From positions 4,437,085 through 4,501,084 of the forward strand of contig NZ_DS544873.1 of the NCBI RefSeq assembly GCF_000154725.1: 64,000 bases of DNA, read 5' to 3'. A program made the translations under genes and the position numbers. Shown here piece after piece: positions 1 to 64,000 of this stretch (within the stretch, counting starts at the first letter, position 1; each line of letters opens with the position of its first letter). Source of the DNA: Kordia algicida OT-1 (lineage in GTDB: Bacteria; Bacteroidota; Bacteroidia; Flavobacteriales; Flavobacteriaceae). The notes below the pieces were generated by a model that was given only the letters and a program-made list of their open reading frames with translations, had not been told where the DNA came from and did no database searches.

Positions 1-1561
1 ACATGCTTGGTTTTTTGAAGTTTCCTTTTTTATCGGCATACGAGAAACGAATTTCTTCACCTTCTTCCAAGAAGAAATTATCCAATCTAAATTCTTGATT
101 TTCGTCTAATTCAATAAATCTAGGTTTGTGATTTTTTGTTCCGTACAAAAAGATACTTTTAATGCCTTCGTTTGGTTTGTTGACACGTCCTGTGATCGAA
201 ATTCCGTTTTCAAAACGATTTAAAGCATTTGGTTTTTCTTCAAAAATATCATTCCAATCGTAACGACTCCAACCTTGTGTTAATAATAAAATATCCAATT
301 CGTATTTTTTCTTTCTGTCCATGTTTCGGAAGTAATATTGCGGATTTTCCACATAACCACGCACATGAGGCTTTAGGTAAAAGTTAGAAAGAATGTTGTG
401 TTCAGGATTGTAACTTTTGGTCGTTTCTGGCAATATCGAAATACTTACGTTGGCATCTTTTTGCAACGCTAATTCGTCAATAGAAAGTACTAAGGAATCT
501 TTCACTTTCGTGAGATGTGACACTTTGATGTCTGATTTTTTTACAAAATAATCATTGAAGAATAAACGCTCTAAAATAGGATTGTCGTTATGATCGAAAA
601 CAGTTACGGTATTGACACCTTTAAATAAATCTTTCTTAGGAACGCTAATGGTTTTTTCAGTTCCGTCAAACGTAAGATTGATTGTTTTTAGGTTTCCACT
701 TTGATGCACCAAAACTTTGTATTGTTTCGTTGGATTGTATGCAAGTGTTTCTTCATTTGTGCTAAAATTGATGATAATTTTATCTTCAAACGGATTGTTT
801 AAAATCATGGAAACACCTTTTTGGTCTGCTTTTGGCAACGTTTCTGTGATTGTCGTCCCGTTTTCTAGCTTAATTTCAGCAGTATATTGAATATTCTGTT
901 TTGGTTGAAATAAAAATTTCCCCATTCCAAGCGTGTTGCTTTCAAAAGAAGCGACTTGATTTTGATATTCATCATACACAATTCCAGAAACGGCAACACC
1001 TTTTCCGTTCATATCAATTACTTTAAAACCAACATTGCTCAAGGTGTTGGCAACAATATGTCCACCTTCTGGTAAAAACTGAAAATCGAATGATTCTGTA
1101 GTTTCTACAAAAGAGTCAGGCGTTTTTTTATCGGTAATAATTTCAATTTTTTGGACATACGCATCACTTTCTTTAAAGTTTTTCATCCAGTTGGTCTCTG
1201 CTTTGATGAAATACGTTCCAGCCGTAAAAGTAGAATCAACGGCAAAATTTCCTTTCGTAATTCCGTTGTTGGCTTTAAATAATGCTTTTTTAATTTGATT
1301 TCCTTCTGCATCATAAATACCAACATTGATATTTGTAGTTGCTTTTGAAGTCAGCTGATTTTTTTGATCGTAGGTATACCCTTTGAACCAAATTTCTTCA
1401 CCAGCTAGATAGCTCGTTTTGTTTAAATGTAAATACACGGATTCTCTTGGTAACTTAAAGTATGCTGCGTATTCGTCTTCAACAGTTTGTGGCTGTTGCG
1501 CGTTGACGCTGAATACAATAGAGAACGTAATGAGTAGTAAAAACAGATGTTTTTTTTTCAT
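1..1561 (-). CDS. MG2-type exported protein, 3' end missing (window edge)
   Basis: Reading the minus strand from an ATG at 1561 gives about 520 codons that stay open to the window edge, so the C-terminus lies outside. The product starts with a signal peptide (MKKKHLFLLLITF... ending near VNAQ), followed by RESVYLHLNKTSYLAGEEIWFKG. That motif is the hallmark of the macroglobulin-like MG2 domain in large Bacteroidota exported proteins, many of which end in a TonB-receptor plug-like domain. Further beta-sandwich repeats follow. Expected location is the periplasm or outer membrane. The substrate is unknown, and the missing end prevents a firmer family call. Confidence 0.75.
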   Translation of the reverse strand, partial: MKKKHLFLLLITFSIVFSVNAQQPQTVEDEYAAYFKLPRESVYLHLNKTSYLAGEEIWFKGYTYDQKNQLTSKATTNINVGIYDAEGNQIKKALFKANNGITKGNFAVDSTFTAGTYFIKAETNWMKNFKESDAYVQKIEIITDKKTPDSFVETTESFDFQFLPEGGHIVANTLSNVGFKVIDMNGKGVAVSGIVYDEYQNQVASFESNTLGMGKFLFQPKQNIQYTAEIKLENGTTITETLPKADQKGVSMILNNPFEDKIIINFSTNEETLAYNPTKQYKVLVHQSGNLKTINLTFDGTEKTISVPKKDLFKGVNTVTVFDHNDNPILERLFFNDYFVKKSDIKVSHLTKVKDSLVLSIDELALQKDANVSISILPETTKSYNPEHNILSNFYLKPHVRGYVENPQYYFRNMDRKKKYELDILLLTQGWSRYDWNDIFEEKPNALNRFENGISITGRVNKPNEGIKSIFLYGTKNHKPRFIELDENQEFRLDNFFLEEGEEIRFSYADKKGNFKKPSM

Positions 1562-1622
1562 AGTGTTTCGGTTTTTGTTAATATTCTTTATGAAAAGTGT
1601 CACAAAAACTGTGCTAAAACGA

Positions 1623-1656
1623 AAAAACTTCGAAAGTTCATACTTTCGAAGTTTTT
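1623..1656 (-). terminator. Rho-independent terminator after groL
   Basis: A perfect 14-bp stem (AAAAACTTCGAAAG with its complement) around a 6-base loop ends in a T-run when read on the minus strand. It lies 27 bp after the groL stop and separates the groSL unit from the MG2 gene. Confidence 0.85.
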
Positions 1657-1682
1657 ATAATACTCATAAATATTTCTTATGC

Positions 1683-3338
<1,656 letters not shown>

Positions 3339-3380
3339 CTAAGTTGATTTTAGCTGGAGTTATGTTATTCTGTTTTTTAA

Positions 3381-3659
3381 TTAAATGATTGCTAAAATGT
3401 CATCTTCTCTCATAATGATGTAATCAGCTCCTTCAAACTTGATCTCAGTTCCAGAGAATTTTCCGTAAAGCACGGTGTCACCAACTTTTACCGTTAATGG
3501 TTCGTCTTTTTTCCCTGATCCAACAGCAACTACAGTTCCTCGTTGTTGCTTTTCTTGCGCTGAATCTGGAATGTAAAGCCCTGATGCAGTTTTTGTTTCT
3601 GCTGGTAATGGGGCAATCAAAACTCTATCTGCTAGTGGTTTGATATTAACTTTGCTCAT
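3381..3659 (-). CDS. groS: Co-chaperonin GroES
   Basis: The 92-residue protein has standard GroES length and motifs: KPLADRVLI at the N-terminus, the mobile-loop region [17 protein letters not shown], and [13 protein letters not shown]. It caps the GroEL ring. It is the first gene of the groS-groL operon. The secG terminator lies about 90 bp upstream, so groS probably has its own promoter, but I could not place a clear TAnnTTTG box there. Confidence 0.97.
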
Positions 3660-3750
3660 TTTGTTGAATATTTAATTTTATGAATTGATTATTTACGAGT
3701 AGGATTAGTCAGAAATTATGCCATTGTGCGAATGCTGACAAATTGAAGCA

Positions 3751-3787
3751 AAAAAAATGTCAGCTTATGACAAGCTGACATTTTTTT
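3751..3787 (-). terminator. Terminator of the miaB-secG operon
   Basis: The stem formed by AAAAAAATGTCAGCTT and its complement, with a 5-base loop, is followed by a T-run on the minus strand. It lies 20 bp past the secG stop and ends the seven-gene minus-strand operon before groS. Confidence 0.85.
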
Positions 3788-3806
3788 GTATGTATGTGAA
3801 GGAAAA

Positions 3807-4163
3807 TTAGCTTCCTCCATTTTCTGTTCCGTCTGTTGTATTTGTATTGTCTGCCGGAGGCGTCGTTGTTGGTTGATCTGTTTGAGGAATAGTATCACCC
3901 GAAATTTTCGATCTTTCTTCTGCGCTTCCTAAGTTTGTAAAGTTAGTCACTAAGATTAAAGCAATTAAGATTGTTGCTAAAGCCCACGTACTTTTGTCTA
4001 AGAAGTCCGTTGTTTTTTGTACACCACCAATTTGCTGGTTTCCGCCACCACCAAAAGAAGAAGATAATCCACCACCTTTTGGATTCTGTACCATTATTAC
4101 TAACATTAATAAAAATGCTACAATAAGGATTAAGATTATAAAAATGTAATACGTTGAACTCAT
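3807..4163 (-). CDS. secG: Preprotein translocase subunit SecG
   Basis: This 118-residue inner-membrane protein has two hydrophobic segments (about residues 5-25 and 59-78). Between them is the SecG hallmark MVQNPKGGGLSSSFGGGG. It is an accessory subunit of the SecYEG channel. The acidic, Thr- and Asn-rich C-terminal tail beyond the second helix is a lineage extension. The start lies 6 bp after the preceding TPR gene, making it the last gene of the operon. Confidence 0.95.
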   Translation of the reverse strand: MSSTYYIFIILILIVAFLLMLVIMVQNPKGGGLSSSFGGGGNQQIGGVQKTTDFLDKSTWALATILIALILVTNFTNLGSAEERSKISGDTIPQTDQPTTTPPADNTNTTDGTENGGS

Positions 4164-4169
4164 TTTATA

Positions 4170-5303
4170 TTAATTATTTTGTTGTAATTTTTTTATTGCT
4201 CGAATTTGGTCTGCAAAGAAACCACTTTTTTCTGGATATTTCAAAATTAAAATATCATAAGCTTTAATTGCTTTTCTATATTTTTTTTGTTCTAAATATA
4301 CTTTAGCCAAAGTTTCGGTCATTAACATAGACTGATCTACGCTTGTGTCGTTTGCCAAGTTGATTGTTTTTTCTAGTGTTGGCTTGGGTTTTATCTTCGG
4401 ATTTGTGTCTATAAACTTGTCTATCAGTTCAAATCTTTTTTGTTTTTCTTCTTCTGAAACTTCAATTGTTGCATCAATTTTTGGTGTAGTTTCTTCCTTT
4501 TTTTCTGCTTTGATTGTGATTTTTGGCTCAGTTTTAACCTTAGTTTCTACCTCATCAGAGCGATCTATGGGTTTTAAGTTGGTTAATTGTAACCATTCTG
4601 AAAAAGAATGTTTCTCCTTTTTATCAAAAGAAAGTGGTTTTCCAAGTTCCAAAGTTTGTTCAGGAGTTTCTTCTGTTTCTAGAGTTTCAACTTCTGTTTT
4701 TTCAGCGACAACTTTTTTGTCTTTTGATTTTTTCTTTTTCTTCTTCTTGTCTTTCTTTTTCTTTTTTTCGTTGCTTGCTATTTCTTCGGAAATTACTTCG
4801 GATTCAATTTTAACATCAGTTTCAGCTTCAACCTCATTTTCAACTTCAACTTCTGTGTCATCATTAGGAACAGCCGCAATAGTAATTGGCGTCGCTTTTG
4901 GTTGAAATAACTCTGGATCGAGAATAGCATTTGCTTCTTGAAGTTTTGTTTTGATCGCATCTTCCATACGAAGATTTTTATCTATTTTGATTTCTTCTAC
5001 CTCAACTTCAATTTCTTTGGTGTTGTTCTGTGATTCTGTAATGGTACTCGAAATTTTATGTTGCTCAAACTTTTTTGAGGTAATGAAATCAAATAGAATA
5101 CTGCGATCGGTGGTGTAAGCAGCTGTTGTTTTTAAACTTTGATTGTATTTGAAGCTATCCTGATTTTTTAATCCTTTTAAATGTACCACACGTGCTGCCT
5201 GAAAGTATGGAAATTCTTTCGTGATGGCTTCAATAGCTTTGGTTTGTGCCGCATTGATGTGTACGGGATTTTGTAATATGTATGTAAAATCAGAAATATT
5301 CAT
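4170..5303 (-). CDS. TPR-containing hypothetical protein with charged middle
   Basis: The 377-residue protein is probably cytoplasmic, with no signal peptide. The N-terminal 100 residues look globular. The middle is low-complexity acidic and Lys-rich, including a poly-Lys stretch near residue 170. The C-terminus carries a TPR-like helix pair (LAKVYLEQKKYRKAIKAYDILILKYPEK). The gene is packed between lptE-like (1 bp away) and secG (6 bp away), a position that suggests a role in envelope biogenesis or secretion. That is inference from context only. Confidence 0.8.
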   Translation of the reverse strand: MNISDFTYILQNPVHINAAQTKAIEAITKEFPYFQAARVVHLKGLKNQDSFKYNQSLKTTAAYTTDRSILFDFITSKKFEQHKISSTITESQNNTKEIEVEVEEIKIDKNLRMEDAIKTKLQEANAILDPELFQPKATPITIAAVPNDDTEVEVENEVEAETDVKIESEVISEEIASNEKKKKKDKKKKKKKSKDKKVVAEKTEVETLETEETPEQTLELGKPLSFDKKEKHSFSEWLQLTNLKPIDRSDEVETKVKTEPKITIKAEKKEETTPKIDATIEVSEEEKQKRFELIDKFIDTNPKIKPKPTLEKTINLANDTSVDQSMLMTETLAKVYLEQKKYRKAIKAYDILILKYPEKSGFFADQIRAIKKLQQNN

Positions 5304-5304
5304 G

Positions 5305-5808
5305 TTACCATTTGGCTAAACTCGCGTTAAAAATATCTTGTGTGAGACGTTCAAAGATTTCTTGATACGCCGCATCTTGTACGTTGATTAATTGTGTGGT
5401 TGCAGGATAATCATAGAAGAAAGAGAATCGCTGATCGAAATCGTCTTCGGGTCTGTTTTTGTGTGTAAAACGAACTTGCACACCAATGGTTAAGCGGTTT
5501 TGCGCTGCCGTATTGTTTGCTGTGGCACTCATTGGTGATACACGATATTCTACAATTTCGCCTTCGTAAACCAAATCGCCATTGGCTCTTACCAAATCAA
5601 GACTTGTTTGGTTTAGAATTAAATCTTGTAAGGCAAGTGTAAAATCTCTATCCAATCCAGGTTCAATAATTGGTGCATTGTTTTGGAAAAAGTTGACTTG
5701 ATATGTTTTGGCATTCAAATCTCCTGTTCCTGTAAAGTTGTAAACTCCACAACTTGTTATGGTGATTGCTACGATAAGCGTTGCAATGATGATTTTTATC
5801 TTTTTCAT
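5305..5808 (-). CDS. LptE-like LPS-assembly lipoprotein
   Basis: I chose the ATG at 5808, giving MKKIKIIIATLIVAITITSCG: a signal peptide with lipobox TSC. The upstream start at 5835 would overlap the neighbouring gene and add a hydrophilic leader. The mature part (YNFTGTGDLNAKTYQVNFFQNNAP) matches the Bacteroidota LptE-like family, whose members plug the LptD barrel and deliver LPS to the outer leaflet. Length is about 167 residues. It lies 16 bp after the sigma-54 activator gene and 1 bp before the TPR gene. Confidence 0.85.
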   Translation of the reverse strand: MKKIKIIIATLIVAITITSCGVYNFTGTGDLNAKTYQVNFFQNNAPIIEPGLDRDFTLALQDLILNQTSLDLVRANGDLVYEGEIVEYRVSPMSATANNTAAQNRLTIGVQVRFTHKNRPEDDFDQRFSFFYDYPATTQLINVQDAAYQEIFERLTQDIFNASLAKW

Positions 5809-5824
5809 TGATGTATGCGTGTGT

Positions 5825-7081
5825 TTATAAATCAAATTGTTTGATTTTTCTATATAATGTACGTTCTGAAATGCCCAATTCTTTTGCGGCGGCTTTTCGT
5901 TTTCCTTTGTTGCGTTCTAGTGCTTTTTTGATGAGTTCTAATTCTTTGTCGTGTAAAGAAAGTGTTTCTTCTTCTTCCACATCTTCTGCAAAGTGATATT
6001 TATCTTCTGGCATTACGGTAACTTCTGGAGCTAATGGTAATAATTTTACAGGAGCATTAACTTCGTCTTCGTGGAAAATTTCTTCACTTTCATCATCACC
6101 ATATATTTTTTGAATGAGACTTTCGTTTTCGTCTTTTACTTCTTGTGAAACACCATTTTGCATGAGTTCCATGGTGAGTTTTTTTAAGTCGTTTAAGTCA
6201 CTTTTCATGTCAAACAGCACTTTGTACAAAATTTCACGTTCCGAACTAAAGTCACTTTCACTTTTTGAATTTTCAATCACAGCAGGAAGGTTTCCAGTCG
6301 TATTCGGTAAATATTGACGCAGTGTATCTGCAGTAATGGTTCTATCTTCTTCCAAAACGGAAATTTGCTCTGCAACGTTTCTTAGTTGACGAATGTTTCC
6401 GTTCCAACGGTATTTTGTCAACATTTCAGTAGCAATTTCATCCAAACGAATGGAAGGCATTTTATATTTCATGGCAAAGTCAGAAGCAAATTTTCGAAAT
6501 AATAAATGAATGTCACCTTTTCGTGCTCGCAATGGCGGAAGTAAAATTTCAACCGTACTTAAACGATAGTATAAATCTTCTCTAAATTTTCCTTTTTTGA
6601 TGGCTTCAAACATGTTTACATTGGTTGCGGCTACAATACGAACGTTGGTTTTCTGTACTTTGGATGAACCTACTTTGATAAATTCGCCATTTTCCAAGAC
6701 TCTGAGTAAACGTACTTGCGTTGTGAGTGGCAATTCTCCCACTTCATCTAAAAAGATCGTTCCGTTATCGGCAACTTCAAAATATCCACTTCGGGTTTGC
6801 GTTGCGCCTGTAAATGCACCTTTTTCGTGTCCGAATAATTCACTGTCAATCGTTCCTTCAGGAATTGCACCGCAGTTTACAGCAATATATTTTCCGTGCT
6901 TTCTGTGTGATAGTGCATGAATTATTTTGGGAATGCTTTCTTTTCCAACTCCACTTTCACCCGTTACTAGCACAGAAATATCTGTTGGCGCTACTTGCAT
7001 GGCTTTTTCAATAGCACGATTGAGCCCAGCATCGTTGCCAATAATACCAAAACGTTGTTTGATTGCTTGTATGGATTCCAT
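5825..7081 (-). CDS. Sigma-54-dependent transcription activator (no receiver domain)
   Basis: The 418-residue protein has an AAA+ sigma-54 activation domain from about residue 10 to 240. It shows Walker A GESGVGKE, the sigma-54 contact motif GAFTGA, Walker B GTIFLDEVGEL and the arginine-finger region. A long linker follows, then a C-terminal Fis-type helix-turn-helix (KAAAKELGISERTLYRKIKQF). There is no N-terminal REC, GAF or PAS sensor, so activity must be controlled by level or by a partner. Its place in the miaB-lptE-secG operon suggests regulation of envelope genes. Targets are unknown. Confidence 0.92.
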   Translation of the reverse strand: MESIQAIKQRFGIIGNDAGLNRAIEKAMQVAPTDISVLVTGESGVGKESIPKIIHALSHRKHGKYIAVNCGAIPEGTIDSELFGHEKGAFTGATQTRSGYFEVADNGTIFLDEVGELPLTTQVRLLRVLENGEFIKVGSSKVQKTNVRIVAATNVNMFEAIKKGKFREDLYYRLSTVEILLPPLRARKGDIHLLFRKFASDFAMKYKMPSIRLDEIATEMLTKYRWNGNIRQLRNVAEQISVLEEDRTITADTLRQYLPNTTGNLPAVIENSKSESDFSSEREILYKVLFDMKSDLNDLKKLTMELMQNGVSQEVKDENESLIQKIYGDDESEEIFHEDEVNAPVKLLPLAPEVTVMPEDKYHFAEDVEEEETLSLHDKELELIKKALERNKGKRKAAAKELGISERTLYRKIKQFDL

Positions 7082-7099
7082 GTGTTTGTTGTTCTTTTT

Positions 7100-8086
7100 T
7101 TAATTTATGTATTGAAATGTTTCGTTTATAGTAATGGTAGTATCATCAGCAATATTTGGCAAGGACGAAAAAATAGTTCCGTTTCGATTGATGATTCTAT
7201 TTCCAGCATCATATTCAACGTTTAAGTTTGAGTTTCCTTGCGTTGTACTAACATTAGTAACGTTGTTGTTGCTGTAAATCATTGCTTGCCAATGTTCGTA
7301 TTGATCGTCGTATTCATCATTTAAAATAGAGAATGCGTACAAGTCGTTTAGCGAGTTTCGCAACGGATTTGTGTTGTTATCATACGTATATGTAAAGGTG
7401 TTGGCATCTTGCCCTGTAATTACAGATGAGGTAAGATTTCCGTTGCTGTCATACGAAATGGTTTCTGTTTTGATTGTCATTCCATTTTCCATAGTTTCTC
7501 TTAGCATGAGTTTGCTTGTGGATGGATCAAATGTGAATCTGGTAGAAAAATTAGTTCCTTCTTTCGTGCGCGTTACCACGTTATTTGCATGAATGTATGA
7601 GAATGTGAAGTTTTCAGAAGCATCTTCTAAATCTTCGTACATGATTGTGGATATTTTGTCTAGCGTGTAACTTACAGAGGTTCTATTCACCAAAACGCCA
7701 TCAACCGTAGTTCTTACTTCTCTTACTCTACTGTTTTCGTCTCTAATAATATTTCCAACACCATTGACAGTAATTCCAAAAATAGTTAGTGTTGTGTTTT
7801 GAGCGGTGAATTGATTATTTAAATTAATCACAAAATCTGCCGTAAATGAAGTTTCATCGCCCGTAGTTGACGAAAAACTTTTCATGTAATCATAATCAGA
7901 AAGTTGCAATGAGCCACCTGTAGGATCTGTTGGGTTTGGATCAACAGGATCTGGATTTGGATTAATAGGATCAGTCGGATTGCCTGATGATGTTTCTATG
8001 ATAATTTCACCTTCATACGGTTCATTATCACACGAAAAAAGGCAAAAAGCTAGAATTGTTGTAGTTATGATTATGGTTTTTTTCAT
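7100..8086 (-). CDS. Lipoprotein with Pro-rich linker (paralogue of the next gene)
   Basis: The 328-residue protein has a signal peptide and lipobox (MKKTIIITTTILAFCLFSCDN). A short linker of PNPDPVDPNPTDP type follows, then a beta-rich domain with YD-like pieces (YDSNGNLTSSV, FTYTYDNNTNPLRN). It shares start sequence, domain layout and the DNNTNPLR / DSFTNPLK motif with the upstream neighbour, so the two are tandem paralogues. The acidic residues after the lipid Cys fit surface lipoproteins of this phylum. Function is not recognised. It lies in the miaB-secG operon. Confidence 0.8.
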   Translation of the reverse strand: MKKTIIITTTILAFCLFSCDNEPYEGEIIIETSSGNPTDPINPNPDPVDPNPTDPTGGSLQLSDYDYMKSFSSTTGDETSFTADFVINLNNQFTAQNTTLTIFGITVNGVGNIIRDENSRVREVRTTVDGVLVNRTSVSYTLDKISTIMYEDLEDASENFTFSYIHANNVVTRTKEGTNFSTRFTFDPSTSKLMLRETMENGMTIKTETISYDSNGNLTSSVITGQDANTFTYTYDNNTNPLRNSLNDLYAFSILNDEYDDQYEHWQAMIYSNNNVTNVSTTQGNSNLNVEYDAGNRIINRNGTIFSSLPNIADDTTITINETFQYIN

Positions 8087-8127
8087 CGGTATCGGTTTTA
8101 ATGTTTTACGTTTTACAACATCAATTT

Positions 8128-9105
8128 TTAGTATTGATATACCTCAGATTGAGTTACGGTTACGCCATCACCTAAATCATAGTTTCCGCCTTTGCTTAAA
8201 ATGTTATTATTGGTATCATACATTGGGTTAAAATTGTATGAACCTTCGCTTGTGTTTCCGCCAATCCAATTGTTACTACTGTGAAAGTTGGCAATGATTG
8301 CACCTACTTCATCTTCTGGATCGCCATTAAAAACAGAGATTAGATACGTGTCTGCGAAAACTGCTTTTAAAGGATTTGTAAACGAATCGTATGTATATGT
8401 ATTTGTTGTGGTGCTTCCGTTGGCTTCTACAGATGTTTGGGTACAGTTTCCATCTGCTGCGTATGTAAGTGTTTCTACTTGTGTGGAAGTACCATTTTCA
8501 AAAGATTCTAAACGTGTGAGTCTGCTATTGCTGTCAAACGTAAAAACAGCTGTTGAGTTAGTGCCTTCAACCGTTTTTGTTACTGTGTTTCCTGAGTATG
8601 TAAATGTATAAACATAATCGTCAGTATCATCAGCAGAAAAGTCATATTCAATTTGCGTAATATTGTCTCCTGTATACGTAATTGTCGTTGTGTTTTGACC
8701 GTTATTGGCATTGTCTTGAATTGAGATGATTCTTCCATTTCCATCACGAGTGTAGGTGCTTAATGAACTGGTCATTGTCCCAAAAATTGTCAAATCGATA
8801 TTTTGACTTACAACCAATCCTTGTTGAATATTAAAGTCGGTATCTGTGATAATTTCTCCGAAAATTGGTGCGTTTGTAGAAACATCATAGGTGTATGTAG
8901 AAAGTGTTGTTCCGCTATTTCCACCGCCGTTGTTTCCTCCACCATTGTTCCCGCCACCGTTTCCGCCGCCATTGTTTCCACCACCATTATTTCCACCACC
9001 ACTTGTTGGGTTTTCAATAGCGATGTTGCTGTCTAAAGGTTCGTCATCACAAGAAAAGCAGAAAAATGCTAAGAGTACCGAAGTGATTAAAAGAGTTTTT
9101 TTCAT
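8128..9105 (-). CDS. Lipoprotein with GGGNN-repeat linker (paralogue)
   Basis: The 325-residue protein starts MKKTLLITSVLLAFFCFSCDD with a clear lipobox. A Gly/Asn repeat linker occupies about residues 35-63. The beta-rich domain after it is similar to the downstream paralogue and has YD-like motifs (TYTRDGNGRI, TYDSFTNPLKAVF). The Gly-rich tether in place of the neighbour's Pro-rich tether is the main difference. It is probably an exported surface lipoprotein. Function is unknown. It starts 12 bp after the miaB stop. Confidence 0.8.
   Translation of the reverse strand: MKKTLLITSVLLAFFCFSCDDEPLDSNIAIENPTSGGGNNGGGNNGGGNGGGNNGGGNNGGGNSGTTLSTYTYDVSTNAPIFGEIITDTDFNIQQGLVVSQNIDLTIFGTMTSSLSTYTRDGNGRIISIQDNANNGQNTTTITYTGDNITQIEYDFSADDTDDYVYTFTYSGNTVTKTVEGTNSTAVFTFDSNSRLTRLESFENGTSTQVETLTYAADGNCTQTSVEANGSTTTNTYTYDSFTNPLKAVFADTYLISVFNGDPEDEVGAIIANFHSSNNWIGGNTSEGSYNFNPMYDTNNNILSKGGNYDLGDGVTVTQSEVYQY
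8917..9002. repeat. Short tandem repeats coding the Gly-Asn linker
   Basis: Imperfect units of about 12-15 bp (ccaccattgtttcc type on the plus strand) encode GGGNN / GGGN tandem repeats in the lipoprotein gene. Copy number could vary by slippage. The plus-strand open frames here are by-products of this low-complexity stretch. Confidence 0.8.
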
Positions 9106-9117
9106 GGTTTATGTTTT

Positions 9118-10563
9118 TTAATTATTCTCAGAGAGTCCAATAGCTTCCCCAATTAAGGTTGCCGAAGTACAATCGTATATTTTTACGTTTACAAAATCTC
9201 CAGGTTTGTAGTTTTCTTTTGGGAAAACCGTTACTGTATTTCGGGAAGTTCTTCCCATCCAATGTTCGTCTGACTTTTTGGAAGTTCCTTCAATTAAAAC
9301 TTCTTGCACGGTGTTGAGGTGCGATTTGGTTCTGAACGCGCTGTGTTTGCGTTGCAATTCTATGATTTCTGCAAGTCTGCGTTTTTTGGTTGCTTCTGGC
9401 ACATCGTCTTCCATTTTTCTTCCTGCCATCGTTCCTGGGCGTTCCGAATAGGTAAACATATACCCAAAATCATATTTTACATATTCCATCAACGAAAGTG
9501 TATCTTGATGATCTTCTTCTGTTTCTGTTGGAAAACCAGCAATTAAATCTTGAGAAACACCACAACCTGGTAATATTTCCTGAATTTTATCAATGAGTGC
9601 AAAATATTCTTCGCGTGTGTGCAAACGATTCATTTCTTTTAAAATTCGATTGCTTCCGCTTTGTACTGGCAAGTGAATGTGCTTACAGATGTTTCTGTGT
9701 TTTGCCATGACGTGAAATACACTTTCGTGCATGTCTTGCGGATTTGAGGTAGAAAAGCGAAGTCTTAATTTTGGAAACTTCGTCGCCACCATATCAAGTA
9801 GTTTTGCAAAATCGACCGCAGTGGCTTTTTGCATTTCAGAAGCTTTATCAAAATCTTTTTTCAATCCGCCGCCATACCATAAATAACTATCTACGTTTTG
9901 ACCGAGTAGTGTGATTTCTTTAAAATTTTTATCTGAAAGTTCTTGAATTTCCTCTAAAATAGATTGCGGATCACGACTACGTTCACGTCCACGTGTAAAA
10001 GGAACTACGCAGAAAGTACACATGTTGTCACAACCTCTAGTAATGGAAACCAATGCGTTGATTCCATTAGTGTTTAAACGCACAGGCGAAATATCTCCAT
10101 AGGTTTCTTCTTTAGAAAGTACGACGTTTACGGCATTTCGTCCGTCATCAATTTCCTGAATTAAATTTGGTAAATCTTTGTAGGCATCAGGTCCAACAAC
10201 CATGTCTACAATTTTTTCTTCTTCGAGAAATTTACTTTTCAGGCGTTCTGCCATACAACCCAACACGCCAACTTTCATTTTCGGATTGTGTCGTTTTACT
10301 GCATTATATTTTTCCAAACGTTTGCGCACAGTTTGTTCCGCTTTGTCGCGGATAGAACATGTGTTTACCAATACCAAATCTGCTTCTTCCAAACGATTTG
10401 TGGTATTAAATCCTTCTTTTGCTAAAATGGAAGCAACTACTTCGCTATCGGCAAAATTCATTTGACAGCCATAACTTTCAATGTACAGCTTTCGGGTGTT
10501 TTTAGGATTTTCAGCTAAAACAATATGTTCTCCTTGTTTGCTTTCGTCAATAATCTTCTCCAT
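9118..10563 (-). CDS. miaB: tRNA-2-methylthio-N6-dimethylallyladenosine synthase MiaB
   Basis: The 481-residue radical SAM methylthiotransferase has the three N-terminal Cys of the auxiliary Fe-S cluster ([21 protein letters not shown]). The radical SAM motif is [11 protein letters not shown] (CX3CX2C) near residue 175, and a TRAM domain lies at the C-terminus. It adds the methylthio group to i6A37 of tRNAs. It is the first gene of the seven-gene operon running to secG. The start at 10563 lies about 40 bp from the predicted -7 box. Confidence 0.97.
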
Positions 10564-10605
10564 GTAAATGTATTCTAAACCTTGAAATCACGTTCAATTA
10601 AGATG

Positions 10606-10613
10606 CAAAGATA
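10606..10613 (-). promoter_or_regulatory. -7 box of the miaB operon
   Basis: The minus strand reads TATCTTTG, a perfect match to the Bacteroidota -7 consensus TAnnTTTG. I see no good TTG -33 box about 20 bp further up. Transcription would start near 10600. Confidence 0.55.
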
Positions 10614-10671
10614 GAATTATTTCAAAATATATGACATAATGACATGTTAAATAAATAACGTAAAGAAAGAC

Positions 10672-10700
10672 GCAACCTTTTTAGTAAATTAGCATCTACT
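10672..10700 (+). promoter_or_regulatory. Candidate ECF-type promoter (AAC / TCTA)
   Basis: GCAACCT at 10672-10678 and TCTACT at 10695-10700 are separated by 16 bp. The arrangement resembles the GGAACTT / TCTATA pairs before the next two lipoprotein genes (21 versus 22 bp between the AAC and TCT starts). It lies 28 bp before the start codon. Confidence 0.45.
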
Positions 10701-10727
10701 CTGTAGATCAATCAAAATATACATGCC

Positions 10728-11969
10728 ATGAAATTCAACTATTTACTTTTATTTTTTGTAGGCTGCTTTTTTATCTCGTGTTCTAATGATAAAGAATATG
10801 AATACCTTAATGTAGCCACACCCATTACAATTACTACAGCAGAATTGCGTGCTTCCATAGAAGTATTGCCAGCGCAAGATATCGTGGAATCAGGAAAAAT
10901 ATATGCATATCAACAATACATATTTGTGAATGATGTAGATAAAGGCGTTCATATTATTGATAATAGAAATCCTGCACAACCAACATTAATCAACTTCTTA
11001 AAAATTCCGTTAAACCGAGACGTTTCCATCAAAGGGAATTATTTGTATGCCGATAGCGGACGCGATTTGGTTGTTTTTGATATCAGTCAAATTACCAACA
11101 TACAAATGATTGGACATGTAGAAAATGTCATTGAAAACTATCAAGCAATAGCCTATCCTGAAGATGCAGATTTGTATAATTTTGACGACTATGATAGTTA
11201 TAATGATATTATTATTGGTTGGGATATTACGGTAGAACGTAGAGAAGTAGCTGATGATATTTATTACGAAACATTAGACAACGCAACTGCTGGTGGTGGC
11301 GGAACAGGTACTGGCGGATCTTTAGCGCGTTTTAAAATTGTAAACGATCATTTATATGTGGTAGATAATAGCAGTATTAATGTATTTGATATTCAAAATT
11401 TAGCGTCTCCTGTAAAAGTCGGACAGGAATATGTGACTTGGGAAGCAGAAACGATTTTCCATGAAGACGATAAATTATTTATTGGAAGCAGAACAGGAAT
11501 GTTTATATATGATATTTCGCAACCAAGTTCGCCGCAATATCTATCAGAATTTAATCATATGCGATTTTGTGATCCTGTCGTTGTCGATGGCGATTATGCA
11601 TACATTACACTTCGTGCTGGCACAAGTTGTATGAACGGAGATGCGCAAATGCTGGAAAGCCGATTGGAAATTGTAAATATTTCAGACATCTACAATCCGC
11701 AACTAGAAGAAACCTATATTATGGACGAACCGTATGGTTTGGGAATTAAAGGCGATCAACTTTTTATTTGTGATGGTGCTTCAGGATTAAAAGTATACAA
11801 TAAGTCAGATATTTCAAACTTACAATTACTTCAAAACTATACCAATATCAATGCATATGACGTCATTCCAATGGACGAGAGATTGCTGATGATTGGTAAC
11901 AATACATTGACACAATACAACTACACAGAAACAGGAATTGAACTCATAAGTGAATTTACTATTCAATAG
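10728..11969 (+). CDS. LVIVD-repeat beta-propeller lipoprotein
   Basis: The 413-residue protein starts with a signal peptide and lipobox (FFVGCFFISCSND). The rest is a beta-propeller of repeated motifs such as GVHIIDNRNPAQP, LVVFDISQITN, INVFDIQNLASPVKVG and MFIYDISQPSSP. These are LVIVD-type repeats of Bacteroidota surface lipoproteins. A Gly-rich loop (AGGGGTGTGG) lies near residue 190. Ligand and function are unknown. It is transcribed alone, with a terminator following. The motif upstream suggests shared control with the next two lipoprotein genes. Confidence 0.85.
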   Translation: MKFNYLLLFFVGCFFISCSNDKEYEYLNVATPITITTAELRASIEVLPAQDIVESGKIYAYQQYIFVNDVDKGVHIIDNRNPAQPTLINFLKIPLNRDVSIKGNYLYADSGRDLVVFDISQITNIQMIGHVENVIENYQAIAYPEDADLYNFDDYDSYNDIIIGWDITVERREVADDIYYETLDNATAGGGGTGTGGSLARFKIVNDHLYVVDNSSINVFDIQNLASPVKVGQEYVTWEAETIFHEDDKLFIGSRTGMFIYDISQPSSPQYLSEFNHMRFCDPVVVDGDYAYITLRAGTSCMNGDAQMLESRLEIVNISDIYNPQLEETYIMDEPYGLGIKGDQLFICDGASGLKVYNKSDISNLQLLQNYTNINAYDVIPMDERLLMIGNNTLTQYNYTETGIELISEFTIQ

Positions 11970-12000
11970 TTAATTACTACAATTCTTACAATAAATGAGA

Positions 12001-12032
12001 AGTCTATTTTTTTGAGAAGAATAGACTTTTTT
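12001..12032 (+). terminator. Terminator after the LVIVD lipoprotein gene
   Basis: The stem AGTCTATT / AATAGACT with an 11-base loop is followed by a T-run. It lies 31 bp past the stop. Confidence 0.75.
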
Positions 12033-12040
12033 AGTTTTTC

Positions 12041-12072
12041 GGGAACTTTTTCAAAAAGTAACGCGTCTATAT
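12041..12072 (+). promoter_or_regulatory. Candidate ECF-type promoter (GGAACTT / TCTATA)
   Basis: GGGAACTTT, a 17-bp gap after GGAACTT, then TCTATATAAATAGAAAC. The same pair with the same spacing stands before the gene at 13571. GGAACTT is the classic ECF sigma -35 element and AAC its core. A sigma factor gene lies two genes downstream. Confidence 0.6.
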
Positions 12073-12097
12073 AAATAGAAACCAAAAAAAGTTACCA

Positions 12098-13486
12098 ATG
12101 AAAAAAATATTGCTAAGTCTTATCACAATTTGTATGATATCATGTGCTTCCGATGATGGAAACACGCCTGTTGATAATTCATCTTCTCTTGACGAATTAC
12201 GAGCGGCAAGCATTCAGCTATTATCAGGAAATGATGAAAAAGTATGGAGAATAAGTCAGGCTGAATTGAAAAACGGGCAAAACATCATTGATGTTTCTTC
12301 AAATTTTAATGTTGTGGATGACGAGTTTGTATTTACCGATACTACTATACAGTGGCGACAAGGTCATGCTATCCAATATAACGCAACAAATGCACAGCAA
12401 GCCAAGCAAGACTATTATGTAGCTCCAGAAAATTACTCGTATAATTTTCAATCGGAAAGCGCTACACAATTTTCTTCAAACTCAAATATGACATACGAAA
12501 TACAGGAAAATGGTTCTATTATAGCAAACTTTTCTATGGGAAACACCACAGAATTACTGCTTACGTTAGTTCCTAAAACAGCACAAGATTATGCTTCTGT
12601 AGAAAATACGTCACTTCAATTTACGGAAGAACTAACATTTCAAACAGTACTAAATTATACCAGCTCTACAGGAATGCTAGGTTCTAATAGTCAAAATAGT
12701 ATTTACATTGCTGCTCAAGATGATATACATAATCAGAAATTGATAAAAATTGACATGACTACGCAGATGCAAACAGAAGTAATACACGAGTATAGTCATT
12801 ATTCAGATAAAAGGATTCACATATCAGGTGATCGTTTGGCAATAGTAAACACACTAACAGTTGATAATTATAACTTAAATTCACTTGAATTTTTAGGACA
12901 TGGTACTCAAAATGGACTTCTCGATGGAGCTATATATTTTGGATCAGCAATTCTAAGTGATGATATTTACATTGTAGGCGGACGTCCAAATGCAGATCCT
13001 TCTCGCATCTATAAATATAATATGCAAACACAAGCATACACAGAGTTCGCAAATCTTCCAGAAGCTCGATATGGTGCTGAAGCAACAATTGTTGGAAATA
13101 GTTTGTTTGTTTTTGGAGGAAAAACAGTAGTGCCATTTTTTGCAGAACCAGAAGAAAGTACAATATATATTGTTCCTTTAGACAATCCAAGTGCCGTACA
13201 AACATTACAAATGACACAAACGGCAGCAATTACCTTTGTGCAAGCACGTCAAAATTTAATTTACATAGCTTCTGTTGCAGAAGTTGGAGAAGGTGTACGC
13301 AATACTATCAGTGTATTCAATACGTTTGACAATACCTATCAAGACTTATCACACAATTTAGATAGTTCAAATCCAAATGATACCATTCAAGGAATGTGCC
13401 TAATCGGCAATAAAATGTATGTAATATATGGTGAAAATGTTGGAGGCTTGCTAGATTGGTCTATCTATTCAGCAACACTAGATTAA
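12098..13486 (+). CDS. Kelch-like beta-propeller lipoprotein
   Basis: The 462-residue protein has a signal peptide and lipobox (MKKILLSLITICMISCASDD). The N-terminal 150 residues are of unknown fold. The C-terminal half carries kelch-like blades (DDIYIVGGRPNADPSRIYKYNMQTQAYTEF, NSLFVFGGKTVVP, NKMYVIYGENVGG). Such proteins are usually outer-membrane anchored. The function is not recognisable. The upstream motif matches that of the following gene, implying co-regulation. Confidence 0.8.
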   Translation: MKKILLSLITICMISCASDDGNTPVDNSSSLDELRAASIQLLSGNDEKVWRISQAELKNGQNIIDVSSNFNVVDDEFVFTDTTIQWRQGHAIQYNATNAQQAKQDYYVAPENYSYNFQSESATQFSSNSNMTYEIQENGSIIANFSMGNTTELLLTLVPKTAQDYASVENTSLQFTEELTFQTVLNYTSSTGMLGSNSQNSIYIAAQDDIHNQKLIKIDMTTQMQTEVIHEYSHYSDKRIHISGDRLAIVNTLTVDNYNLNSLEFLGHGTQNGLLDGAIYFGSAILSDDIYIVGGRPNADPSRIYKYNMQTQAYTEFANLPEARYGAEATIVGNSLFVFGGKTVVPFFAEPEESTIYIVPLDNPSAVQTLQMTQTAAITFVQARQNLIYIASVAEVGEGVRNTISVFNTFDNTYQDLSHNLDSSNPNDTIQGMCLIGNKMYVIYGENVGGLLDWSIYSATLD

Positions 13487-13505
13487 AATAAATTTTTTAG
13501 AACTC

Positions 13506-13537
13506 GGGAACTTTCTCAAAAAAAGAGACGTCTATAT
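13506..13537 (+). promoter_or_regulatory. Candidate ECF-type promoter (GGAACTT / TCTATA)
   Basis: GGGAACTTT, 17 bp after GGAACTT, then TCTATATAAATAGAAAC. It is nearly identical to the motif at 12041 and lies 34 bp before the start codon of the lipoprotein-sigma factor operon, which would allow the sigma factor to drive its own synthesis. Confidence 0.6.
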
Positions 13538-13570
13538 AAATAGAAACAAAAAACATTAACAAAACCACAT

Positions 13571-14632
13571 ATGAAAAAGCAACTTTTAAAAATAATATCT
13601 CTATGTATTATAGGAACACTTATATTTTCATGTTCCGATTTAGATGATAATGAAGAAGTAGGAACGGTTGACATTGAAAACTTAATCCAAAAAGAATCTG
13701 AACTTTTTAATCTGATTGAACGTGTAGCAGAAACAGATGATGAAGATGAAATTACCTGTATCAAATTTCTCTATTCATTTACTTTGGTAGAATTTGGTAC
13801 TGATTTATTACCTGTAAATGAATATGTAGTTTCAAGCGATGAAAACTTTAGTTTTATTTTAGATAATATATCTGATGGAAACAGCATTGGAATCAATTTT
13901 CCAATACAAAGTATTTTAGAAAGTGGTGAAGAATTCTTAATTCAAAACAAAGAAGAACTCAAGCAGTCTATTGACGATTGTATTGAAGCACAACAAGAAG
14001 AACTTGCAGGACAATGTCGTTTATTATTGCAAGAATGTGTTTGGGTAGTAAGCCATAACGATGAAAACGAAGATACTTACGAACATGCTGTTTTTGATGT
14101 AGCTGATGACGGAACTTTCAAATTTTACAACAACGGCGAATTGCACGAAGGAACGTGGATCGTATATTTTATTGAAGACGAATTGCACACGAATGTCAAC
14201 TTTAACGACGAAGGAATGACAGGTGATGACTGGAATTTTGACTGGAAAACGCAAATACTCTCTGAGGAAACTATGACGTTTACAAAAGATGACACAAGTT
14301 TTACCTTAACTAAAGAATGTGAAGAAGAAAATTACTGTACGCAACTCATCTTTTCAGAATGTGAAGACATTGATGGTTCAGAAATTTCAGAATTTATATT
14401 CCAAGATTACATACCTTGCATTCTGCAAATTGAAGATTTAGAAGTATTAACGGAAAACGATAGCATTGCATTCTATGAAACACAAATGGATGCAGACTTA
14501 GAAGTCAATCCATTATCGCAAGAATCATATCAAAACATTACACAAGAACAAACTATTTATGTGCGAGTGTATTATGCTTCAAGTGATGAATTTTTTATCA
14601 TTCCGATAACAATCAGATCCACAACTTGCTAA
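13571..14632 (+). CDS. Acidic lipoprotein, first gene of the sigma factor operon
   Basis: The 353-residue protein has a signal peptide with lipobox (IISLCIIGTLIFSCSDL) and a strongly acidic mature part with many Cys. The central region (WVVSHNDENEDTYEHAVFDVADDGTFKFYNNGELHEGTWIVYF) resembles lipocalin-like lipoprotein domains, with the usual T-F-K/G-T-W strands. Its stop lies 41 bp before the proposed sigma factor start. The exact role is unknown. It may be a cell-surface sensor or effector of the sigma pathway, which is inference from position. Confidence 0.8.
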   Translation: MKKQLLKIISLCIIGTLIFSCSDLDDNEEVGTVDIENLIQKESELFNLIERVAETDDEDEITCIKFLYSFTLVEFGTDLLPVNEYVVSSDENFSFILDNISDGNSIGINFPIQSILESGEEFLIQNKEELKQSIDDCIEAQQEELAGQCRLLLQECVWVVSHNDENEDTYEHAVFDVADDGTFKFYNNGELHEGTWIVYFIEDELHTNVNFNDEGMTGDDWNFDWKTQILSEETMTFTKDDTSFTLTKECEEENYCTQLIFSECEDIDGSEISEFIFQDYIPCILQIEDLEVLTENDSIAFYETQMDADLEVNPLSQESYQNITQEQTIYVRVYYASSDEFFIIPITIRSTTC

Positions 14633-14673
14633 GAACAATTCAAATACAAAACAACCAAATAGGGGAAACGTTT

Positions 14674-15222
14674 TTGGAAAAAACAAACGCAGAAGCGCAT
14701 AACATACAAGGGTTAATCAAAGGTGATGAACTTGCTCAAAAAGCGGTTTATGACACCTTTGCACCCAAAATGTTAGCAGCTTGTAACAACTTTATTTCCG
14801 ACAGAACGCTTGCAGAAGAAGCCATGAATAATGGTTTTGTAAAAGTATTTTTCAATATAAAAAAATATAAAAACGAAGGAAGTTTTGAAGGTTGGATTCG
14901 AAAAATAATGATTCGGGAAAGTTTGTCGTTTCTACGAAAAAAGAAATTTGTCATTGCTTCTCAAAGTGAAATCATTCTGGAGAAACAAAAAACCTTTCAA
15001 AAACCAGTAGCAGAAGTTTCAGAAATTCAGCGACTCGTAGAGCAACTTCCAATAGAATTTAAATTAGTATTCAATCTCTATGCTGTAGAAGGATATGCAC
15101 ACAAAGAAATTGCGGAATTGCTTAAAATACCAGAAGCAACTTCAAAAACACGCTTATTCAGAGCGCGAAAACTATTAAAAGAACAATTGCAAAACCATAA
15201 AAAAGCTAATGGAAGACTTTGA
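14674..15222 (+). CDS. RNA polymerase sigma factor, ECF/sigma-70 type
   Basis: Sigma region 2 lies at about residues 10-85 (AVYDTFAPKMLAACNNF, EGSFEGWIRKIMIRESLSFLR) and region 4 at about 115-170 (LPIEFKLVFNLYAVEGYAHKEIAELL, ATSKTRLFRARKLLKEQL). Region 3 is absent, as in ECF factors. No ATG precedes region 2. I chose the TTG at 14674, which has AGGGGAAA just upstream. An alternative TTG at 14626 overlaps the previous stop and adds 16 residues. The gene overlaps the next by 14 bp, as expected for a sigma/anti-sigma pair. It probably recognises the AAC / TCTATA motifs found upstream. Confidence 0.85.
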   Translation: MEKTNAEAHNIQGLIKGDELAQKAVYDTFAPKMLAACNNFISDRTLAEEAMNNGFVKVFFNIKKYKNEGSFEGWIRKIMIRESLSFLRKKKFVIASQSEIILEKQKTFQKPVAEVSEIQRLVEQLPIEFKLVFNLYAVEGYAHKEIAELLKIPEATSKTRLFRARKLLKEQLQNHKKANGRL

Positions 15223-16372
15223 TTACATAGATTCGCTTGCCAAAAGCGAACTTTCAGATCGTACACTGAATCCATCTACTGATGGTTGGAATATGGTGCA
15301 GCAAAAAATGAAGCGTCAAAAACGCAAACGACTCTTTATCTATCTTTTTCTCTTGACATTGATAGGTTCACTCGGAATTTATATTGGAGTACACTCAAAC
15401 ACAACTAGCGAAAATACTTCTGTAGTAAATACAAAATCGAATACGAACTTGAACACGAATTCAGATTCAACTTCAACTTCAGATTCAAACTCAATTTCAG
15501 ATTCAATTTCAAACTCAGACACAATCGCAACTGATTCCAGTCAAGCTGAATCAAACACTATAGTAACGCAAACTGAAAAAACAAATACAAATCAACAGCA
15601 AACTGCTAACAACTTGCATGGAGAGAAAAATGGTATTGCTAATTCACAGACTAGAATCAATTCGCGATTGAACAACGAAAACAAAAACAACAATCATAAT
15701 CGTGTCGCTTCAAAAATAAAAACAGGTAACGGAACTCAATTTGATACTTTAGAAAATATCGCTTCCGCAGATGAAGAAGACGTAAACTTCAACGGCGCAG
15801 GACTCAAACTATACGATTGGCAACTAATTGCGCCAGACAAACTAAAAAAGAAACGTCAAAAACGTAAAAAAGCATCCAAAGCAGAAAAAGTATATGAAAA
15901 CCTAGATTTAATGGTTGGTTTCAATGGTTTTACATCGCCAAACGATTACAAATTCTCAGGATCGTACGTTTTTGAAGTATCTTACACCGAAGAAAAAAAG
16001 TTAAAAAATGATTTTTATCTTAACTATGGCGCTTCATTGCAATTCAGAAACTTACGCTTCAAAAATGATTCCTTAAGTTTCAACAGAGGCGAACTGAGTT
16101 TTAACATACTTTCGAGTGTAGAAAAACGCTTTGGAAACTACGGAGTAGAAGCAGGAACGTATCTTGGTTATGAATTCTATTCGCCCAACAACGAGCTTTT
16201 CAACAACATTAAAGCCAATTTCTTAGAGCGAAAAATTAACTACGGATTGTTTACGGCACTCAACTATCAAAAAATTGGATTGGTCTTTAAATACGAATTT
16301 TCACCCTACATAAATTACCTTGGAGATAAGAAATTTGGAGCATTCACCATTGGTGTAAAGTATGATTTTTAA
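15209..16372 (+). CDS. Membrane-anchored protein with barrel-like C-terminus, possible anti-sigma
   Basis: The 387-residue protein begins with a cytoplasmic stretch of about 35 residues (SLAKSELSDRTLNPSTDGWNMVQQKM) resembling short anti-sigma N-termini. One transmembrane helix follows (FIYLFLLTLIGSLGIYIGV), then a roughly 100-residue Ser/Asn/Thr/Asp repeat-like linker. The C-terminal 170 residues have alternating beta strands ending in GAFTIGVKYDF, a typical outer-membrane barrel end. It overlaps the sigma factor gene by 14 bp. A protein spanning the inner membrane, periplasm and outer membrane could link envelope state to the sigma factor. That is inference. Confidence 0.7.
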   Translation: MEDFDYIDSLAKSELSDRTLNPSTDGWNMVQQKMKRQKRKRLFIYLFLLTLIGSLGIYIGVHSNTTSENTSVVNTKSNTNLNTNSDSTSTSDSNSISDSISNSDTIATDSSQAESNTIVTQTEKTNTNQQQTANNLHGEKNGIANSQTRINSRLNNENKNNNHNRVASKIKTGNGTQFDTLENIASADEEDVNFNGAGLKLYDWQLIAPDKLKKKRQKRKKASKAEKVYENLDLMVGFNGFTSPNDYKFSGSYVFEVSYTEEKKLKNDFYLNYGASLQFRNLRFKNDSLSFNRGELSFNILSSVEKRFGNYGVEAGTYLGYEFYSPNNELFNNIKANFLERKINYGLFTALNYQKIGLVFKYEFSPYINYLGDKKFGAFTIGVKYDF

Positions 16373-16449
16373 GCCTAAAAAAAGTAAAACATTATTGGTG
16401 TAAAAAAAGTATAAACAGAAAAAAATGTGCCCATTTTTAAAAATCTACA

Positions 16450-16457
16450 TACTTTTG
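16450..16457 (+). promoter_or_regulatory. -7 box of topA
   Basis: TACTTTTG matches TAnnTTTG and lies 19 bp before the topA ATG. The -33 region has no exact TTG at the standard spacing. Confidence 0.5.
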
Positions 16458-16476
16458 TACTCTGAAAAAACGATAT

Positions 16477-18990
16477 ATGGCAAAGAATCTGGTAATTGTT
16501 GAGTCACCTGCAAAGGCAAAAACGATTGAAAAATTTCTTGGAAAAGATTACAAAGTGGAATCAAGTTTTGGTCACATTGCGGACTTACCATCCAAAGAAT
16601 TAGGTGTAAATGTTGATGGCGATTTTGAACCTGAATATATTGTCTCTGACGACAAGAAATCAGTAGTAAAAAAGCTAAAAGACTTAGCGAAGAAAGCAGA
16701 AACTGTTTGGCTCGCAAGTGATGAAGATCGTGAAGGAGAAGCGATTGCGTGGCATTTGGCAGAAACATTAAAACTAGATCCGGAGCGTACAAAACGAATT
16801 GTTTTTCACGAAATCACCAAAACAGCAATCCTAAAGGCAATCGATAATCCAAGAGATATTGATTACAATTTGGTCAATGCGCAACAAGCACGAAGAATTT
16901 TAGACAGATTGGTGGGTTACGAACTATCACCAGTACTTTGGAGAAAAGTAAAAGGCGGATTATCTGCCGGACGTGTGCAGTCAGTTTCTGTACGTTTAAT
17001 TGTAGAAAGAGAACGAAGCATTCAAGATTTCAAACCAAAAGCATCGTTTAAAATTGCCGCAGAATTTTTAAACTCGCAAGGAAAAAAATTCAAAGCAAAA
17101 CTCAATAAAACATTTCCAACACATGATGCTGCAAAAAAATTCTTAGCAAAAAATGTTGGAGCCAATTTTAAAATTGCCAGCTTAGAAACGAAGCCAGCAA
17201 AAAAATCACCAGCGGCACCATTTACCACATCAACACTACAACAAGAAGCATCGCGAAAGCTCTATTTTTCCGTAAGCAAAACTATGACCTTAGCACAGCG
17301 TTTATACGAAGCAGGGTACATAACGTATATGAGAACGGATAGTGTAAACCTTTCTAACGATGCAAAAAATGCCGCTCAGGCGGAAATAATTCGTTCTTAC
17401 GGAGAAGAATACAGTCACCCAAGAAACTACAAAAGCAAAGCAAAAGGTGCACAAGAAGCACACGAGGCAATTCGTCCTACCAACATGGAAAACCATTCGG
17501 TAGATGCAGAATACGATCAAGTGCGTTTATACGAATTAATCTGGAAACGTACGTTAGCTTCACAAATGAGCGATGCTAAACTAGAACGTACCAACGCCAA
17601 AATAGAAGCCAATACGCATAACGAACTTTTTACCGCAAATGGAGAAGTATTAAAATTTGAAGGATTCTTAAAAGTATATCTTGAAGGAAAAGATGATGAA
17701 GACGAAGAACAAGACGGCATGTTGCCAGCGTTAAAAGAAGGTGAGCAACTTGCCAACGAATTCATTTCAGCAACACAACGCTATACAAAAGCACCATATC
17801 GTTTTACGGAAGCTTCTTTGGTAAAACAACTAGAAGAACTAGGAATTGGACGACCATCTACATATGCGCCAACCATTTCTACCATTCAAAACAGAGGTTA
17901 TATCGAAAAAGGAACGGTAGAAGGTGTCGAAAGAAAATACGAACAACTTACGCTCAAAGGAGATAAAATCATAGAAAAAGAACTCACAGAAAAAGTAGGT
18001 TCAGACAAAGGGAAATTAGTACCAACTGATATTGGAATGATTGTAAATGATTTCTTGGTGAAAAATTTCTCATCCATATTAGATTATAATTTCACAGCAA
18101 AAGTAGAGCAAGACTTTGACGACATTGCTTCTGGAAACGAAGAATGGAAAGACATGATGAAGGATTTCTACAAAGATTTCCATCCAAAAGTAGAAGACGT
18201 CAAAGAAAATGCCGAACGTGAATCTGGTGAACGTATCTTAGGAACTGATCCAGAAACAGGAAAACAAGTAAGTGTGCGTTTAGGAAAATTTGGACCAATG
18301 GTACAAATAGGAACGGTTGACGATGAAGAAAAACCAAAATTTGCCAGCCTAAGTCCAGATCAGCAACTAAATACCATTACGTATGAAGAAGCCATGGATT
18401 TATTTCAATTGCCAAAAACGCTTGGAGAATACAAAGGCGAAACGGTTGAGGTAAACAATGGTCGTTACGGTCCGTATGTAAAATTTGGAAAAAAATTCAT
18501 TTCGCTTGATAAAGGAGAAGATCCGCTAAGTGTGGAAATGGATAGAGCCAAAGAATTAATTGACGCACGTGAAAAAGCAGATACGCCAATTGCACAATAC
18601 GAAGGACACGATGTTACCAAAGGTGTTGGTCGTTTTGGACCTTTCTTAAAGTGGAACGGCATCTTTATCAACGTGAATAAAAAATATGATTTTGACAATC
18701 TTTCAAAAGCAGACATTGAAGAACTCATAGAAGACAAAAAGAGAAAAGAGCGCGAAAAAGTAATTCACAACTGGGAAGAAGAAGGAATTCGAGTAGAAAA
18801 AGCACGTTGGGGACGAAGTAATATTATCAAAGGAAAAACAAAAATAGAACTTCCAAAAACTGTTGATGCTACAAAACTTACCTTGGAAGAAGTTCAAAAA
18901 ATGATTGAGGACAAAGCTCCGAAGAAAAAAACAAAAGCTAAAACAAAAACAAAGGCAAAAGCGAAACCCAAAGCAAAAGCTAAAAAATAA
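16477..18990 (+). CDS. topA: DNA topoisomerase I (type IA)
   Basis: The 837-residue protein starts with a Toprim domain (NLVIVESPAKAKTIEKFLG, ASDEDREGEAIAWHL). The catalytic tyrosine is in GYITYMRTDSVNLS near residue 288. In place of zinc fingers the C-terminus has Gly-rich repeats (RLGKFGPMVQIG, NNGRYGPYVKFGKKF, GRFGPFLKWNG), then an Ala/Lys tail. It relaxes negative supercoils. The stop overlaps the start of the next gene (TAATG), so the arginase-like protein is translationally coupled. Confidence 0.97.
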   Translation: MAKNLVIVESPAKAKTIEKFLGKDYKVESSFGHIADLPSKELGVNVDGDFEPEYIVSDDKKSVVKKLKDLAKKAETVWLASDEDREGEAIAWHLAETLKLDPERTKRIVFHEITKTAILKAIDNPRDIDYNLVNAQQARRILDRLVGYELSPVLWRKVKGGLSAGRVQSVSVRLIVERERSIQDFKPKASFKIAAEFLNSQGKKFKAKLNKTFPTHDAAKKFLAKNVGANFKIASLETKPAKKSPAAPFTTSTLQQEASRKLYFSVSKTMTLAQRLYEAGYITYMRTDSVNLSNDAKNAAQAEIIRSYGEEYSHPRNYKSKAKGAQEAHEAIRPTNMENHSVDAEYDQVRLYELIWKRTLASQMSDAKLERTNAKIEANTHNELFTANGEVLKFEGFLKVYLEGKDDEDEEQDGMLPALKEGEQLANEFISATQRYTKAPYRFTEASLVKQLEELGIGRPSTYAPTISTIQNRGYIEKGTVEGVERKYEQLTLKGDKIIEKELTEKVGSDKGKLVPTDIGMIVNDFLVKNFSSILDYNFTAKVEQDFDDIASGNEEWKDMMKDFYKDFHPKVEDVKENAERESGERILGTDPETGKQVSVRLGKFGPMVQIGTVDDEEKPKFASLSPDQQLNTITYEEAMDLFQLPKTLGEYKGETVEVNNGRYGPYVKFGKKFISLDKGEDPLSVEMDRAKELIDAREKADTPIAQYEGHDVTKGVGRFGPFLKWNGIFINVNKKYDFDNLSKADIEELIEDKKRKEREKVIHNWEEEGIRVEKARWGRSNIIKGKTKIELPKTVDATKLTLEEVQKMIEDKAPKKKTKAKTKTKAKAKPKAKAKK

Positions 18991-20159
18991 TGGAATTTGA
19001 ATTTTTATCGCCTGTCAATGACCTATTGATGGCTCATAATGAACTGCTATCCAGTCAGGCATTAGGGAATAAAATGGACATTCATACGTCCAAAAATGGA
19101 ATTCCTCAAACGGTTGCAGACGCAAAATTTGCCATCATTGCTGTATTAGAAAATCGTAGTGACATTAACTACTTGGGTGAAAACCTTGATCTCTTAGAAA
19201 TTCGAAAAGCATTGTACAGTCTCTTTCCAGGAAACTGGAGTCATAAAATTGTAGATTTAGGAAATTTGCAAAAAGGAGAAACAGTCAATGACACTTATGC
19301 GGCTTTAAAAACCATCATGGAGCCGTTGCTTAAAAAAAACATCATTCCCATCATACTAGGAGGAAGTCAGGATTTAATGTATGCTATGTATCGCGCATAC
19401 GATAATCTTGAACAAACCGTTAATATAGTCAATGTAGATAGTAAATTTGACTTTGGAGCCGTAAGTCAGACGCTCAGCAATACATCCTACATGGGAAAAA
19501 TTATTGTAGAAGCACCGCACAATCTATTTAATTATAGTAATATTGGCTATCAAACCTATTTCAATGCGCAAGAAGAAATAGATTTAATGCAAAAACTATT
19601 CTTTGATGCCTATCGTTTAGGGCAAGTCTCAAATGATATTAGTATTGTAGAACCAATTACGCGTGATGCAGATATTGTTGGAATTGACTTATCTGCTGTA
19701 AAAGCATCAGAAGTAAGCGGAAATCAAAACACATCGCCCAATGGTTTAGACGGAAAAGAAATCTGTGCCATAAGTCGATATGCTGGAATCAGTGACAAAG
19801 TATCATCATTTGGTATTTTTGAATATCGTAACTCTAAAGATGAAGAAATCACGGCAATGTTGGTGGCACAAATGATTTGGTATTTTGTGGAAGGTGTCAA
19901 TTATCGTGTAAATGATTATCCATTTACTTCAAAAGACGATTACTTAAAGTATATTGTGCCAAACGATGTAGAAGAAATGATTTTTTACAAGAGCAACAAA
20001 ACAGAAAGATGGTGGATAGAAATACCATTTATTTCAAGTTTGAATAATAAATTAAAAAGACATACGTTATTACCTTGCACACACCAAGATTATTTGAATG
20101 CTTGCAATCAAATTGTCCCTGAAAGATGGTGGATGGCGTATAAAAAAAGTATAAATTAA
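18990..20159 (+). CDS. Arginase/formiminoglutamase-fold protein with incomplete metal site
   Basis: The 389-residue protein aligns by eye with the ureohydrolase (arginase, agmatinase, formimidoylglutamase) fold. Where active enzymes have GGDH/S it has GGSQD; DAHxD has become DSKFD; SxDxDxxDP has become GIDLSAVKASEVSG. Several Mn-binding His and Asp residues are therefore missing, so catalysis is unlikely. It sits between topA (1-bp overlap) and gldK. It may be a structural or regulatory pseudo-enzyme. A role near gliding and secretion is inference from position. Confidence 0.8.
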   Translation: MEFEFLSPVNDLLMAHNELLSSQALGNKMDIHTSKNGIPQTVADAKFAIIAVLENRSDINYLGENLDLLEIRKALYSLFPGNWSHKIVDLGNLQKGETVNDTYAALKTIMEPLLKKNIIPIILGGSQDLMYAMYRAYDNLEQTVNIVNVDSKFDFGAVSQTLSNTSYMGKIIVEAPHNLFNYSNIGYQTYFNAQEEIDLMQKLFFDAYRLGQVSNDISIVEPITRDADIVGIDLSAVKASEVSGNQNTSPNGLDGKEICAISRYAGISDKVSSFGIFEYRNSKDEEITAMLVAQMIWYFVEGVNYRVNDYPFTSKDDYLKYIVPNDVEEMIFYKSNKTERWWIEIPFISSLNNKLKRHTLLPCTHQDYLNACNQIVPERWWMAYKKSIN

Positions 20160-20233
20160 ATAAGCGTGTTAAGAAAACCTTAAAATATATTTAGAAAAAG
20201 CAATTCAAAACCATTAGTTTTTAGAATAAAAAA

Positions 20234-20264
20234 TTGTTTTTTTAAAAATAAATAGATAGGTTTA
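20234..20264 (+). promoter_or_regulatory. Promoter of gldKLMN
   Basis: TTG at 20234-20236, a 20-bp spacer, then TAGGTTTA at 20257-20264, one base from TAnnTTTG. It lies 45 bp before the gldK start in an otherwise empty 150-bp gap. Confidence 0.55.
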
Positions 20265-20309
20265 CGCCCTTAAAATCTATAAAAAACGTATTAACCTCAA
20301 TAATTCCGT

Positions 20310-21674
20310 ATGAAAAAGATTGTTGTATTAACAGCCGTTTTAGCATTTCTTTATAGCTGTGGTTCTAAAGATCGAGGTGAGCTAGTCGGTGTCAAAGGAA
20401 AAAAATGGCATCCTGAAAAGCCTTATGGTATGACGCTAGTTCCAGGTGGTTCCTTTATTATGGGTAAATCTGATGACGATATTGCTCAAACCAAAAATGC
20501 ACCTACTAAAACAGTTACAGTTCCTTCGTTTTACATGGACGAAACTGAAATCACGAACAGTGAATACAGAGAATTCGTGTATTGGGTAAGAGATTCTATA
20601 ATCAGAACTAAATTGGCAATCTTAGCTGATGAGGAAGGAAAAACAGATCCTGCTGAAGATGGAATAGCAAAATATGCATTTAAAGATGCAGATACTGCAG
20701 ATCTTACCGCTTGGGAAAAATACAATCTAGAAAACTATGTCGGTCTTGGTGATACAGGATACGAAGGAAGAAGATTGAATCGAGACGAGGAATTAATTTG
20801 GGATTACTCTGAAATTCCAGACGAATTCTACGCTGAGGTTATGGATTCAATGTTAATACCAGAAGCAGAATCATACAACGGACAACGTACAATTGATTGG
20901 ACTAAAGTAAGATTTCAATACACTTGGATGGATATTCAAGCTGCTGCCAAAAACAAAGGCATGAAGCGTACGGAATTCATCAAAAGAGAAAACTTAGAAA
21001 TCTATCCAGATACAACGGTTTGGATTCGTGACTTCGAATACTCATACAATGAGCCAATGCACAACGATTATTTCTGGCATGATGCTTATAATGATTACCC
21101 AGTTGTTGGTGTCACTTGGAAACAAGCAAAAGCATTCTGTGAGTGGAGAACACTTAAAAAGAATATCTACAGAAAAGAAAGAAAACGTCACATGATTAAC
21201 AAGTTCAGATTACCGTCTGAAGCAGAATGGGAATATGCGGCAAGAGGCGGACTCGAAGGAGCAACATATCCTTGGGGAGGACCTTACACTATGAATGATA
21301 GAGGTTGTTTCTTAGCTAACTTTAAACCACTAAGAGGAAACTACGCAGCAGATCAAGCACTATACACAGTAGAAGCTGAATCATACGAGCCAAATGACTT
21401 TAACTTATACAATATGGCTGGTAACGTAGCAGAATGGACAGCATCATCTTATGATCCAAGCTCATACGAATACATGTCAACGATGAGTCCAAACGTAAAT
21501 GATACCTTAAACAAACGTAAAGTAATTCGTGGAGGATCATGGAAAGATGTTGAATACTTCTTACAAGTAAGTACAAGAGATTTTGAATACAGAGACTCTG
21601 CAAGAAGTTATATCGGATTCAGAACGGTACAAAGCTACATGGGAACAGATGTAGTAGGAAAAGGACCAAGATAA
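20310..21674 (+). CDS. gldK: Gliding motility / T9SS lipoprotein GldK
   Basis: The 454-residue protein has a lipobox (LTAVLAFLYSCGS) and an FGE-sulfatase fold: MTLVPGGSFIMGKSDDD, MDETEITNSEYREFVYWV, FRLPSEAEWEYAARGG, YNMAGNVAEWTASSYD, RGGSWKDVEYFLQ, GFRTVQ. GldK forms the periplasmic ring of the type IX secretion machine with GldN. The protein and gene order (K-L-M-N) match the known cluster. Confidence 0.96.
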   Translation: MKKIVVLTAVLAFLYSCGSKDRGELVGVKGKKWHPEKPYGMTLVPGGSFIMGKSDDDIAQTKNAPTKTVTVPSFYMDETEITNSEYREFVYWVRDSIIRTKLAILADEEGKTDPAEDGIAKYAFKDADTADLTAWEKYNLENYVGLGDTGYEGRRLNRDEELIWDYSEIPDEFYAEVMDSMLIPEAESYNGQRTIDWTKVRFQYTWMDIQAAAKNKGMKRTEFIKRENLEIYPDTTVWIRDFEYSYNEPMHNDYFWHDAYNDYPVVGVTWKQAKAFCEWRTLKKNIYRKERKRHMINKFRLPSEAEWEYAARGGLEGATYPWGGPYTMNDRGCFLANFKPLRGNYAADQALYTVEAESYEPNDFNLYNMAGNVAEWTASSYDPSSYEYMSTMSPNVNDTLNKRKVIRGGSWKDVEYFLQVSTRDFEYRDSARSYIGFRTVQSYMGTDVVGKGPR

Positions 21675-21757
21675 TTATCAAAATACTAAAAATAAACCAC
21701 GGTTAACCCAACACTTAAATTTTATTAACTAAACACTAAACTAAAAATTAGATTATT

Positions 21758-22390
21758 ATGGCAAAGAATGGCAAGATTACGCTAACGAACATGGTATATG
21801 GACTTGGAGCGGCAATTGTAATTGTAGGAGCATTATTTAAAATTCAGCACTGGCCTTATGGAAGTTTCATCTTAACAGTAGGAATGATTGTTGAAGCACT
21901 TGTATTTACATACTCAGCTTTTGAAAGACAAAGCGACGATCTAGATTGGTCATTAGTATACCCTGAATTAGCTGGAGGATCAGCTAAAGCTAAAGCTAAA
22001 AAACAAGAAGCAACTGATGCAGAAGGATTATTATCTAAAAAATTAGATAACTTATTAAAAGACGCTAAAATTGATAGCGAATTAATGTCAAGCTTAGGAA
22101 CAAGCATCCGTAACTTTGAAGGAGCAGCAAAAAGTATCTCACCAACAGTTGATGCAATAGCTTCAACAAAGAAATACAGTGAAGAAATGTCATTAGCGGC
22201 AGCGCAAATGGAATCTTTAAATAGTCTTTACAAAGTACAAATGGAAAGCGCTAATCGTCAGGCAGCAATCAATGAAGAAGCTGTTGAAAACGCAGCGAAA
22301 CTAAAAGAGCAAATGCAATCATTAGCTTCAAACCTTTCATCATTAAATGGTGTATATGGAGGAATGTTATCTGCAATGAACAAAAACTAA
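21758..22390 (+). CDS. gldL: T9SS inner-membrane motor protein GldL
   Basis: The 210-residue protein has two N-terminal membrane helices (VYGLGAAIVIVGALFKI, GSFILTVGMIVEALVFTYSAF) with the intervening IQHWPYG typical of GldL. A long cytoplasmic helical tail follows (MESLNSLYKVQMESANRQ). With GldM it forms the proton-driven motor that powers type IX secretion and gliding. It is followed by gldM after 52 bp. Confidence 0.96.
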   Translation: MAKNGKITLTNMVYGLGAAIVIVGALFKIQHWPYGSFILTVGMIVEALVFTYSAFERQSDDLDWSLVYPELAGGSAKAKAKKQEATDAEGLLSKKLDNLLKDAKIDSELMSSLGTSIRNFEGAAKSISPTVDAIASTKKYSEEMSLAAAQMESLNSLYKVQMESANRQAAINEEAVENAAKLKEQMQSLASNLSSLNGVYGGMLSAMNKN

Positions 22391-22442
22391 TTAGTAGTAT
22401 AATTTAATTCAACAAAAAATTAACCAAAAAAACTAATTAGAA

Positions 22443-24008
22443 ATGGCAGGAGGAAAACAATCTGCAAGGCAGAAAATGATTAACCTGATGTACTTGGTAT
22501 TCATCGCAATGATCGCGATGACGATGACCAAAGAAGTACTCTCAGCATTTGGCTCAATGAATGCTAAATTTGTGAGCACAAATGAATTGACAAGTGAGTC
22601 CAATAAAACTCTTATCAAAGGATTAAATCAAAAAGCAAAAGATCAACCAGCTAAATTTAGTGTTCCAGCACAAAAAGCACAACGAGTACAAGCTATTTCA
22701 GATAACTTTGATGCATATTTAGAAACTTTAAAGCAAGACATTCTTAAAGGTGGAGGATATGAAAGAGAAGAAGATGGAAGCTTACCTTCTGAAAAAATGG
22801 ACAAAGGTGACTACTTAGATGAAAAGTGGTTTACTGGAGATCGTTTAACAAAAGAAGGTGAAGAAGTAATGGCAAAGATTCGTGACTATAAAAAAGATAT
22901 AAAATCTATTTTAGGTGAAGATCAAACGTATGCCAAAGCTGTAGCAAATTTCGATAAGCGTTTTGATTTATCTAACGTAACTAATGATGAAGGTGATGAG
23001 TTAGGATACTTAGACTATAACTACAAAGGCTTTCCAGCAATCGCATCATATGCAAAGTTAACAGCTATGCAGAGTGATGTGAAAACTACTGAGGCTAATA
23101 TTTATAATTTATTCCTAGGAAACTCTTTGGATGAAGCAGTTACACTTAAAAATTATGAGGCAATTGTACTTCCTACCAAGAATGCATACTTCGCAGGAGA
23201 AGAATATCAAGGTACAGTGGTGCTTGGAAAATATGCTAATGTACCTCCTATAAAATTAAACGTTAACGGAAATGAGGTGTCTCTAGATGATGAAAAGAAT
23301 AAAGATTCTGTAGGAAATGCTCGAATTAGATTCAAAACGGGTAATGTAGGTGAGCACGAAGTAACTGGTGTGTTTACTTTTGTAGAAAAAGGAGAAGAAT
23401 TACCAATTCCTTTTTCAGCTAACTATGTAGTAGTACCACGTCCAAACTCAGCAACAATTTCTGCTGATAAAATGAACGTTGTATACCGTGGAGTTGACAA
23501 CCCAATGACTATTTCTTTTGCAGGTGTGCCAGACAATAAAGTAAATGCAAGTGCAAGTGGCTTAAAGAAAGTTGGAAATGGGAAATACGTAATGCGTCCT
23601 ACTACTGGAGCCAACGTAACAATTAACGTAACCGCTAAACTTGACGATGGTTCAACTGCAGGAGATAAGAAAACATTTAGAATTAAAGAAATTCCTGCGC
23701 CAACAGGTTACTTTAGAGGTGTTGCAGGAGCAACAAAAATGAGTAAATCTGGTGTAGGAAAAGGAACTGTTGAAGCTAAACTAGATGACTTTGACTTTGA
23801 TTTACCATTAACAGTGACTCAGTTTGACTTTAAAGTTCCTGGACAACCAACAATTACGGTAAGAGGAAATAAGTTAGACTCTAGAGCTAAAGGAGCTTTA
23901 AACAGAGCTAGGAGAGGACAAACGGTACAAATTTTAAACGTGAAAGCGAAAAGCTCAGGACCACGTATCAAAAAAGTATCACCTGTAATTATTGAAATTA
24001 CAAACTAA
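22443..24008 (+). CDS. gldM: T9SS motor and periplasmic shaft protein GldM
   Basis: The 521-residue protein has one N-terminal transmembrane helix (MINLMYLVFIAMIAMTMTKEVLSAFGSMN) preceded by AGGKQSARQK. The long periplasmic part of beta domains (VVVPRPNSATISADKMNVVYRGVDNPMTISFAGVP) is characteristic of GldM. It couples the GldL motor to the GldKN ring. Length fits the family. Confidence 0.96.
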   Translation: MAGGKQSARQKMINLMYLVFIAMIAMTMTKEVLSAFGSMNAKFVSTNELTSESNKTLIKGLNQKAKDQPAKFSVPAQKAQRVQAISDNFDAYLETLKQDILKGGGYEREEDGSLPSEKMDKGDYLDEKWFTGDRLTKEGEEVMAKIRDYKKDIKSILGEDQTYAKAVANFDKRFDLSNVTNDEGDELGYLDYNYKGFPAIASYAKLTAMQSDVKTTEANIYNLFLGNSLDEAVTLKNYEAIVLPTKNAYFAGEEYQGTVVLGKYANVPPIKLNVNGNEVSLDDEKNKDSVGNARIRFKTGNVGEHEVTGVFTFVEKGEELPIPFSANYVVVPRPNSATISADKMNVVYRGVDNPMTISFAGVPDNKVNASASGLKKVGNGKYVMRPTTGANVTINVTAKLDDGSTAGDKKTFRIKEIPAPTGYFRGVAGATKMSKSGVGKGTVEAKLDDFDFDLPLTVTQFDFKVPGQPTITVRGNKLDSRAKGALNRARRGQTVQILNVKAKSSGPRIKKVSPVIIEITN

Positions 24009-24034
24009 AAAAATATTAAAAACAAACATTTGTT

Positions 24035-24928
24035 ATGAATTGGAAAGGTTTATTTACAGCAGCATTTGCACTCCTGATTTCAGGAACAGTATTTGGGCAA
24101 GCAAATTTATTGAATGCTAAAGATCCTGGTGAAATAGGTGTAAAAACGCAAGCGCAAAAAGATGCTGATAACGATGGTCCATTACCTTATGGATATGTAG
24201 ATGACAGAGACATTCTTTGGTCAGCTACCACATGGGAAATCATTGATCTTGATGAAAGAGTGAACTTTCCACTGTATTATCCAATAGATACTATCGGAAT
24301 GCGTGCAGACAGACGTTCTTTGTATGATGTGCTTTTGAAAAATGTAAAAAACAAAAACATTGCAAAAGTATATGCAGACGGAAACTTTACAGAAGTTCGT
24401 ACGTATGAAGATATTAAAACAAGTTTGCGTAAAGTAGATACCTTAGATGCTGGTTTCGATCAATTAAACAGAGGTGAAAAGCTTTCTGATGAATACATTG
24501 AGGTTAGAGATTTAACATCTGCTGATATTGAAGAATATCACGTAAAAGGTGTTTGGTACTTTGACAAGCGTCAAGGAGAACTCAAATATAGATTGTTAGC
24601 AATTGCTCCAGTAGCGCCAGACGTACAATTTATAGATCAAGATGGTCAGCAAGACTTAATCGAGTTATTTTGGGTATTCTATCCAGATGTTAGAGAAATT
24701 TTGCACGAATCAAAAGCCTTTAACGATCGAAATGCCGCTGTACCACTGTCGTTTGACCATTTATTAAACGCACGACGCTTTAATGGATTAATTTACAAAG
24801 AAGAAAATGTGCAAGGTGATCGACGTGTCAAAGAATATGTCAAAGAAAATTCACTTATGCAGTTATTAGAATCTGAACGAATCAAAGAAAAGATCAGAGG
24901 ACGAGAACAAGACATGTGGAATTACTAA
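24035..24928 (+). CDS. gldN: T9SS ring protein GldN
   Basis: The 297-residue periplasmic protein has a signal peptide (AAFALLISGTVFGQ) and the family core (DDRDILWSATTWEIIDLDERVNFPLYYP, VKGVWYFDKRQGELKYRLLAIAPV). It partners GldK in the ring complex. It ends at RGREQDMWNY, then a strong terminator closes the gldKLMN operon. Confidence 0.95.
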   Translation: MNWKGLFTAAFALLISGTVFGQANLLNAKDPGEIGVKTQAQKDADNDGPLPYGYVDDRDILWSATTWEIIDLDERVNFPLYYPIDTIGMRADRRSLYDVLLKNVKNKNIAKVYADGNFTEVRTYEDIKTSLRKVDTLDAGFDQLNRGEKLSDEYIEVRDLTSADIEEYHVKGVWYFDKRQGELKYRLLAIAPVAPDVQFIDQDGQQDLIELFWVFYPDVREILHESKAFNDRNAAVPLSFDHLLNARRFNGLIYKEENVQGDRRVKEYVKENSLMQLLESERIKEKIRGREQDMWNY

Positions 24929-24952
24929 CACATTCATAACATAACAATATTT

Positions 24953-24988
24953 AAAAGCCGTTTCAACAACATTTGAAACGGCTTTTTT
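24953..24988 (+). terminator. Terminator of gldKLMN
   Basis: A perfect 14-bp stem (AAAAGCCGTTTCAA) with a 6-base loop and T-run, 25 bp after gldN and 8 bp before the IS element. Confidence 0.9.
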
Positions 24989-25037
24989 GTATTTAGTGTC
25001 TCGTCCTGAAATAGCGTTACACTAAATTTTAAGCGTA

Positions 25038-25424
25038 ATGAAAACAAATTATGTAAAACGTACTCAAAAAGATTATTCATTATCTTTTAAACTCCAAGTA
25101 GTTCAAGAGATTGAACAGGGTAAACTGACACGCTCACAAGTCTTATCAAAGTATGGTATACAATCTGGATCTACCATCAGAACTTGGTTAAAAAAATATG
25201 GTAACTTTGATTGGCATAATCAAACTCCACTTTCTATGACAAAGACTCCAGAACAAAAGATTTTAGAATTAGAAGAAAAAATCAAACTGTTAGAAAAGCA
25301 GAAGGCTCGTGCAGAACATCTGGCGGAGCGTGCTGACAAGAAAGCTATTTTGTTTGATATGATGATTGATTTAGCAGAAAAAGAGTTTAATATTCCTATC
25401 AGAAAAAACTCCAAACCCAAGTAA
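25038..25424 (+). CDS. IS3-family transposase OrfA
   Basis: The 128-residue protein has an N-terminal helix-turn-helix (DYSLSFKLQVVQEIEQGKLTRSQVLSKYGIQSGSTIRTWLKKYG) that binds the element ends. A coiled-coil leucine zipper follows (EQKILELEEKIKLLEKQKARAEHL). The heptamer A AAA AAC at 25403-25409 near its end should send some ribosomes into the -1 frame to make the OrfAB fusion, the active transposase. Confidence 0.93.
   Translation: MKTNYVKRTQKDYSLSFKLQVVQEIEQGKLTRSQVLSKYGIQSGSTIRTWLKKYGNFDWHNQTPLSMTKTPEQKILELEEKIKLLEKQKARAEHLAERADKKAILFDMMIDLAEKEFNIPIRKNSKPK
25403..25409 (+). promoter_or_regulatory. -1 programmed frameshift heptamer A AAA AAC
   Basis: In the orfA frame the codons read AGA AAA AAC, so the heptamer is in phase. 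After a -1 slip the reading continues KKLQTQVIDMFRIH into orfB without a stop. This is the standard IS3-family mechanism. Confidence 0.8.
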
Positions 25425-25429
25425 TCGAT

Positions 25430-26329
25430 ATGTTTAGAATACATTACAGAGAAAGTATCTCATCTACTTGTGAGTTACTTGGGGTAAGCAGGCAAGTATA
25501 TTACCGAGCGATACGTTCAAAAGAGAAACGACAGTGTATTGCTAGTGATGTGATAGAGCTGGTTCAATCTGTTAGAATAGAGCAACCACGTATTGGCACA
25601 AGGAAGTTATATCATATTCTACAAGAGTCTTTACGTAGTTTAGGTGTCGGCAGAGATCGTTTATTTGCTATTTTAAAGGCAAATCATATGTTGATTAAAC
25701 CCAAGCGGAGCTATCATATCACTACTAACTCTCATCATCGGTTTAGAAAACATAACAATGTAATAGAGAATTTAGATGTAAACAGACCAGAACAAGTTTG
25801 GGTAGCAGATATTACCTATGTAGGTAATCGAGCTAATCCCATGTATTTATCGCTTATTACAGATGCATATTCTAAGATGATCGTTGGGTATTATCTATCC
25901 AATACCTTAGCAGTAGATAGTTCTATAAAAGCATTAAAGCAAGCTGTTAAAAACAGAAAATATCCCAAGGAAAGGCTAATACATCATTCTGATAGAGGTT
26001 TACAATATTGTAGTAATCAATATCAAAGAATATTAACTAAGAGTCATATTAAATGTAGTATGACAGAATCCTATGATCCATATCAAAATGCAGTAGCAGA
26101 GCGAATCAACGGAATCTTGAAACAAGAGTTTTTGATGGGCACCTCTAAAATAGACATCAAACTAATGAAGAAAATAGTACAACAGAGTATTAAAGTTTAT
26201 AATACCAAAAGACCGCATTTATCATGTCAAATGCTAACTCCAGAACAGATGCACAAACAAAATAAAGTCAACATAAAAACCTATAAAAGAAAAAACACAG
26301 ATAAGACAGCTGTCTTATCTGTGTTTTAA
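25430..26329 (+). CDS. IS3-family transposase OrfB (DDE catalytic part)
   Basis: The 299-residue integrase-fold protein begins with an HTH_21-like segment (SVRIEQPRIGTRKLYHIL). Its DDE triad is visible: D in VWVADITYV, D in LIHHSDRGLQYCS and E in NAVAERINGILKQEF. It lies in the -1 frame relative to orfA and starts 5 bp after the orfA stop. Its last codons coincide with a 36-bp perfect palindrome. Confidence 0.93.
   Translation: MFRIHYRESISSTCELLGVSRQVYYRAIRSKEKRQCIASDVIELVQSVRIEQPRIGTRKLYHILQESLRSLGVGRDRLFAILKANHMLIKPKRSYHITTNSHHRFRKHNNVIENLDVNRPEQVWVADITYVGNRANPMYLSLITDAYSKMIVGYYLSNTLAVDSSIKALKQAVKNRKYPKERLIHHSDRGLQYCSNQYQRILTKSHIKCSMTESYDPYQNAVAERINGILKQEFLMGTSKIDIKLMKKIVQQSIKVYNTKRPHLSCQMLTPEQMHKQNKVNIKTYKRKNTDKTAVLSVF
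26292..26327. terminator. 36-bp perfect palindrome at the orfB 3' end
   Basis: AAAACACAGATAAGACAG is followed directly by its exact reverse complement, which ends in TTTT. It covers the last orfB codons and the start of its stop region and probably acts as the element's terminator. Without an unpaired spacer it is also a candidate cruciform. Confidence 0.7.
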
Positions 26330-26379
26330 CTATTTTTAATCCTAAATAACTGTAACGGTTTTTTAGGACGGGTCATAGA

Positions 26380-26410
26380 TTGGTCTTCGGAAAAATTACC
26401 GTTACTTTTG
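26380..26410 (+). promoter_or_regulatory. Promoter of the FAD oxidoreductase gene
   Basis: TTG at 26380-26382, a 20-bp spacer, TACTTTTG at 26403-26410: a full Bacteroidota promoter. It begins 4 bp after the IS3 right end, so the insertion left it intact. Transcription would start close to the ATG at 26416, giving a very short or no leader. Confidence 0.7.
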
Positions 26411-26415
26411 CATGT

Positions 26416-27468
26416 ATGATAGATTATATAGTTGTAGGATTAGGCTTAGCCGGAATTGCCTTTTGTGAAGAACTCGAAGCTGCTGGAAAAGAATTTGTAG
26501 TTTTTGAAGACAATTCTCAACATTCCTCAACGGTCGCTGGCGGATTGTATAATCCTGTTATTCTAAAACGTTTTACAGCAGTTTGGAATGCAGATGAACA
26601 ACTCGCTGTGGCATTGCCTTTTTATAAAGCATTAGAAAAAAAGCTTGGTAAAAAAATTGACGAAAAACTGCCTGTTGCACGAAGATTTGCTGCTATAGAA
26701 GAACAAAACATGTGGTTTGAAGCATCTGACAAACCCAAACTCACAAAATACCTAGATGCAAACCTAATCGAAAATACGAACGAAGCTATAATTGCACCTT
26801 TTGCCTTAGGAAAAGTAAACAAAACTGGACGAATACTTACAGCAACACTGCTTGAGAGTTATAGAAACTATTTAGAAAAAAACAATCAATTACGGAAAGA
26901 ACGTTTCCAATACCAAGACTTACTAATTGAAAATGATTCGGTTCAATATCAAAACATTCAAGCAAAAAAAATCGTTTTCTGCGAAGGTTTCGGTATCAAA
27001 CAAAATCCGTACTTTTCATACTTGCCACTCAACGGAACAAAAGGCGAATTGCTATTCATAAAAGCGCCTAACTTAAAAATCAACTACGTACTAAAATCTT
27101 CAGTATTCCTCATTCCGCAAGGAAATGATATCTACACCGTTGGCGCAACCTATAATTGGAAGGACAAAACGCATAACGTTACTGAAGAAGCCAAAGCAGA
27201 ACTTGTAGAAAAACTTTCCAAACTAATCAATTGTGAATACGAAATCATAGATCAAGTTGCAGGAATACGACCAACCGTAAAAGATCGAAGGCCATTAGTT
27301 GGAACACACCCTATAAACACGTGTATGGCAGTTTTAAACGGTTTAGGGACGCGCGGAGTTATGATTGGACCAACAGTAGCCAAGCAACTCTACAATCACT
27401 TAGAAAATAAGGCAGAATTGCCAGAAGACATCAATATCAAACGTTTTGAAAATGTATTAAAACCTTAG
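26416..27468 (+). CDS. FAD-dependent oxidoreductase (DAO family)
   Basis: I chose the ATG at 26416 because the product then starts MIDYIVVGLGLAGIAFCEELE, with the Rossmann GxGxxG at the extreme N-terminus. The longer frame to a TTG at 26380 runs through the promoter. The 350-residue protein has the DAO-family C-terminal motif (AGIRPTVKDRRPLVGTHP, LNGLGTRGVMIGPTVA). It probably oxidises an amine or amino acid, or acts in tRNA or thiamine-type chemistry. The substrate is unknown. Confidence 0.88.
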   Translation: MIDYIVVGLGLAGIAFCEELEAAGKEFVVFEDNSQHSSTVAGGLYNPVILKRFTAVWNADEQLAVALPFYKALEKKLGKKIDEKLPVARRFAAIEEQNMWFEASDKPKLTKYLDANLIENTNEAIIAPFALGKVNKTGRILTATLLESYRNYLEKNNQLRKERFQYQDLLIENDSVQYQNIQAKKIVFCEGFGIKQNPYFSYLPLNGTKGELLFIKAPNLKINYVLKSSVFLIPQGNDIYTVGATYNWKDKTHNVTEEAKAELVEKLSKLINCEYEIIDQVAGIRPTVKDRRPLVGTHPINTCMAVLNGLGTRGVMIGPTVAKQLYNHLENKAELPEDINIKRFENVLKP

Positions 27469-27476
27469 TAACATAA

Positions 27477-27866
27477 TTACTTTTTCTTCTTATCCAAACT
27501 TGCATCATACGACATAAAAAGATTGATCCAAATATTCCGCGATAAGCGCATAATAATTGGCATAAAGAAAATCAACGTTCCCATAATTGCAAAAAAGGAA
27601 GTGAGTAACTCAGTTCCAATAAAATATCTCGAAATAATAAAAGCGGCAACAGCAAACGCAATTCCGACACCATAACTTACGTACATGGCGCCATAAAAAA
27701 ATGAAGGTTCAATCTTGTAGCGTGTTCCGCAATGTGAACAAGTTTCGTGCATTTTCAACGTAGCATTCAATTTATAAGGGTTTTTCTCTACGTACATACG
27801 TTCATTATGACATTTAGGACAAGTTCCCGTTAAAATACTATATAATTTCGATCCTTTTTTTAACAT
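27477..27866 (-). CDS. DUF983 family membrane protein
   Basis: The 129-residue protein has a zinc-ribbon-like N-terminus (GTCPKCHNERMY, HETCSHCGTRYKIEPSFFYGAMYVSYG) and two hydrophobic segments (about residues 66-85 and 90-108). This is the DUF983 layout found in many bacteria. The function is unknown. It converges on the oxidoreductase gene with 8 bp between stops and is divergent from the ABC-F gene. Confidence 0.9.
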   Translation of the reverse strand: MLKKGSKLYSILTGTCPKCHNERMYVEKNPYKLNATLKMHETCSHCGTRYKIEPSFFYGAMYVSYGVGIAFAVAAFIISRYFIGTELLTSFFAIMGTLIFFMPIIMRLSRNIWINLFMSYDASLDKKKK

Positions 27867-27906
27867 TTGTAAAATATATTATAAATACGCTGTCTTACTG
27901 AAAATA

Positions 27907-27914
27907 CAAAAGTA
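27907..27914 (-). promoter_or_regulatory. -7 box of the DUF983 gene
   Basis: The minus strand reads TACTTTTG, matching TAnnTTTG, about 40 bp before the start. The same 88-bp gap must hold the ABC-F promoter, where only a looser TAACTTTTG (27938-27946) is seen. Confidence 0.45.
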
Positions 27915-27954
27915 CGGCAACTATTTCATAAAAACTGTAACTTTTGTCACACAC

Positions 27955-29877
27955 ATGATAAATATTCATAACATTGCTGTCGCTTTTGGCGGAACGTATC
28001 TTTTCAAAGACATTGCATTTCGACTCAATGCTGGTGATCGCGTAGGACTGATTGGAAAAAATGGTGCAGGAAAATCTACCTTGCTAAAAATTCTTGCCAA
28101 AGAAAACGAACCTGATGAAGGAGCTATTGCTACTGATAAAGACATCGAAATTGGTTTCCTAAAACAAGATATTGAATTTACGCAAGGACGCACGGTTTTA
28201 GAAGAAAGCTACGAAGCTTTTGAAAAAATTCGTGAAATTGAACTCAAAATCGATCATATTAATCATCAACTCTCTGAACGTACCGATTATGATAGCGAAT
28301 CGTACAATCAGCTCATAGTTGATTTAAGCGAACTTACCACGCGTTACGAAATATTAGGTGGATACAATTACAAAGGTGATACCGAAAGAGTCTTGCAAGG
28401 ATTGGGTTTTAAACGAGAAGATTTCGACAAAAAAACGGATACATTCTCAGGTGGTTGGCGTATGCGAATTGAATTGGCAAAACTATTGCTTCAAAAAAAC
28501 GACATCTTGCTCTTAGATGAACCGACAAACCATTTAGATATAGAATCTATCATTTGGTTAGAACAGTTCTTAAAAACGTTTGCAGGCGTTGTCATCATTG
28601 TTTCGCACGATAAAATGTTTTTAGATAACGTAACAAATCGTACCATTGAAATCTCCTTGGGAAGAATCTACGATTACAACAAACCGTATTCAAAATACCT
28701 AATTCAGCGTCAGGAAATTCGAGAACAGCAATTAGCAACGCAGAAAAATCAAGAAAAACACATTCAGCATACGGAAAAACTCATCGAAAAATTTCGTGCA
28801 AAAGCTTCTAAAGCTACCATGGCGCAATCGCTCATAAAAAAGTTGGAACGTATAGATCGTATTGAAGTCGATGAAGATGACAATGCTGTGATGGCGATTC
28901 AGTTTCCAGTGTCAATTCAACCCGGAAAAGTAGTGATTAAAGGCGAACAAATCTCTAAGAACTATGGCGAAAAACAAGTACTTTCTAATGTAGATTTATT
29001 TGTAGAACGAAGCAGTAAAATTGCATTTGTTGGTCAAAACGGACAAGGGAAATCTACCTTAGCTAAAATTATTGTAAATGAAATTCCGCATGACGGAAAA
29101 TTGGAGCTCGGTCACAACGTTCAAATAGGATATTTTGCGCAAAATCAGGCAGAATATTTAGATGGAAACCTTACGGTAGAAGATACTATGATTGAAGCTG
29201 CTGATGAAAAAACACGTCCGAAAGTACGCGACATGCTCGGAGCTTTCTTATTTCGAGGCGAAGAAGTAGACAAAAAAGTAAAAGTACTCTCTGGTGGAGA
29301 ACGAAATCGTTTGGCGTTGTGTAAAATGCTCTTGCAACCGTTCAATGTTTTGGTGATGGATGAACCGACAAATCACTTGGATATCAAATCGAAAAACGTA
29401 CTCAAAAAAGCATTGCAAAACTTTGAAGGAACGCTCATATTAGTTTCGCATGACCGTGACTTTTTACAAGATTTAACAAATAAAGTTTACGAATTCAAAG
29501 ATCAGCGAATCAAAGAATATCTTGGAGACATCAACTATTACTTGGAAGAACGAAAAGTAGCCGATTTACGTGAAGTAGAAAAGCGTACGGTTGTCAAGCA
29601 AGAAATTGTGAAGTCGGAAGACACCAAACAGTCTTACGAATCGCAGAAAAAGCTAAAATCGCTCAATAACAAACTCAACAAGGTGGAACGTACCATTGCT
29701 GACTTAGAAAAAGAAATCAAAGACATTGACATAGAATTGGCGGTGAATTATGAAGCAACCATTGCGCAACCAAATTTCTTTGACATGTATCAAGGGAAGA
29801 AACAGCAGTTAGAAACCTTGATGGAAGATTGGGAAACGTTGCAAGAAGAAATGGACACGTTGGAATCACAATCATAA
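27955..29877 (+). CDS. ABC-F family ATP-binding protein
   Basis: The 640-residue protein has two ABC cassettes and no membrane domain. First: GKNGAGKSTLL, FSGGWRMRIELAKLL, LLLDEPTNHLD. Second: GQNGQGKSTLAK, LSGGERNRLALCKML, LVMDEPTNHLD. A charged linker joins them, and a C-terminal coiled coil follows (QKKLKSLNNKLNKVERTIADLEKEI). The layout is that of the Uup / YheS-type ABC-F group acting on ribosomes or DNA repair intermediates. The exact subfamily cannot be fixed by eye. Confidence 0.93.
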   Translation: MINIHNIAVAFGGTYLFKDIAFRLNAGDRVGLIGKNGAGKSTLLKILAKENEPDEGAIATDKDIEIGFLKQDIEFTQGRTVLEESYEAFEKIREIELKIDHINHQLSERTDYDSESYNQLIVDLSELTTRYEILGGYNYKGDTERVLQGLGFKREDFDKKTDTFSGGWRMRIELAKLLLQKNDILLLDEPTNHLDIESIIWLEQFLKTFAGVVIIVSHDKMFLDNVTNRTIEISLGRIYDYNKPYSKYLIQRQEIREQQLATQKNQEKHIQHTEKLIEKFRAKASKATMAQSLIKKLERIDRIEVDEDDNAVMAIQFPVSIQPGKVVIKGEQISKNYGEKQVLSNVDLFVERSSKIAFVGQNGQGKSTLAKIIVNEIPHDGKLELGHNVQIGYFAQNQAEYLDGNLTVEDTMIEAADEKTRPKVRDMLGAFLFRGEEVDKKVKVLSGGERNRLALCKMLLQPFNVLVMDEPTNHLDIKSKNVLKKALQNFEGTLILVSHDRDFLQDLTNKVYEFKDQRIKEYLGDINYYLEERKVADLREVEKRTVVKQEIVKSEDTKQSYESQKKLKSLNNKLNKVERTIADLEKEIKDIDIELAVNYEATIAQPNFFDMYQGKKQQLETLMEDWETLQEEMDTLESQS

Positions 29878-29894
29878 AGTTGTATTTTTGTAAA

Positions 29895-30077
29895 ATGAAC
29901 GAACATTTCTTTCAATGTCCCTATTGTTGGGAAGAAATTTCTATGTTAATTGATACTTCTGTACGAACACAAAAGTACATAGAAGACTGTGAGGTTTGCT
30001 GCAACCCAATTGAATTAGAGGTAGTTAGTGAAGATGGTGAAATCATAGGATTCCAAGCGCGAAACATAGAGCAATAA
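29895..30077 (+). CDS. CPXCG-motif cysteine-rich small protein
   Basis: The start at 29895 gives MNEHFFQCPYCWEEISMLID, avoiding an overlap with the ABC-F gene. The 60-residue protein has two CxxC pairs (CPYC, CEVCC), typical of the small CPXCG zinc-binding family. The function is unknown. Confidence 0.85.
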   Translation: MNEHFFQCPYCWEEISMLIDTSVRTQKYIEDCEVCCNPIELEVVSEDGEIIGFQARNIEQ

Positions 30078-30094
30078 AAAAGTTTATCTTTTTG

Positions 30095-30124
30095 TTGCCA
30101 GAATAAAAAATCGTTGTATATTTG
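30095..30124 (+). promoter_or_regulatory. Promoter of the initiator tRNA gene
   Basis: TTG at 30095-30097, a 19-bp spacer and TATATTTG at 30117-30124 form a consensus Bacteroidota promoter ending 11 bp before the tRNA. Confidence 0.7.
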
Positions 30125-30135
30125 CAGTCCAATAT

Positions 30136-30212
<77 letters not shown>

Positions 30213-30216
30213 AAGG

Positions 30217-30245
30217 AAGCCAGTTCAAAAAAGAACTGGCTTTTT
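30217..30245 (+). terminator. Terminator supplied by the island after tRNA-fMet
   Basis: A 10-bp stem (AAGCCAGTTC / GAACTGGCTT), 6-A loop and T-run directly after attL. It replaces the chromosomal tRNA terminator that now lies beyond attR. Confidence 0.85.
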
Positions 30246-30335
30246 AAGTATATAAAACTAAGCACTACAACATATTTGGAGAACTTCTCGATTACTTCAT
30301 CATGGCTTATTTATCAAAATATAGGCTAACAAAAA

Positions 30336-30364
30336 GGGTTGCATATTTTATTATCTGGGTTGCA
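30336..30364. repeat. Two direct GGGTTGCA repeats before the integrase
   Basis: GGGTTGCA at 30336-30343 and 30357-30364, 21 bp (two helical turns) apart, between attL and the integrase gene. The position fits arm-type integrase or excisionase binding sites. Confidence 0.35.
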
Positions 30365-30412
30365 ACAATTTCTTATCATTAATATTACTGAACAATTTAA
30401 AATTAGAGAGTT

Positions 30413-31627
30413 ATGACAAATACAGTCAAAATACTTTTTGTCATTTCTAAAAGCAGAATTAACAAAAAGGGGTTAGCACCAATTATTTGTAGGCTAACTT
30501 TTAATAAAAAAAGAAAACCATTTTCTACAGGAATCTTTATTAGTCCAAAGAACTGGAATAGTAAACTACAATTGGTAAAACCTCCTAATAAGGAAAATGA
30601 GTTTATAAATACACAGTTAAGCCTGATTAAGCAACAAATTAATCAGGCTTTTTTATTTCTTCAAGTTAATAAGAGTGCATTTGATGTTGAAGATATAGTA
30701 CTTCAATTTAAGGGTGAAAATATCAAGTCAAAAAAGACACTTCTTGAGGTATTTACTATGCATAATAGTAAAATGAATAAGTTAGTTGGGATTGAGTACA
30801 CACAATCTACAATGAATAAGTTTATTGAAGCTAAATCACACACTCAAGATTTTATTCGAAGTAAATACAAGCGTAGTGATTTGTTGCTAGAATCATTAAG
30901 TACGAAGTTTATTGAAGATTTTGATTTTTATTTGAAGTCTGAAAAGGGGCATAAGCAAATTACCATTAATAAAAGTATTCAAAGAGTACGAAAGATTATC
31001 AAACTAGCTATAGCAGAAGGATATTTACAAAAGGACCCATTTCTTATGTATAAACCCAAAAGATATGAGCGCAAAGTAGTTTATCTTGATACTAAAGAAC
31101 TAACTAGACTTGAAGAATATAGCTTTGCTCAAACAAGATTAAGCCAAGTAAGGGATATGTTTGTATTCTGTTGTTATACAGGATTAGCTTATGCAGAAAT
31201 GTCAGTACTATCAGATAAGCATATAATTAAAGGCTTTGATGGTAATGAATGGATTCATATGTATAGAAAGAAGACTAATGCAAAAGTGTCTGTACCATTA
31301 CTTCCAACTGCTAAAGCAATTTTGACTAGGTATAAAGATATATCTGAAAATAAATTATTACCAGTTATATCAAATCAGAAATTCAATTCTTACTTAAAGG
31401 AAATTGCAGCAATTGTTGATATTGATAAAAGGCTGACACACCACATAGCAAGAAAGACTTTTGCTACTACAGTTTTACTTTATAATGACGTACCTATGGA
31501 AATAGTTTCAGAGTTGTTAGGTCATTCAAAATTAGATATTACTCAAAGGCACTACGCTAAAGTAGTACAGAAGAAAGTAAGTGAGCATATTCAAAAATTA
31601 GAAAATAAACTTAGAGGTGTAAAATGA
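30413..31627 (+). CDS. Tyrosine recombinase (island integrase)
   Basis: The 404-residue protein starts with an arm-binding domain (SRINKKGLAPIICRLTFNKKRKPFSTGIFISPKNWN), then a SAM-like core-binding domain (about 110-205), then the catalytic domain. Visible active-site residues are K in RKKTNAKVSVPL, HxxR in THHIARKTFA, and H plus nucleophile Y in LLGHSKLDITQRHYAKV. The first catalytic Arg is replaced in YTGLAYAEMSVL, a change known in Bacteroidetes recombinases related to IntDOT. Its place beside attL identifies it as the enzyme of this island. Confidence 0.94.
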   Translation: MTNTVKILFVISKSRINKKGLAPIICRLTFNKKRKPFSTGIFISPKNWNSKLQLVKPPNKENEFINTQLSLIKQQINQAFLFLQVNKSAFDVEDIVLQFKGENIKSKKTLLEVFTMHNSKMNKLVGIEYTQSTMNKFIEAKSHTQDFIRSKYKRSDLLLESLSTKFIEDFDFYLKSEKGHKQITINKSIQRVRKIIKLAIAEGYLQKDPFLMYKPKRYERKVVYLDTKELTRLEEYSFAQTRLSQVRDMFVFCCYTGLAYAEMSVLSDKHIIKGFDGNEWIHMYRKKTNAKVSVPLLPTAKAILTRYKDISENKLLPVISNQKFNSYLKEIAAIVDIDKRLTHHIARKTFATTVLLYNDVPMEIVSELLGHSKLDITQRHYAKVVQKKVSEHIQKLENKLRGVK

Positions 31628-31674
31628 TTTGCACCTCTTTTTTTAAAAAATAAATTTTATATTGAAAAATTTAA

Positions 31675-32364
31675 ATGTTTAATATGTCAAAATTCACTTT
31701 TAATCTTAATGATATACATCACTATGAATGGGGAAATTTATGGTGGTTTGAATATGAAGTTTCAATTGGGTTTTCAGCATTATCAAATTTGATTAATAAT
31801 CAAGAAGAAACTTTTAGAGTAAAACTAGATGAATTTATTAGTAAAAGAAATGAGGTTTTACCAACTGTCCCATTAGAATACAGAGATTCCTATGAACAAC
31901 ATTTTTTTGAAGATGCAGATAGAACATTTAATGAATTAAAAACAACTCAAAGAAATGCTATATGTCTCTCATTCTTTTCTTATATAGAAGGTAAACTAAT
32001 GATTTTAGTTAAAATGATGGAAACAGAGTTTAAATTAAAGTACAAAAGAGCAAAGATGGATATATTATCATCATTGAAAAGATATATTGTTGATTCTTGT
32101 AAAGTAGATGGAAAAGTGTTTAAAAAGGAATTTAGGAATATTCATAAACAAAGTATAGTAAGAAATTCTTTAGCTCATAATCATTCACACATAATAGATT
32201 CAAGAAAATTTACAGGGGTTGATGGTATTAAATTAAAAAATGATGAAATCATTATTTATGATGTTATTTATTTGAATAATTTAATTTCTTGGGCAGAATT
32301 GTTTTTTAAAGAATTATTTATTGCAGTAGATAAAAGACTTACTCAAATTAAAACCAAGCCTTAA
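31675..32364 (+). CDS. HEPN-domain protein (probable ribonuclease)
   Basis: The 229-residue protein shows RNSLAH at residues 163-168, matching the HEPN catalytic motif Rx4-6H with a polar residue after Arg. It is preceded by helices of the type LSFFSYIEGKLMILVKM seen in the RiboL-PSP / MAE-like HEPN groups. Such proteins cut RNA, often as toxins or anti-phage effectors. The start codon may be 31675 or the ATG at 31684. The stop overlaps the helicase start (TAATG), so the two are co-translated. No antitoxin is evident. Confidence 0.65.
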   Translation: MFNMSKFTFNLNDIHHYEWGNLWWFEYEVSIGFSALSNLINNQEETFRVKLDEFISKRNEVLPTVPLEYRDSYEQHFFEDADRTFNELKTTQRNAICLSFFSYIEGKLMILVKMMETEFKLKYKRAKMDILSSLKRYIVDSCKVDGKVFKKEFRNIHKQSIVRNSLAHNHSHIIDSRKFTGVDGIKLKNDEIIIYDVIYLNNLISWAELFFKELFIAVDKRLTQIKTKP

Positions 32365-34883
32365 TGAATACACCAAATAATCACTTCCAAGATTTTCCTA
32401 TTGAATTTAAAGAAATCAATCCATCAGATTTTCCAAATTATACTATAGCAAATAATGGGCAGAAAATAATAATAACTCCTAATGATAAGGGATATATAAG
32501 TAAACAGTTGTTAGAGTGTGTAGATAGGTCAGAAAAGAATACTGTAGTTATAAATGCAGGTGTAGGTCAAGGTAAAACAACTGCAATTATTAGAATATTA
32601 AACGAGTTTTATAATGATACTAATGAAGATTATGTAATTATAGTAGCATCACCATTTGTTAGTTTAGTTGAGCAGTACTTTAAAGAAATAGTTAATATAG
32701 GGATTGCTCAAGATGACATATATAGATATGAATACATAGGAGAACAACCAAGTATTACTTATTTAGACAAAAAGGTTCATATAATAACAGTCAATGGTAT
32801 ACTAGGAAATCCAGGGGAAAATGCTTTTATAAATTCTGAAGTAAAGAGGACTTACTTAAATAGGTTATCTAACTACTGTAAAGCTCAAAATAAGAAGGTT
32901 GTGTTAATTATGGATGAAATCCATGATGCAATACATAATTTCAAGCAAGAATACATTTTTAACTTATGGAAGTGGAAAAGTGTACTTCATAAAAATATTA
33001 TACTAAGTGCAACGTATAATGAAGCTTCAAAAGTGGTAATAGAGTATTTAGCTGAACTTACTGATAATAAGATTAAAATTATTGAATCAGAAAGAAAGGT
33101 AATACCAGAAAATCAAAGTGACTTATTTCTTCATTTTAATCCAGCAAATTACTACAATACAGTAAATGAGAACATTGTTTCAGTAGTTAGTGATATAATT
33201 TCTAGGGATAAAGAAATTGATATATTATGCTACTCAAGAAAATTAGCAGAATCTATAGTCAATGATAAGGATATAGGTGTTGGGGAAGTATTGTACTCTA
33301 AATATGAAGCTGAAGATATTAAGTTATGTACTACAAAACTTATTCAAAACAACAGAATTGGCAGATTAGAGGTTGAAGAGGAAGAAGAAAATACGAATAG
33401 GTTTGATAACACAAAGTGTAATGTTGGAACTAATTTTAAAACAGGTATCAGTATCACTAAAAGAAATCATGCCTTTATAATTATTTTACCACCAGAAAGT
33501 TCTAAACTACCTTTTAGTTCAGCTAGTAATATATTTATGGATGGTATTAATTCTGTAATACAGTCACTAGCTAGACAAAGAAAAAAAGGTGGAGAAATAC
33601 ATTTAATTTTGCCACCACCAGAGAAGTTCAATTATGATAGCCTACCATTTGATGGAATAAAAAAAGAAAAATTCATACAGTTCTATGACTTAATTTGTAG
33701 TCAAAAAAAGGTTAAAACAAAAGTTGAATATATTCCATATAATACTCAAAGGGAACTTGTAAGAGATTTTTATGAAAATACATTAATTGACAATATTAAT
33801 CTGCAAATACAAGAGGTAAACAGTCTAGATAGAGAAAATAGATTAAGCCTTAAGATGCCAGACTTTAAAAGCTATTTACTATTAAAAGGAGAAAAATATT
33901 TAGCATCAACATATAAGTTTTTTGGAAGAGATTTATCTTCATTCATTACTTATTCAGCTATTACAAATCAATTTTTAAATTGTAATTTTAAAGGATATAC
34001 AGGGAAGTATCCTTTAGGTTTTAGAAGTGGAGAGTTTCAAATAACATTAGATTTCTTTTTTGAAAATCATTATTTAAATGAAGACAAGTACTTAGTTTAT
34101 AACTATGGTTCAGACATGTATAGATACTTAGAGTTAAAGAATGACCTATTTAACAACTATAGATTATTTATTTTAAAACCTGATAATACACGTATTATCA
34201 TTAAAGAAGATAAGTGTAGAGATTTTGAAATTCAGCTATTAGGCTTCATGCATAGAAAATTACACCCATCCTTCAATAGTCATTTCTTAAATAATGAAGA
34301 TTTGATTGATTATAAATATACGAGAAGTAACTATTTCTTGAGTTGTGTAGCTAAAGCAGAAAATATTGATTTAGAAACAATTTCAGAAGATGAAGAACTA
34401 ACTAGGCGTATAAAAGCCTTTAAAAATTTAGGTTATTTTAGAAGAAAATTAATTGACTCTATTCAAAGCTTTACAGGTGACTCTAGGCAGTTTGATTATA
34501 TTTTAAACAAGCCAAATGAAGACTTTATAACTGAACAAGAACAAGCTAGATTTAATGAAATGATTGATTACTTAATCAACAGGGACTACTTCATTTCTAG
34601 AAATATTTTTGAGTTTAAACAGAGGTTTAAAACTACTTTTACATTCAGTCAAAAAGTAAAGTCTGTCTACACTAAAATGATGGAAGATTTTCTTGAAGTG
34701 GAAGATGATAGGTTACCCACAGGAAGACCTAGACCTAGAATAAAAAGAATCATACAAATTATCCCATTACCTAATCCAAGTAATACAATTGACCTAGTTA
34801 GTCATGCAGATTACAACTTTTCAGATGCATTTTGGGAAAGTAATACTTATGATGTTATTGATGGTAGATTGATAAAAAGGTAG
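32364..34883 (+). CDS. SF2 (DEAD/DEAH-like) helicase, coupled to the HEPN gene
   Basis: The 839-residue protein has Walker A AGVGQGKT (65-72), DEIH (184-187), SAT (215-217) and a motif VI-like QSLARQRKK near 400. After the two RecA lobes comes a 400-residue region without a recognised domain. The gene overlaps the HEPN gene by one base. It could be the island replication helicase or the sensor of a HEPN-based defence pair. The sequence alone does not decide. It is followed by a 49-bp dyad element. Confidence 0.8.
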   Translation: MNTPNNHFQDFPIEFKEINPSDFPNYTIANNGQKIIITPNDKGYISKQLLECVDRSEKNTVVINAGVGQGKTTAIIRILNEFYNDTNEDYVIIVASPFVSLVEQYFKEIVNIGIAQDDIYRYEYIGEQPSITYLDKKVHIITVNGILGNPGENAFINSEVKRTYLNRLSNYCKAQNKKVVLIMDEIHDAIHNFKQEYIFNLWKWKSVLHKNIILSATYNEASKVVIEYLAELTDNKIKIIESERKVIPENQSDLFLHFNPANYYNTVNENIVSVVSDIISRDKEIDILCYSRKLAESIVNDKDIGVGEVLYSKYEAEDIKLCTTKLIQNNRIGRLEVEEEEENTNRFDNTKCNVGTNFKTGISITKRNHAFIIILPPESSKLPFSSASNIFMDGINSVIQSLARQRKKGGEIHLILPPPEKFNYDSLPFDGIKKEKFIQFYDLICSQKKVKTKVEYIPYNTQRELVRDFYENTLIDNINLQIQEVNSLDRENRLSLKMPDFKSYLLLKGEKYLASTYKFFGRDLSSFITYSAITNQFLNCNFKGYTGKYPLGFRSGEFQITLDFFFENHYLNEDKYLVYNYGSDMYRYLELKNDLFNNYRLFILKPDNTRIIIKEDKCRDFEIQLLGFMHRKLHPSFNSHFLNNEDLIDYKYTRSNYFLSCVAKAENIDLETISEDEELTRRIKAFKNLGYFRRKLIDSIQSFTGDSRQFDYILNKPNEDFITEQEQARFNEMIDYLINRDYFISRNIFEFKQRFKTTFTFSQKVKSVYTKMMEDFLEVEDDRLPTGRPRPRIKRIIQIIPLPNPSNTIDLVSHADYNFSDAFWESNTYDVIDGRLIKR

Positions 34884-34884
34884 A

Positions 34885-34933
34885 TGTCCCAAAATGATAT
34901 TTTACTATATAGGGTAAAAGTCAAAATGTGACA
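34885..34933. repeat. 49-bp dyad element, copy A
   Basis: Arms TGTCCCAAAATGA and GTCAAAATGTGACA flank a central ACTATATAGG. It is the same length as, and 33 of 49 identical to, the element at 45723-45771. It starts 2 bp after the helicase stop and lacks a T-run, so it is probably a protein-binding or replication site, not a terminator. Confidence 0.6.
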
Positions 34934-35250
34934 AGTTTACTATTATCTCACAAAAGTTTCCCCTCCTCTTTAATAATACTCCTTCCCCTTCAAAATTCTA
35001 GTTATTTTGGCAACGCAGGAACTCTGGACGAGGACTACTTTTAAGTAGTGATTTTGTTTGTATTTATACATGCAAAATTACTAAAAAAATCTGACATTAT
35101 CAAGTAAATCAAGGGATTACAGGTTAATTTAAAGCTAATAGCCATTTCTTAAAATTACATCAAAAAAAAGCATTTTACTACTACAGTAAGATGCTTTTTC
35201 AGTTTAAAATGAATACACATTTATATAAATATTAATCTTTAAAAATTTAA
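34934..35250. other. Non-coding gap with a small palindrome
   Basis: No gene is seen. The stretch has a C/T-rich part, a perfect 16-bp palindrome ACTACTTTTAAGTAGT at 35034-35049, and a terminator-like hairpin at 35165-35199. A short untranslated RNA ending at that hairpin is possible but unproven. Confidence 0.5.
35165..35199. terminator. Hairpin terminator, possibly bidirectional
   Basis: A 15-bp stem with one G-T pair (AAAAAGCATTTTACT and partner), 5-base loop, T-run on the plus strand and A-run on the other side. It lies 51 bp before the Sak4-like gene. Confidence 0.65.
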
Positions 35251-36123
35251 ATGATGAACTTAAGACAATCAGAAAGGAAACGTGCCAAGATTAAAATGGC
35301 ATTACAAGGAAGTGCAGGAAGTGGTAAAACATATTCTAGTTTACTTCTAGCAAAAGGATTAACTAATGGAGACTTTTCAAAAGTTGCTATTATTGATACA
35401 GAAAATGGAAGTGCAGATTTATATGCTCATTTAGGGCAATATAATGTACTATCATTAGCTCCTCCTTTTACACCAGAGAAATACATTGAAGCTATTGAGG
35501 TATGCCTTAAGGCTGAAATGAGAGTTATTATTATTGATGGTATTAGCCAGTGCTGGGATGAACTTATTGATTTTCACAGTAAACTACCTGGAAATTCCTT
35601 TGCAAATTGGAGCAAAATAACTCCACGTCAAAAAGCTTTTGTAGATAAAATACTTCAAGCAGATGCTCATATAATAGCAACTATGCGTACTAAACAAGAC
35701 TATGTGTTAAATCAAAAGGATGGTAAGTATGTACCTGAAAAGGTAGGCTTAAAAGCTGTACAAAGAGATGGTGTAGACTATGAATTTACATTAGTGTTTG
35801 ATATAGATTCCAAACACTTTGCTACTGCTAGCAAGGATAGAACAAACCTATTTTCATCTAAACCTGAATTTAAAATAAATTCTGCTACAGGTAAGAAGAT
35901 ATTAGATTGGTGTAATAATGGCTTAACTATAGATGATGTGAAAGCTCAAATCAAAAACTGTAAGGATTTGGAGCAATTAAGATTACTCTACAAGCAACAT
36001 TATAACATTAAAGATTTGGAAGATGACTTTAGATTACAAAAGGAAACTATCCAATCTAAAGCTCAATTGTTAAACCCTAAAAACTTTAGTCAAAATGGAC
36101 ACACAAGTCATACACAAGCCTAG
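35251..36123 (+). CDS. Sak4-like RecA-family recombination ATPase
   Basis: The 290-residue protein has Walker A GSAGSGKT (20-27), IIDTENGSADLYA, and Walker B VIIIDGISQCWDEL. KITPRQKAFVDKIL and IIATMRTKQDYVL follow. This is the AAA_24 / Sak4 layout of phage single-strand annealing or RecA-like proteins. Its role would be recombination or repair of island DNA. Two Met codons open the gene (35251 and 35254). It overlaps the DUF3871-type gene by 29 bp. Confidence 0.85.
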   Translation: MMNLRQSERKRAKIKMALQGSAGSGKTYSSLLLAKGLTNGDFSKVAIIDTENGSADLYAHLGQYNVLSLAPPFTPEKYIEAIEVCLKAEMRVIIIDGISQCWDELIDFHSKLPGNSFANWSKITPRQKAFVDKILQADAHIIATMRTKQDYVLNQKDGKYVPEKVGLKAVQRDGVDYEFTLVFDIDSKHFATASKDRTNLFSSKPEFKINSATGKKILDWCNNGLTIDDVKAQIKNCKDLEQLRLLYKQHYNIKDLEDDFRLQKETIQSKAQLLNPKNFSQNGHTSHTQA

Positions 36124-37114
36124 TCTTTCATTAGTTCCTGTTACACCTGTTATTCAAAAAGAGGTTAGCACAATAACACTAGTTACAAAGAAGTACAAAC
36201 AGAACCCATTTATAGAGGCTAATACAAAAAGTGTTAGCCTCTCTCATTTACAAAAGGATTGTATAATACCAGTCTTTTCAAAGGACAATGAGAAAACTAT
36301 TGCACATCAAGAGTTTATTGAAGTAGTTCAGGATTCTGTAAGTAAAGCATTTTCTCATCATAATATAGATGTTCCAGAAGTGCGCATAAGTCATCAAATT
36401 AAAGGTAGAACACCTAGTGCAATACATAAGTCTGCTAAAGATTTGTTAGACCACGAAAAGACTATCTATTATGAAAGAATGGCATTCATAATTCGTGTAC
36501 CTAGTATTACTGAAACTATTAATGGAAATGAATTAGCCTTAACTATTGGTGGAGTGCGCGCATACAACAAGGAGAACCTCTATTCCAAAAAGTCAGTAGA
36601 GAAGTTTCAAGTGTTTATAGGCTTTCAGAATATGGTATGTTGTAACTTATGTATTAGTACAGATGGTATGCAGTCAGAAATGCGTGTAGGTAGTGTGAAT
36701 GAGTTAGCATTAAAAGTACAAGAGTTAATTGCCAATTATGATGCAGAAAAGCATTTAAAAGAGATGTTAGCTTTAACTGATTATAGCCTCACAGAAAAAC
36801 AATTTGCACAGCTAATAGGTAGGTCTAGACTATACAATTATCAACCAAAGAATGAAAAGATGCAGATTCCACAATTGCTTTTAAATGATGGGCAAGTTTC
36901 TACTATAGCTAAAGATTATTATCAAGATGAAAGGTTCTGCAAAAATGAAGATGGAAATATTAATCTATGGAATGTATATAATCTATTCACATCAGCTAAT
37001 AAGAGCAGTTATATTGACACTTTTAGTGATAGAAATGTAAATGCATTTGAATTTACAAATGGACTTAAAAATACCCTGAATGGTGATTCTAGCTATTCTT
37101 GGTTTTTGAGTTAA
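36095..37114 (+). CDS. DUF3871-type protein of Bacteroidota mobile elements
   Basis: The 339-residue protein resembles the DUF3871 / DUF932-like family by its middle (EVRISHQIKGRTPSAIHKSA, LTIGGVRAYNKENLYSKKS) and C-terminus (NLWNVYNLFTSANKSSYIDTF). Members occur next to Sak4-like ATPases on integrated elements. Biochemical function is unknown. It overlaps the upstream gene by 29 bp in another frame, so the two are expressed together. Confidence 0.75.
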   Translation: MDTQVIHKPSLSLVPVTPVIQKEVSTITLVTKKYKQNPFIEANTKSVSLSHLQKDCIIPVFSKDNEKTIAHQEFIEVVQDSVSKAFSHHNIDVPEVRISHQIKGRTPSAIHKSAKDLLDHEKTIYYERMAFIIRVPSITETINGNELALTIGGVRAYNKENLYSKKSVEKFQVFIGFQNMVCCNLCISTDGMQSEMRVGSVNELALKVQELIANYDAEKHLKEMLALTDYSLTEKQFAQLIGRSRLYNYQPKNEKMQIPQLLLNDGQVSTIAKDYYQDERFCKNEDGNINLWNVYNLFTSANKSSYIDTFSDRNVNAFEFTNGLKNTLNGDSSYSWFLS

Positions 37115-37118
37115 GTGA

Positions 37119-37156
37119 AGCTACCTTACATTATTGTAGGGTAGCTATTTTTTTTT
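37119..37156. terminator. Hairpin between converging operons
   Basis: A 12-bp stem with one G-T pair (AGCTACCTTACA and partner), TTAT loop and a long T-run on the plus strand. It overlaps the stop codon of the res gene and ends the Sak4-DUF3871 transcript. Confidence 0.75.
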
Positions 37157-39797
37157 GTGCATCAGTTCCTTTTATCATTAAATACTTCATACCACTAGCA
37201 CCAGCAATTTGTGATGCATATTCAGCTTTAGCCTTTACGATAGAATCATCAATTTTATTATCTCCCTTAACTTCAATAATTAAGTATTCTTCTTTTTCAG
37301 AATTTAATTTTACAAGGAAGTCTGGATAGTAACTTCTTACAGTATGAGATTCTGGGTCTATATATCTAATTAAAAAATCTGATTGTCCATGAGTTAACAT
37401 TCCTGTGAACCAAACTTTTTCAATTTCACCTGTTTTAATTAAGTTATAAAACATTTGAGATTCAGGTATAGAATCAAAGCAATAGTTGTCTAAATGAAAA
37501 GATTTGTTTTTGTAACTAGAGTATAAATCATCTTCTATGTTAGCAATTAATTCAGGTTTAGCTCTTAATGTGTAATATCCATCTTTTGGTTCTTTTACAA
37601 GCTCTATTTCTTCTTCTTCTTCTTTTGTAAAAGTATCAATGTCATAAAAAGATTCAAAGAGTTTAGGAATTACCCAATCATAAAGAAAATCATTGTAAAG
37701 GTTGACTTTTTCTAATACAGTAGGTAAGCCTTGTTTTGAATTTTCAAGTACTTTCTTAATCTCTAGACAGCTTATTTTTCTTAAATTATCAACTCCTTCA
37801 GGATGGTACAAATACCTTGCTATCTCTGATACTATTGTTAATTCAGAAAATACTCTTTGTTCTGTAAGCTCAATATCTTGTAATTTTCTAGAAGAAGTTA
37901 TATCTGTTATATCACGTTCAGTTCTTTTAATTCTGTATTTCTCAAAATTGAAAGTGTCAAATTCCAAATCAACCCCATTTATTAACTTTTTTTCTTTTAA
38001 CTGATGAAGCGTCTTTATCTTTTTGAGTTTTATTTTTACTGGTGGTGGAACCAATCTAACTTCTACCAACTCTTTTTCATCTCCAGCAGATGTTAAATCT
38101 TCTATAGTAAGCCTAAAGTTTTGTTCAAGTTCTTTTTCTAGTATATCTACATTTTCTTTAGATAAATACACCATACCTTTTTGTTGTACATCTGATATAG
38201 CTCTTAGACAACGCATTGTTGCTTGTAAAACAAAAACTTTAGATTTTGGAGACCTTAATAAACTTACTCCAAATAAAGACCTACAATTCCACCCCTCTTT
38301 TCCTTTATTAACTAATAGAATAAACTGCTTTTCAGAATTAGGTGTGTCTAGGTTTTTAAACTCCCTTAAATCATCATTTGTAGTTATTTTAGGGTCACCT
38401 ACATTAACCAATATTTTATTTAATGGTATTTCTAATTCAGACAGCACTTCTTCCACTAGAGGCTTTAATTCATTTTGTAGTTCATCTATTGAAGCTGCAA
38501 AAAATGCCATTTTAGGAAGCATTTCTTCGTACCTCTTATCTTTATGTTCATTCCAAAATTCTGTGATTGCAGTTCTAACAAATACTTTAGCATTACTTCT
38601 AACATTCTCAAAGCCATGTATTTTCACCTTTTTAAGGTATTTATTATCTATAGCATCTTTTAATCCATAAGCATAGACTACTTCTGGCAATAGCCTTTTA
38701 CCAACATATGGAGTACCTGTGTAATTATAACAACCAACTACTTTAGAACCAGCTTGTGAAAGAGCTTCAGCTAATTCATTAATAGTTACTCTTAAACTTG
38801 TTGCTGTTTTTCTAATACCAAAATCTTTTTCTAAAGTACTTCCAAAAGCATGGTGTGCTTCATCTAAATAGATTCCTAGCTGTTTTAGTCTAATTAGTTT
38901 AGCAAACCTTTGGTTAGAAATTAACTCTTGGTCTGTATTTATCTCAAAACCATATAAGTCCTCAAAATCTTTATTTAGGGACTTTGCTTTGTATAGAACA
39001 TCACTCTCATTAAATAGCTTTTCAGAAGCAGAATCTTCTTTTCTTTTTTGCTTTAGAATAATCTTTTGAGTGTTAGATATAATGATGTTGTATTTTGAGT
39101 TGTCTATTGCATTCAATGAAATACCTGTGTCATCTAAAAAGTGAAATTTTAGATGAGAATCTAACCAATTAATATATTCTGGAGGTACAACTTTAGCTTT
39201 GTCAAAAGTTTCAATTTCTTTTAAAGACATTAAAACAGTTTTATCTGGTGCAAACACTAAGGCATTATGACAATAGTTGGTGTTTTTGGGGTATTTATTT
39301 GCTAGTAAGAACTCATAAAAAATGGTAGTAGCCATTAAGACTGTTTTACCTATACCCATAGCTAAAGCAAAAATATAGTTTGGGTAAGATTGTTTAAATG
39401 CTTCTATTTGCTTAAAAATTTCTTCAAAAGCTATTTTATCATCATTTTGAAATTCTGATGGTCCAAAAAGTTCAAAAGTACCTAGAGTACCTTTTGATTG
39501 AGATACACCAATATCTTGTCTGCCCTCAAATTGGCTGGATTTATTATACCAATCTTCAAAAATCTCGTATAAATATCTGTTGTCTAAAAATTCTTTTAAG
39601 AACACATAAATTTCTAAAGCTTCAAATTGTGGTTTTCTTAACCAAGAATTTGCATTTTCAGAATTATTGAAGTTTAAAAACTTTCTTGTTAATGGGCTAT
39701 ATGCCTTGTATATTTTCTTTTTATTCTCATCATGAAATAACTTTAGATAAGTATAAAAAGGAAACTCAATTTCTGATTGTTTTCTTTTTTTAGCCAT
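37131..39797 (-). CDS. Type III restriction enzyme, Res subunit
   Basis: The 888-residue protein has a helicase core: Walker A AMGIGKT (146-152), DEAH in IYLDEAHHAFG, and motif VI-like QATMRCLRAI. A C-terminal PD-(D/E)xK nuclease follows (YYPDFLVKL ... LIIEVKGDN). This is the standard layout of type III Res, which translocates after Mod binding and cuts when two complexes meet. It follows mod by 3 bp and is the last gene of the XRE-helicase-mod-res operon. Confidence 0.92.
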   Translation of the reverse strand: MAKKRKQSEIEFPFYTYLKLFHDENKKKIYKAYSPLTRKFLNFNNSENANSWLRKPQFEALEIYVFLKEFLDNRYLYEIFEDWYNKSSQFEGRQDIGVSQSKGTLGTFELFGPSEFQNDDKIAFEEIFKQIEAFKQSYPNYIFALAMGIGKTVLMATTIFYEFLLANKYPKNTNYCHNALVFAPDKTVLMSLKEIETFDKAKVVPPEYINWLDSHLKFHFLDDTGISLNAIDNSKYNIIISNTQKIILKQKRKEDSASEKLFNESDVLYKAKSLNKDFEDLYGFEINTDQELISNQRFAKLIRLKQLGIYLDEAHHAFGSTLEKDFGIRKTATSLRVTINELAEALSQAGSKVVGCYNYTGTPYVGKRLLPEVVYAYGLKDAIDNKYLKKVKIHGFENVRSNAKVFVRTAITEFWNEHKDKRYEEMLPKMAFFAASIDELQNELKPLVEEVLSELEIPLNKILVNVGDPKITTNDDLREFKNLDTPNSEKQFILLVNKGKEGWNCRSLFGVSLLRSPKSKVFVLQATMRCLRAISDVQQKGMVYLSKENVDILEKELEQNFRLTIEDLTSAGDEKELVEVRLVPPPVKIKLKKIKTLHQLKEKKLINGVDLEFDTFNFEKYRIKRTERDITDITSSRKLQDIELTEQRVFSELTIVSEIARYLYHPEGVDNLRKISCLEIKKVLENSKQGLPTVLEKVNLYNDFLYDWVIPKLFESFYDIDTFTKEEEEEIELVKEPKDGYYTLRAKPELIANIEDDLYSSYKNKSFHLDNYCFDSIPESQMFYNLIKTGEIEKVWFTGMLTHGQSDFLIRYIDPESHTVRSYYPDFLVKLNSEKEEYLIIEVKGDNKIDDSIVKAKAEYASQIAGASGMKYLMIKGTDAQKKIATLQ

Positions 39798-39800
39798 AGC

Positions 39801-41591
39801 TTAATTATCTATTGAAATTTCTAATGATTCACTTAATAGGTCTGTTATTTTTACTCTGATAGTGCCAGCATTTTCAGGTATATCATATTCACCAATTACC
39901 ATTTCTTCTTTTTCAGGTATATCAACTACACTAGGCTCAAATACAGCATCATCATAATTAAAATCAACTTTTATAGATTCTACAAGCTCTTTCCAATCTT
40001 CAACATTTTCTTTCATAATAGAGAGCTTCTGTAATAAATTCATTGGATAGAATTGTTTAATTACTAGCTTGTTATCTTCTACTACTATTTCAGCTTCAGA
40101 ATCTCTTTTAAACTCTAGGTTAGACTTGTCTCTTAGTATATCTACAACCTCTACATCAATTTTGTATGGGTGTATTTCTTTTTGAAGTGTTGCAGCTAAA
40201 TCTGGTTCATGTCCCATACATACTAATAGTAAATTCTCTACTGGTTTATTGGGTTGTTTCTCAAATTTCTTTTGGAAAGATTTATAGTTGAACCCTGAAA
40301 TTAGTTCGTTTAAATCTGCACGAGTAGCTATTCTATTTACAGGCATAATTTTAACCATTCTACCATCTTTTTCACCATCATAAATTGTATTGTTTGGCAA
40401 TGGTTGTATCTCTAATGCTTGTTTTAATATTTCCTTAGCTTGTACAGGGTTTCTAAAGACATCGTAGTTATTTACATTATAAACAGAAAAACCTGTGTAG
40501 AAATCTTTTATTTTTTCTGTTTCTCCATCTTCATTTGTAAAATCCACATCAGGTACTTTAGATGTTATTTTCTCTCTGCTAATGTTTAGCCTTTTAGTTG
40601 TGGTTTCTATGGCTCCTAAATTTATATCTGCACCTATGAATTTTCTACCAAGTTCCATGGCTACAGCTTGTGTAGTACCAGAACCCATAAAACAATCAAA
40701 TACAATATCACCAGGTTTTGAAGATGCTTTTAAAATTCTTTCAAGTAGTTTTTTAGATTTTTGTGTTGGATATCCAGTTTTTTCACCTGGGTATCTTGCA
40801 GCTCTTTGGATATCTACCCAAAAATCTTCAGGTACTTTACCATTTGCATTTAACTCAATACTTTCAAAATTCATGCCTCCAGTGCCTATTACATTTCTAT
40901 TTGCTCTATCTAGACTACCTTCAGCATATGGTATTCTAATAGAATCTTTAAAGAACACATAGTTACCTGTTTTGGAATACCTCAAAATATTATCGTGTTT
41001 TTTAGGAAAATCACTCCCCACATTTGAAGCACCTGTATAGCACCAAATTATTTCATTTCTAAAATTACTTGCACCAAATATTTCATCCATTATTAATTGT
41101 AAATAATGAATTTTTCTATAATCAGCATGAACATAGATAGTACCTTTATCAGAAAGAAGTTCTTTTAATAATATTACACGCTCATATATAAATTGTAAAT
41201 AACTATCATTTGTCCAGATATCAGTATATTGTTTTTCTTCAAATGAAGTCCTATTATTCTCTATTTTTTTTCCTTTTAATTCTATTTTTCTTTTATAATC
41301 TGCTTTAGAATCAAATGGTGGGTCTATATAAATTAAATCTACTTTTCCTCGATATTCTTTTAAGAGGTGACTCATTACTTGAAGGTTATCTCCCCAAAAA
41401 ATCTTGTTCATCCAGCCATTTACTTCTTCACCATAATTTTCTTTTTGCTGTGCAGGATAGTACTGTGTAGATGTAAAAGGTCTTTTACCTTTCCAATGTA
41501 ACATTGGGTAACCTTTAATAGGTTCAAACTTGTATTCTTCTACTGTATCCAATTTCTTTTGAATATCTAGGTCTAATTTATCTTGTGCCAT
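39801..41591 (-). CDS. Type III adenine DNA methyltransferase, Mod subunit
   Basis: The 596-residue protein has the catalytic motif DPPF (90-93) before the AdoMet motif FMGSGTT (300-306), the beta-class order of N6-adenine methyltransferases. TGYPTQKSKKLLERIL also fits. The segment between and the C-terminal 250 residues should carry target recognition and Res contact. The recognition site cannot be read from sequence. It is 3 bp from res and 20 bp after the helicase-nuclease gene. Confidence 0.92.
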   Translation of the reverse strand: MAQDKLDLDIQKKLDTVEEYKFEPIKGYPMLHWKGKRPFTSTQYYPAQQKENYGEEVNGWMNKIFWGDNLQVMSHLLKEYRGKVDLIYIDPPFDSKADYKRKIELKGKKIENNRTSFEEKQYTDIWTNDSYLQFIYERVILLKELLSDKGTIYVHADYRKIHYLQLIMDEIFGASNFRNEIIWCYTGASNVGSDFPKKHDNILRYSKTGNYVFFKDSIRIPYAEGSLDRANRNVIGTGGMNFESIELNANGKVPEDFWVDIQRAARYPGEKTGYPTQKSKKLLERILKASSKPGDIVFDCFMGSGTTQAVAMELGRKFIGADINLGAIETTTKRLNISREKITSKVPDVDFTNEDGETEKIKDFYTGFSVYNVNNYDVFRNPVQAKEILKQALEIQPLPNNTIYDGEKDGRMVKIMPVNRIATRADLNELISGFNYKSFQKKFEKQPNKPVENLLLVCMGHEPDLAATLQKEIHPYKIDVEVVDILRDKSNLEFKRDSEAEIVVEDNKLVIKQFYPMNLLQKLSIMKENVEDWKELVESIKVDFNYDDAVFEPSVVDIPEKEEMVIGEYDIPENAGTIRVKITDLLSESLEISIDN

Positions 41592-41611
41592 ATTACAAAT
41601 GGTTAATAATC

Positions 41612-44521
41612 TTAATTTCTATTATGTTTTGGGTTGCAGTAAAACCTCATATCACATTCACCACATTGTTTGTCATTTTTAACAATATGAGAGTTGTCAA
41701 AGTTTTTACTTTCTATTTTTTCAACTATTTCATCAAAAGATTCTACAGTCTTACTAATAGTATGTTCATTTTTATTAAATGTGATATAAGGACTACTATT
41801 TTCCTCTTTAGGGTAATGCAAATGCATCTTACTTACCTTGTGTCCTGTTCTTTCTTCAACTAAATGTGCATAAACCTCTAGTTGTCTTCTGTACCTGTCT
41901 AATAAACCCCTTGTGAGTTCATCTGTAGCATTTACATCTGGTTTGCTTCCAGATTTAAAGTCTATGAGTTCTACTGTGTTATTTTCTCCTCTAATGAGGT
42001 CTATTGTACCTTTTAGTATATAATCTTCTTTAACAAGTGAAACATCAACTTCAGCTTCAACAATCTTGTCCCAATCATTACTATTCTTGTCTCTATAGTT
42101 TAAAATTTGTTTCAGCAGTGCTTTTCTCTGTGGTAAATGTAAATAAGATTTTTGCTGTTTAGTTAGTAGATGGTAATTAGTATTAAACCAAGCCTCAATA
42201 TTTTCATTAGTTAATGTATGTACTTCATCTTTAAGTACAGCTTTATGAATGTCTTCTATAGTTTGATGTAGCAATTGTCCACCTAAAACACCTCCAGTTC
42301 TTACTTCTGTAAACTCTAATTCCTTATAGAACTTATATTGTAAAGGACAGTTTTCATAAAGTAGAATATGAGAAGTAAAAGAATATTCGTGTTTTATATT
42401 GGTAGGCTTAATTTCTGCCAAATCATACTTTGTAATATCTACATTTTCATTTCTCCAATGAGGTGCTTTTGCATAACTATCCTGTAGTAATTTATGAGGT
42501 GAATTAACTATTCCTTTAGCATTCCTTGTTTCATAATTACCTAGTACCAATACATTTTGAGGTCTAGAAAATGCAGTATAATACAACCTCCAAAAATCAT
42601 AATATTTTACTTCTTCTAAAGGTTCAAAAGGTGGTTTGTGGTAATATTCTTCTTGTAGCAACTCATCTACATCATCATATTGTTTTCTTGGACCTTGTCT
42701 ATTAGTAGGCATACCAACAAATACAATAGGAAACTCTAAACCTTTAGATTGATGAATAGTCATAAAAGATACACAACCTGATGGAGCATATTCATCAAAA
42801 TCTTCAAACTCCTCTAAACCACCATCATTTAAAAATCTGAAAAATCTATTGAATAGATTTTGAAGAACTTTCTCCTTATTTTCAGGAGTTATTACAGTTA
42901 CATTGTACAAGTACTCAAACTTCCAAAGTAGCTTTGTGAATAAAGCTATATTATAAGAAGCTCTTAGGTCTGTTTTGTTAGCTTTTAAATCTACATTAAG
43001 GCAATCTGAAAACATTGAAAATTCTAATAGCTGATATACCAAAGCAGCTAGACTATAATTTGTGCTTTCAGTTAAAGTAAGATGTCTTTTTGCTTTATCT
43101 TGACACCATTGCAATAAAGCCTTATGTTTTTCTAAGTCTTGTCTTATTGCATTACCAAATTGCCTTTTACAAGAGTCATAATATTTCCAGATATCTAGTT
43201 TAGCAGTATCACTCCAAGCTAAAACATCAAATAAATCTGGGAAAATGAAAACTATAGCACCAATTAATAATCTAATTTCTTCTCTTTCAAAAAATAGTGC
43301 AGAACGTGGACTAAACACCTTAATTCCTCTTTCTTCTAAATATTCTGCTAGAGCATTAACCCTTTCACCTTTTACAGACTTAAATAAAAATGCAATTTGA
43401 TTTCTATCTTTTAAAACACCTTTGTTTTCAAGTTCTATTATAAATTGATATACTTCTTCAAAATAATGGTGTAATGATGCTTCACTAGATACTTTAATTA
43501 CTGTAGGTGCTTTAATAAAATTATCTTCACGAGGTATAATTGTTTTGTCAAACCTAAATGTCTTACCCTCTTTAGTCCAATCCAACTCATCCATCCAATT
43601 ATTATAAAAATCTATTATCTCTGGATGAGACCTATAATTTGTAGTTATTTTAATTTCCTTACAAGCTCCTTTCTGAAAGTTATCTGGAAATTCTAGGATA
43701 TTTCTAATAGTAGCACCTCTAAACCTATATAACCCTTGGTCATCATCACCTACAACACAAATATTATTATTTTTTGAAGCTATAAGTAAGATAATTTTCT
43801 CTTGAATAGTATTAGTATCTTGATACTCATCAATCATAAAGTACTTTATTTTTGACTGTATCTCATCTAATACATTTTGATTATCTTTTAATAGGCTATA
43901 GGTTTCACTTTGGATTGAAGAAAAATCTAACGCATTTTCTTCATTTAGTTTTTCTATGTATAGTTTATAGAACTCACCAATAACTGAAATATTAGCATCT
44001 TCAGCACTAATTAGTTCTTCAAAGTCTAAATTTTCCTCTCCAACTTTATTAATATAGTTAATTAATTTATCTGCTTTATACCAACTAGATAAATTATGCC
44101 CTCCTAAAATTTCTTCTGAATTTTCAATTGCCACAAAATCCCTCATATTTTGATACAAGAAAAACTTCTGGTCAAATTGGTCTAGTAATCTATAACTTCT
44201 TTTTAATCTAGTAAACTCTCTATATTCTTCTAAAAACCTTAAGAATATTGAATGCAATGTACCAATATACATTTCATTAAGATTTACCTTAATCTCTAAT
44301 TCTAGCAGTCTATTAGAAATACGAGTAACTAATTCTTTAGCAGCTTTTTCAGTAAATGTTGCTACCAAAATTTCTTCTGGTTTAGTCCCTTTTTGTATAA
44401 GATTAACTGTTCTTTCTACTAATGTTCTAGTTTTACCTGCACCTGGACCTGCTATAATTAAAACAGGACCTTCAGTAGTATCTATTGCAAGTTGCTGATA
44501 TGGATTATTTCTACTAGTCAT
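41612..44521 (-). CDS. UvrD-type SF1 helicase with AddB-like Fe-S nuclease end
   Basis: The 969-residue protein begins with a UvrD/PcrA core: Walker A AGPGAGKT (24-31), MIDEYQDTN, VGDDDQGLYRFRGA, TNYRSHPEI, SFMTIHQSKGLEFP and YTAFSRPQNVL. The C-terminal 250 residues hold a PD-(D/E)xK nuclease (VELIDFKSGSK) bracketed by Cys in YENCPLQYKFYKEL and by C953, C956, C962 (CX2CX5C). That is the four-Cys Fe-S pattern of AddB and Cas4-like nucleases. It overlaps the XRE gene by one base and precedes mod, so it belongs to the R-M operon. No separate AddA/AddB partner is present. Confidence 0.9.
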   Translation of the reverse strand: MTSRNNPYQQLAIDTTEGPVLIIAGPGAGKTRTLVERTVNLIQKGTKPEEILVATFTEKAAKELVTRISNRLLELEIKVNLNEMYIGTLHSIFLRFLEEYREFTRLKRSYRLLDQFDQKFFLYQNMRDFVAIENSEEILGGHNLSSWYKADKLINYINKVGEENLDFEELISAEDANISVIGEFYKLYIEKLNEENALDFSSIQSETYSLLKDNQNVLDEIQSKIKYFMIDEYQDTNTIQEKIILLIASKNNNICVVGDDDQGLYRFRGATIRNILEFPDNFQKGACKEIKITTNYRSHPEIIDFYNNWMDELDWTKEGKTFRFDKTIIPREDNFIKAPTVIKVSSEASLHHYFEEVYQFIIELENKGVLKDRNQIAFLFKSVKGERVNALAEYLEERGIKVFSPRSALFFEREEIRLLIGAIVFIFPDLFDVLAWSDTAKLDIWKYYDSCKRQFGNAIRQDLEKHKALLQWCQDKAKRHLTLTESTNYSLAALVYQLLEFSMFSDCLNVDLKANKTDLRASYNIALFTKLLWKFEYLYNVTVITPENKEKVLQNLFNRFFRFLNDGGLEEFEDFDEYAPSGCVSFMTIHQSKGLEFPIVFVGMPTNRQGPRKQYDDVDELLQEEYYHKPPFEPLEEVKYYDFWRLYYTAFSRPQNVLVLGNYETRNAKGIVNSPHKLLQDSYAKAPHWRNENVDITKYDLAEIKPTNIKHEYSFTSHILLYENCPLQYKFYKELEFTEVRTGGVLGGQLLHQTIEDIHKAVLKDEVHTLTNENIEAWFNTNYHLLTKQQKSYLHLPQRKALLKQILNYRDKNSNDWDKIVEAEVDVSLVKEDYILKGTIDLIRGENNTVELIDFKSGSKPDVNATDELTRGLLDRYRRQLEVYAHLVEERTGHKVSKMHLHYPKEENSSPYITFNKNEHTISKTVESFDEIVEKIESKNFDNSHIVKNDKQCGECDMRFYCNPKHNRN

Positions 44522-44814
44522 TATTTCTTTACTTCTGTTTTAATTCTTTTTAAAGCTAGTTTAATGGCATCAATAGCAACATTTTCTCCCTGTACATCTT
44601 CATATACTTTTTCACTAAGCCATAGGGTTAGTAACTTATTATAATCTATATCTAAAGCAACTGCTAATTTTTCAATTTGCTCTCTAGTAGGTTTCCTGTC
44701 ACCTTTTTCAATTTTACTTATTAAAGCAGTATCTACATCTACCTTATAAGCCACTTCTCTAAGTAGTAAACCTTTAGTCTCTCTTTTAGATTTTAATAAT
44801 TCTGATAGTATCAT
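44521..44814 (-). CDS. XRE-family regulator of the R-M operon
   Basis: The 97-residue protein has a Cro/CI-type helix-turn-helix (KRETKGLLLREVAYKVDVDTALISKIEKGDRKPTREQIEKLA), then a helical tail. It overlaps the helicase-nuclease gene by one base and is the first gene of the operon, so it probably acts as a C-protein-like controller. I could not identify its operator with confidence in the 499-bp upstream gap. Confidence 0.9.
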   Translation of the reverse strand: MILSELLKSKRETKGLLLREVAYKVDVDTALISKIEKGDRKPTREQIEKLAVALDIDYNKLLTLWLSEKVYEDVQGENVAIDAIKLALKRIKTEVKK

Positions 44815-45313
44815 TAGTAGTCAAATTACAACTTGTCAAAAGATGTCTAAAACTAATCTAATTTTCTGACAAAAAAAATTTTTGAAAAGAAAAAAATTAA
44901 CAATTATTCTGTGTGTGCTGCATACCTTGAGAAATACCCATAGCTTATCTAGGTTTAACAGACTCCCCACCCCAATCTGACACAGAGTTATTTTTTCGAG
45001 GCAGTATATATAAAGTTGATTTGTAAGGACTTTTTTCTTTGTTACACTTTGTTAGCATCAACAAATCATCATACTAATCTGTAGACTGCATTTCTAACTA
45101 GAACATTTAAGATATTTATTGAGTTTAGAATGTAAACCACCCCCTCACTCAAGCTCTGCACAACACAGACTAAATACCCTCACCAATTTGTGCAGATGAA
45201 TCCCATTTGTACCTGATAGTATTTTAATAGTATTTCATTCAAGGTGATAGTTGTAATGATATTCTATTAGAATAGTTAGTTAGGTTATTTCACAACTCAA
45301 AAATTTATTTATT
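44815..45313. other. 499-bp non-coding region between divergent genes
   Basis: No gene is seen. It must hold the promoter for the minus-strand R-M operon (a looser ATCTTTTG-like box lies near the XRE start) and for the 132-aa gene. It contains C-rich patches, a partly repeated CTGCAT / CTGCAC word, and a 15-bp palindrome at 45260-45274. It could also hold an origin or a small RNA, with no direct support. Confidence 0.4.
45260..45274. promoter_or_regulatory. 15-bp palindrome before the 132-aa gene
   Basis: TATTCTA-T-TAGAATA, a perfect dyad 39 bp before the start codon. The position and size fit an operator. Confidence 0.45.
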
Positions 45314-45712
45314 ATGGTTAGAATCATAGGTTACAAACAAAGAGAAAAAGAAGATGGAAATCCATTCTTTATTTTAGAATTACAAGGTGGTGTAGAGATG
45401 TTGATGTCAAAAGAGACCAATCAATACTATGCTACAGCAAAAAAAGCATTTGTGACTAGCACATTTGATGAGCCTACTTGCAAAGCTTTAATAGGAACTG
45501 AAATGCCAGGTACTATTGTAAAGAAAGAAGTTGAGCCTTACACTTATATTGTAAGGGAAACAGGAGAGGAATTGGTGTTAACTCATAGATGGGTATTTGT
45601 GCCAGAATCTAAAGAGGAAAGTAAACAAAATGAAGTTATAGACCAACTTATGGCAGATACTTCTGCATTCTCTCAAAATGGAGTTTCACAATTAGCTGAA
45701 CAAGCTATTTAA
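45314..45712 (+). CDS. Hypothetical island protein, 132 aa
   Basis: The protein is soluble and beta-rich in its first 100 residues (VRIIGYKQREKEDGNPFFILELQGGVEMLM, YTYIVRETGEELVLTHRWVFVPE), with a short disordered tail. I do not recognise it. Small proteins of this size near Sak4-like ATPases and RadC are often DNA-binding or SSB-like, but no OB-fold motif is certain here. It is followed within 10 bp by a 49-bp dyad element. Confidence 0.7.
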   Translation: MVRIIGYKQREKEDGNPFFILELQGGVEMLMSKETNQYYATAKKAFVTSTFDEPTCKALIGTEMPGTIVKKEVEPYTYIVRETGEELVLTHRWVFVPESKEESKQNEVIDQLMADTSAFSQNGVSQLAEQAI

Positions 45713-45722
45713 TTTTTATATC

Positions 45723-45771
45723 TGTCCCATTTTGACTTCTCACTATATAGGTGTCAGGTCATTTTGGGACA
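45723..45771. repeat. 49-bp dyad element, copy B
   Basis: Arms TGTCCCATTTTGAC and GTCATTTTGGGACA flank ACTATATAGG. It is the partner of copy A at 34885-34933, with the same length and outer arms. Confidence 0.6.
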
Positions 45772-45784
45772 GATTTTAATTTTT

Positions 45785-45828
45785 CGTGATTTGGTAATTC
45801 TACCATATAGGTATTATACCAGATTACG
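45785..45828. promoter_or_regulatory. 44-bp imperfect dyad before the RadC-like gene
   Basis: CGTGATTTGGTAATTCTACC and GGTATTATACCAGATTACG form imperfect arms around ATATA. The centre CATATAGG recalls the ACTATATAGG of the 49-bp elements. It lies 20 bp before the gene. Confidence 0.45.
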
Positions 45829-45848
45829 AGTTTTTAAAATCCAATCTT

Positions 45849-46283
45849 ATGAAAGTACGAGAAATAGAAGTGTCTTATTCCAATCAAGGAAATAAGAAGG
45901 TTACTGTAAAAAATAGTGAGACTGTGTTTGAAGTTGCTTTAGCTCATTGGGATAAGAATATCATAGAATATCAAGAAGAAGTGAAGTTAATGCTACTCAA
46001 TAGAGCTAATGTAATATTGGGTATTTATGATTTATCTAAAGGTGGAGTGGCTAGTTGCAGTGTTGATTTAAAAATCATATTGAGTATTGCTTTAAAAGGT
46101 CATGCATCTTCTATTGTGTTACTTCATAATCACCCATCAGGGAAGTTAGAACCAAGTAATAATGATAAGATTATAACTAAAAAACTAAAGAAAGCTTGTA
46201 GTTACTTAGATTTGGTATTATTAGACCATTTAATCATTACAAAGAACTCTTTTTACAGTTTTAATGACAACAATATCTTGTAA
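45849..46283 (+). CDS. RadC-like JAMM-domain protein
   Basis: The 144-residue protein carries the JAMM metal motif (LLHNHPSGKLEPSNND ... D in VLLDHLIITKNSFYSF) of the RadC / JAB family. It lacks the HhH N-terminus of chromosomal RadC, as usual for copies on integrated elements. Its biochemical role on such elements is not established. Confidence 0.9.
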   Translation: MKVREIEVSYSNQGNKKVTVKNSETVFEVALAHWDKNIIEYQEEVKLMLLNRANVILGIYDLSKGGVASCSVDLKIILSIALKGHASSIVLLHNHPSGKLEPSNNDKIITKKLKKACSYLDLVLLDHLIITKNSFYSFNDNNIL

Positions 46284-46485
46284 ATATTGCTGTGTGTGTA
46301 AGTGTAAGAATGCAGTTAAAATAGGCTCATTTTATAGTTTAGCTAGTTAATGCAGATATAATATTATAGCCAAAATGTAAATGTATTGAGTAAATATTTA
46401 TGTTCTGTAAGACTGCATTTGTTGAATATTCAATTATTCTAGCAAAATGAGACAAAAAACTGCTCTAACTAACTAATAGCTAAAA

Positions 46486-46767
46486 TTAGTTTTCAAATAC
46501 CTCTATATCTAGTAAGTCAGCAATATTGACATCAAGAGCTTTTGCAATTCTGAATAAAGTAAAGACTGTGGTATTTATGCGTCCACTTTCTATCCTTGAC
46601 ACATTAGAAGTGTCAAATCTACCATCAATTCTACTAGCTAAATCAACTTGAGTTAAGTTTTTACTTTCTCTTATTTCTTTGATTTTAACACCTAGATTGT
46701 GACGAGTTTTTTTTCTTAATTTATTTATTTCAGAATCTTTCAATATGCCATATATGAATATATTCAA
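46486..46767 (-). CDS. XRE-family repressor
   Basis: The 93-residue protein has a clear HTH (KIKEIRESKNLTQVDLASRIDGRFDTSNVSRIESGRINTTVFTLFRIAKALDV). No ATG is in frame. The start is TTG at 46767 or 46743. It is divergent from the gene at 46827, with a perfect palindromic operator between them, so it should repress itself and that operon. The 202-bp gap after it holds no gene. Confidence 0.88.
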   Translation of the reverse strand: MNIFIYGILKDSEINKLRKKTRHNLGVKIKEIRESKNLTQVDLASRIDGRFDTSNVSRIESGRINTTVFTLFRIAKALDVNIADLLDIEVFEN

Positions 46768-46792
46768 AGAGACTGATTATATTTGCTTTAGT

Positions 46793-46812
46793 TTATGCCA
46801 TAAGTGGCATAA
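46793..46812. promoter_or_regulatory. Operator palindrome TTATGCCA-TAAG-TGGCATAA
   Basis: Perfect 8-bp arms with a 4-base spacer in the 59-bp gap between the divergent XRE gene and the 46827 gene. A second ATATGCCATA half-site lies at 46744-46752 in the repressor gene's start region. Confidence 0.65.
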
Positions 46813-46826
46813 TTCAATTTAATCAT

Positions 46827-47234
46827 ATGGATATTTGTATTAATGAATTAATAATAGATGAATTTCAGCCTTTGTCCTTAAGTAAAATAAAAGATATGGG
46901 GAAGATAGATTTTGAAGGAAGAGAGTTCAATCTATACCATCTAATTCTTGGAACATTTGAGAAAATTTTTATTGATGGATTACAGGTTAATCACTTTGAA
47001 ATATTTACTCGAGAAGATAAATTAGTAAGATACCTTATTAATTTTGATGAGTTTAATATCAATGATGTATTTGCACGTCTACTTGTTTATTTTCCAGATG
47101 CAGAAGTTCTTACTAATAATGATGATAAGTGTATTTTAAAGGATATAAATTCATTAATTGAAATCAATAAGAAATACGATTCAGGATATATGGTAAAAGT
47201 TTCCAGCCTGTCAAATTTTTATAGTATGATATAA
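46827..47234 (+). CDS. Hypothetical cargo protein, 135 aa
   Basis: The acidic soluble protein is not recognised. It contains NHFEIFTREDKLVRYLINFDEFN and LLVYFPDAEVLTNNDDKC. The stop overlaps the next start (ATAATGA), so the two are co-translated. Control by the divergent XRE repressor is likely. A two-protein toxin/immunity pair is possible. Confidence 0.65.
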   Translation: MDICINELIIDEFQPLSLSKIKDMGKIDFEGREFNLYHLILGTFEKIFIDGLQVNHFEIFTREDKLVRYLINFDEFNINDVFARLLVYFPDAEVLTNNDDKCILKDINSLIEINKKYDSGYMVKVSSLSNFYSMI

Positions 47235-47659
47235 TGAACTTTATAAACAATATCCCATACAAGCTAGGTTCTTTTTTTGAAGAAAATAACATAGACCTAG
47301 AGCTTCGAAAGGAGTTTAATGCTACCAAACTATATAGTAGTTATAGATATTCTGAAATACATCTATTTGGTAAAACATTTGAGTCAGTTTGTTATTTATG
47401 GTTTATGGATAATAAGCTAGTAAATATAGAGTATAGGTTTCATAAGAAGCATATGCAATTATTTATAAACTCAATAAATGAAGAGCTTCCCAAAAACAAT
47501 CCATTAGATAAAGACCCTTTTGTAAAGGAGTACCAATACTATGTTTTTCAAGATGGTGTAGCCATACATATTATCAACCTAGACAGGAATTTCTTTTTAT
47601 TAAGAGTTTCAAATATGCCTAGTTTACCACGAATTAAAAAACAACTTAATCAACAATAA
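47234..47659 (+). CDS. Hypothetical cargo protein, 141 aa
   Basis: Not recognised. It starts NNIPYKLGSFFEENNIDLEL and has beta strands in the middle (IHLFGKTFESVCYLWFMDNKLVNIEYRF). The opening resembles that of the gene at 48483 (NKLPFKIGMHYENWELDL), so both may be one small family. It is translationally coupled to the gene before and 3 bp from the lipoprotein gene after. Confidence 0.65.
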   Translation: MNFINNIPYKLGSFFEENNIDLELRKEFNATKLYSSYRYSEIHLFGKTFESVCYLWFMDNKLVNIEYRFHKKHMQLFINSINEELPKNNPLDKDPFVKEYQYYVFQDGVAIHIINLDRNFFLLRVSNMPSLPRIKKQLNQQ

Positions 47660-47662
47660 TTT

Positions 47663-48430
47663 ATGAAATCAATTTTAAAATTTAGTCTTTTAATATTATC
47701 AATAGCTCTAGTTAGTTCATGTAGTTCTGATGATAGTGATAACAACCAAAATGAAATACAAACAGAGTTATTAGGGAAATGGCTTTTTGAAAACCCTAAT
47801 AATAATCCAACTGTAAACAACTCTTTTACATTTACTTCTAGTGGAAGTGTAACTTATTCGTATTGGACTGGTTCTGGGAATAATTATGATAATGAAACAG
47901 GAACTTATAGTTTTAATGGAGATGTTATGACAATGGATTTTCCAGAGAATGTTAATTTAACATATGTACAAAAGGTAGTATTTCTTGGGGAAAATGTAGT
48001 AGAGTTTCAATCTACAGGAGTATCTGGAGAAAATGCATATGAAGGAGATTATTTTAGAGATGGAGCAAGTGATTATAATACTATTCCTACTTTAAAAGAA
48101 TATCAACTAAGATTTACAGGTCAAAGCTCATCTAGCCAACAATACCCTATAAATATTGAGTATTATAGTGATGATGAAAATGGTCAAACTTCTACTGAAA
48201 TAGTAAATTCACAAACAAATACAGATGTAATTCAGTCTATTAATTTAGAAAGTGTAGATAAAATTGGATTTAAATATGATGTGTCAGGATATGAAGACAC
48301 TGTTGTAGATTTTGTAGAAATTAAAGATGTAGAATCTAATACAGTAATTTTTACTATTAGTTCTTTGAGTATTGAAGATAATCAAACTTTCACTTATGAT
48401 ATATCTGATGATAGCTATACTATTCAATAA
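47663..48430 (+). CDS. Lipocalin-like lipoprotein (island cargo)
   Basis: The 255-residue protein has a signal peptide and lipobox (LLILSIALVSSCSSDDSD). The next segment (LLGKWLFENPNNNPTVNNSFTFTSSGSVTY ... NETGTYSFNGDVMTM) is the lipocalin-like motif of Bacteroidota lipoproteins. A C-terminal beta domain follows. It probably sits at the outer membrane. Function unknown. Confidence 0.8.
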   Translation: MKSILKFSLLILSIALVSSCSSDDSDNNQNEIQTELLGKWLFENPNNNPTVNNSFTFTSSGSVTYSYWTGSGNNYDNETGTYSFNGDVMTMDFPENVNLTYVQKVVFLGENVVEFQSTGVSGENAYEGDYFRDGASDYNTIPTLKEYQLRFTGQSSSSQQYPINIEYYSDDENGQTSTEIVNSQTNTDVIQSINLESVDKIGFKYDVSGYEDTVVDFVEIKDVESNTVIFTISSLSIEDNQTFTYDISDDSYTIQ

Positions 48431-48454
48431 CTACAAACATTAATTTTAAATTAG

Positions 48455-48481
48455 CCACTTATTTTTAATAAGTGGTTTTTT
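48455..48481 (+). terminator. Terminator of the 46827-48430 operon
   Basis: A 9-bp stem CCACTTATT / AATAAGTGG, TTT loop and T-run, 24 bp after the lipoprotein stop and directly before the next ORF. Confidence 0.8.
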
Positions 48482-48482
48482 A

Positions 48483-48830
48483 ATGCACAATCTTATGGAA
48501 ATAAACAAATTGCCATTTAAAATTGGGATGCATTATGAAAATTGGGAGTTAGACTTAATTGTAGAAGAATTATGCAGTCAATATGAACTGTATAGATATG
48601 TAAAAGGAGATATAGTCACATTTAAAAATTATGAAGTAACAGATATTTTCCTGTATTTTAGTTTTGATGTATTATTTCAAGTAGAGCTTTTTATGGAGCA
48701 AGGTGATTTACCTTTTGTAGAATTTCATGAAGTAGAAAATGGACTATCTATAGGAGCAGTTAAATTGCCTGAATCTGGACTAATTCAACTAACCTATAAT
48801 CAGGATAAAATTTGGAGAGATATGCTGTAA
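48483..48830 (+). CDS. Hypothetical small protein at the island end
   Basis: The 115-residue protein may instead start at the ATG at 48495, as the first ATG touches the terminator T-run. It begins MEINKLPFKIGMHYENWELDLI and is similar in opening to the protein at 47234. It has no signal peptide. Function unknown. It is the last gene before attR. Confidence 0.6.
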   Translation: MHNLMEINKLPFKIGMHYENWELDLIVEELCSQYELYRYVKGDIVTFKNYEVTDIFLYFSFDVLFQVELFMEQGDLPFVEFHEVENGLSIGAVKLPESGLIQLTYNQDKIWRDML

Positions 48831-48831
48831 A

Positions 48832-48891
48832 AGGCATATAAATAGGCATACATTTTTTAGTAAAGATTATAATGTATTGATTTTTATGCCT
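48832..48891. repeat. AGGCATA repeats near attR
   Basis: Two direct AGGCATA words (48832-48838, 48844-48850) and one inverted TATGCCT (48885-48891) precede attR. They are candidate arm-type sites for integrase or excisionase. Confidence 0.35.
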
Positions 48892-48896
48892 GAAGT

Positions 48897-48928
48897 GTCA
48901 CTGGTTCGAGTCCAGTTCCCGCTACTAA
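48897..48928 (+). repeat. attR (32-bp copy of the tRNA-fMet 3' end)
   Basis: Identical over 32 bases to 30181-30212. Only the T arm and acceptor 3' strand are present, so this is not a functional tRNA. Confidence 0.92.
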
Positions 48929-48930
48929 GC

Positions 48931-48960
48931 AAAGCTTCACAGAAATGTGGAGCTTTTTTT
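48931..48960 (+). terminator. Original chromosomal terminator of tRNA-fMet
   Basis: An 11-bp stem with one G-T pair (AAAGCTTCACA / TGTGGAGCTTT), GAAA loop and T-run, 2 bp past attR. Before integration it would have followed the tRNA directly. Confidence 0.8.
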
Positions 48961-49106
48961 GTTTCAATTGATACAGATTTTAGGTTTTTGGAAAAATCAA
49001 GACTAAGCGAAGTCCAATTATTTTCTGACTCAACTCACTTATTCCTTTCCTTTATTAGACTGTATGATAAAAAGTCAAGATGAGTTCATTGATTAATACG
49101 CATTTT

Positions 49107-52100
49107 TTACCTTGTTGAATCGTAATTATCGAATAATGTTTTTTGATAAATATCTCCTTTAAATTTATTTATCAATTCTCTGATAAATTCATAATGTTTC
49201 ACATATTGATTCGGGATAAATAGTAATTTGATTCCTTTAGCTTTTAAAAGCTCCATTTTTATTTGGTCAGATTTGATAGTACTTTTTCTTGAATAATGTT
49301 CACTACCATTTAATTCAAATACAATTTTAGGAACATTGCCTTCATAAAGTACTCCGTCAAATTCCTTTTTATTTACCAATCTGTTGTTCTTTTCTTCTGA
49401 AAATAAATCAATAATCTTAACATTTCTTTTAAATTTACTACCTCTTACAGTACAATAGTGATTCATAGTTTGGTAAAATTCATTCTCAAACCTTGAATCA
49501 TTTGAGAAACCAATGGTAAATTTATTTACGATACTCTGTGAAACACTTGTAGAACCGTTCTTTGCCACATAATCGATCAAAGCATATAAATCGTCATCCT
49601 TTTTTGATAGTATATCAATTGCTTTTTTGTCTGTTACAACAATCAGATTTTCTTTTGCTCTTGTAACTCCAACATTTATCAATTGACTATTATTCTTTAT
49701 CCAATCGTATGTTTTAGAAGATGTATTTCTTGAAATCGCAGTAGATATGATGATCGTATTATTTTCTTGACCTTGCACTTTGTGAATCGTTCCGCAATGA
49801 ACAGAAGCATCTATTTTCCCTTCACTTTTTGCAACCTTTAAATAATAGTTTATTGTTTCTTCTTGATTTCTAAATGGTGTAATAATGAATACATCTTTTA
49901 AATTATTTTCTTTTATATAAGCTACAATTGCTTTGGCTTCTTCTATTTGCGAGTTTTTATCTTTATGATTTACGTTGTTTACATCTATTAATTTAATCTC
50001 TCCTTGTGTTTTAATGGCTTCGAGATTCAGTCTGCTCTCATAAAACCTCATATTGGAATAATTGATGATCTTTTTACCGCATCTATAATGATAACTCAGT
50101 AGTATATTTCTTGAAATATTATCTATGCTCTTGTAGGCAGAAAGAATTGAATTATTAAAGTAATCATGATGCTTGTCAACTCGAAATTTTCTCATCAACT
50201 GCTCATTGCGTGTTTCTTCAAAAATCACAATAGGTTTTAGCTGATTGGTGTCACCAATTAAAACCATATTAGTACATTTTGAAATAGGAATTAAACTTGT
50301 GGCAATATCACATTGCCCAGCTTCATCAATTGCTAGTAAGTCAAATTTAAATTTTCTTCCCAACCTACGGCATGAGATGTTGGTTGTTAGAATAATAGGA
50401 AATATTTTTGTAAACCGTTCAAGGTTTTCATCGTCTGCGATCCAATTATTGAAACTTTTAATTTGTTCTTCTTCATTTTCTAAATACAGTATTTCAATCA
50501 GATCACTGTATTTTTTGGTTTTTAAACGCTTAATGTATCTTAAACATTCAAAATAAAAGAATTGCAATAGTTGATAGTTATCTTTTATAACCTCAAATAT
50601 CCCTTTTACATTATCATCTGTTGTTTCAGGAATTTCTTTTAATCGATTTTCAAGTTTATTCTTTTCTTGCTCCAGTAAGTAATAACTACCTTTTGACAAT
50701 AAACTATTAACAAAATCTAGGTTTTGTTCCAAATCAATTTTTTCCTCATAATTTTTCAGTTTTTCAAGAAGTATTTTATTCTTTATTCTTGATTTTTCTT
50801 TTAAATTAAACAGTAGTTTTTCTTTAGGAACGTCTCTCGTTTCAAATTCATAAAGTTCTTTTATCTTTCTTAAAGCCTTGGCCACCAATTTATTATTTCC
50901 AAGTCTGATAATAGGAAATAAAATCTCTTTATTTTTGTATTTACCTAAAAATAACTTGTCTTTGATTCCATCAATTGGAATATTATTATTTGAGGAAATC
51001 AGTAAAGTTTTGTTATTAGTCAAACAATTCACTACAATATTTAAGATGGTTTGAGTTTTACCAGTGCCTGGCGGACCTTGTACATAAGTTATAGGAAACT
51101 TTAATGAATTATAAATTGTTCGGAGTTGATCGATATTGATATTATTGTCATAAAGAACGATATGAGGTTCTTTTCTGTTTTTTCTGTCAAGTAAGGAAAA
51201 GTTTTGAAAAAATGCTCTTAAAGGTGGATTCATTTCTCCTCTTGAGTACTGCGTGTTGATTTCTTCATAAATGCTAGAAATGTCAATTTGTGCATATCCT
51301 AAAACAACAATTTCTGGACGAGTATTGGGCAATTCTCCCGATTTGAAGTTGCTTCTTAACAATTCTATTGCAGCATTCTTATCTTCAAGATACAAAGCTT
51401 CAAAATCAGCAGGAATCATATCTGTATAATAAGACAATGAATGTTTGATATTTTCGATATAGAAATTTGTATTGAAGTGTAATTTGTTTCCAATTTGTAG
51501 CGTCTTTTCTACAGGATCAAATGTGAGTTTTCTATACGCAACAACAAATTTACCTCTAGATTGTAAGTCTATAGAAAATTCACAAATAGCGAGTTTATAA
51601 TTATGAAAATGACTAAATTCTTTTTCCTTTTCGTCTTCATCTCCACTTTTACTTTTTTTATTATAAATTTTCTTTAGAATTTGTTCATGCTGTATGTCTG
51701 ATAGCTGATATGGGTTTTCTTCAATAAGTTCCTTTACTTCAAGCTCTTGGATGAGGTATTTTTTAAATAAAAAAGGATCGGAATTTGCTTTGTAACATTC
51801 CAAATAATAATTAAGGACGTTATTGTCAAATTTGTCAAACTCATACTTTTCTAAGCTACTATCTTCATCGAGCTTTATTATAAGTTCATCGGAAACATTA
51901 TAATGAGAGAATTTCAAAATCTCTGCAGAAAGAATGCCTGAAATAAAAATCTTTGCATCTAGAATCGGTTCGTCTTTTGTAACATTAAACATATTTACAA
52001 AAAGTTCACCCTTTGCATTTATGTCTAAAATAGCAATCCAAAATCGTTTTTTATCACCATTCTTATTTTTGTAACTTATGCTTAGGTATTTACCTTCTCG

Positions 52101-52142
52101 AATAGCTTTACCTATAAGTGCTGTGATATTTTTTTCTGACAT
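49107..52142 (-). CDS. SF1 helicase with DUF2726-like nuclease C-terminus
   Basis: The 1011-residue protein has Walker A GPPGTGKT (356-363), LLAIDEAGQCDIA, LIGDTNQLKPI, LLSYHYRC, GTIHKVQGQENNTI and INVGVTRAKENLIV: the DNA2/NAM7-type SF1B core. The N-terminal 330 residues are not recognised. The C-terminal 110 residues (KEFDGVLYEGNVPKIVFELNGSEHYSRKS ... GIKLLFIP) look like a DUF2726 / PD-(D/E)xK nuclease. It stands alone just outside attR. A single-protein phage defence role is possible. Confidence 0.85.
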   Translation of the reverse strand: MSEKNITALIGKAIREGKYLSISYKNKNGDKKRFWIAILDINAKGELFVNMFNVTKDEPILDAKIFISGILSAEILKFSHYNVSDELIIKLDEDSSLEKYEFDKFDNNVLNYYLECYKANSDPFLFKKYLIQELEVKELIEENPYQLSDIQHEQILKKIYNKKSKSGDEDEKEKEFSHFHNYKLAICEFSIDLQSRGKFVVAYRKLTFDPVEKTLQIGNKLHFNTNFYIENIKHSLSYYTDMIPADFEALYLEDKNAAIELLRSNFKSGELPNTRPEIVVLGYAQIDISSIYEEINTQYSRGEMNPPLRAFFQNFSLLDRKNRKEPHIVLYDNNINIDQLRTIYNSLKFPITYVQGPPGTGKTQTILNIVVNCLTNNKTLLISSNNNIPIDGIKDKLFLGKYKNKEILFPIIRLGNNKLVAKALRKIKELYEFETRDVPKEKLLFNLKEKSRIKNKILLEKLKNYEEKIDLEQNLDFVNSLLSKGSYYLLEQEKNKLENRLKEIPETTDDNVKGIFEVIKDNYQLLQFFYFECLRYIKRLKTKKYSDLIEILYLENEEEQIKSFNNWIADDENLERFTKIFPIILTTNISCRRLGRKFKFDLLAIDEAGQCDIATSLIPISKCTNMVLIGDTNQLKPIVIFEETRNEQLMRKFRVDKHHDYFNNSILSAYKSIDNISRNILLSYHYRCGKKIINYSNMRFYESRLNLEAIKTQGEIKLIDVNNVNHKDKNSQIEEAKAIVAYIKENNLKDVFIITPFRNQEETINYYLKVAKSEGKIDASVHCGTIHKVQGQENNTIIISTAISRNTSSKTYDWIKNNSQLINVGVTRAKENLIVVTDKKAIDILSKKDDDLYALIDYVAKNGSTSVSQSIVNKFTIGFSNDSRFENEFYQTMNHYCTVRGSKFKRNVKIIDLFSEEKNNRLVNKKEFDGVLYEGNVPKIVFELNGSEHYSRKSTIKSDQIKMELLKAKGIKLLFIPNQYVKHYEFIRELINKFKGDIYQKTLFDNYDSTR

Positions 52143-52228
52143 AGATTAAAAACACTTCTATTTCTGTTATTTTTTAAAAATACAAATTTTCTCACAAAGT
52201 CAAGGAGTTTCTATTCCAGCTACGAAAG

Positions 52229-55200
52229 TTATTTCCTTTTTCTTTTTTTCTTCTTCTTGCCCAATGAAATTTTATAATTATTGATGTTTCCTTTAACTTT
52301 TAGGTTTACATACCAAATTCTTTTGTTAGGATCTGCTTCTACAATCTCATCTTCTTGATCTTTAGCAGTGATGCTATCTTTTTTACGTCCAAATAATTTA
52401 TACCAACCAGCTTTTCTAACGGTCTTCCAAGGAATGCGTAAATAATAATCGATATTTTGATCTTTATCATGCGTGCCCGATAATTCCATATGTCCTAATG
52501 TAGATTCAATTGTCATAGCAGGAATATGAATTTTCCCTTTCTTTATATCCAAACTATTTTGTAATGTGTCAAACCGAATGTTTCGAAGATTTTTGTTTCC
52601 CATATAATCCGAAAGTGCGAGCATCGGATCGTAATTTTTCAAGCGTCCATTCAATACTTTTACGTCCATTTCTATGGTCGATTGATCTAAATCAGGCACC
52701 AAATCGGGATATACTCTAATTTTTCCCTTAATTCTCGAAGTGAGTTTTCCCTGTAAATTTTCTGAAACCAAATGATCTTGTCCAAAATTCTCGAACTTAA
52801 AAAGCAATTTATCCAAATCAACTTTTTCCATTACCAAATCGGGTTGCATATAAATATGCTTTGGATCGCTCCCATTAAAATATCCGCTGAGTCGAATATT
52901 TCCTCCAGCCGCATTCATCTGTAACGTATCAACATAAATATAATGTTCAGGTGTCGTTCTTAAATCTGCTTTTATCTTTTGCAGATCTATTCTATGATAT
53001 ATAAAATGGTCAATTTCTGCTTTAAATCGCATATCCGTAAATGGCAATTCATATATGTTAAAAGCTTCTGCGTGTTCTGTGACATCGGCAGTTTTTGAAG
53101 TTGCAATTGTTGCTGGTTTTGGCGGATTTAAATCAAAATTGAACAGCGCATCAAAGTCGATATAATTTGCTTTTACTGCCAAATAATTATCTCGTTTCTT
53201 TATTTGTGGATTGTCGCCAACATAATAATTTAAATCAAAATTGAAATTGGTAGTTCCTATTTCCCCGTGAAAATCTTTTATTACTACATGTTCGTCTTCG
53301 TAATGAATCTTTCCTTTAAAATCATGAAAACGAAGCGGATGCAACTTCATCTTTGTGTTCAACTTATCTAAAGCTAAATCGATGGAATGCAAAGATGAAT
53401 CTTTGTAATACATGCTAGAAGTGAAATGTAGCGCCAAATTGTCAAATTCTTCATGTCTGTATTCTTCTGGAACATAATTTTCGCCTTTGTATGAAAAAAT
53501 ATCTTCCAATTTTAGTTTTTTAGAAGTAAGATTGATGTCTAAATCTACATCACCATTCAACTCGGGTTGCATCCAAAAAGCATAATCATGTATGTGTCCG
53601 TTAACATGAAAATCACTATCATCTATAAATCCTGTAAAATCGACAAGTTGCAAATCTAAACTATCAATCAACACATCAGCATGAAAATCATGGAGTTTGT
53701 GCGGATAATGTTTTAAATCAGCGGATAAACTATCAATGAAAAATTCTCCTTTCGGTAAATATTTAGACTCTGTAAAATCTTTTGCTGAAGCTTTAAAGGA
53801 AAGTCCCAAACTCAGTGCTTTTATTTCTTCGTCAAAACCAGTCTGAATCGTGTCTTGTGTTGAAAAATTGGTCAGTTGTGCAATGTCTAAATTATTAGAA
53901 GAAATATCCAAATGTACATCTACAGGAACATCAGTATGATGTACAATGGCAGGTAAATCTGATAGAAAACCAGTTATGGACAGATCTGTATTTCCCATAG
54001 ATAAATCAAATCGTTTCAGTGTTGCTTCCTTACCATTCATTACCAAATCTACATTTAAGGTGTCTAAAGGCGCAGGAAGATTTTTAGCATCTAAACTCAA
54101 GTCTCTTACTCTCAACTCTGCATAATATGCCTGATTGAGTTTTTGCAGTGCCTTTTCGGGCTTATCAATATCAACAATATCATGAAAATTCATTTTTAAT
54201 GATACTTCTCCAGAAACACCTTGTACCTGTTTTAGTTCAAAAAAATCTACAATAAAATCCAGATTGAAATCAGAGGTTACTTCCATTTCAACTTCTGGAG
54301 ACTTAAAATTCTTGACAAATAGTGAACCTTTAAACTTTCCTTTCTCCAAAGAGGCGGTCATATCGGTAAGTGATAACTCCATGGTATCGGTATCTCTGTT
54401 GGCTCCGTTGCTAAAATGCCCTTTAAAGCCCATATTATCAATCTTTTTTCTTCTTGCAGGATTTTCTAAAAAGGCTTCTGTAGCTCCAAATTCAGCATTA
54501 ATAGCAGGTCTATTTCCTTTATTTGAAGGTCCTTTTATGGTTGCATTAAAATAGATGTCACCAGAGTTGTTATATTTTTCTAAATAGGGAATTACGTCAG
54601 ACGGAGCAAAAGCAATTAGCATGTCAAAATTAGGCTTTGTTCCTTGTATAAAAAGATTAAGATCTACATCGTTCTTTGTGTCGATAGTACCTTTTAGCTC
54701 AAAATCAGCATTTCGCATTTTAACACCTGAAGGTTGTATCTCAAGAATTCCTGTGTGTTGATTAAATTCAACATCTGTATGAATCTCAAAATGCTTTTTT
54801 TTCATAAAATCAGGAACAATAGCTTCAGAGATTACGTTTAATTCAAAATCGGTGTCAATATGTCCCGCAATGATACTGTCTTTCTGACTAAAGCCACCTG
54901 TACCAGTATATATAAACTTTTCGACATCTGTATTGGTGGCTTCATCTAAGGTGTGAATGTCTAGATTTTTTAGTTTGATCTTTTTCAGATGAATATTCGT
55001 CGTAGGAGTTTCTGTATCGGAAGTACTCGCTAAGGAATTTTGAATATTTGTAGTATTATTTTCGTGAATAACAATATTAAAAACACCATCTTCAACGATT
55101 AATGATTGAATATCATATTTTCCTTCTACAATGTCCCAAAAGTTAAAACCGACATAAATATCTTCTACATCCATAATAACAGGCGCATTGTCTTCTTTTG

Positions 55201-55438
55201 TTTCAAAAATTTGAAAATCATATACCTTTACAGAAATATAGGGGAAGTTGCCAAAAAGAGACAATTCGCTGTCGCCAATAGTTACACGACCTTTGTGTTC
55301 TTTGTTTAATTTTTCAATTTCGCCTTTTATGATGTCAGATTGATTACTTTGAATGTATAGTATTAAACCTCCTAATACCAAAATTGGAACTAAAATTAGT
55401 CCTAGTAAAATTCGTTTCCATAATTTTTTAATCTTCAA
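52229..55438 (-). CDS. AsmA-like protein
   Basis: The 1069-residue protein has one N-terminal membrane helix (LGLILVPILVLGGLILYIQS), then a long periplasmic beta-rich part with repeated LKGTIDTKNDVDLNLFIQG-type units. The C-terminus has the AsmA-like segment (GKLTSRIKGKIRVYPDLVPDLDQSTIEMD, ESTLGHMELSGTHDKDQNIDYYLRIP) and a Lys-rich end. AsmA-like proteins form bridges for lipid transport or assembly between membranes. It is typical core content and likely the first chromosomal gene beyond the variable region. Confidence 0.9.
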   Translation of the reverse strand: MKIKKLWKRILLGLILVPILVLGGLILYIQSNQSDIIKGEIEKLNKEHKGRVTIGDSELSLFGNFPYISVKVYDFQIFETKEDNAPVIMDVEDIYVGFNFWDIVEGKYDIQSLIVEDGVFNIVIHENNTTNIQNSLASTSDTETPTTNIHLKKIKLKNLDIHTLDEATNTDVEKFIYTGTGGFSQKDSIIAGHIDTDFELNVISEAIVPDFMKKKHFEIHTDVEFNQHTGILEIQPSGVKMRNADFELKGTIDTKNDVDLNLFIQGTKPNFDMLIAFAPSDVIPYLEKYNNSGDIYFNATIKGPSNKGNRPAINAEFGATEAFLENPARRKKIDNMGFKGHFSNGANRDTDTMELSLTDMTASLEKGKFKGSLFVKNFKSPEVEMEVTSDFNLDFIVDFFELKQVQGVSGEVSLKMNFHDIVDIDKPEKALQKLNQAYYAELRVRDLSLDAKNLPAPLDTLNVDLVMNGKEATLKRFDLSMGNTDLSITGFLSDLPAIVHHTDVPVDVHLDISSNNLDIAQLTNFSTQDTIQTGFDEEIKALSLGLSFKASAKDFTESKYLPKGEFFIDSLSADLKHYPHKLHDFHADVLIDSLDLQLVDFTGFIDDSDFHVNGHIHDYAFWMQPELNGDVDLDINLTSKKLKLEDIFSYKGENYVPEEYRHEEFDNLALHFTSSMYYKDSSLHSIDLALDKLNTKMKLHPLRFHDFKGKIHYEDEHVVIKDFHGEIGTTNFNFDLNYYVGDNPQIKKRDNYLAVKANYIDFDALFNFDLNPPKPATIATSKTADVTEHAEAFNIYELPFTDMRFKAEIDHFIYHRIDLQKIKADLRTTPEHYIYVDTLQMNAAGGNIRLSGYFNGSDPKHIYMQPDLVMEKVDLDKLLFKFENFGQDHLVSENLQGKLTSRIKGKIRVYPDLVPDLDQSTIEMDVKVLNGRLKNYDPMLALSDYMGNKNLRNIRFDTLQNSLDIKKGKIHIPAMTIESTLGHMELSGTHDKDQNIDYYLRIPWKTVRKAGWYKLFGRKKDSITAKDQEDEIVEADPNKRIWYVNLKVKGNINNYKISLGKKKKKRKRK

Positions 55439-55670
55439 AGTAGTAGTATGTTAGAATTAGAAAAAGTACTTGCCTTTAAAAGTAACGAATTCGTATGAAA
55501 AAACCTTATTTAGTTTTAAATCAGCTGTGTTTGGTAATTAGAACTTTTAAAATTCGTTCTCTCAAAAAATAAATTTATGAAGTTGATTTATGAAAAAAGA
55601 AATGACAGGTATTAAAAATTAACTCCTATAATTTACGGTTATATATGAGTCGTAAGAAGCCAAATTAGAG

Positions 55671-55678
55671 TACATTTG
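55671..55678 (+). promoter_or_regulatory. -7 box before the 243-aa gene
   Basis: TACATTTG matches TAnnTTTG, 83 bp before the start. No exact TTG stands at the -33 position. Confidence 0.45.
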
Positions 55679-55761
55679 CAGCCGTAAAACTAGAATGGAA
55701 AGGAATTGTTTAAAACCTTTCGTTTATAAATTTTAGCGTAAAAAGTAACATACAGTAAAGC

Positions 55762-56493
55762 ATGACTGAGGAAAATATAACAAAGATAAATGAAGTAATA
55801 ACGCAGTATTTTGAAAGAAATACTACAACTGATTGGATTCCTGTAAAGAAAATAATGCCTGCGTTGGTAGAAGCTGGTGTTTTTACAAAAGATGTGAAAA
55901 AAGGTTTGCCTTTACGAAAAGTACTTCGAAAGTTAGATGCAGCATCGCAACTTGACAAAATACCTTCCGTTCATGCAGAACGAAAAAAGGAAAATACGTA
56001 TTGGTATTTGGTAAGAGCTGGAAAAGAATATTCGCCAAAAGAGGAAATTCCTGAAATTTCAAAAAAAGAACAACGTTTACTAGATATCAAAAATAGCGAC
56101 GAAAATTACCTTTTGGATTTAAGTGATGAATTATTAAACAAAAAAGCATCACGCAAGCATACATTTGACACGTTGGTAGGAAATCTTCATAAAAGAGGAA
56201 AAGGACGCACAAAACTGCCGTTAGATGCGTATTATCAGGATTTAAAATTGGTAATTGAGTTCTTTCAGAAAGAAAAAGATTTCGAAGACTTAGACGAAAA
56301 AGAACAAGCGCGTATCACACAAATAAAATATTACGACAGACTCAAAAAAGAAGCGGTTATCAATAAAAGATTTCGGTATATGAAAATCAATTACGCTCAA
56401 TTTGAATGTGATGAAAACGAGAAATTAATTCGAAATACAGAAAATGACATCGTCGTCTTAAAAGAAATTTTGAAAGATTTTATAGACGATTAA
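55762..56493 (+). CDS. Hypothetical protein, 243 aa
   Basis: Not recognised. The N-terminal 90 residues look like a winged-helix module (WIPVKKIMPALVEAGVFTKDVKKGLPLRKVLRKLDAASQL). The C-terminal part (LPLDAYYQDLKLVIEFFQKEK, RITQIKYYDRLKKEAVINKRFRYMKINYAQFECDEN) could be a restriction-like fold with acidic Asp and Glu in place, but no full PD-(D/E)xK motif is certain. It has its own promoter and a bidirectional terminator after it. Confidence 0.75.
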   Translation: MTEENITKINEVITQYFERNTTTDWIPVKKIMPALVEAGVFTKDVKKGLPLRKVLRKLDAASQLDKIPSVHAERKKENTYWYLVRAGKEYSPKEEIPEISKKEQRLLDIKNSDENYLLDLSDELLNKKASRKHTFDTLVGNLHKRGKGRTKLPLDAYYQDLKLVIEFFQKEKDFEDLDEKEQARITQIKYYDRLKKEAVINKRFRYMKINYAQFECDENEKLIRNTENDIVVLKEILKDFIDD

Positions 56494-56507
56494 AAAGGCT
56501 CAGAACA

Positions 56508-56540
56508 AAAAAAACCGAAGCGTCATGCTTCGGTTTTTTT
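56508..56540. terminator. Bidirectional terminator
   Basis: A perfect 14-bp stem (AAAAAAACCGAAGC) with GTCAT loop, A-run on one side and T-run on the other. It lies between convergent genes. Confidence 0.88.
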
Positions 56541-56559
56541 AGATATGATATTTACAGTA

Positions 56560-57018
56560 TTATGATAAGTCTTCTAATACTTGAATATTCTTTAATTCGT
56601 GATTAATTACAGATCTTTGCTTATTTAACACAGTCTGCATTCCTTGTGGAATATGAGGCTCATTTTCTTTGCTCAATACTTCATTATATTCTTCTAAAGC
56701 AGCTTTTTCTCCTGTAATGGCAGCTTCTAACATTGCTTCATCATTGTCTGATGAGAACCATGATTTTACATCCATCCAAGTTCTGTGTGCAGATCCTGTA
56801 ACGCTTCCACCTTTTTCTGGCTTCTGATCAATTTTAGATAACTCTGCTTTAATCTCGTGTCCAAAATTGTAACGCTCTTGTGCTCTACGCTCAAAAAAGT
56901 TTTTCAATTCAGTAGATTTTGCGTTTTCAGCAGCTTTCTTATAACCCTTTTCAGCGTCATACGTTTTCTCTAATAATCCGTTTAATTTGTTTCCTAATTC
57001 TTCATTATAATTGTACAT
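56560..57018 (-). CDS. PA2169-type four-helix-bundle protein (DUF2383)
   Basis: The 152-residue protein is all helical, with NGLLEKTYDAEKGYKKAAENAKSTELKNFF, EIKAELSKI and GEKAALEEYNEVL, the layout of the ferritin-like DUF2383 family. It is a paralogue of the gene at 63398 (GSAHRTWMDVK versus GALHRTWMNTK). Members are often induced in stress. It lies after the hemerythrin gene, 33 bp apart. Confidence 0.85.
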   Translation of the reverse strand: MYNYNEELGNKLNGLLEKTYDAEKGYKKAAENAKSTELKNFFERRAQERYNFGHEIKAELSKIDQKPEKGGSVTGSAHRTWMDVKSWFSSDNDEAMLEAAITGEKAALEEYNEVLSKENEPHIPQGMQTVLNKQRSVINHELKNIQVLEDLS

Positions 57019-57051
57019 AATTTTTTCTTTTTTAATGTTAATAAATAATTT

Positions 57052-57501
57052 TTATTTTGCCACTCCGTTGCGACAATCTTCCATAAAATCTACATATTTG
57101 GTGGCTAAACTATTTTTCTGTTCTTCAGATAAAACTTTACCTGCTAACTGGAAAAAAGTATGTTCTTCATCCTCTAAGTGATGTTCAACTTTATATTGTA
57201 GATCTTTGGCATATTTAAGCCAAGCAGAAGAATCGCGTTCTGTTTCTTCTAATTTTTCAACCAACTCATCAATTTCGTGATGTTCCGCAATTCCATGACG
57301 TGCATGTTCTTGCATCATGTCATCACTAATAAGTGGTTTGTAAAAGTGTCGTTCTTCAGCATCTTCATGAATTTTTAATTCGTGTTTTAATGCTTCAAAC
57401 ACTTGATCTCTCCGTTTGCTATCGCCAGAAGTATCAATTAACTCATCTAGCAATTTACGTTGTATATCGTGATCTTTTCTAATAGCTTCAAAAATTTTCA
57501 T
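57052..57501 (-). CDS. Hemerythrin-domain protein
   Basis: The 149-residue protein has the metal-ligand pattern of the hemerythrin HHE fold: HDIQRKLLDELI, HELKIHEDAEERHFY, HARHGIAEHHEIDEL and HHLEDEEHTFFQ. It would bind a di-iron centre and may sense or store oxygen or NO. It is followed by the DUF2383 gene as a probable two-gene unit. Confidence 0.9.
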   Translation of the reverse strand: MKIFEAIRKDHDIQRKLLDELIDTSGDSKRRDQVFEALKHELKIHEDAEERHFYKPLISDDMMQEHARHGIAEHHEIDELVEKLEETERDSSAWLKYAKDLQYKVEHHLEDEEHTFFQLAGKVLSEEQKNSLATKYVDFMEDCRNGVAK

Positions 57502-57593
57502 AGCAATTTTTACTTTAGATAACTTCTCTAAAGGCAGAAGCTATCGAATTTATTTTCTTTTCTTTTTCTCTTTTTTTTGTAATATTTTCAGAA

Positions 57594-58172
57594 TTAATCT
57601 GAATAAATTTCAGTGTAGCCTTCTAATTTAGCTTTCATATCATCTTCGTTCTTAAAGTACTTATAAGCATTATTAAAAACTCTGTTTGGACGTTCTCCAA
57701 CGATGTAATGTTTTACATTCAAATCTGGCGCGTTCAACGTAATTTGATCTGAAATTCTTAATTTCTTATCTCCTAAAGTAGTTTCTCCTTTTTCAAGTTC
57801 CGATACTACAATTAAGTTATTTTTACTAGCATATACTTTCTTGATTTCAAGTTCATGTTCTGTTCCATCAATCTCAGCTTCTACCATAATAGTACGTTCT
57901 TCCTTATCTCCAAATTCATCTGGCATATCTACATCTACATAAGGTACTTCTACTTCAACTTCTTCCATCACTACAACTACCTTTGGGACTTCGACAGTTT
58001 TCGTTCTGGTTCCTACATCAATATCAGCCCATTCTACGTCAAATTCAGGTAATTGTCCTTCTTCAACTGAGACATCTACATCTGGTAATTCTGTTTCTTT
58101 AGTTTGTTTAACATCACAACTTGTGGCAAACAATAATGACAATGCTGTCATTGATAATAGTAACTTCTTCAT
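57594..58172 (-). CDS. Acidic lipoprotein, unknown
   Basis: The 192-residue protein has a signal peptide and lipobox (MTALSLLFATSCDVK). Residues 25-90 are Val- and Glu-rich with repeats (VEVPKVVVVMEEVEVEVPYVDVDMP). A compact C-terminal domain follows (LRISDQITLNAPDLNVKHYIVGERPNRVFNNAYKYF). I do not recognise the family. It lies upstream of the hemerythrin gene and may share its stress control. Confidence 0.75.
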   Translation of the reverse strand: MKKLLLSMTALSLLFATSCDVKQTKETELPDVDVSVEEGQLPEFDVEWADIDVGTRTKTVEVPKVVVVMEEVEVEVPYVDVDMPDEFGDKEERTIMVEAEIDGTEHELEIKKVYASKNNLIVVSELEKGETTLGDKKLRISDQITLNAPDLNVKHYIVGERPNRVFNNAYKYFKNEDDMKAKLEGYTEIYSD

Positions 58173-58372
58173 ATCTATTGGTTTTTTTATTTTTAGTTAT
58201 TTATTTAGTCTAGCGCTGACTTGTTGATACAAATGTATTTAATGTAAAGCGTAGCCATTGCCGTAAAAGGTTTTTATCTTGACTCAAAAGAAATTAGATG
58301 CTCATTTTTTAAATTTTTTTAACAATTTTTGTAGTAATAAAGAGAGTATTCTTATAAATAACTACGAGTAAG

Positions 58373-59476
58373 ATGAAGATACACACGTTAAATAAAGAAT
58401 TCATAAAGGCACTGCGAACACAGCCAGAACAAGTAATTGATATTTATAATCTTACATATACAACGCCCGAAATTCTAAATATAAAACGAAAACGTGTACA
58501 AGAAAACTTCGTCTATGAACACAATGGAAAACCTATTACAAAAGCATCCGATTTAAAACGATTGGAAAGTTTAGTCATTCCACCTGCATGGCAAAAAGTA
58601 CGAATTGCCTGTTTAGAAAATGCACATTTGCAAGCAACAGGTAGAGATGAAAAAAATAGAAAACAATATCGGTATCATCCCAAATGGCAAAAAATAAAAA
58701 ATCAAACAAAATTCTTTAAAATGATTGCTTTCGCCGAAGCATTACCAAAACTGCGCATGCGTGTACAAAAAGACCTTGAACAAAAGAAATGGACACGTAC
58801 CAAAGTGTTGGCAATTGTAATCCGTTTGTTAGAAGAATCACACATTCGTATCGGAAATGCGTATTATGCCAAAAAAAATAGTACCTACGGTTTGTCTACG
58901 ATGCGAACGCGTCACATTAACATCTATAAAGAAAAATTTACGCTACAATATGTTGGCAAACGTGGCAAAGAACACAAAGTAACTATCAAAAACAAAAAAC
59001 TCACGCGATTGCTCAACAAATGCGAAGAAATTCCAGGTTGGGAATTATTTCAATATTATGACGAATATGGCGGAAAACACGCAATTGATAGTACTATGGT
59101 CAACGAATACATTCACAGTCTGTGTGGCGATATATTTTCTGCAAAAGATTTCCGTACTTGGGCAGCTTCACTCATCTTTTTTGATACGCTAAAAAATGCT
59201 CCTAAAAGTGATGATGCTAAAGTGAAAGAGAAACAAATATTACATGGAATTGACGCTGCTGCAGAAGCACTAAACAACACGCGCACTGTATGTCGTAAAT
59301 ACTATGTACATCCTGTAATTGCAGAACGTTTTTTAGACGAAAAATTACAACCGTATTTTGATATGGTAGACAACTTGCCTAAATCGGTTGAAACTGAACT
59401 GCAACCCAACGAAAAAGCACTCAAAGCATTGCTAGAAACCTATACGCCAAACTTTAACAAATCACTAGCGCTGTAA
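58373..59476 (+). CDS. DNA topoisomerase IB
   Basis: The 367-residue protein has the poxvirus-like bacterial topoisomerase IB motifs: SLVIPPAWQKVRIACLENAHLQATGRDEKNRKQYRYHP, LLEESHIRIGNAYYAKKNSTYGLSTMRTRH, KDFRTWAASLIFF, and the nucleophile in CRKYYVHP. It relaxes DNA by a 3'-phosphotyrosyl link. The start at 58373 follows a 200-bp divergent gap with no further gene. Confidence 0.93.
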   Translation: MKIHTLNKEFIKALRTQPEQVIDIYNLTYTTPEILNIKRKRVQENFVYEHNGKPITKASDLKRLESLVIPPAWQKVRIACLENAHLQATGRDEKNRKQYRYHPKWQKIKNQTKFFKMIAFAEALPKLRMRVQKDLEQKKWTRTKVLAIVIRLLEESHIRIGNAYYAKKNSTYGLSTMRTRHINIYKEKFTLQYVGKRGKEHKVTIKNKKLTRLLNKCEEIPGWELFQYYDEYGGKHAIDSTMVNEYIHSLCGDIFSAKDFRTWAASLIFFDTLKNAPKSDDAKVKEKQILHGIDAAAEALNNTRTVCRKYYVHPVIAERFLDEKLQPYFDMVDNLPKSVETELQPNEKALKALLETYTPNFNKSLAL

Positions 59477-59552
59477 AAAAGCTTCAATAACTTCTTTAAA
59501 ACATTTAACAGAATAAAATTAAACATATGTTTAAAAAATATCTGTAAAATGT

Positions 59553-59560
59553 TATATTTG
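59553..59560 (+). promoter_or_regulatory. -7 box before the radical SAM gene
   Basis: TATATTTG matches TAnnTTTG, 51 bp before the start. No exact TTG at -33. Confidence 0.5.
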
Positions 59561-59610
59561 TATAAAAATTCACAACACGATAACTTTTTAATACAAGGAG
59601 AAAATCTTTC

Positions 59611-60873
59611 ATGTCTTTTGAACGAATAAAAGAAAAACTAAACATCCTAGCAGATGCCGCAAAATACGATGTTTCTTGCTCGTCTAGCGGAAGCAACCGA
59701 GCCAATAAAAACAAAGGTTTGGGCGATGCCACAGGAATGGGCATTTGTCATACATACACCGAAGATGGACGTTGTGTGTCTTTGCTGAAAATACTCTTAA
59801 CAAATCACTGTATTTTTGATTGTGCGTATTGCGTGACGCGTAAAAGTAACGACATCAAGCGTGCCGCATTCAAAGTACAAGAAGTAGTCGATTTGACAAT
59901 TAATTTTTACCGTAGAAACTATATTGAAGGTTTATTCTTAAGTTCAGGAATCTTTAAAAATGCAGATTACACGATGGAACGTTTGGTTTCCGTAGCAAAA
60001 AAACTGCGCTTAGAAGAAAACTTTAACGGATACATTCATCTAAAATCAATTCCTGGAGCTTCAGATGAATTGATGCGTGAAGCTGGTTTGTATGCAGATC
60101 GATTAAGTGTCAACATCGAAATTCCTACAAAAGAAGGATTAAAACGTTTGGCTCCCGATAAAAACAGAGAAGATTTCATCAAACCGATGAAAAAGGTAAA
60201 AAATGAAATCATTCAATACAAAGCGGAGAAAAAAATCATTCGAAGTACGCCAAAATATGCGCCAGCCGGACAAAGCACACAAATGATCATTGGTGCAAGT
60301 GGCGAAAATGATTATCAAATTATGACAGCTTCCAATTTTTTCTACAAAAAGTTCAATCTGAAACGTGTGTATTACTCAGGTTATGTGCCTATAAGTTACG
60401 ACAGCCGTTTGCCGCAAATAGGAACCGAAGTACCAATGTTGCGCGAAAATAGATTGTATCAAACCGATTGGTTGATGCGCTTTTACGGCTTTCATGTCAA
60501 CGAAATTGTCAACGAAACACACCAACATTTAGACTTAGATATTGATCCAAAACTATCTTGGGCATTGCGAAACATTCATGAATTCCCTGTTGATGTCAAT
60601 CGTGCAGACAAGCGTATGTTGGCGCGTGTGCCAGGTTTGGGAATGAAATCGGTATACAAAATATTACACGCTCGAAAATTTCGTCAGCTAAATTGGGAAC
60701 ATCTCAAACGTTTGGGTGTTGCGCTCAATCGTGCACAATATTTCATAGTGTGTAATTCAAATGTATACGAACGCCGCGATTTAGAACCGACAAAAATTAA
60801 AGGACTCATTCTTCAAAACTCTAAAAGTAAGTTCAGGAAAGCCACAAGTTCACAACTAAATCTCTTTGGATAA
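59611..60873 (+). CDS. Putative DNA modification/repair radical SAM protein
   Basis: The 420-residue protein has the radical SAM motif NHCIFDCAYC (CX3CX2C) near residue 70. The N-terminal GMGICHTYTEDGRCVSLLKILLTN is typical of the DNA-repair-type radical SAM family related to spore photoproduct lyase. A helix-hairpin-helix lies at the C-terminus (RVPGLGMKSVYKIL). The next gene overlaps by one base (TAATG) and is its known partner, so both probably act on a damaged base. Substrate unknown. Confidence 0.9.
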   Translation: MSFERIKEKLNILADAAKYDVSCSSSGSNRANKNKGLGDATGMGICHTYTEDGRCVSLLKILLTNHCIFDCAYCVTRKSNDIKRAAFKVQEVVDLTINFYRRNYIEGLFLSSGIFKNADYTMERLVSVAKKLRLEENFNGYIHLKSIPGASDELMREAGLYADRLSVNIEIPTKEGLKRLAPDKNREDFIKPMKKVKNEIIQYKAEKKIIRSTPKYAPAGQSTQMIIGASGENDYQIMTASNFFYKKFNLKRVYYSGYVPISYDSRLPQIGTEVPMLRENRLYQTDWLMRFYGFHVNEIVNETHQHLDLDIDPKLSWALRNIHEFPVDVNRADKRMLARVPGLGMKSVYKILHARKFRQLNWEHLKRLGVALNRAQYFIVCNSNVYERRDLEPTKIKGLILQNSKSKFRKATSSQLNLFG

Positions 60874-61643
60874 TGCAAAAAGTATTGGTGTATGATGGTT
60901 CGTTTGAAGGGTTTTTAAGTGTCGTTTTTAAAGTATACGAAGAAAAACTTTTGCAGGTTGATATTCAAAAAACAGGAAACGTTCAGGCTTCGTTTTTTGG
61001 TGATAGTGAAGAAGTAATTACTGATAAAGCACATGCGGATAGAGTGTGGAATGGACTCAAAAAAAAATTGACTTCGTTTGGACGAAATCAAATCTATTAT
61101 TCGTTCTTAAGCGAAATAAGTTCGGTTGAAAATACATTGTTAGATTACATTCAACAAGTATTCAAATCTAAAGAAAATATTGAAAAAGACTTTTCGAATG
61201 TGACCGTTTTAAAATTATCTAAAATTACCAAAAGTGTCGGGCGAGAAAAACACCGTATGGAAGCTTTTGTACGTTTCAAATTGACTAAAGATAATTTGTA
61301 TTTTGCCAATATTGAACCTGATTTTAATGTGTTGCCTTTAATCGCAAAGCATTTTAAATCGCGCTATGCAGACCAAAAATGGGTTATTTATGATATTAAA
61401 CGAAATTTTGGTTTGTATTATAATTTGGAAAATGTAGAAACGATTGTGATGGATTTTCCAAAAGAGTTTGATTTCACGAAAACTTCAGAAGATTTTTTTG
61501 CAGATGCAGAACTAGAATTTCAAGAATTATGGCAAAATTATTTTAAAAGTACCAATATTGAATCTAGAAAAAATATGTTGCTTCACGTTCGTCATGTTCC
61601 AAAACGTTATTGGAAATATTTAAGCGAGAAACAACCTTTTTAA
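60873..61643 (+). CDS. DUF4130-type probable DNA repair protein
   Basis: The 256-residue protein starts MQKVLVYDGSFEGFLSVVFKVYEEK and contains SKITKSVGREKHRMEAFVRFKL. PLIAKHFKSRYADQKWVIYDIKRNFGLYY follows. This is the TIGR03915 / DUF4130 family, regularly paired with the preceding radical SAM protein and sometimes fused to uracil-DNA glycosylase-like domains. Translational coupling supports joint action. The exact reaction is not known. Confidence 0.9.
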   Translation: MQKVLVYDGSFEGFLSVVFKVYEEKLLQVDIQKTGNVQASFFGDSEEVITDKAHADRVWNGLKKKLTSFGRNQIYYSFLSEISSVENTLLDYIQQVFKSKENIEKDFSNVTVLKLSKITKSVGREKHRMEAFVRFKLTKDNLYFANIEPDFNVLPLIAKHFKSRYADQKWVIYDIKRNFGLYYNLENVETIVMDFPKEFDFTKTSEDFFADAELEFQELWQNYFKSTNIESRKNMLLHVRHVPKRYWKYLSEKQPF

Positions 61644-61661
61644 TGAGTATTGTGTTGAAAA

Positions 61662-61829
61662 TTATAACACATACGCAGTTGCAGTAACAGCAACAATTAA
61701 TATAACTAATACGAAAGCGACAAAATAAAATGCAGCTTTTGTTTTTGTGTTATTTTGAAATATATAATTACGTTTTGATTCGTTATCGGAATCCTTTACT
61801 AATTTAAAATCTTCTTTTCCTTGTTTCAT
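61662..61829 (-). CDS. Small single-helix membrane protein, 55 aa
   Basis: The start ATG at 61829 and stop at 61662 give a 55-residue product: a charged N-terminal half (MKQGKEDFKLVKDSDNESKR) then one membrane helix (AAFYFVAFVLVILIVAVTA). It has its own -7 box upstream. The function is unknown. Confidence 0.6.
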   Translation of the reverse strand: MKQGKEDFKLVKDSDNESKRNYIFQNNTKTKAAFYFVAFVLVILIVAVTATAYVL

Positions 61830-61866
61830 TTTATAGTGGGTTTATGTGTTTATTAAATCTTTATTA

Positions 61867-61874
61867 CAAAGATA
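61867..61874 (-). promoter_or_regulatory. -7 box of the 55-aa gene
   Basis: The minus strand reads TATCTTTG, matching TAnnTTTG, 38 bp before the ATG. Confidence 0.45.
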
Positions 61875-62016
61875 AAACACCAACAGGACGTAGCTTAACC
61901 GATATGATATAAGTCTTAACTCAAATGCTGTAAGCAACAATTTTTTGTTTTTTTAAACTAATTGGGTAATGTATTTCGGATTTCATCCCTAATAGATATA
62001 ACTAAAATTCTAAAAA

Positions 62017-62232
62017 ATGAAAAAACAAAATCTCAATGCATTGCGCTTAAATAAGCAAAAAATTTCTCAATTTGAAAGAAGCCGTGTTTCTGGTGGAATG
62101 GTTTCAACAGCTGAAAAATGCTACACGTACATGAAAGAATCCGTTGGTGATTGGTGTAAATACAGCGAATATGCTTCTTGTTACTCACCTTGCGGCGGAA
62201 TGAATGGAACTTCGGGTTGCAATCCAGGTTAA
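62017..62232 (+). CDS. Orphan RiPP-like precursor peptide
   Basis: The 71-residue peptide starts MKKQNLNALRLNKQKISQF, the leader style of Bacteroidota natural-product precursors (class I lanthipeptide-like and GG-leader peptides). A possible double-Gly cleavage site RVSGG ends near residue 27. The core (about 44 residues) is Cys-, Ser- and Thr-rich: CYTY, WCKY, SCYSPCGG, GCNPG, five Cys in total. No LanB, LanC, LanM, radical SAM maturase or C39 transporter gene lies within reach in this window. A terminator follows. Confidence 0.7.
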   Translation: MKKQNLNALRLNKQKISQFERSRVSGGMVSTAEKCYTYMKESVGDWCKYSEYASCYSPCGGMNGTSGCNPG

Positions 62233-62240
62233 AAAACGAT

Positions 62241-62271
62241 AAAAAAGCGGACTAATTTGGTTCGCTTTTTT
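62241..62271 (+). terminator. Terminator of the precursor peptide gene
   Basis: The AAAAAAGCGGAC stem with one G-T pair, a 7-base loop and T-run, 8 bp after the stop. Confidence 0.75.
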
Positions 62272-62343
62272 ATGATTAAAGTTTTAAGATGCAATATATT
62301 ATCACTAGAAGCCATTTTTTGAAGCAACCAATATTTATAAATA

Positions 62344-63225
62344 TTAAATTTTAAACTTTACGCCAGTTCTTAAGTAGATTTTAGCTTCATTATCTAAAGA
62401 AAAAAGAGTTTCTCTACTCTCGTCTCTCAATTCATTATTAAGCGCAAAAATATATGCCGCACGTGCGTAAAATTGAAGATTCTTTGTAAAATAATATTCA
62501 TATTGCAATCCTGAAAGAATTAACGACATATTAATGCTTCTCGCAGCTTTTCCTTCAATTATCGGAACATCACGTTGCAAATTAGACGTAAAACCATCTA
62601 GTTGCGCATACGCTTTTAACCGATGTTTTTCAGTAAAATGATATTGTAAATTTGTTTTGGGAATTCCGATGCTGTACGACCAATCAGGATGAAATTTTTT
62701 ATAATAACTAACCAAAGGCAACGGAAAGTTAAATCCTGAATTTCCAGCGTAGGAAACTCCAAGAATCAGTTTGGTGCGTTTGCCATTATATTCGGCTCCT
62801 TTTCTAATAAAAAGTACTGTTCCAGACAATACAACATCTTTAATGCTGAGCGCGTCTGCGACTAAGTTAGTGCTAAAACCTGGTCGAAATTGAATTCCTA
62901 AACGCCAATCATTTTTTAGTGGAGTTGTATACCCGAAATTAAAATCAAGCAATTGAAAATCATTCAAATCACGTGTGTCAAAAGGAAATTCAATCTCAGA
63001 TCGTAAATGAATATTGCTGTAATCCAATCCTAAAAATAAATAGGTATCGTTGTCTTTTAACTTTATCGGATAATTAAACAAAGCGCGAAATCGCGTATAC
63101 TCAACATCCGATTTTGCATTTGGAATGTACGTATAATCAATACGAGCTAAATCGCCCAACTGCGCATACGCTGTTGTTGCGGATAAAAAGAATAAACATA
63201 TGAGTATTCGAGCAAAATTTGGCAT
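62344..63225 (-). CDS. DUF6268-type outer-membrane beta-barrel protein
   Basis: The 293-residue protein has a signal peptide (ILICLFFLSATTAYAQ) and alternating beta strands throughout (FRALFNYPIKLKDNDTYLFLGLDYSNIHL, YYFTKNLQFYARAAYIFAL), ending KIYLRTGVKFKI. The opening LGDLARIDYTYIPNAKSDVEYTRFR fits the DUF6268 barrel family. The transported or bound substrate is unknown. Confidence 0.85.
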   Translation of the reverse strand: MPNFARILICLFFLSATTAYAQLGDLARIDYTYIPNAKSDVEYTRFRALFNYPIKLKDNDTYLFLGLDYSNIHLRSEIEFPFDTRDLNDFQLLDFNFGYTTPLKNDWRLGIQFRPGFSTNLVADALSIKDVVLSGTVLFIRKGAEYNGKRTKLILGVSYAGNSGFNFPLPLVSYYKKFHPDWSYSIGIPKTNLQYHFTEKHRLKAYAQLDGFTSNLQRDVPIIEGKAARSINMSLILSGLQYEYYFTKNLQFYARAAYIFALNNELRDESRETLFSLDNEAKIYLRTGVKFKI

Positions 63226-63335
63226 TTACTTAATTTACGGTTTTAATTGGTGTAAGATAAAAGTTTCAGTGTTACAATTCCTTTTTTAGAGGTACTTTTC
63301 TGAAAGCTTAAGAAATATTGGTAGTTTTAAAAAGA

Positions 63336-63370
63336 TCAAAAGCGATATTTATATCAAATATCGCTTTTGA
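63336..63370. terminator. Terminator of the second DUF2383 gene
   Basis: A perfect 15-bp stem (TCAAAAGCGATATTT) with ATATC loop, 28 bp after the stop on the minus strand. The T-run is short. Confidence 0.65.
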
Positions 63371-63397
63371 AATAGTCATTTTTCATAGCAATTTGAA

Positions 63398-63853
63398 TTA
63401 TGACTGTATATCTTCTAGTCTTTTAATTGTTACAGTATCATATGCAATAGCGCTTTTTTGATCTGCTAAAAGTTTGTAAAGAGATTCAGGAATGTAAAGT
63501 TCTGAATTCAATACATCATCGTAATCTTCTAACGATGCTTTTTCTCCACGCATGGCTTCTTCTAACATTGCTTCTTCGTTGTTGGAAGAAAATAATGCTT
63601 TGGTATTCATCCATGTTCTATGTAGTGCTCCTGCAATACTTCCACTTTCTTCTGGTTCTTGCGCTAATTTTTTTAATTCGCTTTTCAATTGATCTGCAAA
63701 CTCCTTACGTTGTGTTGCTTTTCTATTAAAAAAACTTGTCAAAATAGGACTCTCTACATTGCCTGCCGCAGTTTTGTAACCTTCTTTGGCATCATAGTTT
63801 TTTTCTAAAATTACATTTAATTTATCAGCAACTTCTTTTGTGTATGTTTTCAT
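63398..63853 (-). CDS. PA2169-type four-helix-bundle protein (DUF2383), second copy
   Basis: The 151-residue helical protein is a paralogue of the one at 56560: ADKLNVILEKNYDAKEGYKTAAGNVESPILTSFF, GSIAGALHRTWMNTK, EEAMLEEAMRGEKASLEDYDDVL. The role is probably linked to stress, as inferred from the family. Confidence 0.85.
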   Translation of the reverse strand: MKTYTKEVADKLNVILEKNYDAKEGYKTAAGNVESPILTSFFNRKATQRKEFADQLKSELKKLAQEPEESGSIAGALHRTWMNTKALFSSNNEEAMLEEAMRGEKASLEDYDDVLNSELYIPESLYKLLADQKSAIAYDTVTIKRLEDIQS

Positions 63854-63912
63854 TTTTCTTTTTCGTTTGTGTTTTTTTAAATATTTGTTATTCAGTCACT
63901 TATTGGCGGTTG

Positions 63913-64000
63913 TTAAAACTGATAACGTATTCCAAGTGCGATATCAAAATCGAGATCGTCACTGTAGGTATCATCAAAAGATAACTCTGGTCGCATGTCT
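63913..64000 (-). CDS. Outer-membrane beta-barrel protein, 5' end missing (window edge)
   Basis: The last 28 codons read DMRPELSFDDTYSDDLDFDIALGIRYQF then stop. Ending in a final strand with terminal Phe is the usual barrel signal. The rest lies beyond 64000. Confidence 0.55.
   Translation of the reverse strand, partial: DMRPELSFDDTYSDDLDFDIALGIRYQF

Follow-up and report, generated by a model that had tools for sequence, protein, structure and literature searches.

A UvrD–Cas4-like helicase–nuclease encoded with type III Mod and Res genes on an integrative island of Kordia algicida OT-1

Classical type III restriction-modification (R-M) systems of the EcoP15I type consist of Mod and Res only. 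Additional helicase genes have also been reported beside such pairs. For example, the commonest neighbours of UvrD–Cas4 (pfam12705) fusions are type III Mod and Res genes, with HTH or WYL regulators at some loci and a Dcm context at others; a defence role was predicted for these loci, and a recombination role was proposed for the Cas4-like domain (Hudaiberdiev et al., 2017; PMC5704561). Another example is the three-gene m4C type III systems, such as Eco86II, which carry an extra SF2 helicase gene whose function was left open (Murray et al., 2021; PMC8259958). In fact, the extra SF2 protein has been shown to be dispensable for Eco86II methylation and cleavage, and it is absent from the active, partly purified enzyme (Murray et al., 2021). 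No experimental test of a UvrD–Cas4 type III member was found in searches of the open-access literature.

The pairing of UvrD–Cas4 with type III Mod–Res has thus been known since 2017, and the locus described here, found in a window of 64,000 nucleotides (the whole stretch of DNA that was analysed) from Kordia algicida OT-1, is a further member. It is formed by four genes on the minus strand. The first gene of the unit (44521-44814; 97 aa) codes for an XRE regulator assigned to HTH_3 by Pfam, and it is followed by a UvrD-type SF1 helicase with a Cas4/AddB-like four-Cys PD-(D/E)XK nuclease (HEL; 41612-44521; 969 aa), by a beta-class amino-methyltransferase with DPPF and FMGSGTT motifs (Mod; 39801-41591; 596 aa) and by an SF2 ATPase with a C-terminal PD-(D/E)XK endonuclease (Res; 37131-39797; 888 aa). 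The XRE and HEL genes overlap by 1 nt (TAATG), HEL and Mod are separated by 20 nt and Mod and Res by 3 nt, and the four genes form one tight unit, in agreement with the open reading frames, coordinates, strand and junctions (-1, 20 and 3) given in a preliminary description of this DNA. As in type III systems generally, mod and res are adjacent within one unit, and their order is kept in relatives. A promoter scan returned fewer sites than in shuffled sequences. The DUF3871 and Res genes converge, and between them lies a strong hairpin (37119-37146; z = -4.0) that has a run of T on the plus strand and extends into the Res 3' end; it is likely a terminator of the plus-strand genes.

The locus shares with those of Hudaiberdiev et al. 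(2017) the domain fusion itself (a UvrD motor with a pfam12705 nuclease), the type III Mod–Res neighbourhood and, as in some of them, an HTH gene. Beyond that work, which dealt with neighbourhoods only, the present analysis adds an obligate linkage within one clade, a frame that stays constant while the Mod core is apparently exchanged, four Mod–Res partners unrelated to one another and a split-gene form. Like Eco86II, the locus has one more ATPase gene immediately 5' of mod and res; however, that of Eco86II codes for an SF2 helicase without a nuclease motif, whereas HEL combines a UvrD motor of SF1 with a four-Cys (Fe-S) nuclease and so falls outside the SF2 type described by Murray et al. 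(2021). Mod and Res share folds and motifs with EcoP15I-type R-M enzymes, to which HEL is here added. With AddAB, AdnAB and RecBCD the protein has in common the UvrD-type motor, the RecB-family nuclease and a four-Cys pattern like that of AddB, but HEL is a single polypeptide encoded with an R-M system and without a partner subunit gene; in fact, none of the annotated genes of the surrounding island codes for an AddAB/RecBCD-type second subunit. Gabija (GajAB) also possesses a UvrD-like helicase, but HEL has its own nuclease, and a GajA ATPase-TOPRIM nuclease is absent from the operon in the window.

In HEL, the Pfam domains UvrD-helicase, UvrD_C and PDDEXK_1 were recognised. Walker A and DEYQ of the motor, the nuclease residues D841, D854, K856 and Q880, and the cysteines C725, C953, C956 and C962 are invariant among 25 homologues, and the AlphaFold model (pLDDT 84.6) matches the folds of AddA, UvrD, RecB and AdnB. 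The protein had been described as UvrD-AddB-like with a four-Cys nuclease end; the four cysteines hold, but the motor is an intact UvrD/AddA-type one, and only the nuclease half is AddB/Cas4/DNA2-like. In Flavobacterium araucananum (L010, 4803-7725), HEL is found in two open reading frames that overlap at query residues 275-285, likely as a result of a frameshift or an assembly error. Mod contains an N6_N4_Mtase domain (PF01555, E 2e-52), its DPP and FMGSGTT motifs (IV and I of type III Mod) are conserved among homologues, and at the profile level it matches EcoP15I Mod as well as a second type III Mod of known structure. Res contains, according to Pfam, ResIII and TnsA-like endonuclease domains, and GxGKT, DEAHH and P825-D826...E842-K844, as expected of a type III Res, are invariant in its homologues. 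Sequence searches of the PDB with Res gave no significant match, relatives surfacing only by fold search, in which the AlphaFold model (pLDDT 78) matched LlaBIII and EcoP15I Res (4zcf_C), and the PADLOC match was weak. Therefore, motifs and fold identify Res as type III, although it belongs to a divergent clade.

Linkage of HEL with Mod–Res was followed in relatives by a Res-anchored scan with one genome per species, which gave 31 loci, to which viral contigs added two. A locus was considered testable when its Res was full-length and sufficient DNA lay upstream, and 28 qualified; those left out were L008, L026 and L027 (contig edge), L038 (Res fragments only) and L037 (a deletion remnant). In all 28 testable chromosomal and viral loci, which span many phyla, HEL is located upstream of Mod and Res on the same strand, and the gene junctions are tight or overlapping in many of them. 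Because this order recurs in 28/28 loci, the arrangement is far beyond chance. In 14/14 plasmid records with a full-length Res, HEL likewise lies upstream on the same strand. Among 18 plasmid HELs (at least 42% identity), 17 lie beside a type III Mod–Res pair, 14 of them with this Mod–Res and three with other type III pairs (Priestia twice, Peribacillus). The 18th, on the cyanobacterial plasmid of Annamia (L042), is an intact HEL with only a Mod remnant; its candidacy as a free-standing HEL was weakened by the finding of this Mod N-terminal remnant downstream. Loss of HEL in L011 was also considered and rejected, since the 84,068-bp contig that carries Res also has HEL, about 11 kb further upstream. 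HEL–Mod–Res is thus a conserved core, and the linkage is obligate within this Mod–Res clade; the counts cover a clade picked by Res similarity, not type III systems at large. The assignment of the helicase–nuclease to the Mod–Res pair in the preliminary description is borne out by these loci and plasmid records, and the situation that it had named as fatal to its reading, a HEL usually separate from mod–res in relatives, was looked for and not encountered. On the contrary, its four-gene order including XRE does not extend to relatives: a directly adjacent HTH gene occurs in 3/38 HEL-bearing relatives, the four-gene unit was rejected as a conserved entity, and XRE is lineage-specific and outside the conserved core.

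Both loci found when viral contigs were scanned with Res contain the full trio, and a scan of viral contigs with HEL gave no match. A phage genome carries, in order, an HTH gene, HEL, an extra gene, a methyltransferase gene and a large gene at the Res position. When 395 Bacteroidota genomes were sampled with HEL and with Res, only the genome of K. algicida OT-1 was positive; the clade is therefore rare, and the counts rest on anchored loci. In L037 (9494-10366), an in-frame deletion has left nothing of the operon but residues 1-168 of HEL fused to residues 765-885 of Res. Additional genes have been found inside the operon of some relatives. OLD/GajA-like ATPase-TOPRIM genes lie between HEL and Mod in L009 (4585-6705) and L016 (5991-8051), placing a Gabija-like nuclease beside a UvrD helicase within a type III operon, and L009 also contains a PLD-like protein (8717-9991). 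Other inserts are an Upf1-like SF1 helicase (L012, 5672-8041), a conserved 97-aa protein of no known family (L010, 9704-9997; L024, 9703-9996) and a GHKL ATPase (L030, 6082-8073), which we take to be reminiscent of MORC-type genes in R-M operons. Many truncated copies of this Res occur in the Enterococcus plasmid records H55-H66, in some cases, such as L048, with neither HEL nor Mod close by, and these plasmids appear to carry the system in a state of decay.

UvrD/Cas4-like helicase–nucleases have also been found 5' of three further, unrelated type III Mod–Res lineages. In Priestia, a HEL with 43% identity precedes Mod and Res of the PDLC03646/03654 type, and the same Mod–Res lineage is preceded in Athalassotoga by a HEL with 25% identity. 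In Peribacillus a helicase–nuclease lies before a PDLC03635/03651 Mod–Res pair, and in three Flavobacteriaceae genomes a divergent UvrD lies before PDLC03634/03647 Mod–Res; the one scanned in detail (L069) has the order UvrD, a separate PD-(D/E)XK gene, a GmrSD-like gene, Mod and Res. Another type of motor, an SNF2 ATPase in which no nuclease domain was recognised, replaces HEL in the PDLC03646/03654 lineage on plasmids of the E. coli/Klebsiella type and of Blastomonas. Two regions of this kind, with the SNF2 ATPase before PDLC03646/03654-type Mod–Res, are L072 (1575-11327), which also has an HTH gene, and L075 (1393-11309). A full-length Res of this lineage occurs in 25 plasmid records; the neighbourhoods of four of these were inspected besides those of Priestia, and a UvrD gene was found in the two Priestia records and in that of Athalassotoga. 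By analogy, the SNF2 ATPase at the HEL position would agree with the extra SF2 gene of Murray et al. (PMC8259958), and the distribution of these lineages suggests that such helicase genes joined type III systems more than once. In a broader scheme, which we regard as unlikely, type III systems would have a place 5' of mod for a third motor that can be exchanged, UvrD–Cas4 or SNF2, sometimes within one Mod–Res lineage. An enzyme that slides and cuts once would thereby become a processive machine that both cuts and shreds; this machine would dock on those portions of Mod and Res that stay constant, and the methyltransferase/target core would be replaced as a cassette.

The divergence of the components was compared by Mantel correlation of pairwise distances in 32 systems, Mod being examined also in steps of 60 residues. 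HEL distances correlate with those of Res (r = 0.89) and of the C-terminal part of Mod (r = 0.84), and the correlation with the Mod target region (TRD) is 0.16. In the steps along Mod, the correlation with HEL starts at r = 0.75 (residues 1-60), falls to 0.03-0.30 over residues 61-360 and returns to 0.65-0.74 over residues 361-596; stretches of comparable conservation elsewhere retain about 0.6 or more. The Mod core (about residues 61-360) thus appears, from these sequence comparisons, to be swapped by recombination as a cassette, residues 1-60 and 361-596 being constant, and joint inheritance of HEL, Res and the Mod ends would be the simplest reading. Because HEL co-diverges with Res and the Mod ends, not with the Mod core, it groups with the constant machinery of the clade, although co-divergence alone does not prove contact.

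The operon is located inside an 18.7-kb island (30181-48928) bounded by perfect 32-bp repeats, of which attL (30181-30212) includes the tRNA-Met 3' end and attR (48897-48928) is identical. A tyrosine integrase (30413-31627, plus strand) is encoded next to tRNA-Met. Further genes of the island are of the AAA_24, DUF3871, RadC-like and DEAD-box types, and the proteins scanned included neither a recognisable relaxase nor a recognisable phage structural protein. In several genomes of the same genus, including G685, the flanks are contiguous and the site is empty. In G681, G680 and G684 this tRNA-Met site is occupied by unrelated DNA, of 9 kb flanked by exact repeats in G681 and of about 35 kb in G680. 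Therefore, with the site empty in some congeners and filled by other DNA in others, the operon is cargo in a tRNA-Met integration hotspot.

As to function, we give about even chances to the reading that HEL, Mod and Res are the three components of a type III R-M system, which has XRE as its local regulator and an integrative island as its carrier, and in which HEL degrades phage DNA cut by Mod–Res; the post-cleavage degradation proposed in the preliminary description is plausible. In this predicted defence, Mod would methylate one strand of an asymmetric site, and Mod–Res would bind unmodified invading DNA, undergo an ATP-driven switch, slide and cut. HEL would then load on the ends made by Mod–Res and unwind them as a UvrD/AddA-type 3'-5' motor, and its Fe-S PD-(D/E)XK nuclease would degrade the strands, leaving the phage unable to religate or recombine its cut genome, while XRE probably serves to postpone or restrain expression upon entry of the island into a new host. 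Consistent with such degradation are the linkage of HEL with Mod–Res (28/28, 14/14 and 17/18), the invariance of all HEL catalytic residues, the resemblance of its fold to the end-resecting AddAB, RecB and AdnAB, and the presence of helicase–nucleases 5' of three unrelated Mod–Res lineages. That HEL co-diverges with Res and the Mod ends also points this way, but the same tight co-divergence is expected if HEL is a core subunit. A somewhat unlikely alternative is, in fact, that HEL is a structural third subunit which docks on Res and the terminal domains of Mod and is required for cleavage, for instance through processive translocation between sites. The parallel divergence of HEL with Res and the N- and C-terminal parts of Mod would fit such docking, as would the strict gene order and the tight or overlapping junctions in many loci; however, co-inheritance as a block also yields parallel divergence, and known type III enzymes function as Mod2Res. 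Moreover, the SF2 counterpart in Eco86II is dispensable for cleavage and methylation and missing from the partly purified enzyme (PMC8259958), which by analogy argues against a required subunit and suggests an accessory step.

Degradation of cut phage DNA is in turn weakened by the SNF2 ATPase at the same position, since without a recognised nuclease domain the role shared by these proteins may be translocation or remodelling, and by the intact HEL with only a Mod remnant in L042, which may indicate a separate role for HEL. Another difficulty is that hosts usually encode RecBCD or AddAB already, and this bears equally on an improbable explanation in which HEL would protect or repair the host by resecting Mod–Res breaks in its own chromosome into recombination, lowering the cost of carriage. 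An AddB/Cas4-type nuclease with a UvrD motor would suit such repair, and the apparently frequent exchange of the Mod core would leave the host with undermethylated sites, but nothing ties HEL to host recombination over degradation; a recombination role of the Cas4-like domain was proposed by Hudaiberdiev et al. (PMC5704561). Finally, the location on a mobile island and the other defence genes (OLD/GajA-like, PLD, GHKL and Upf1-like) inside the operon of some relatives could suggest that HEL is a passenger hitch-hiking with Mod–Res in mobile DNA. This is disfavoured and very improbable, given that the inserts vary whereas HEL is constant with all its catalytic residues, and that HEL-type genes pair with four unrelated Mod–Res lineages.

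The two earlier papers left unexplained why some type III systems have an extra helicase gene. The co-divergence places this gene in the constant machinery of the present clade and makes the three-gene operon a useful test case, and an interchangeable Mod core would offer a route to new target specificities.
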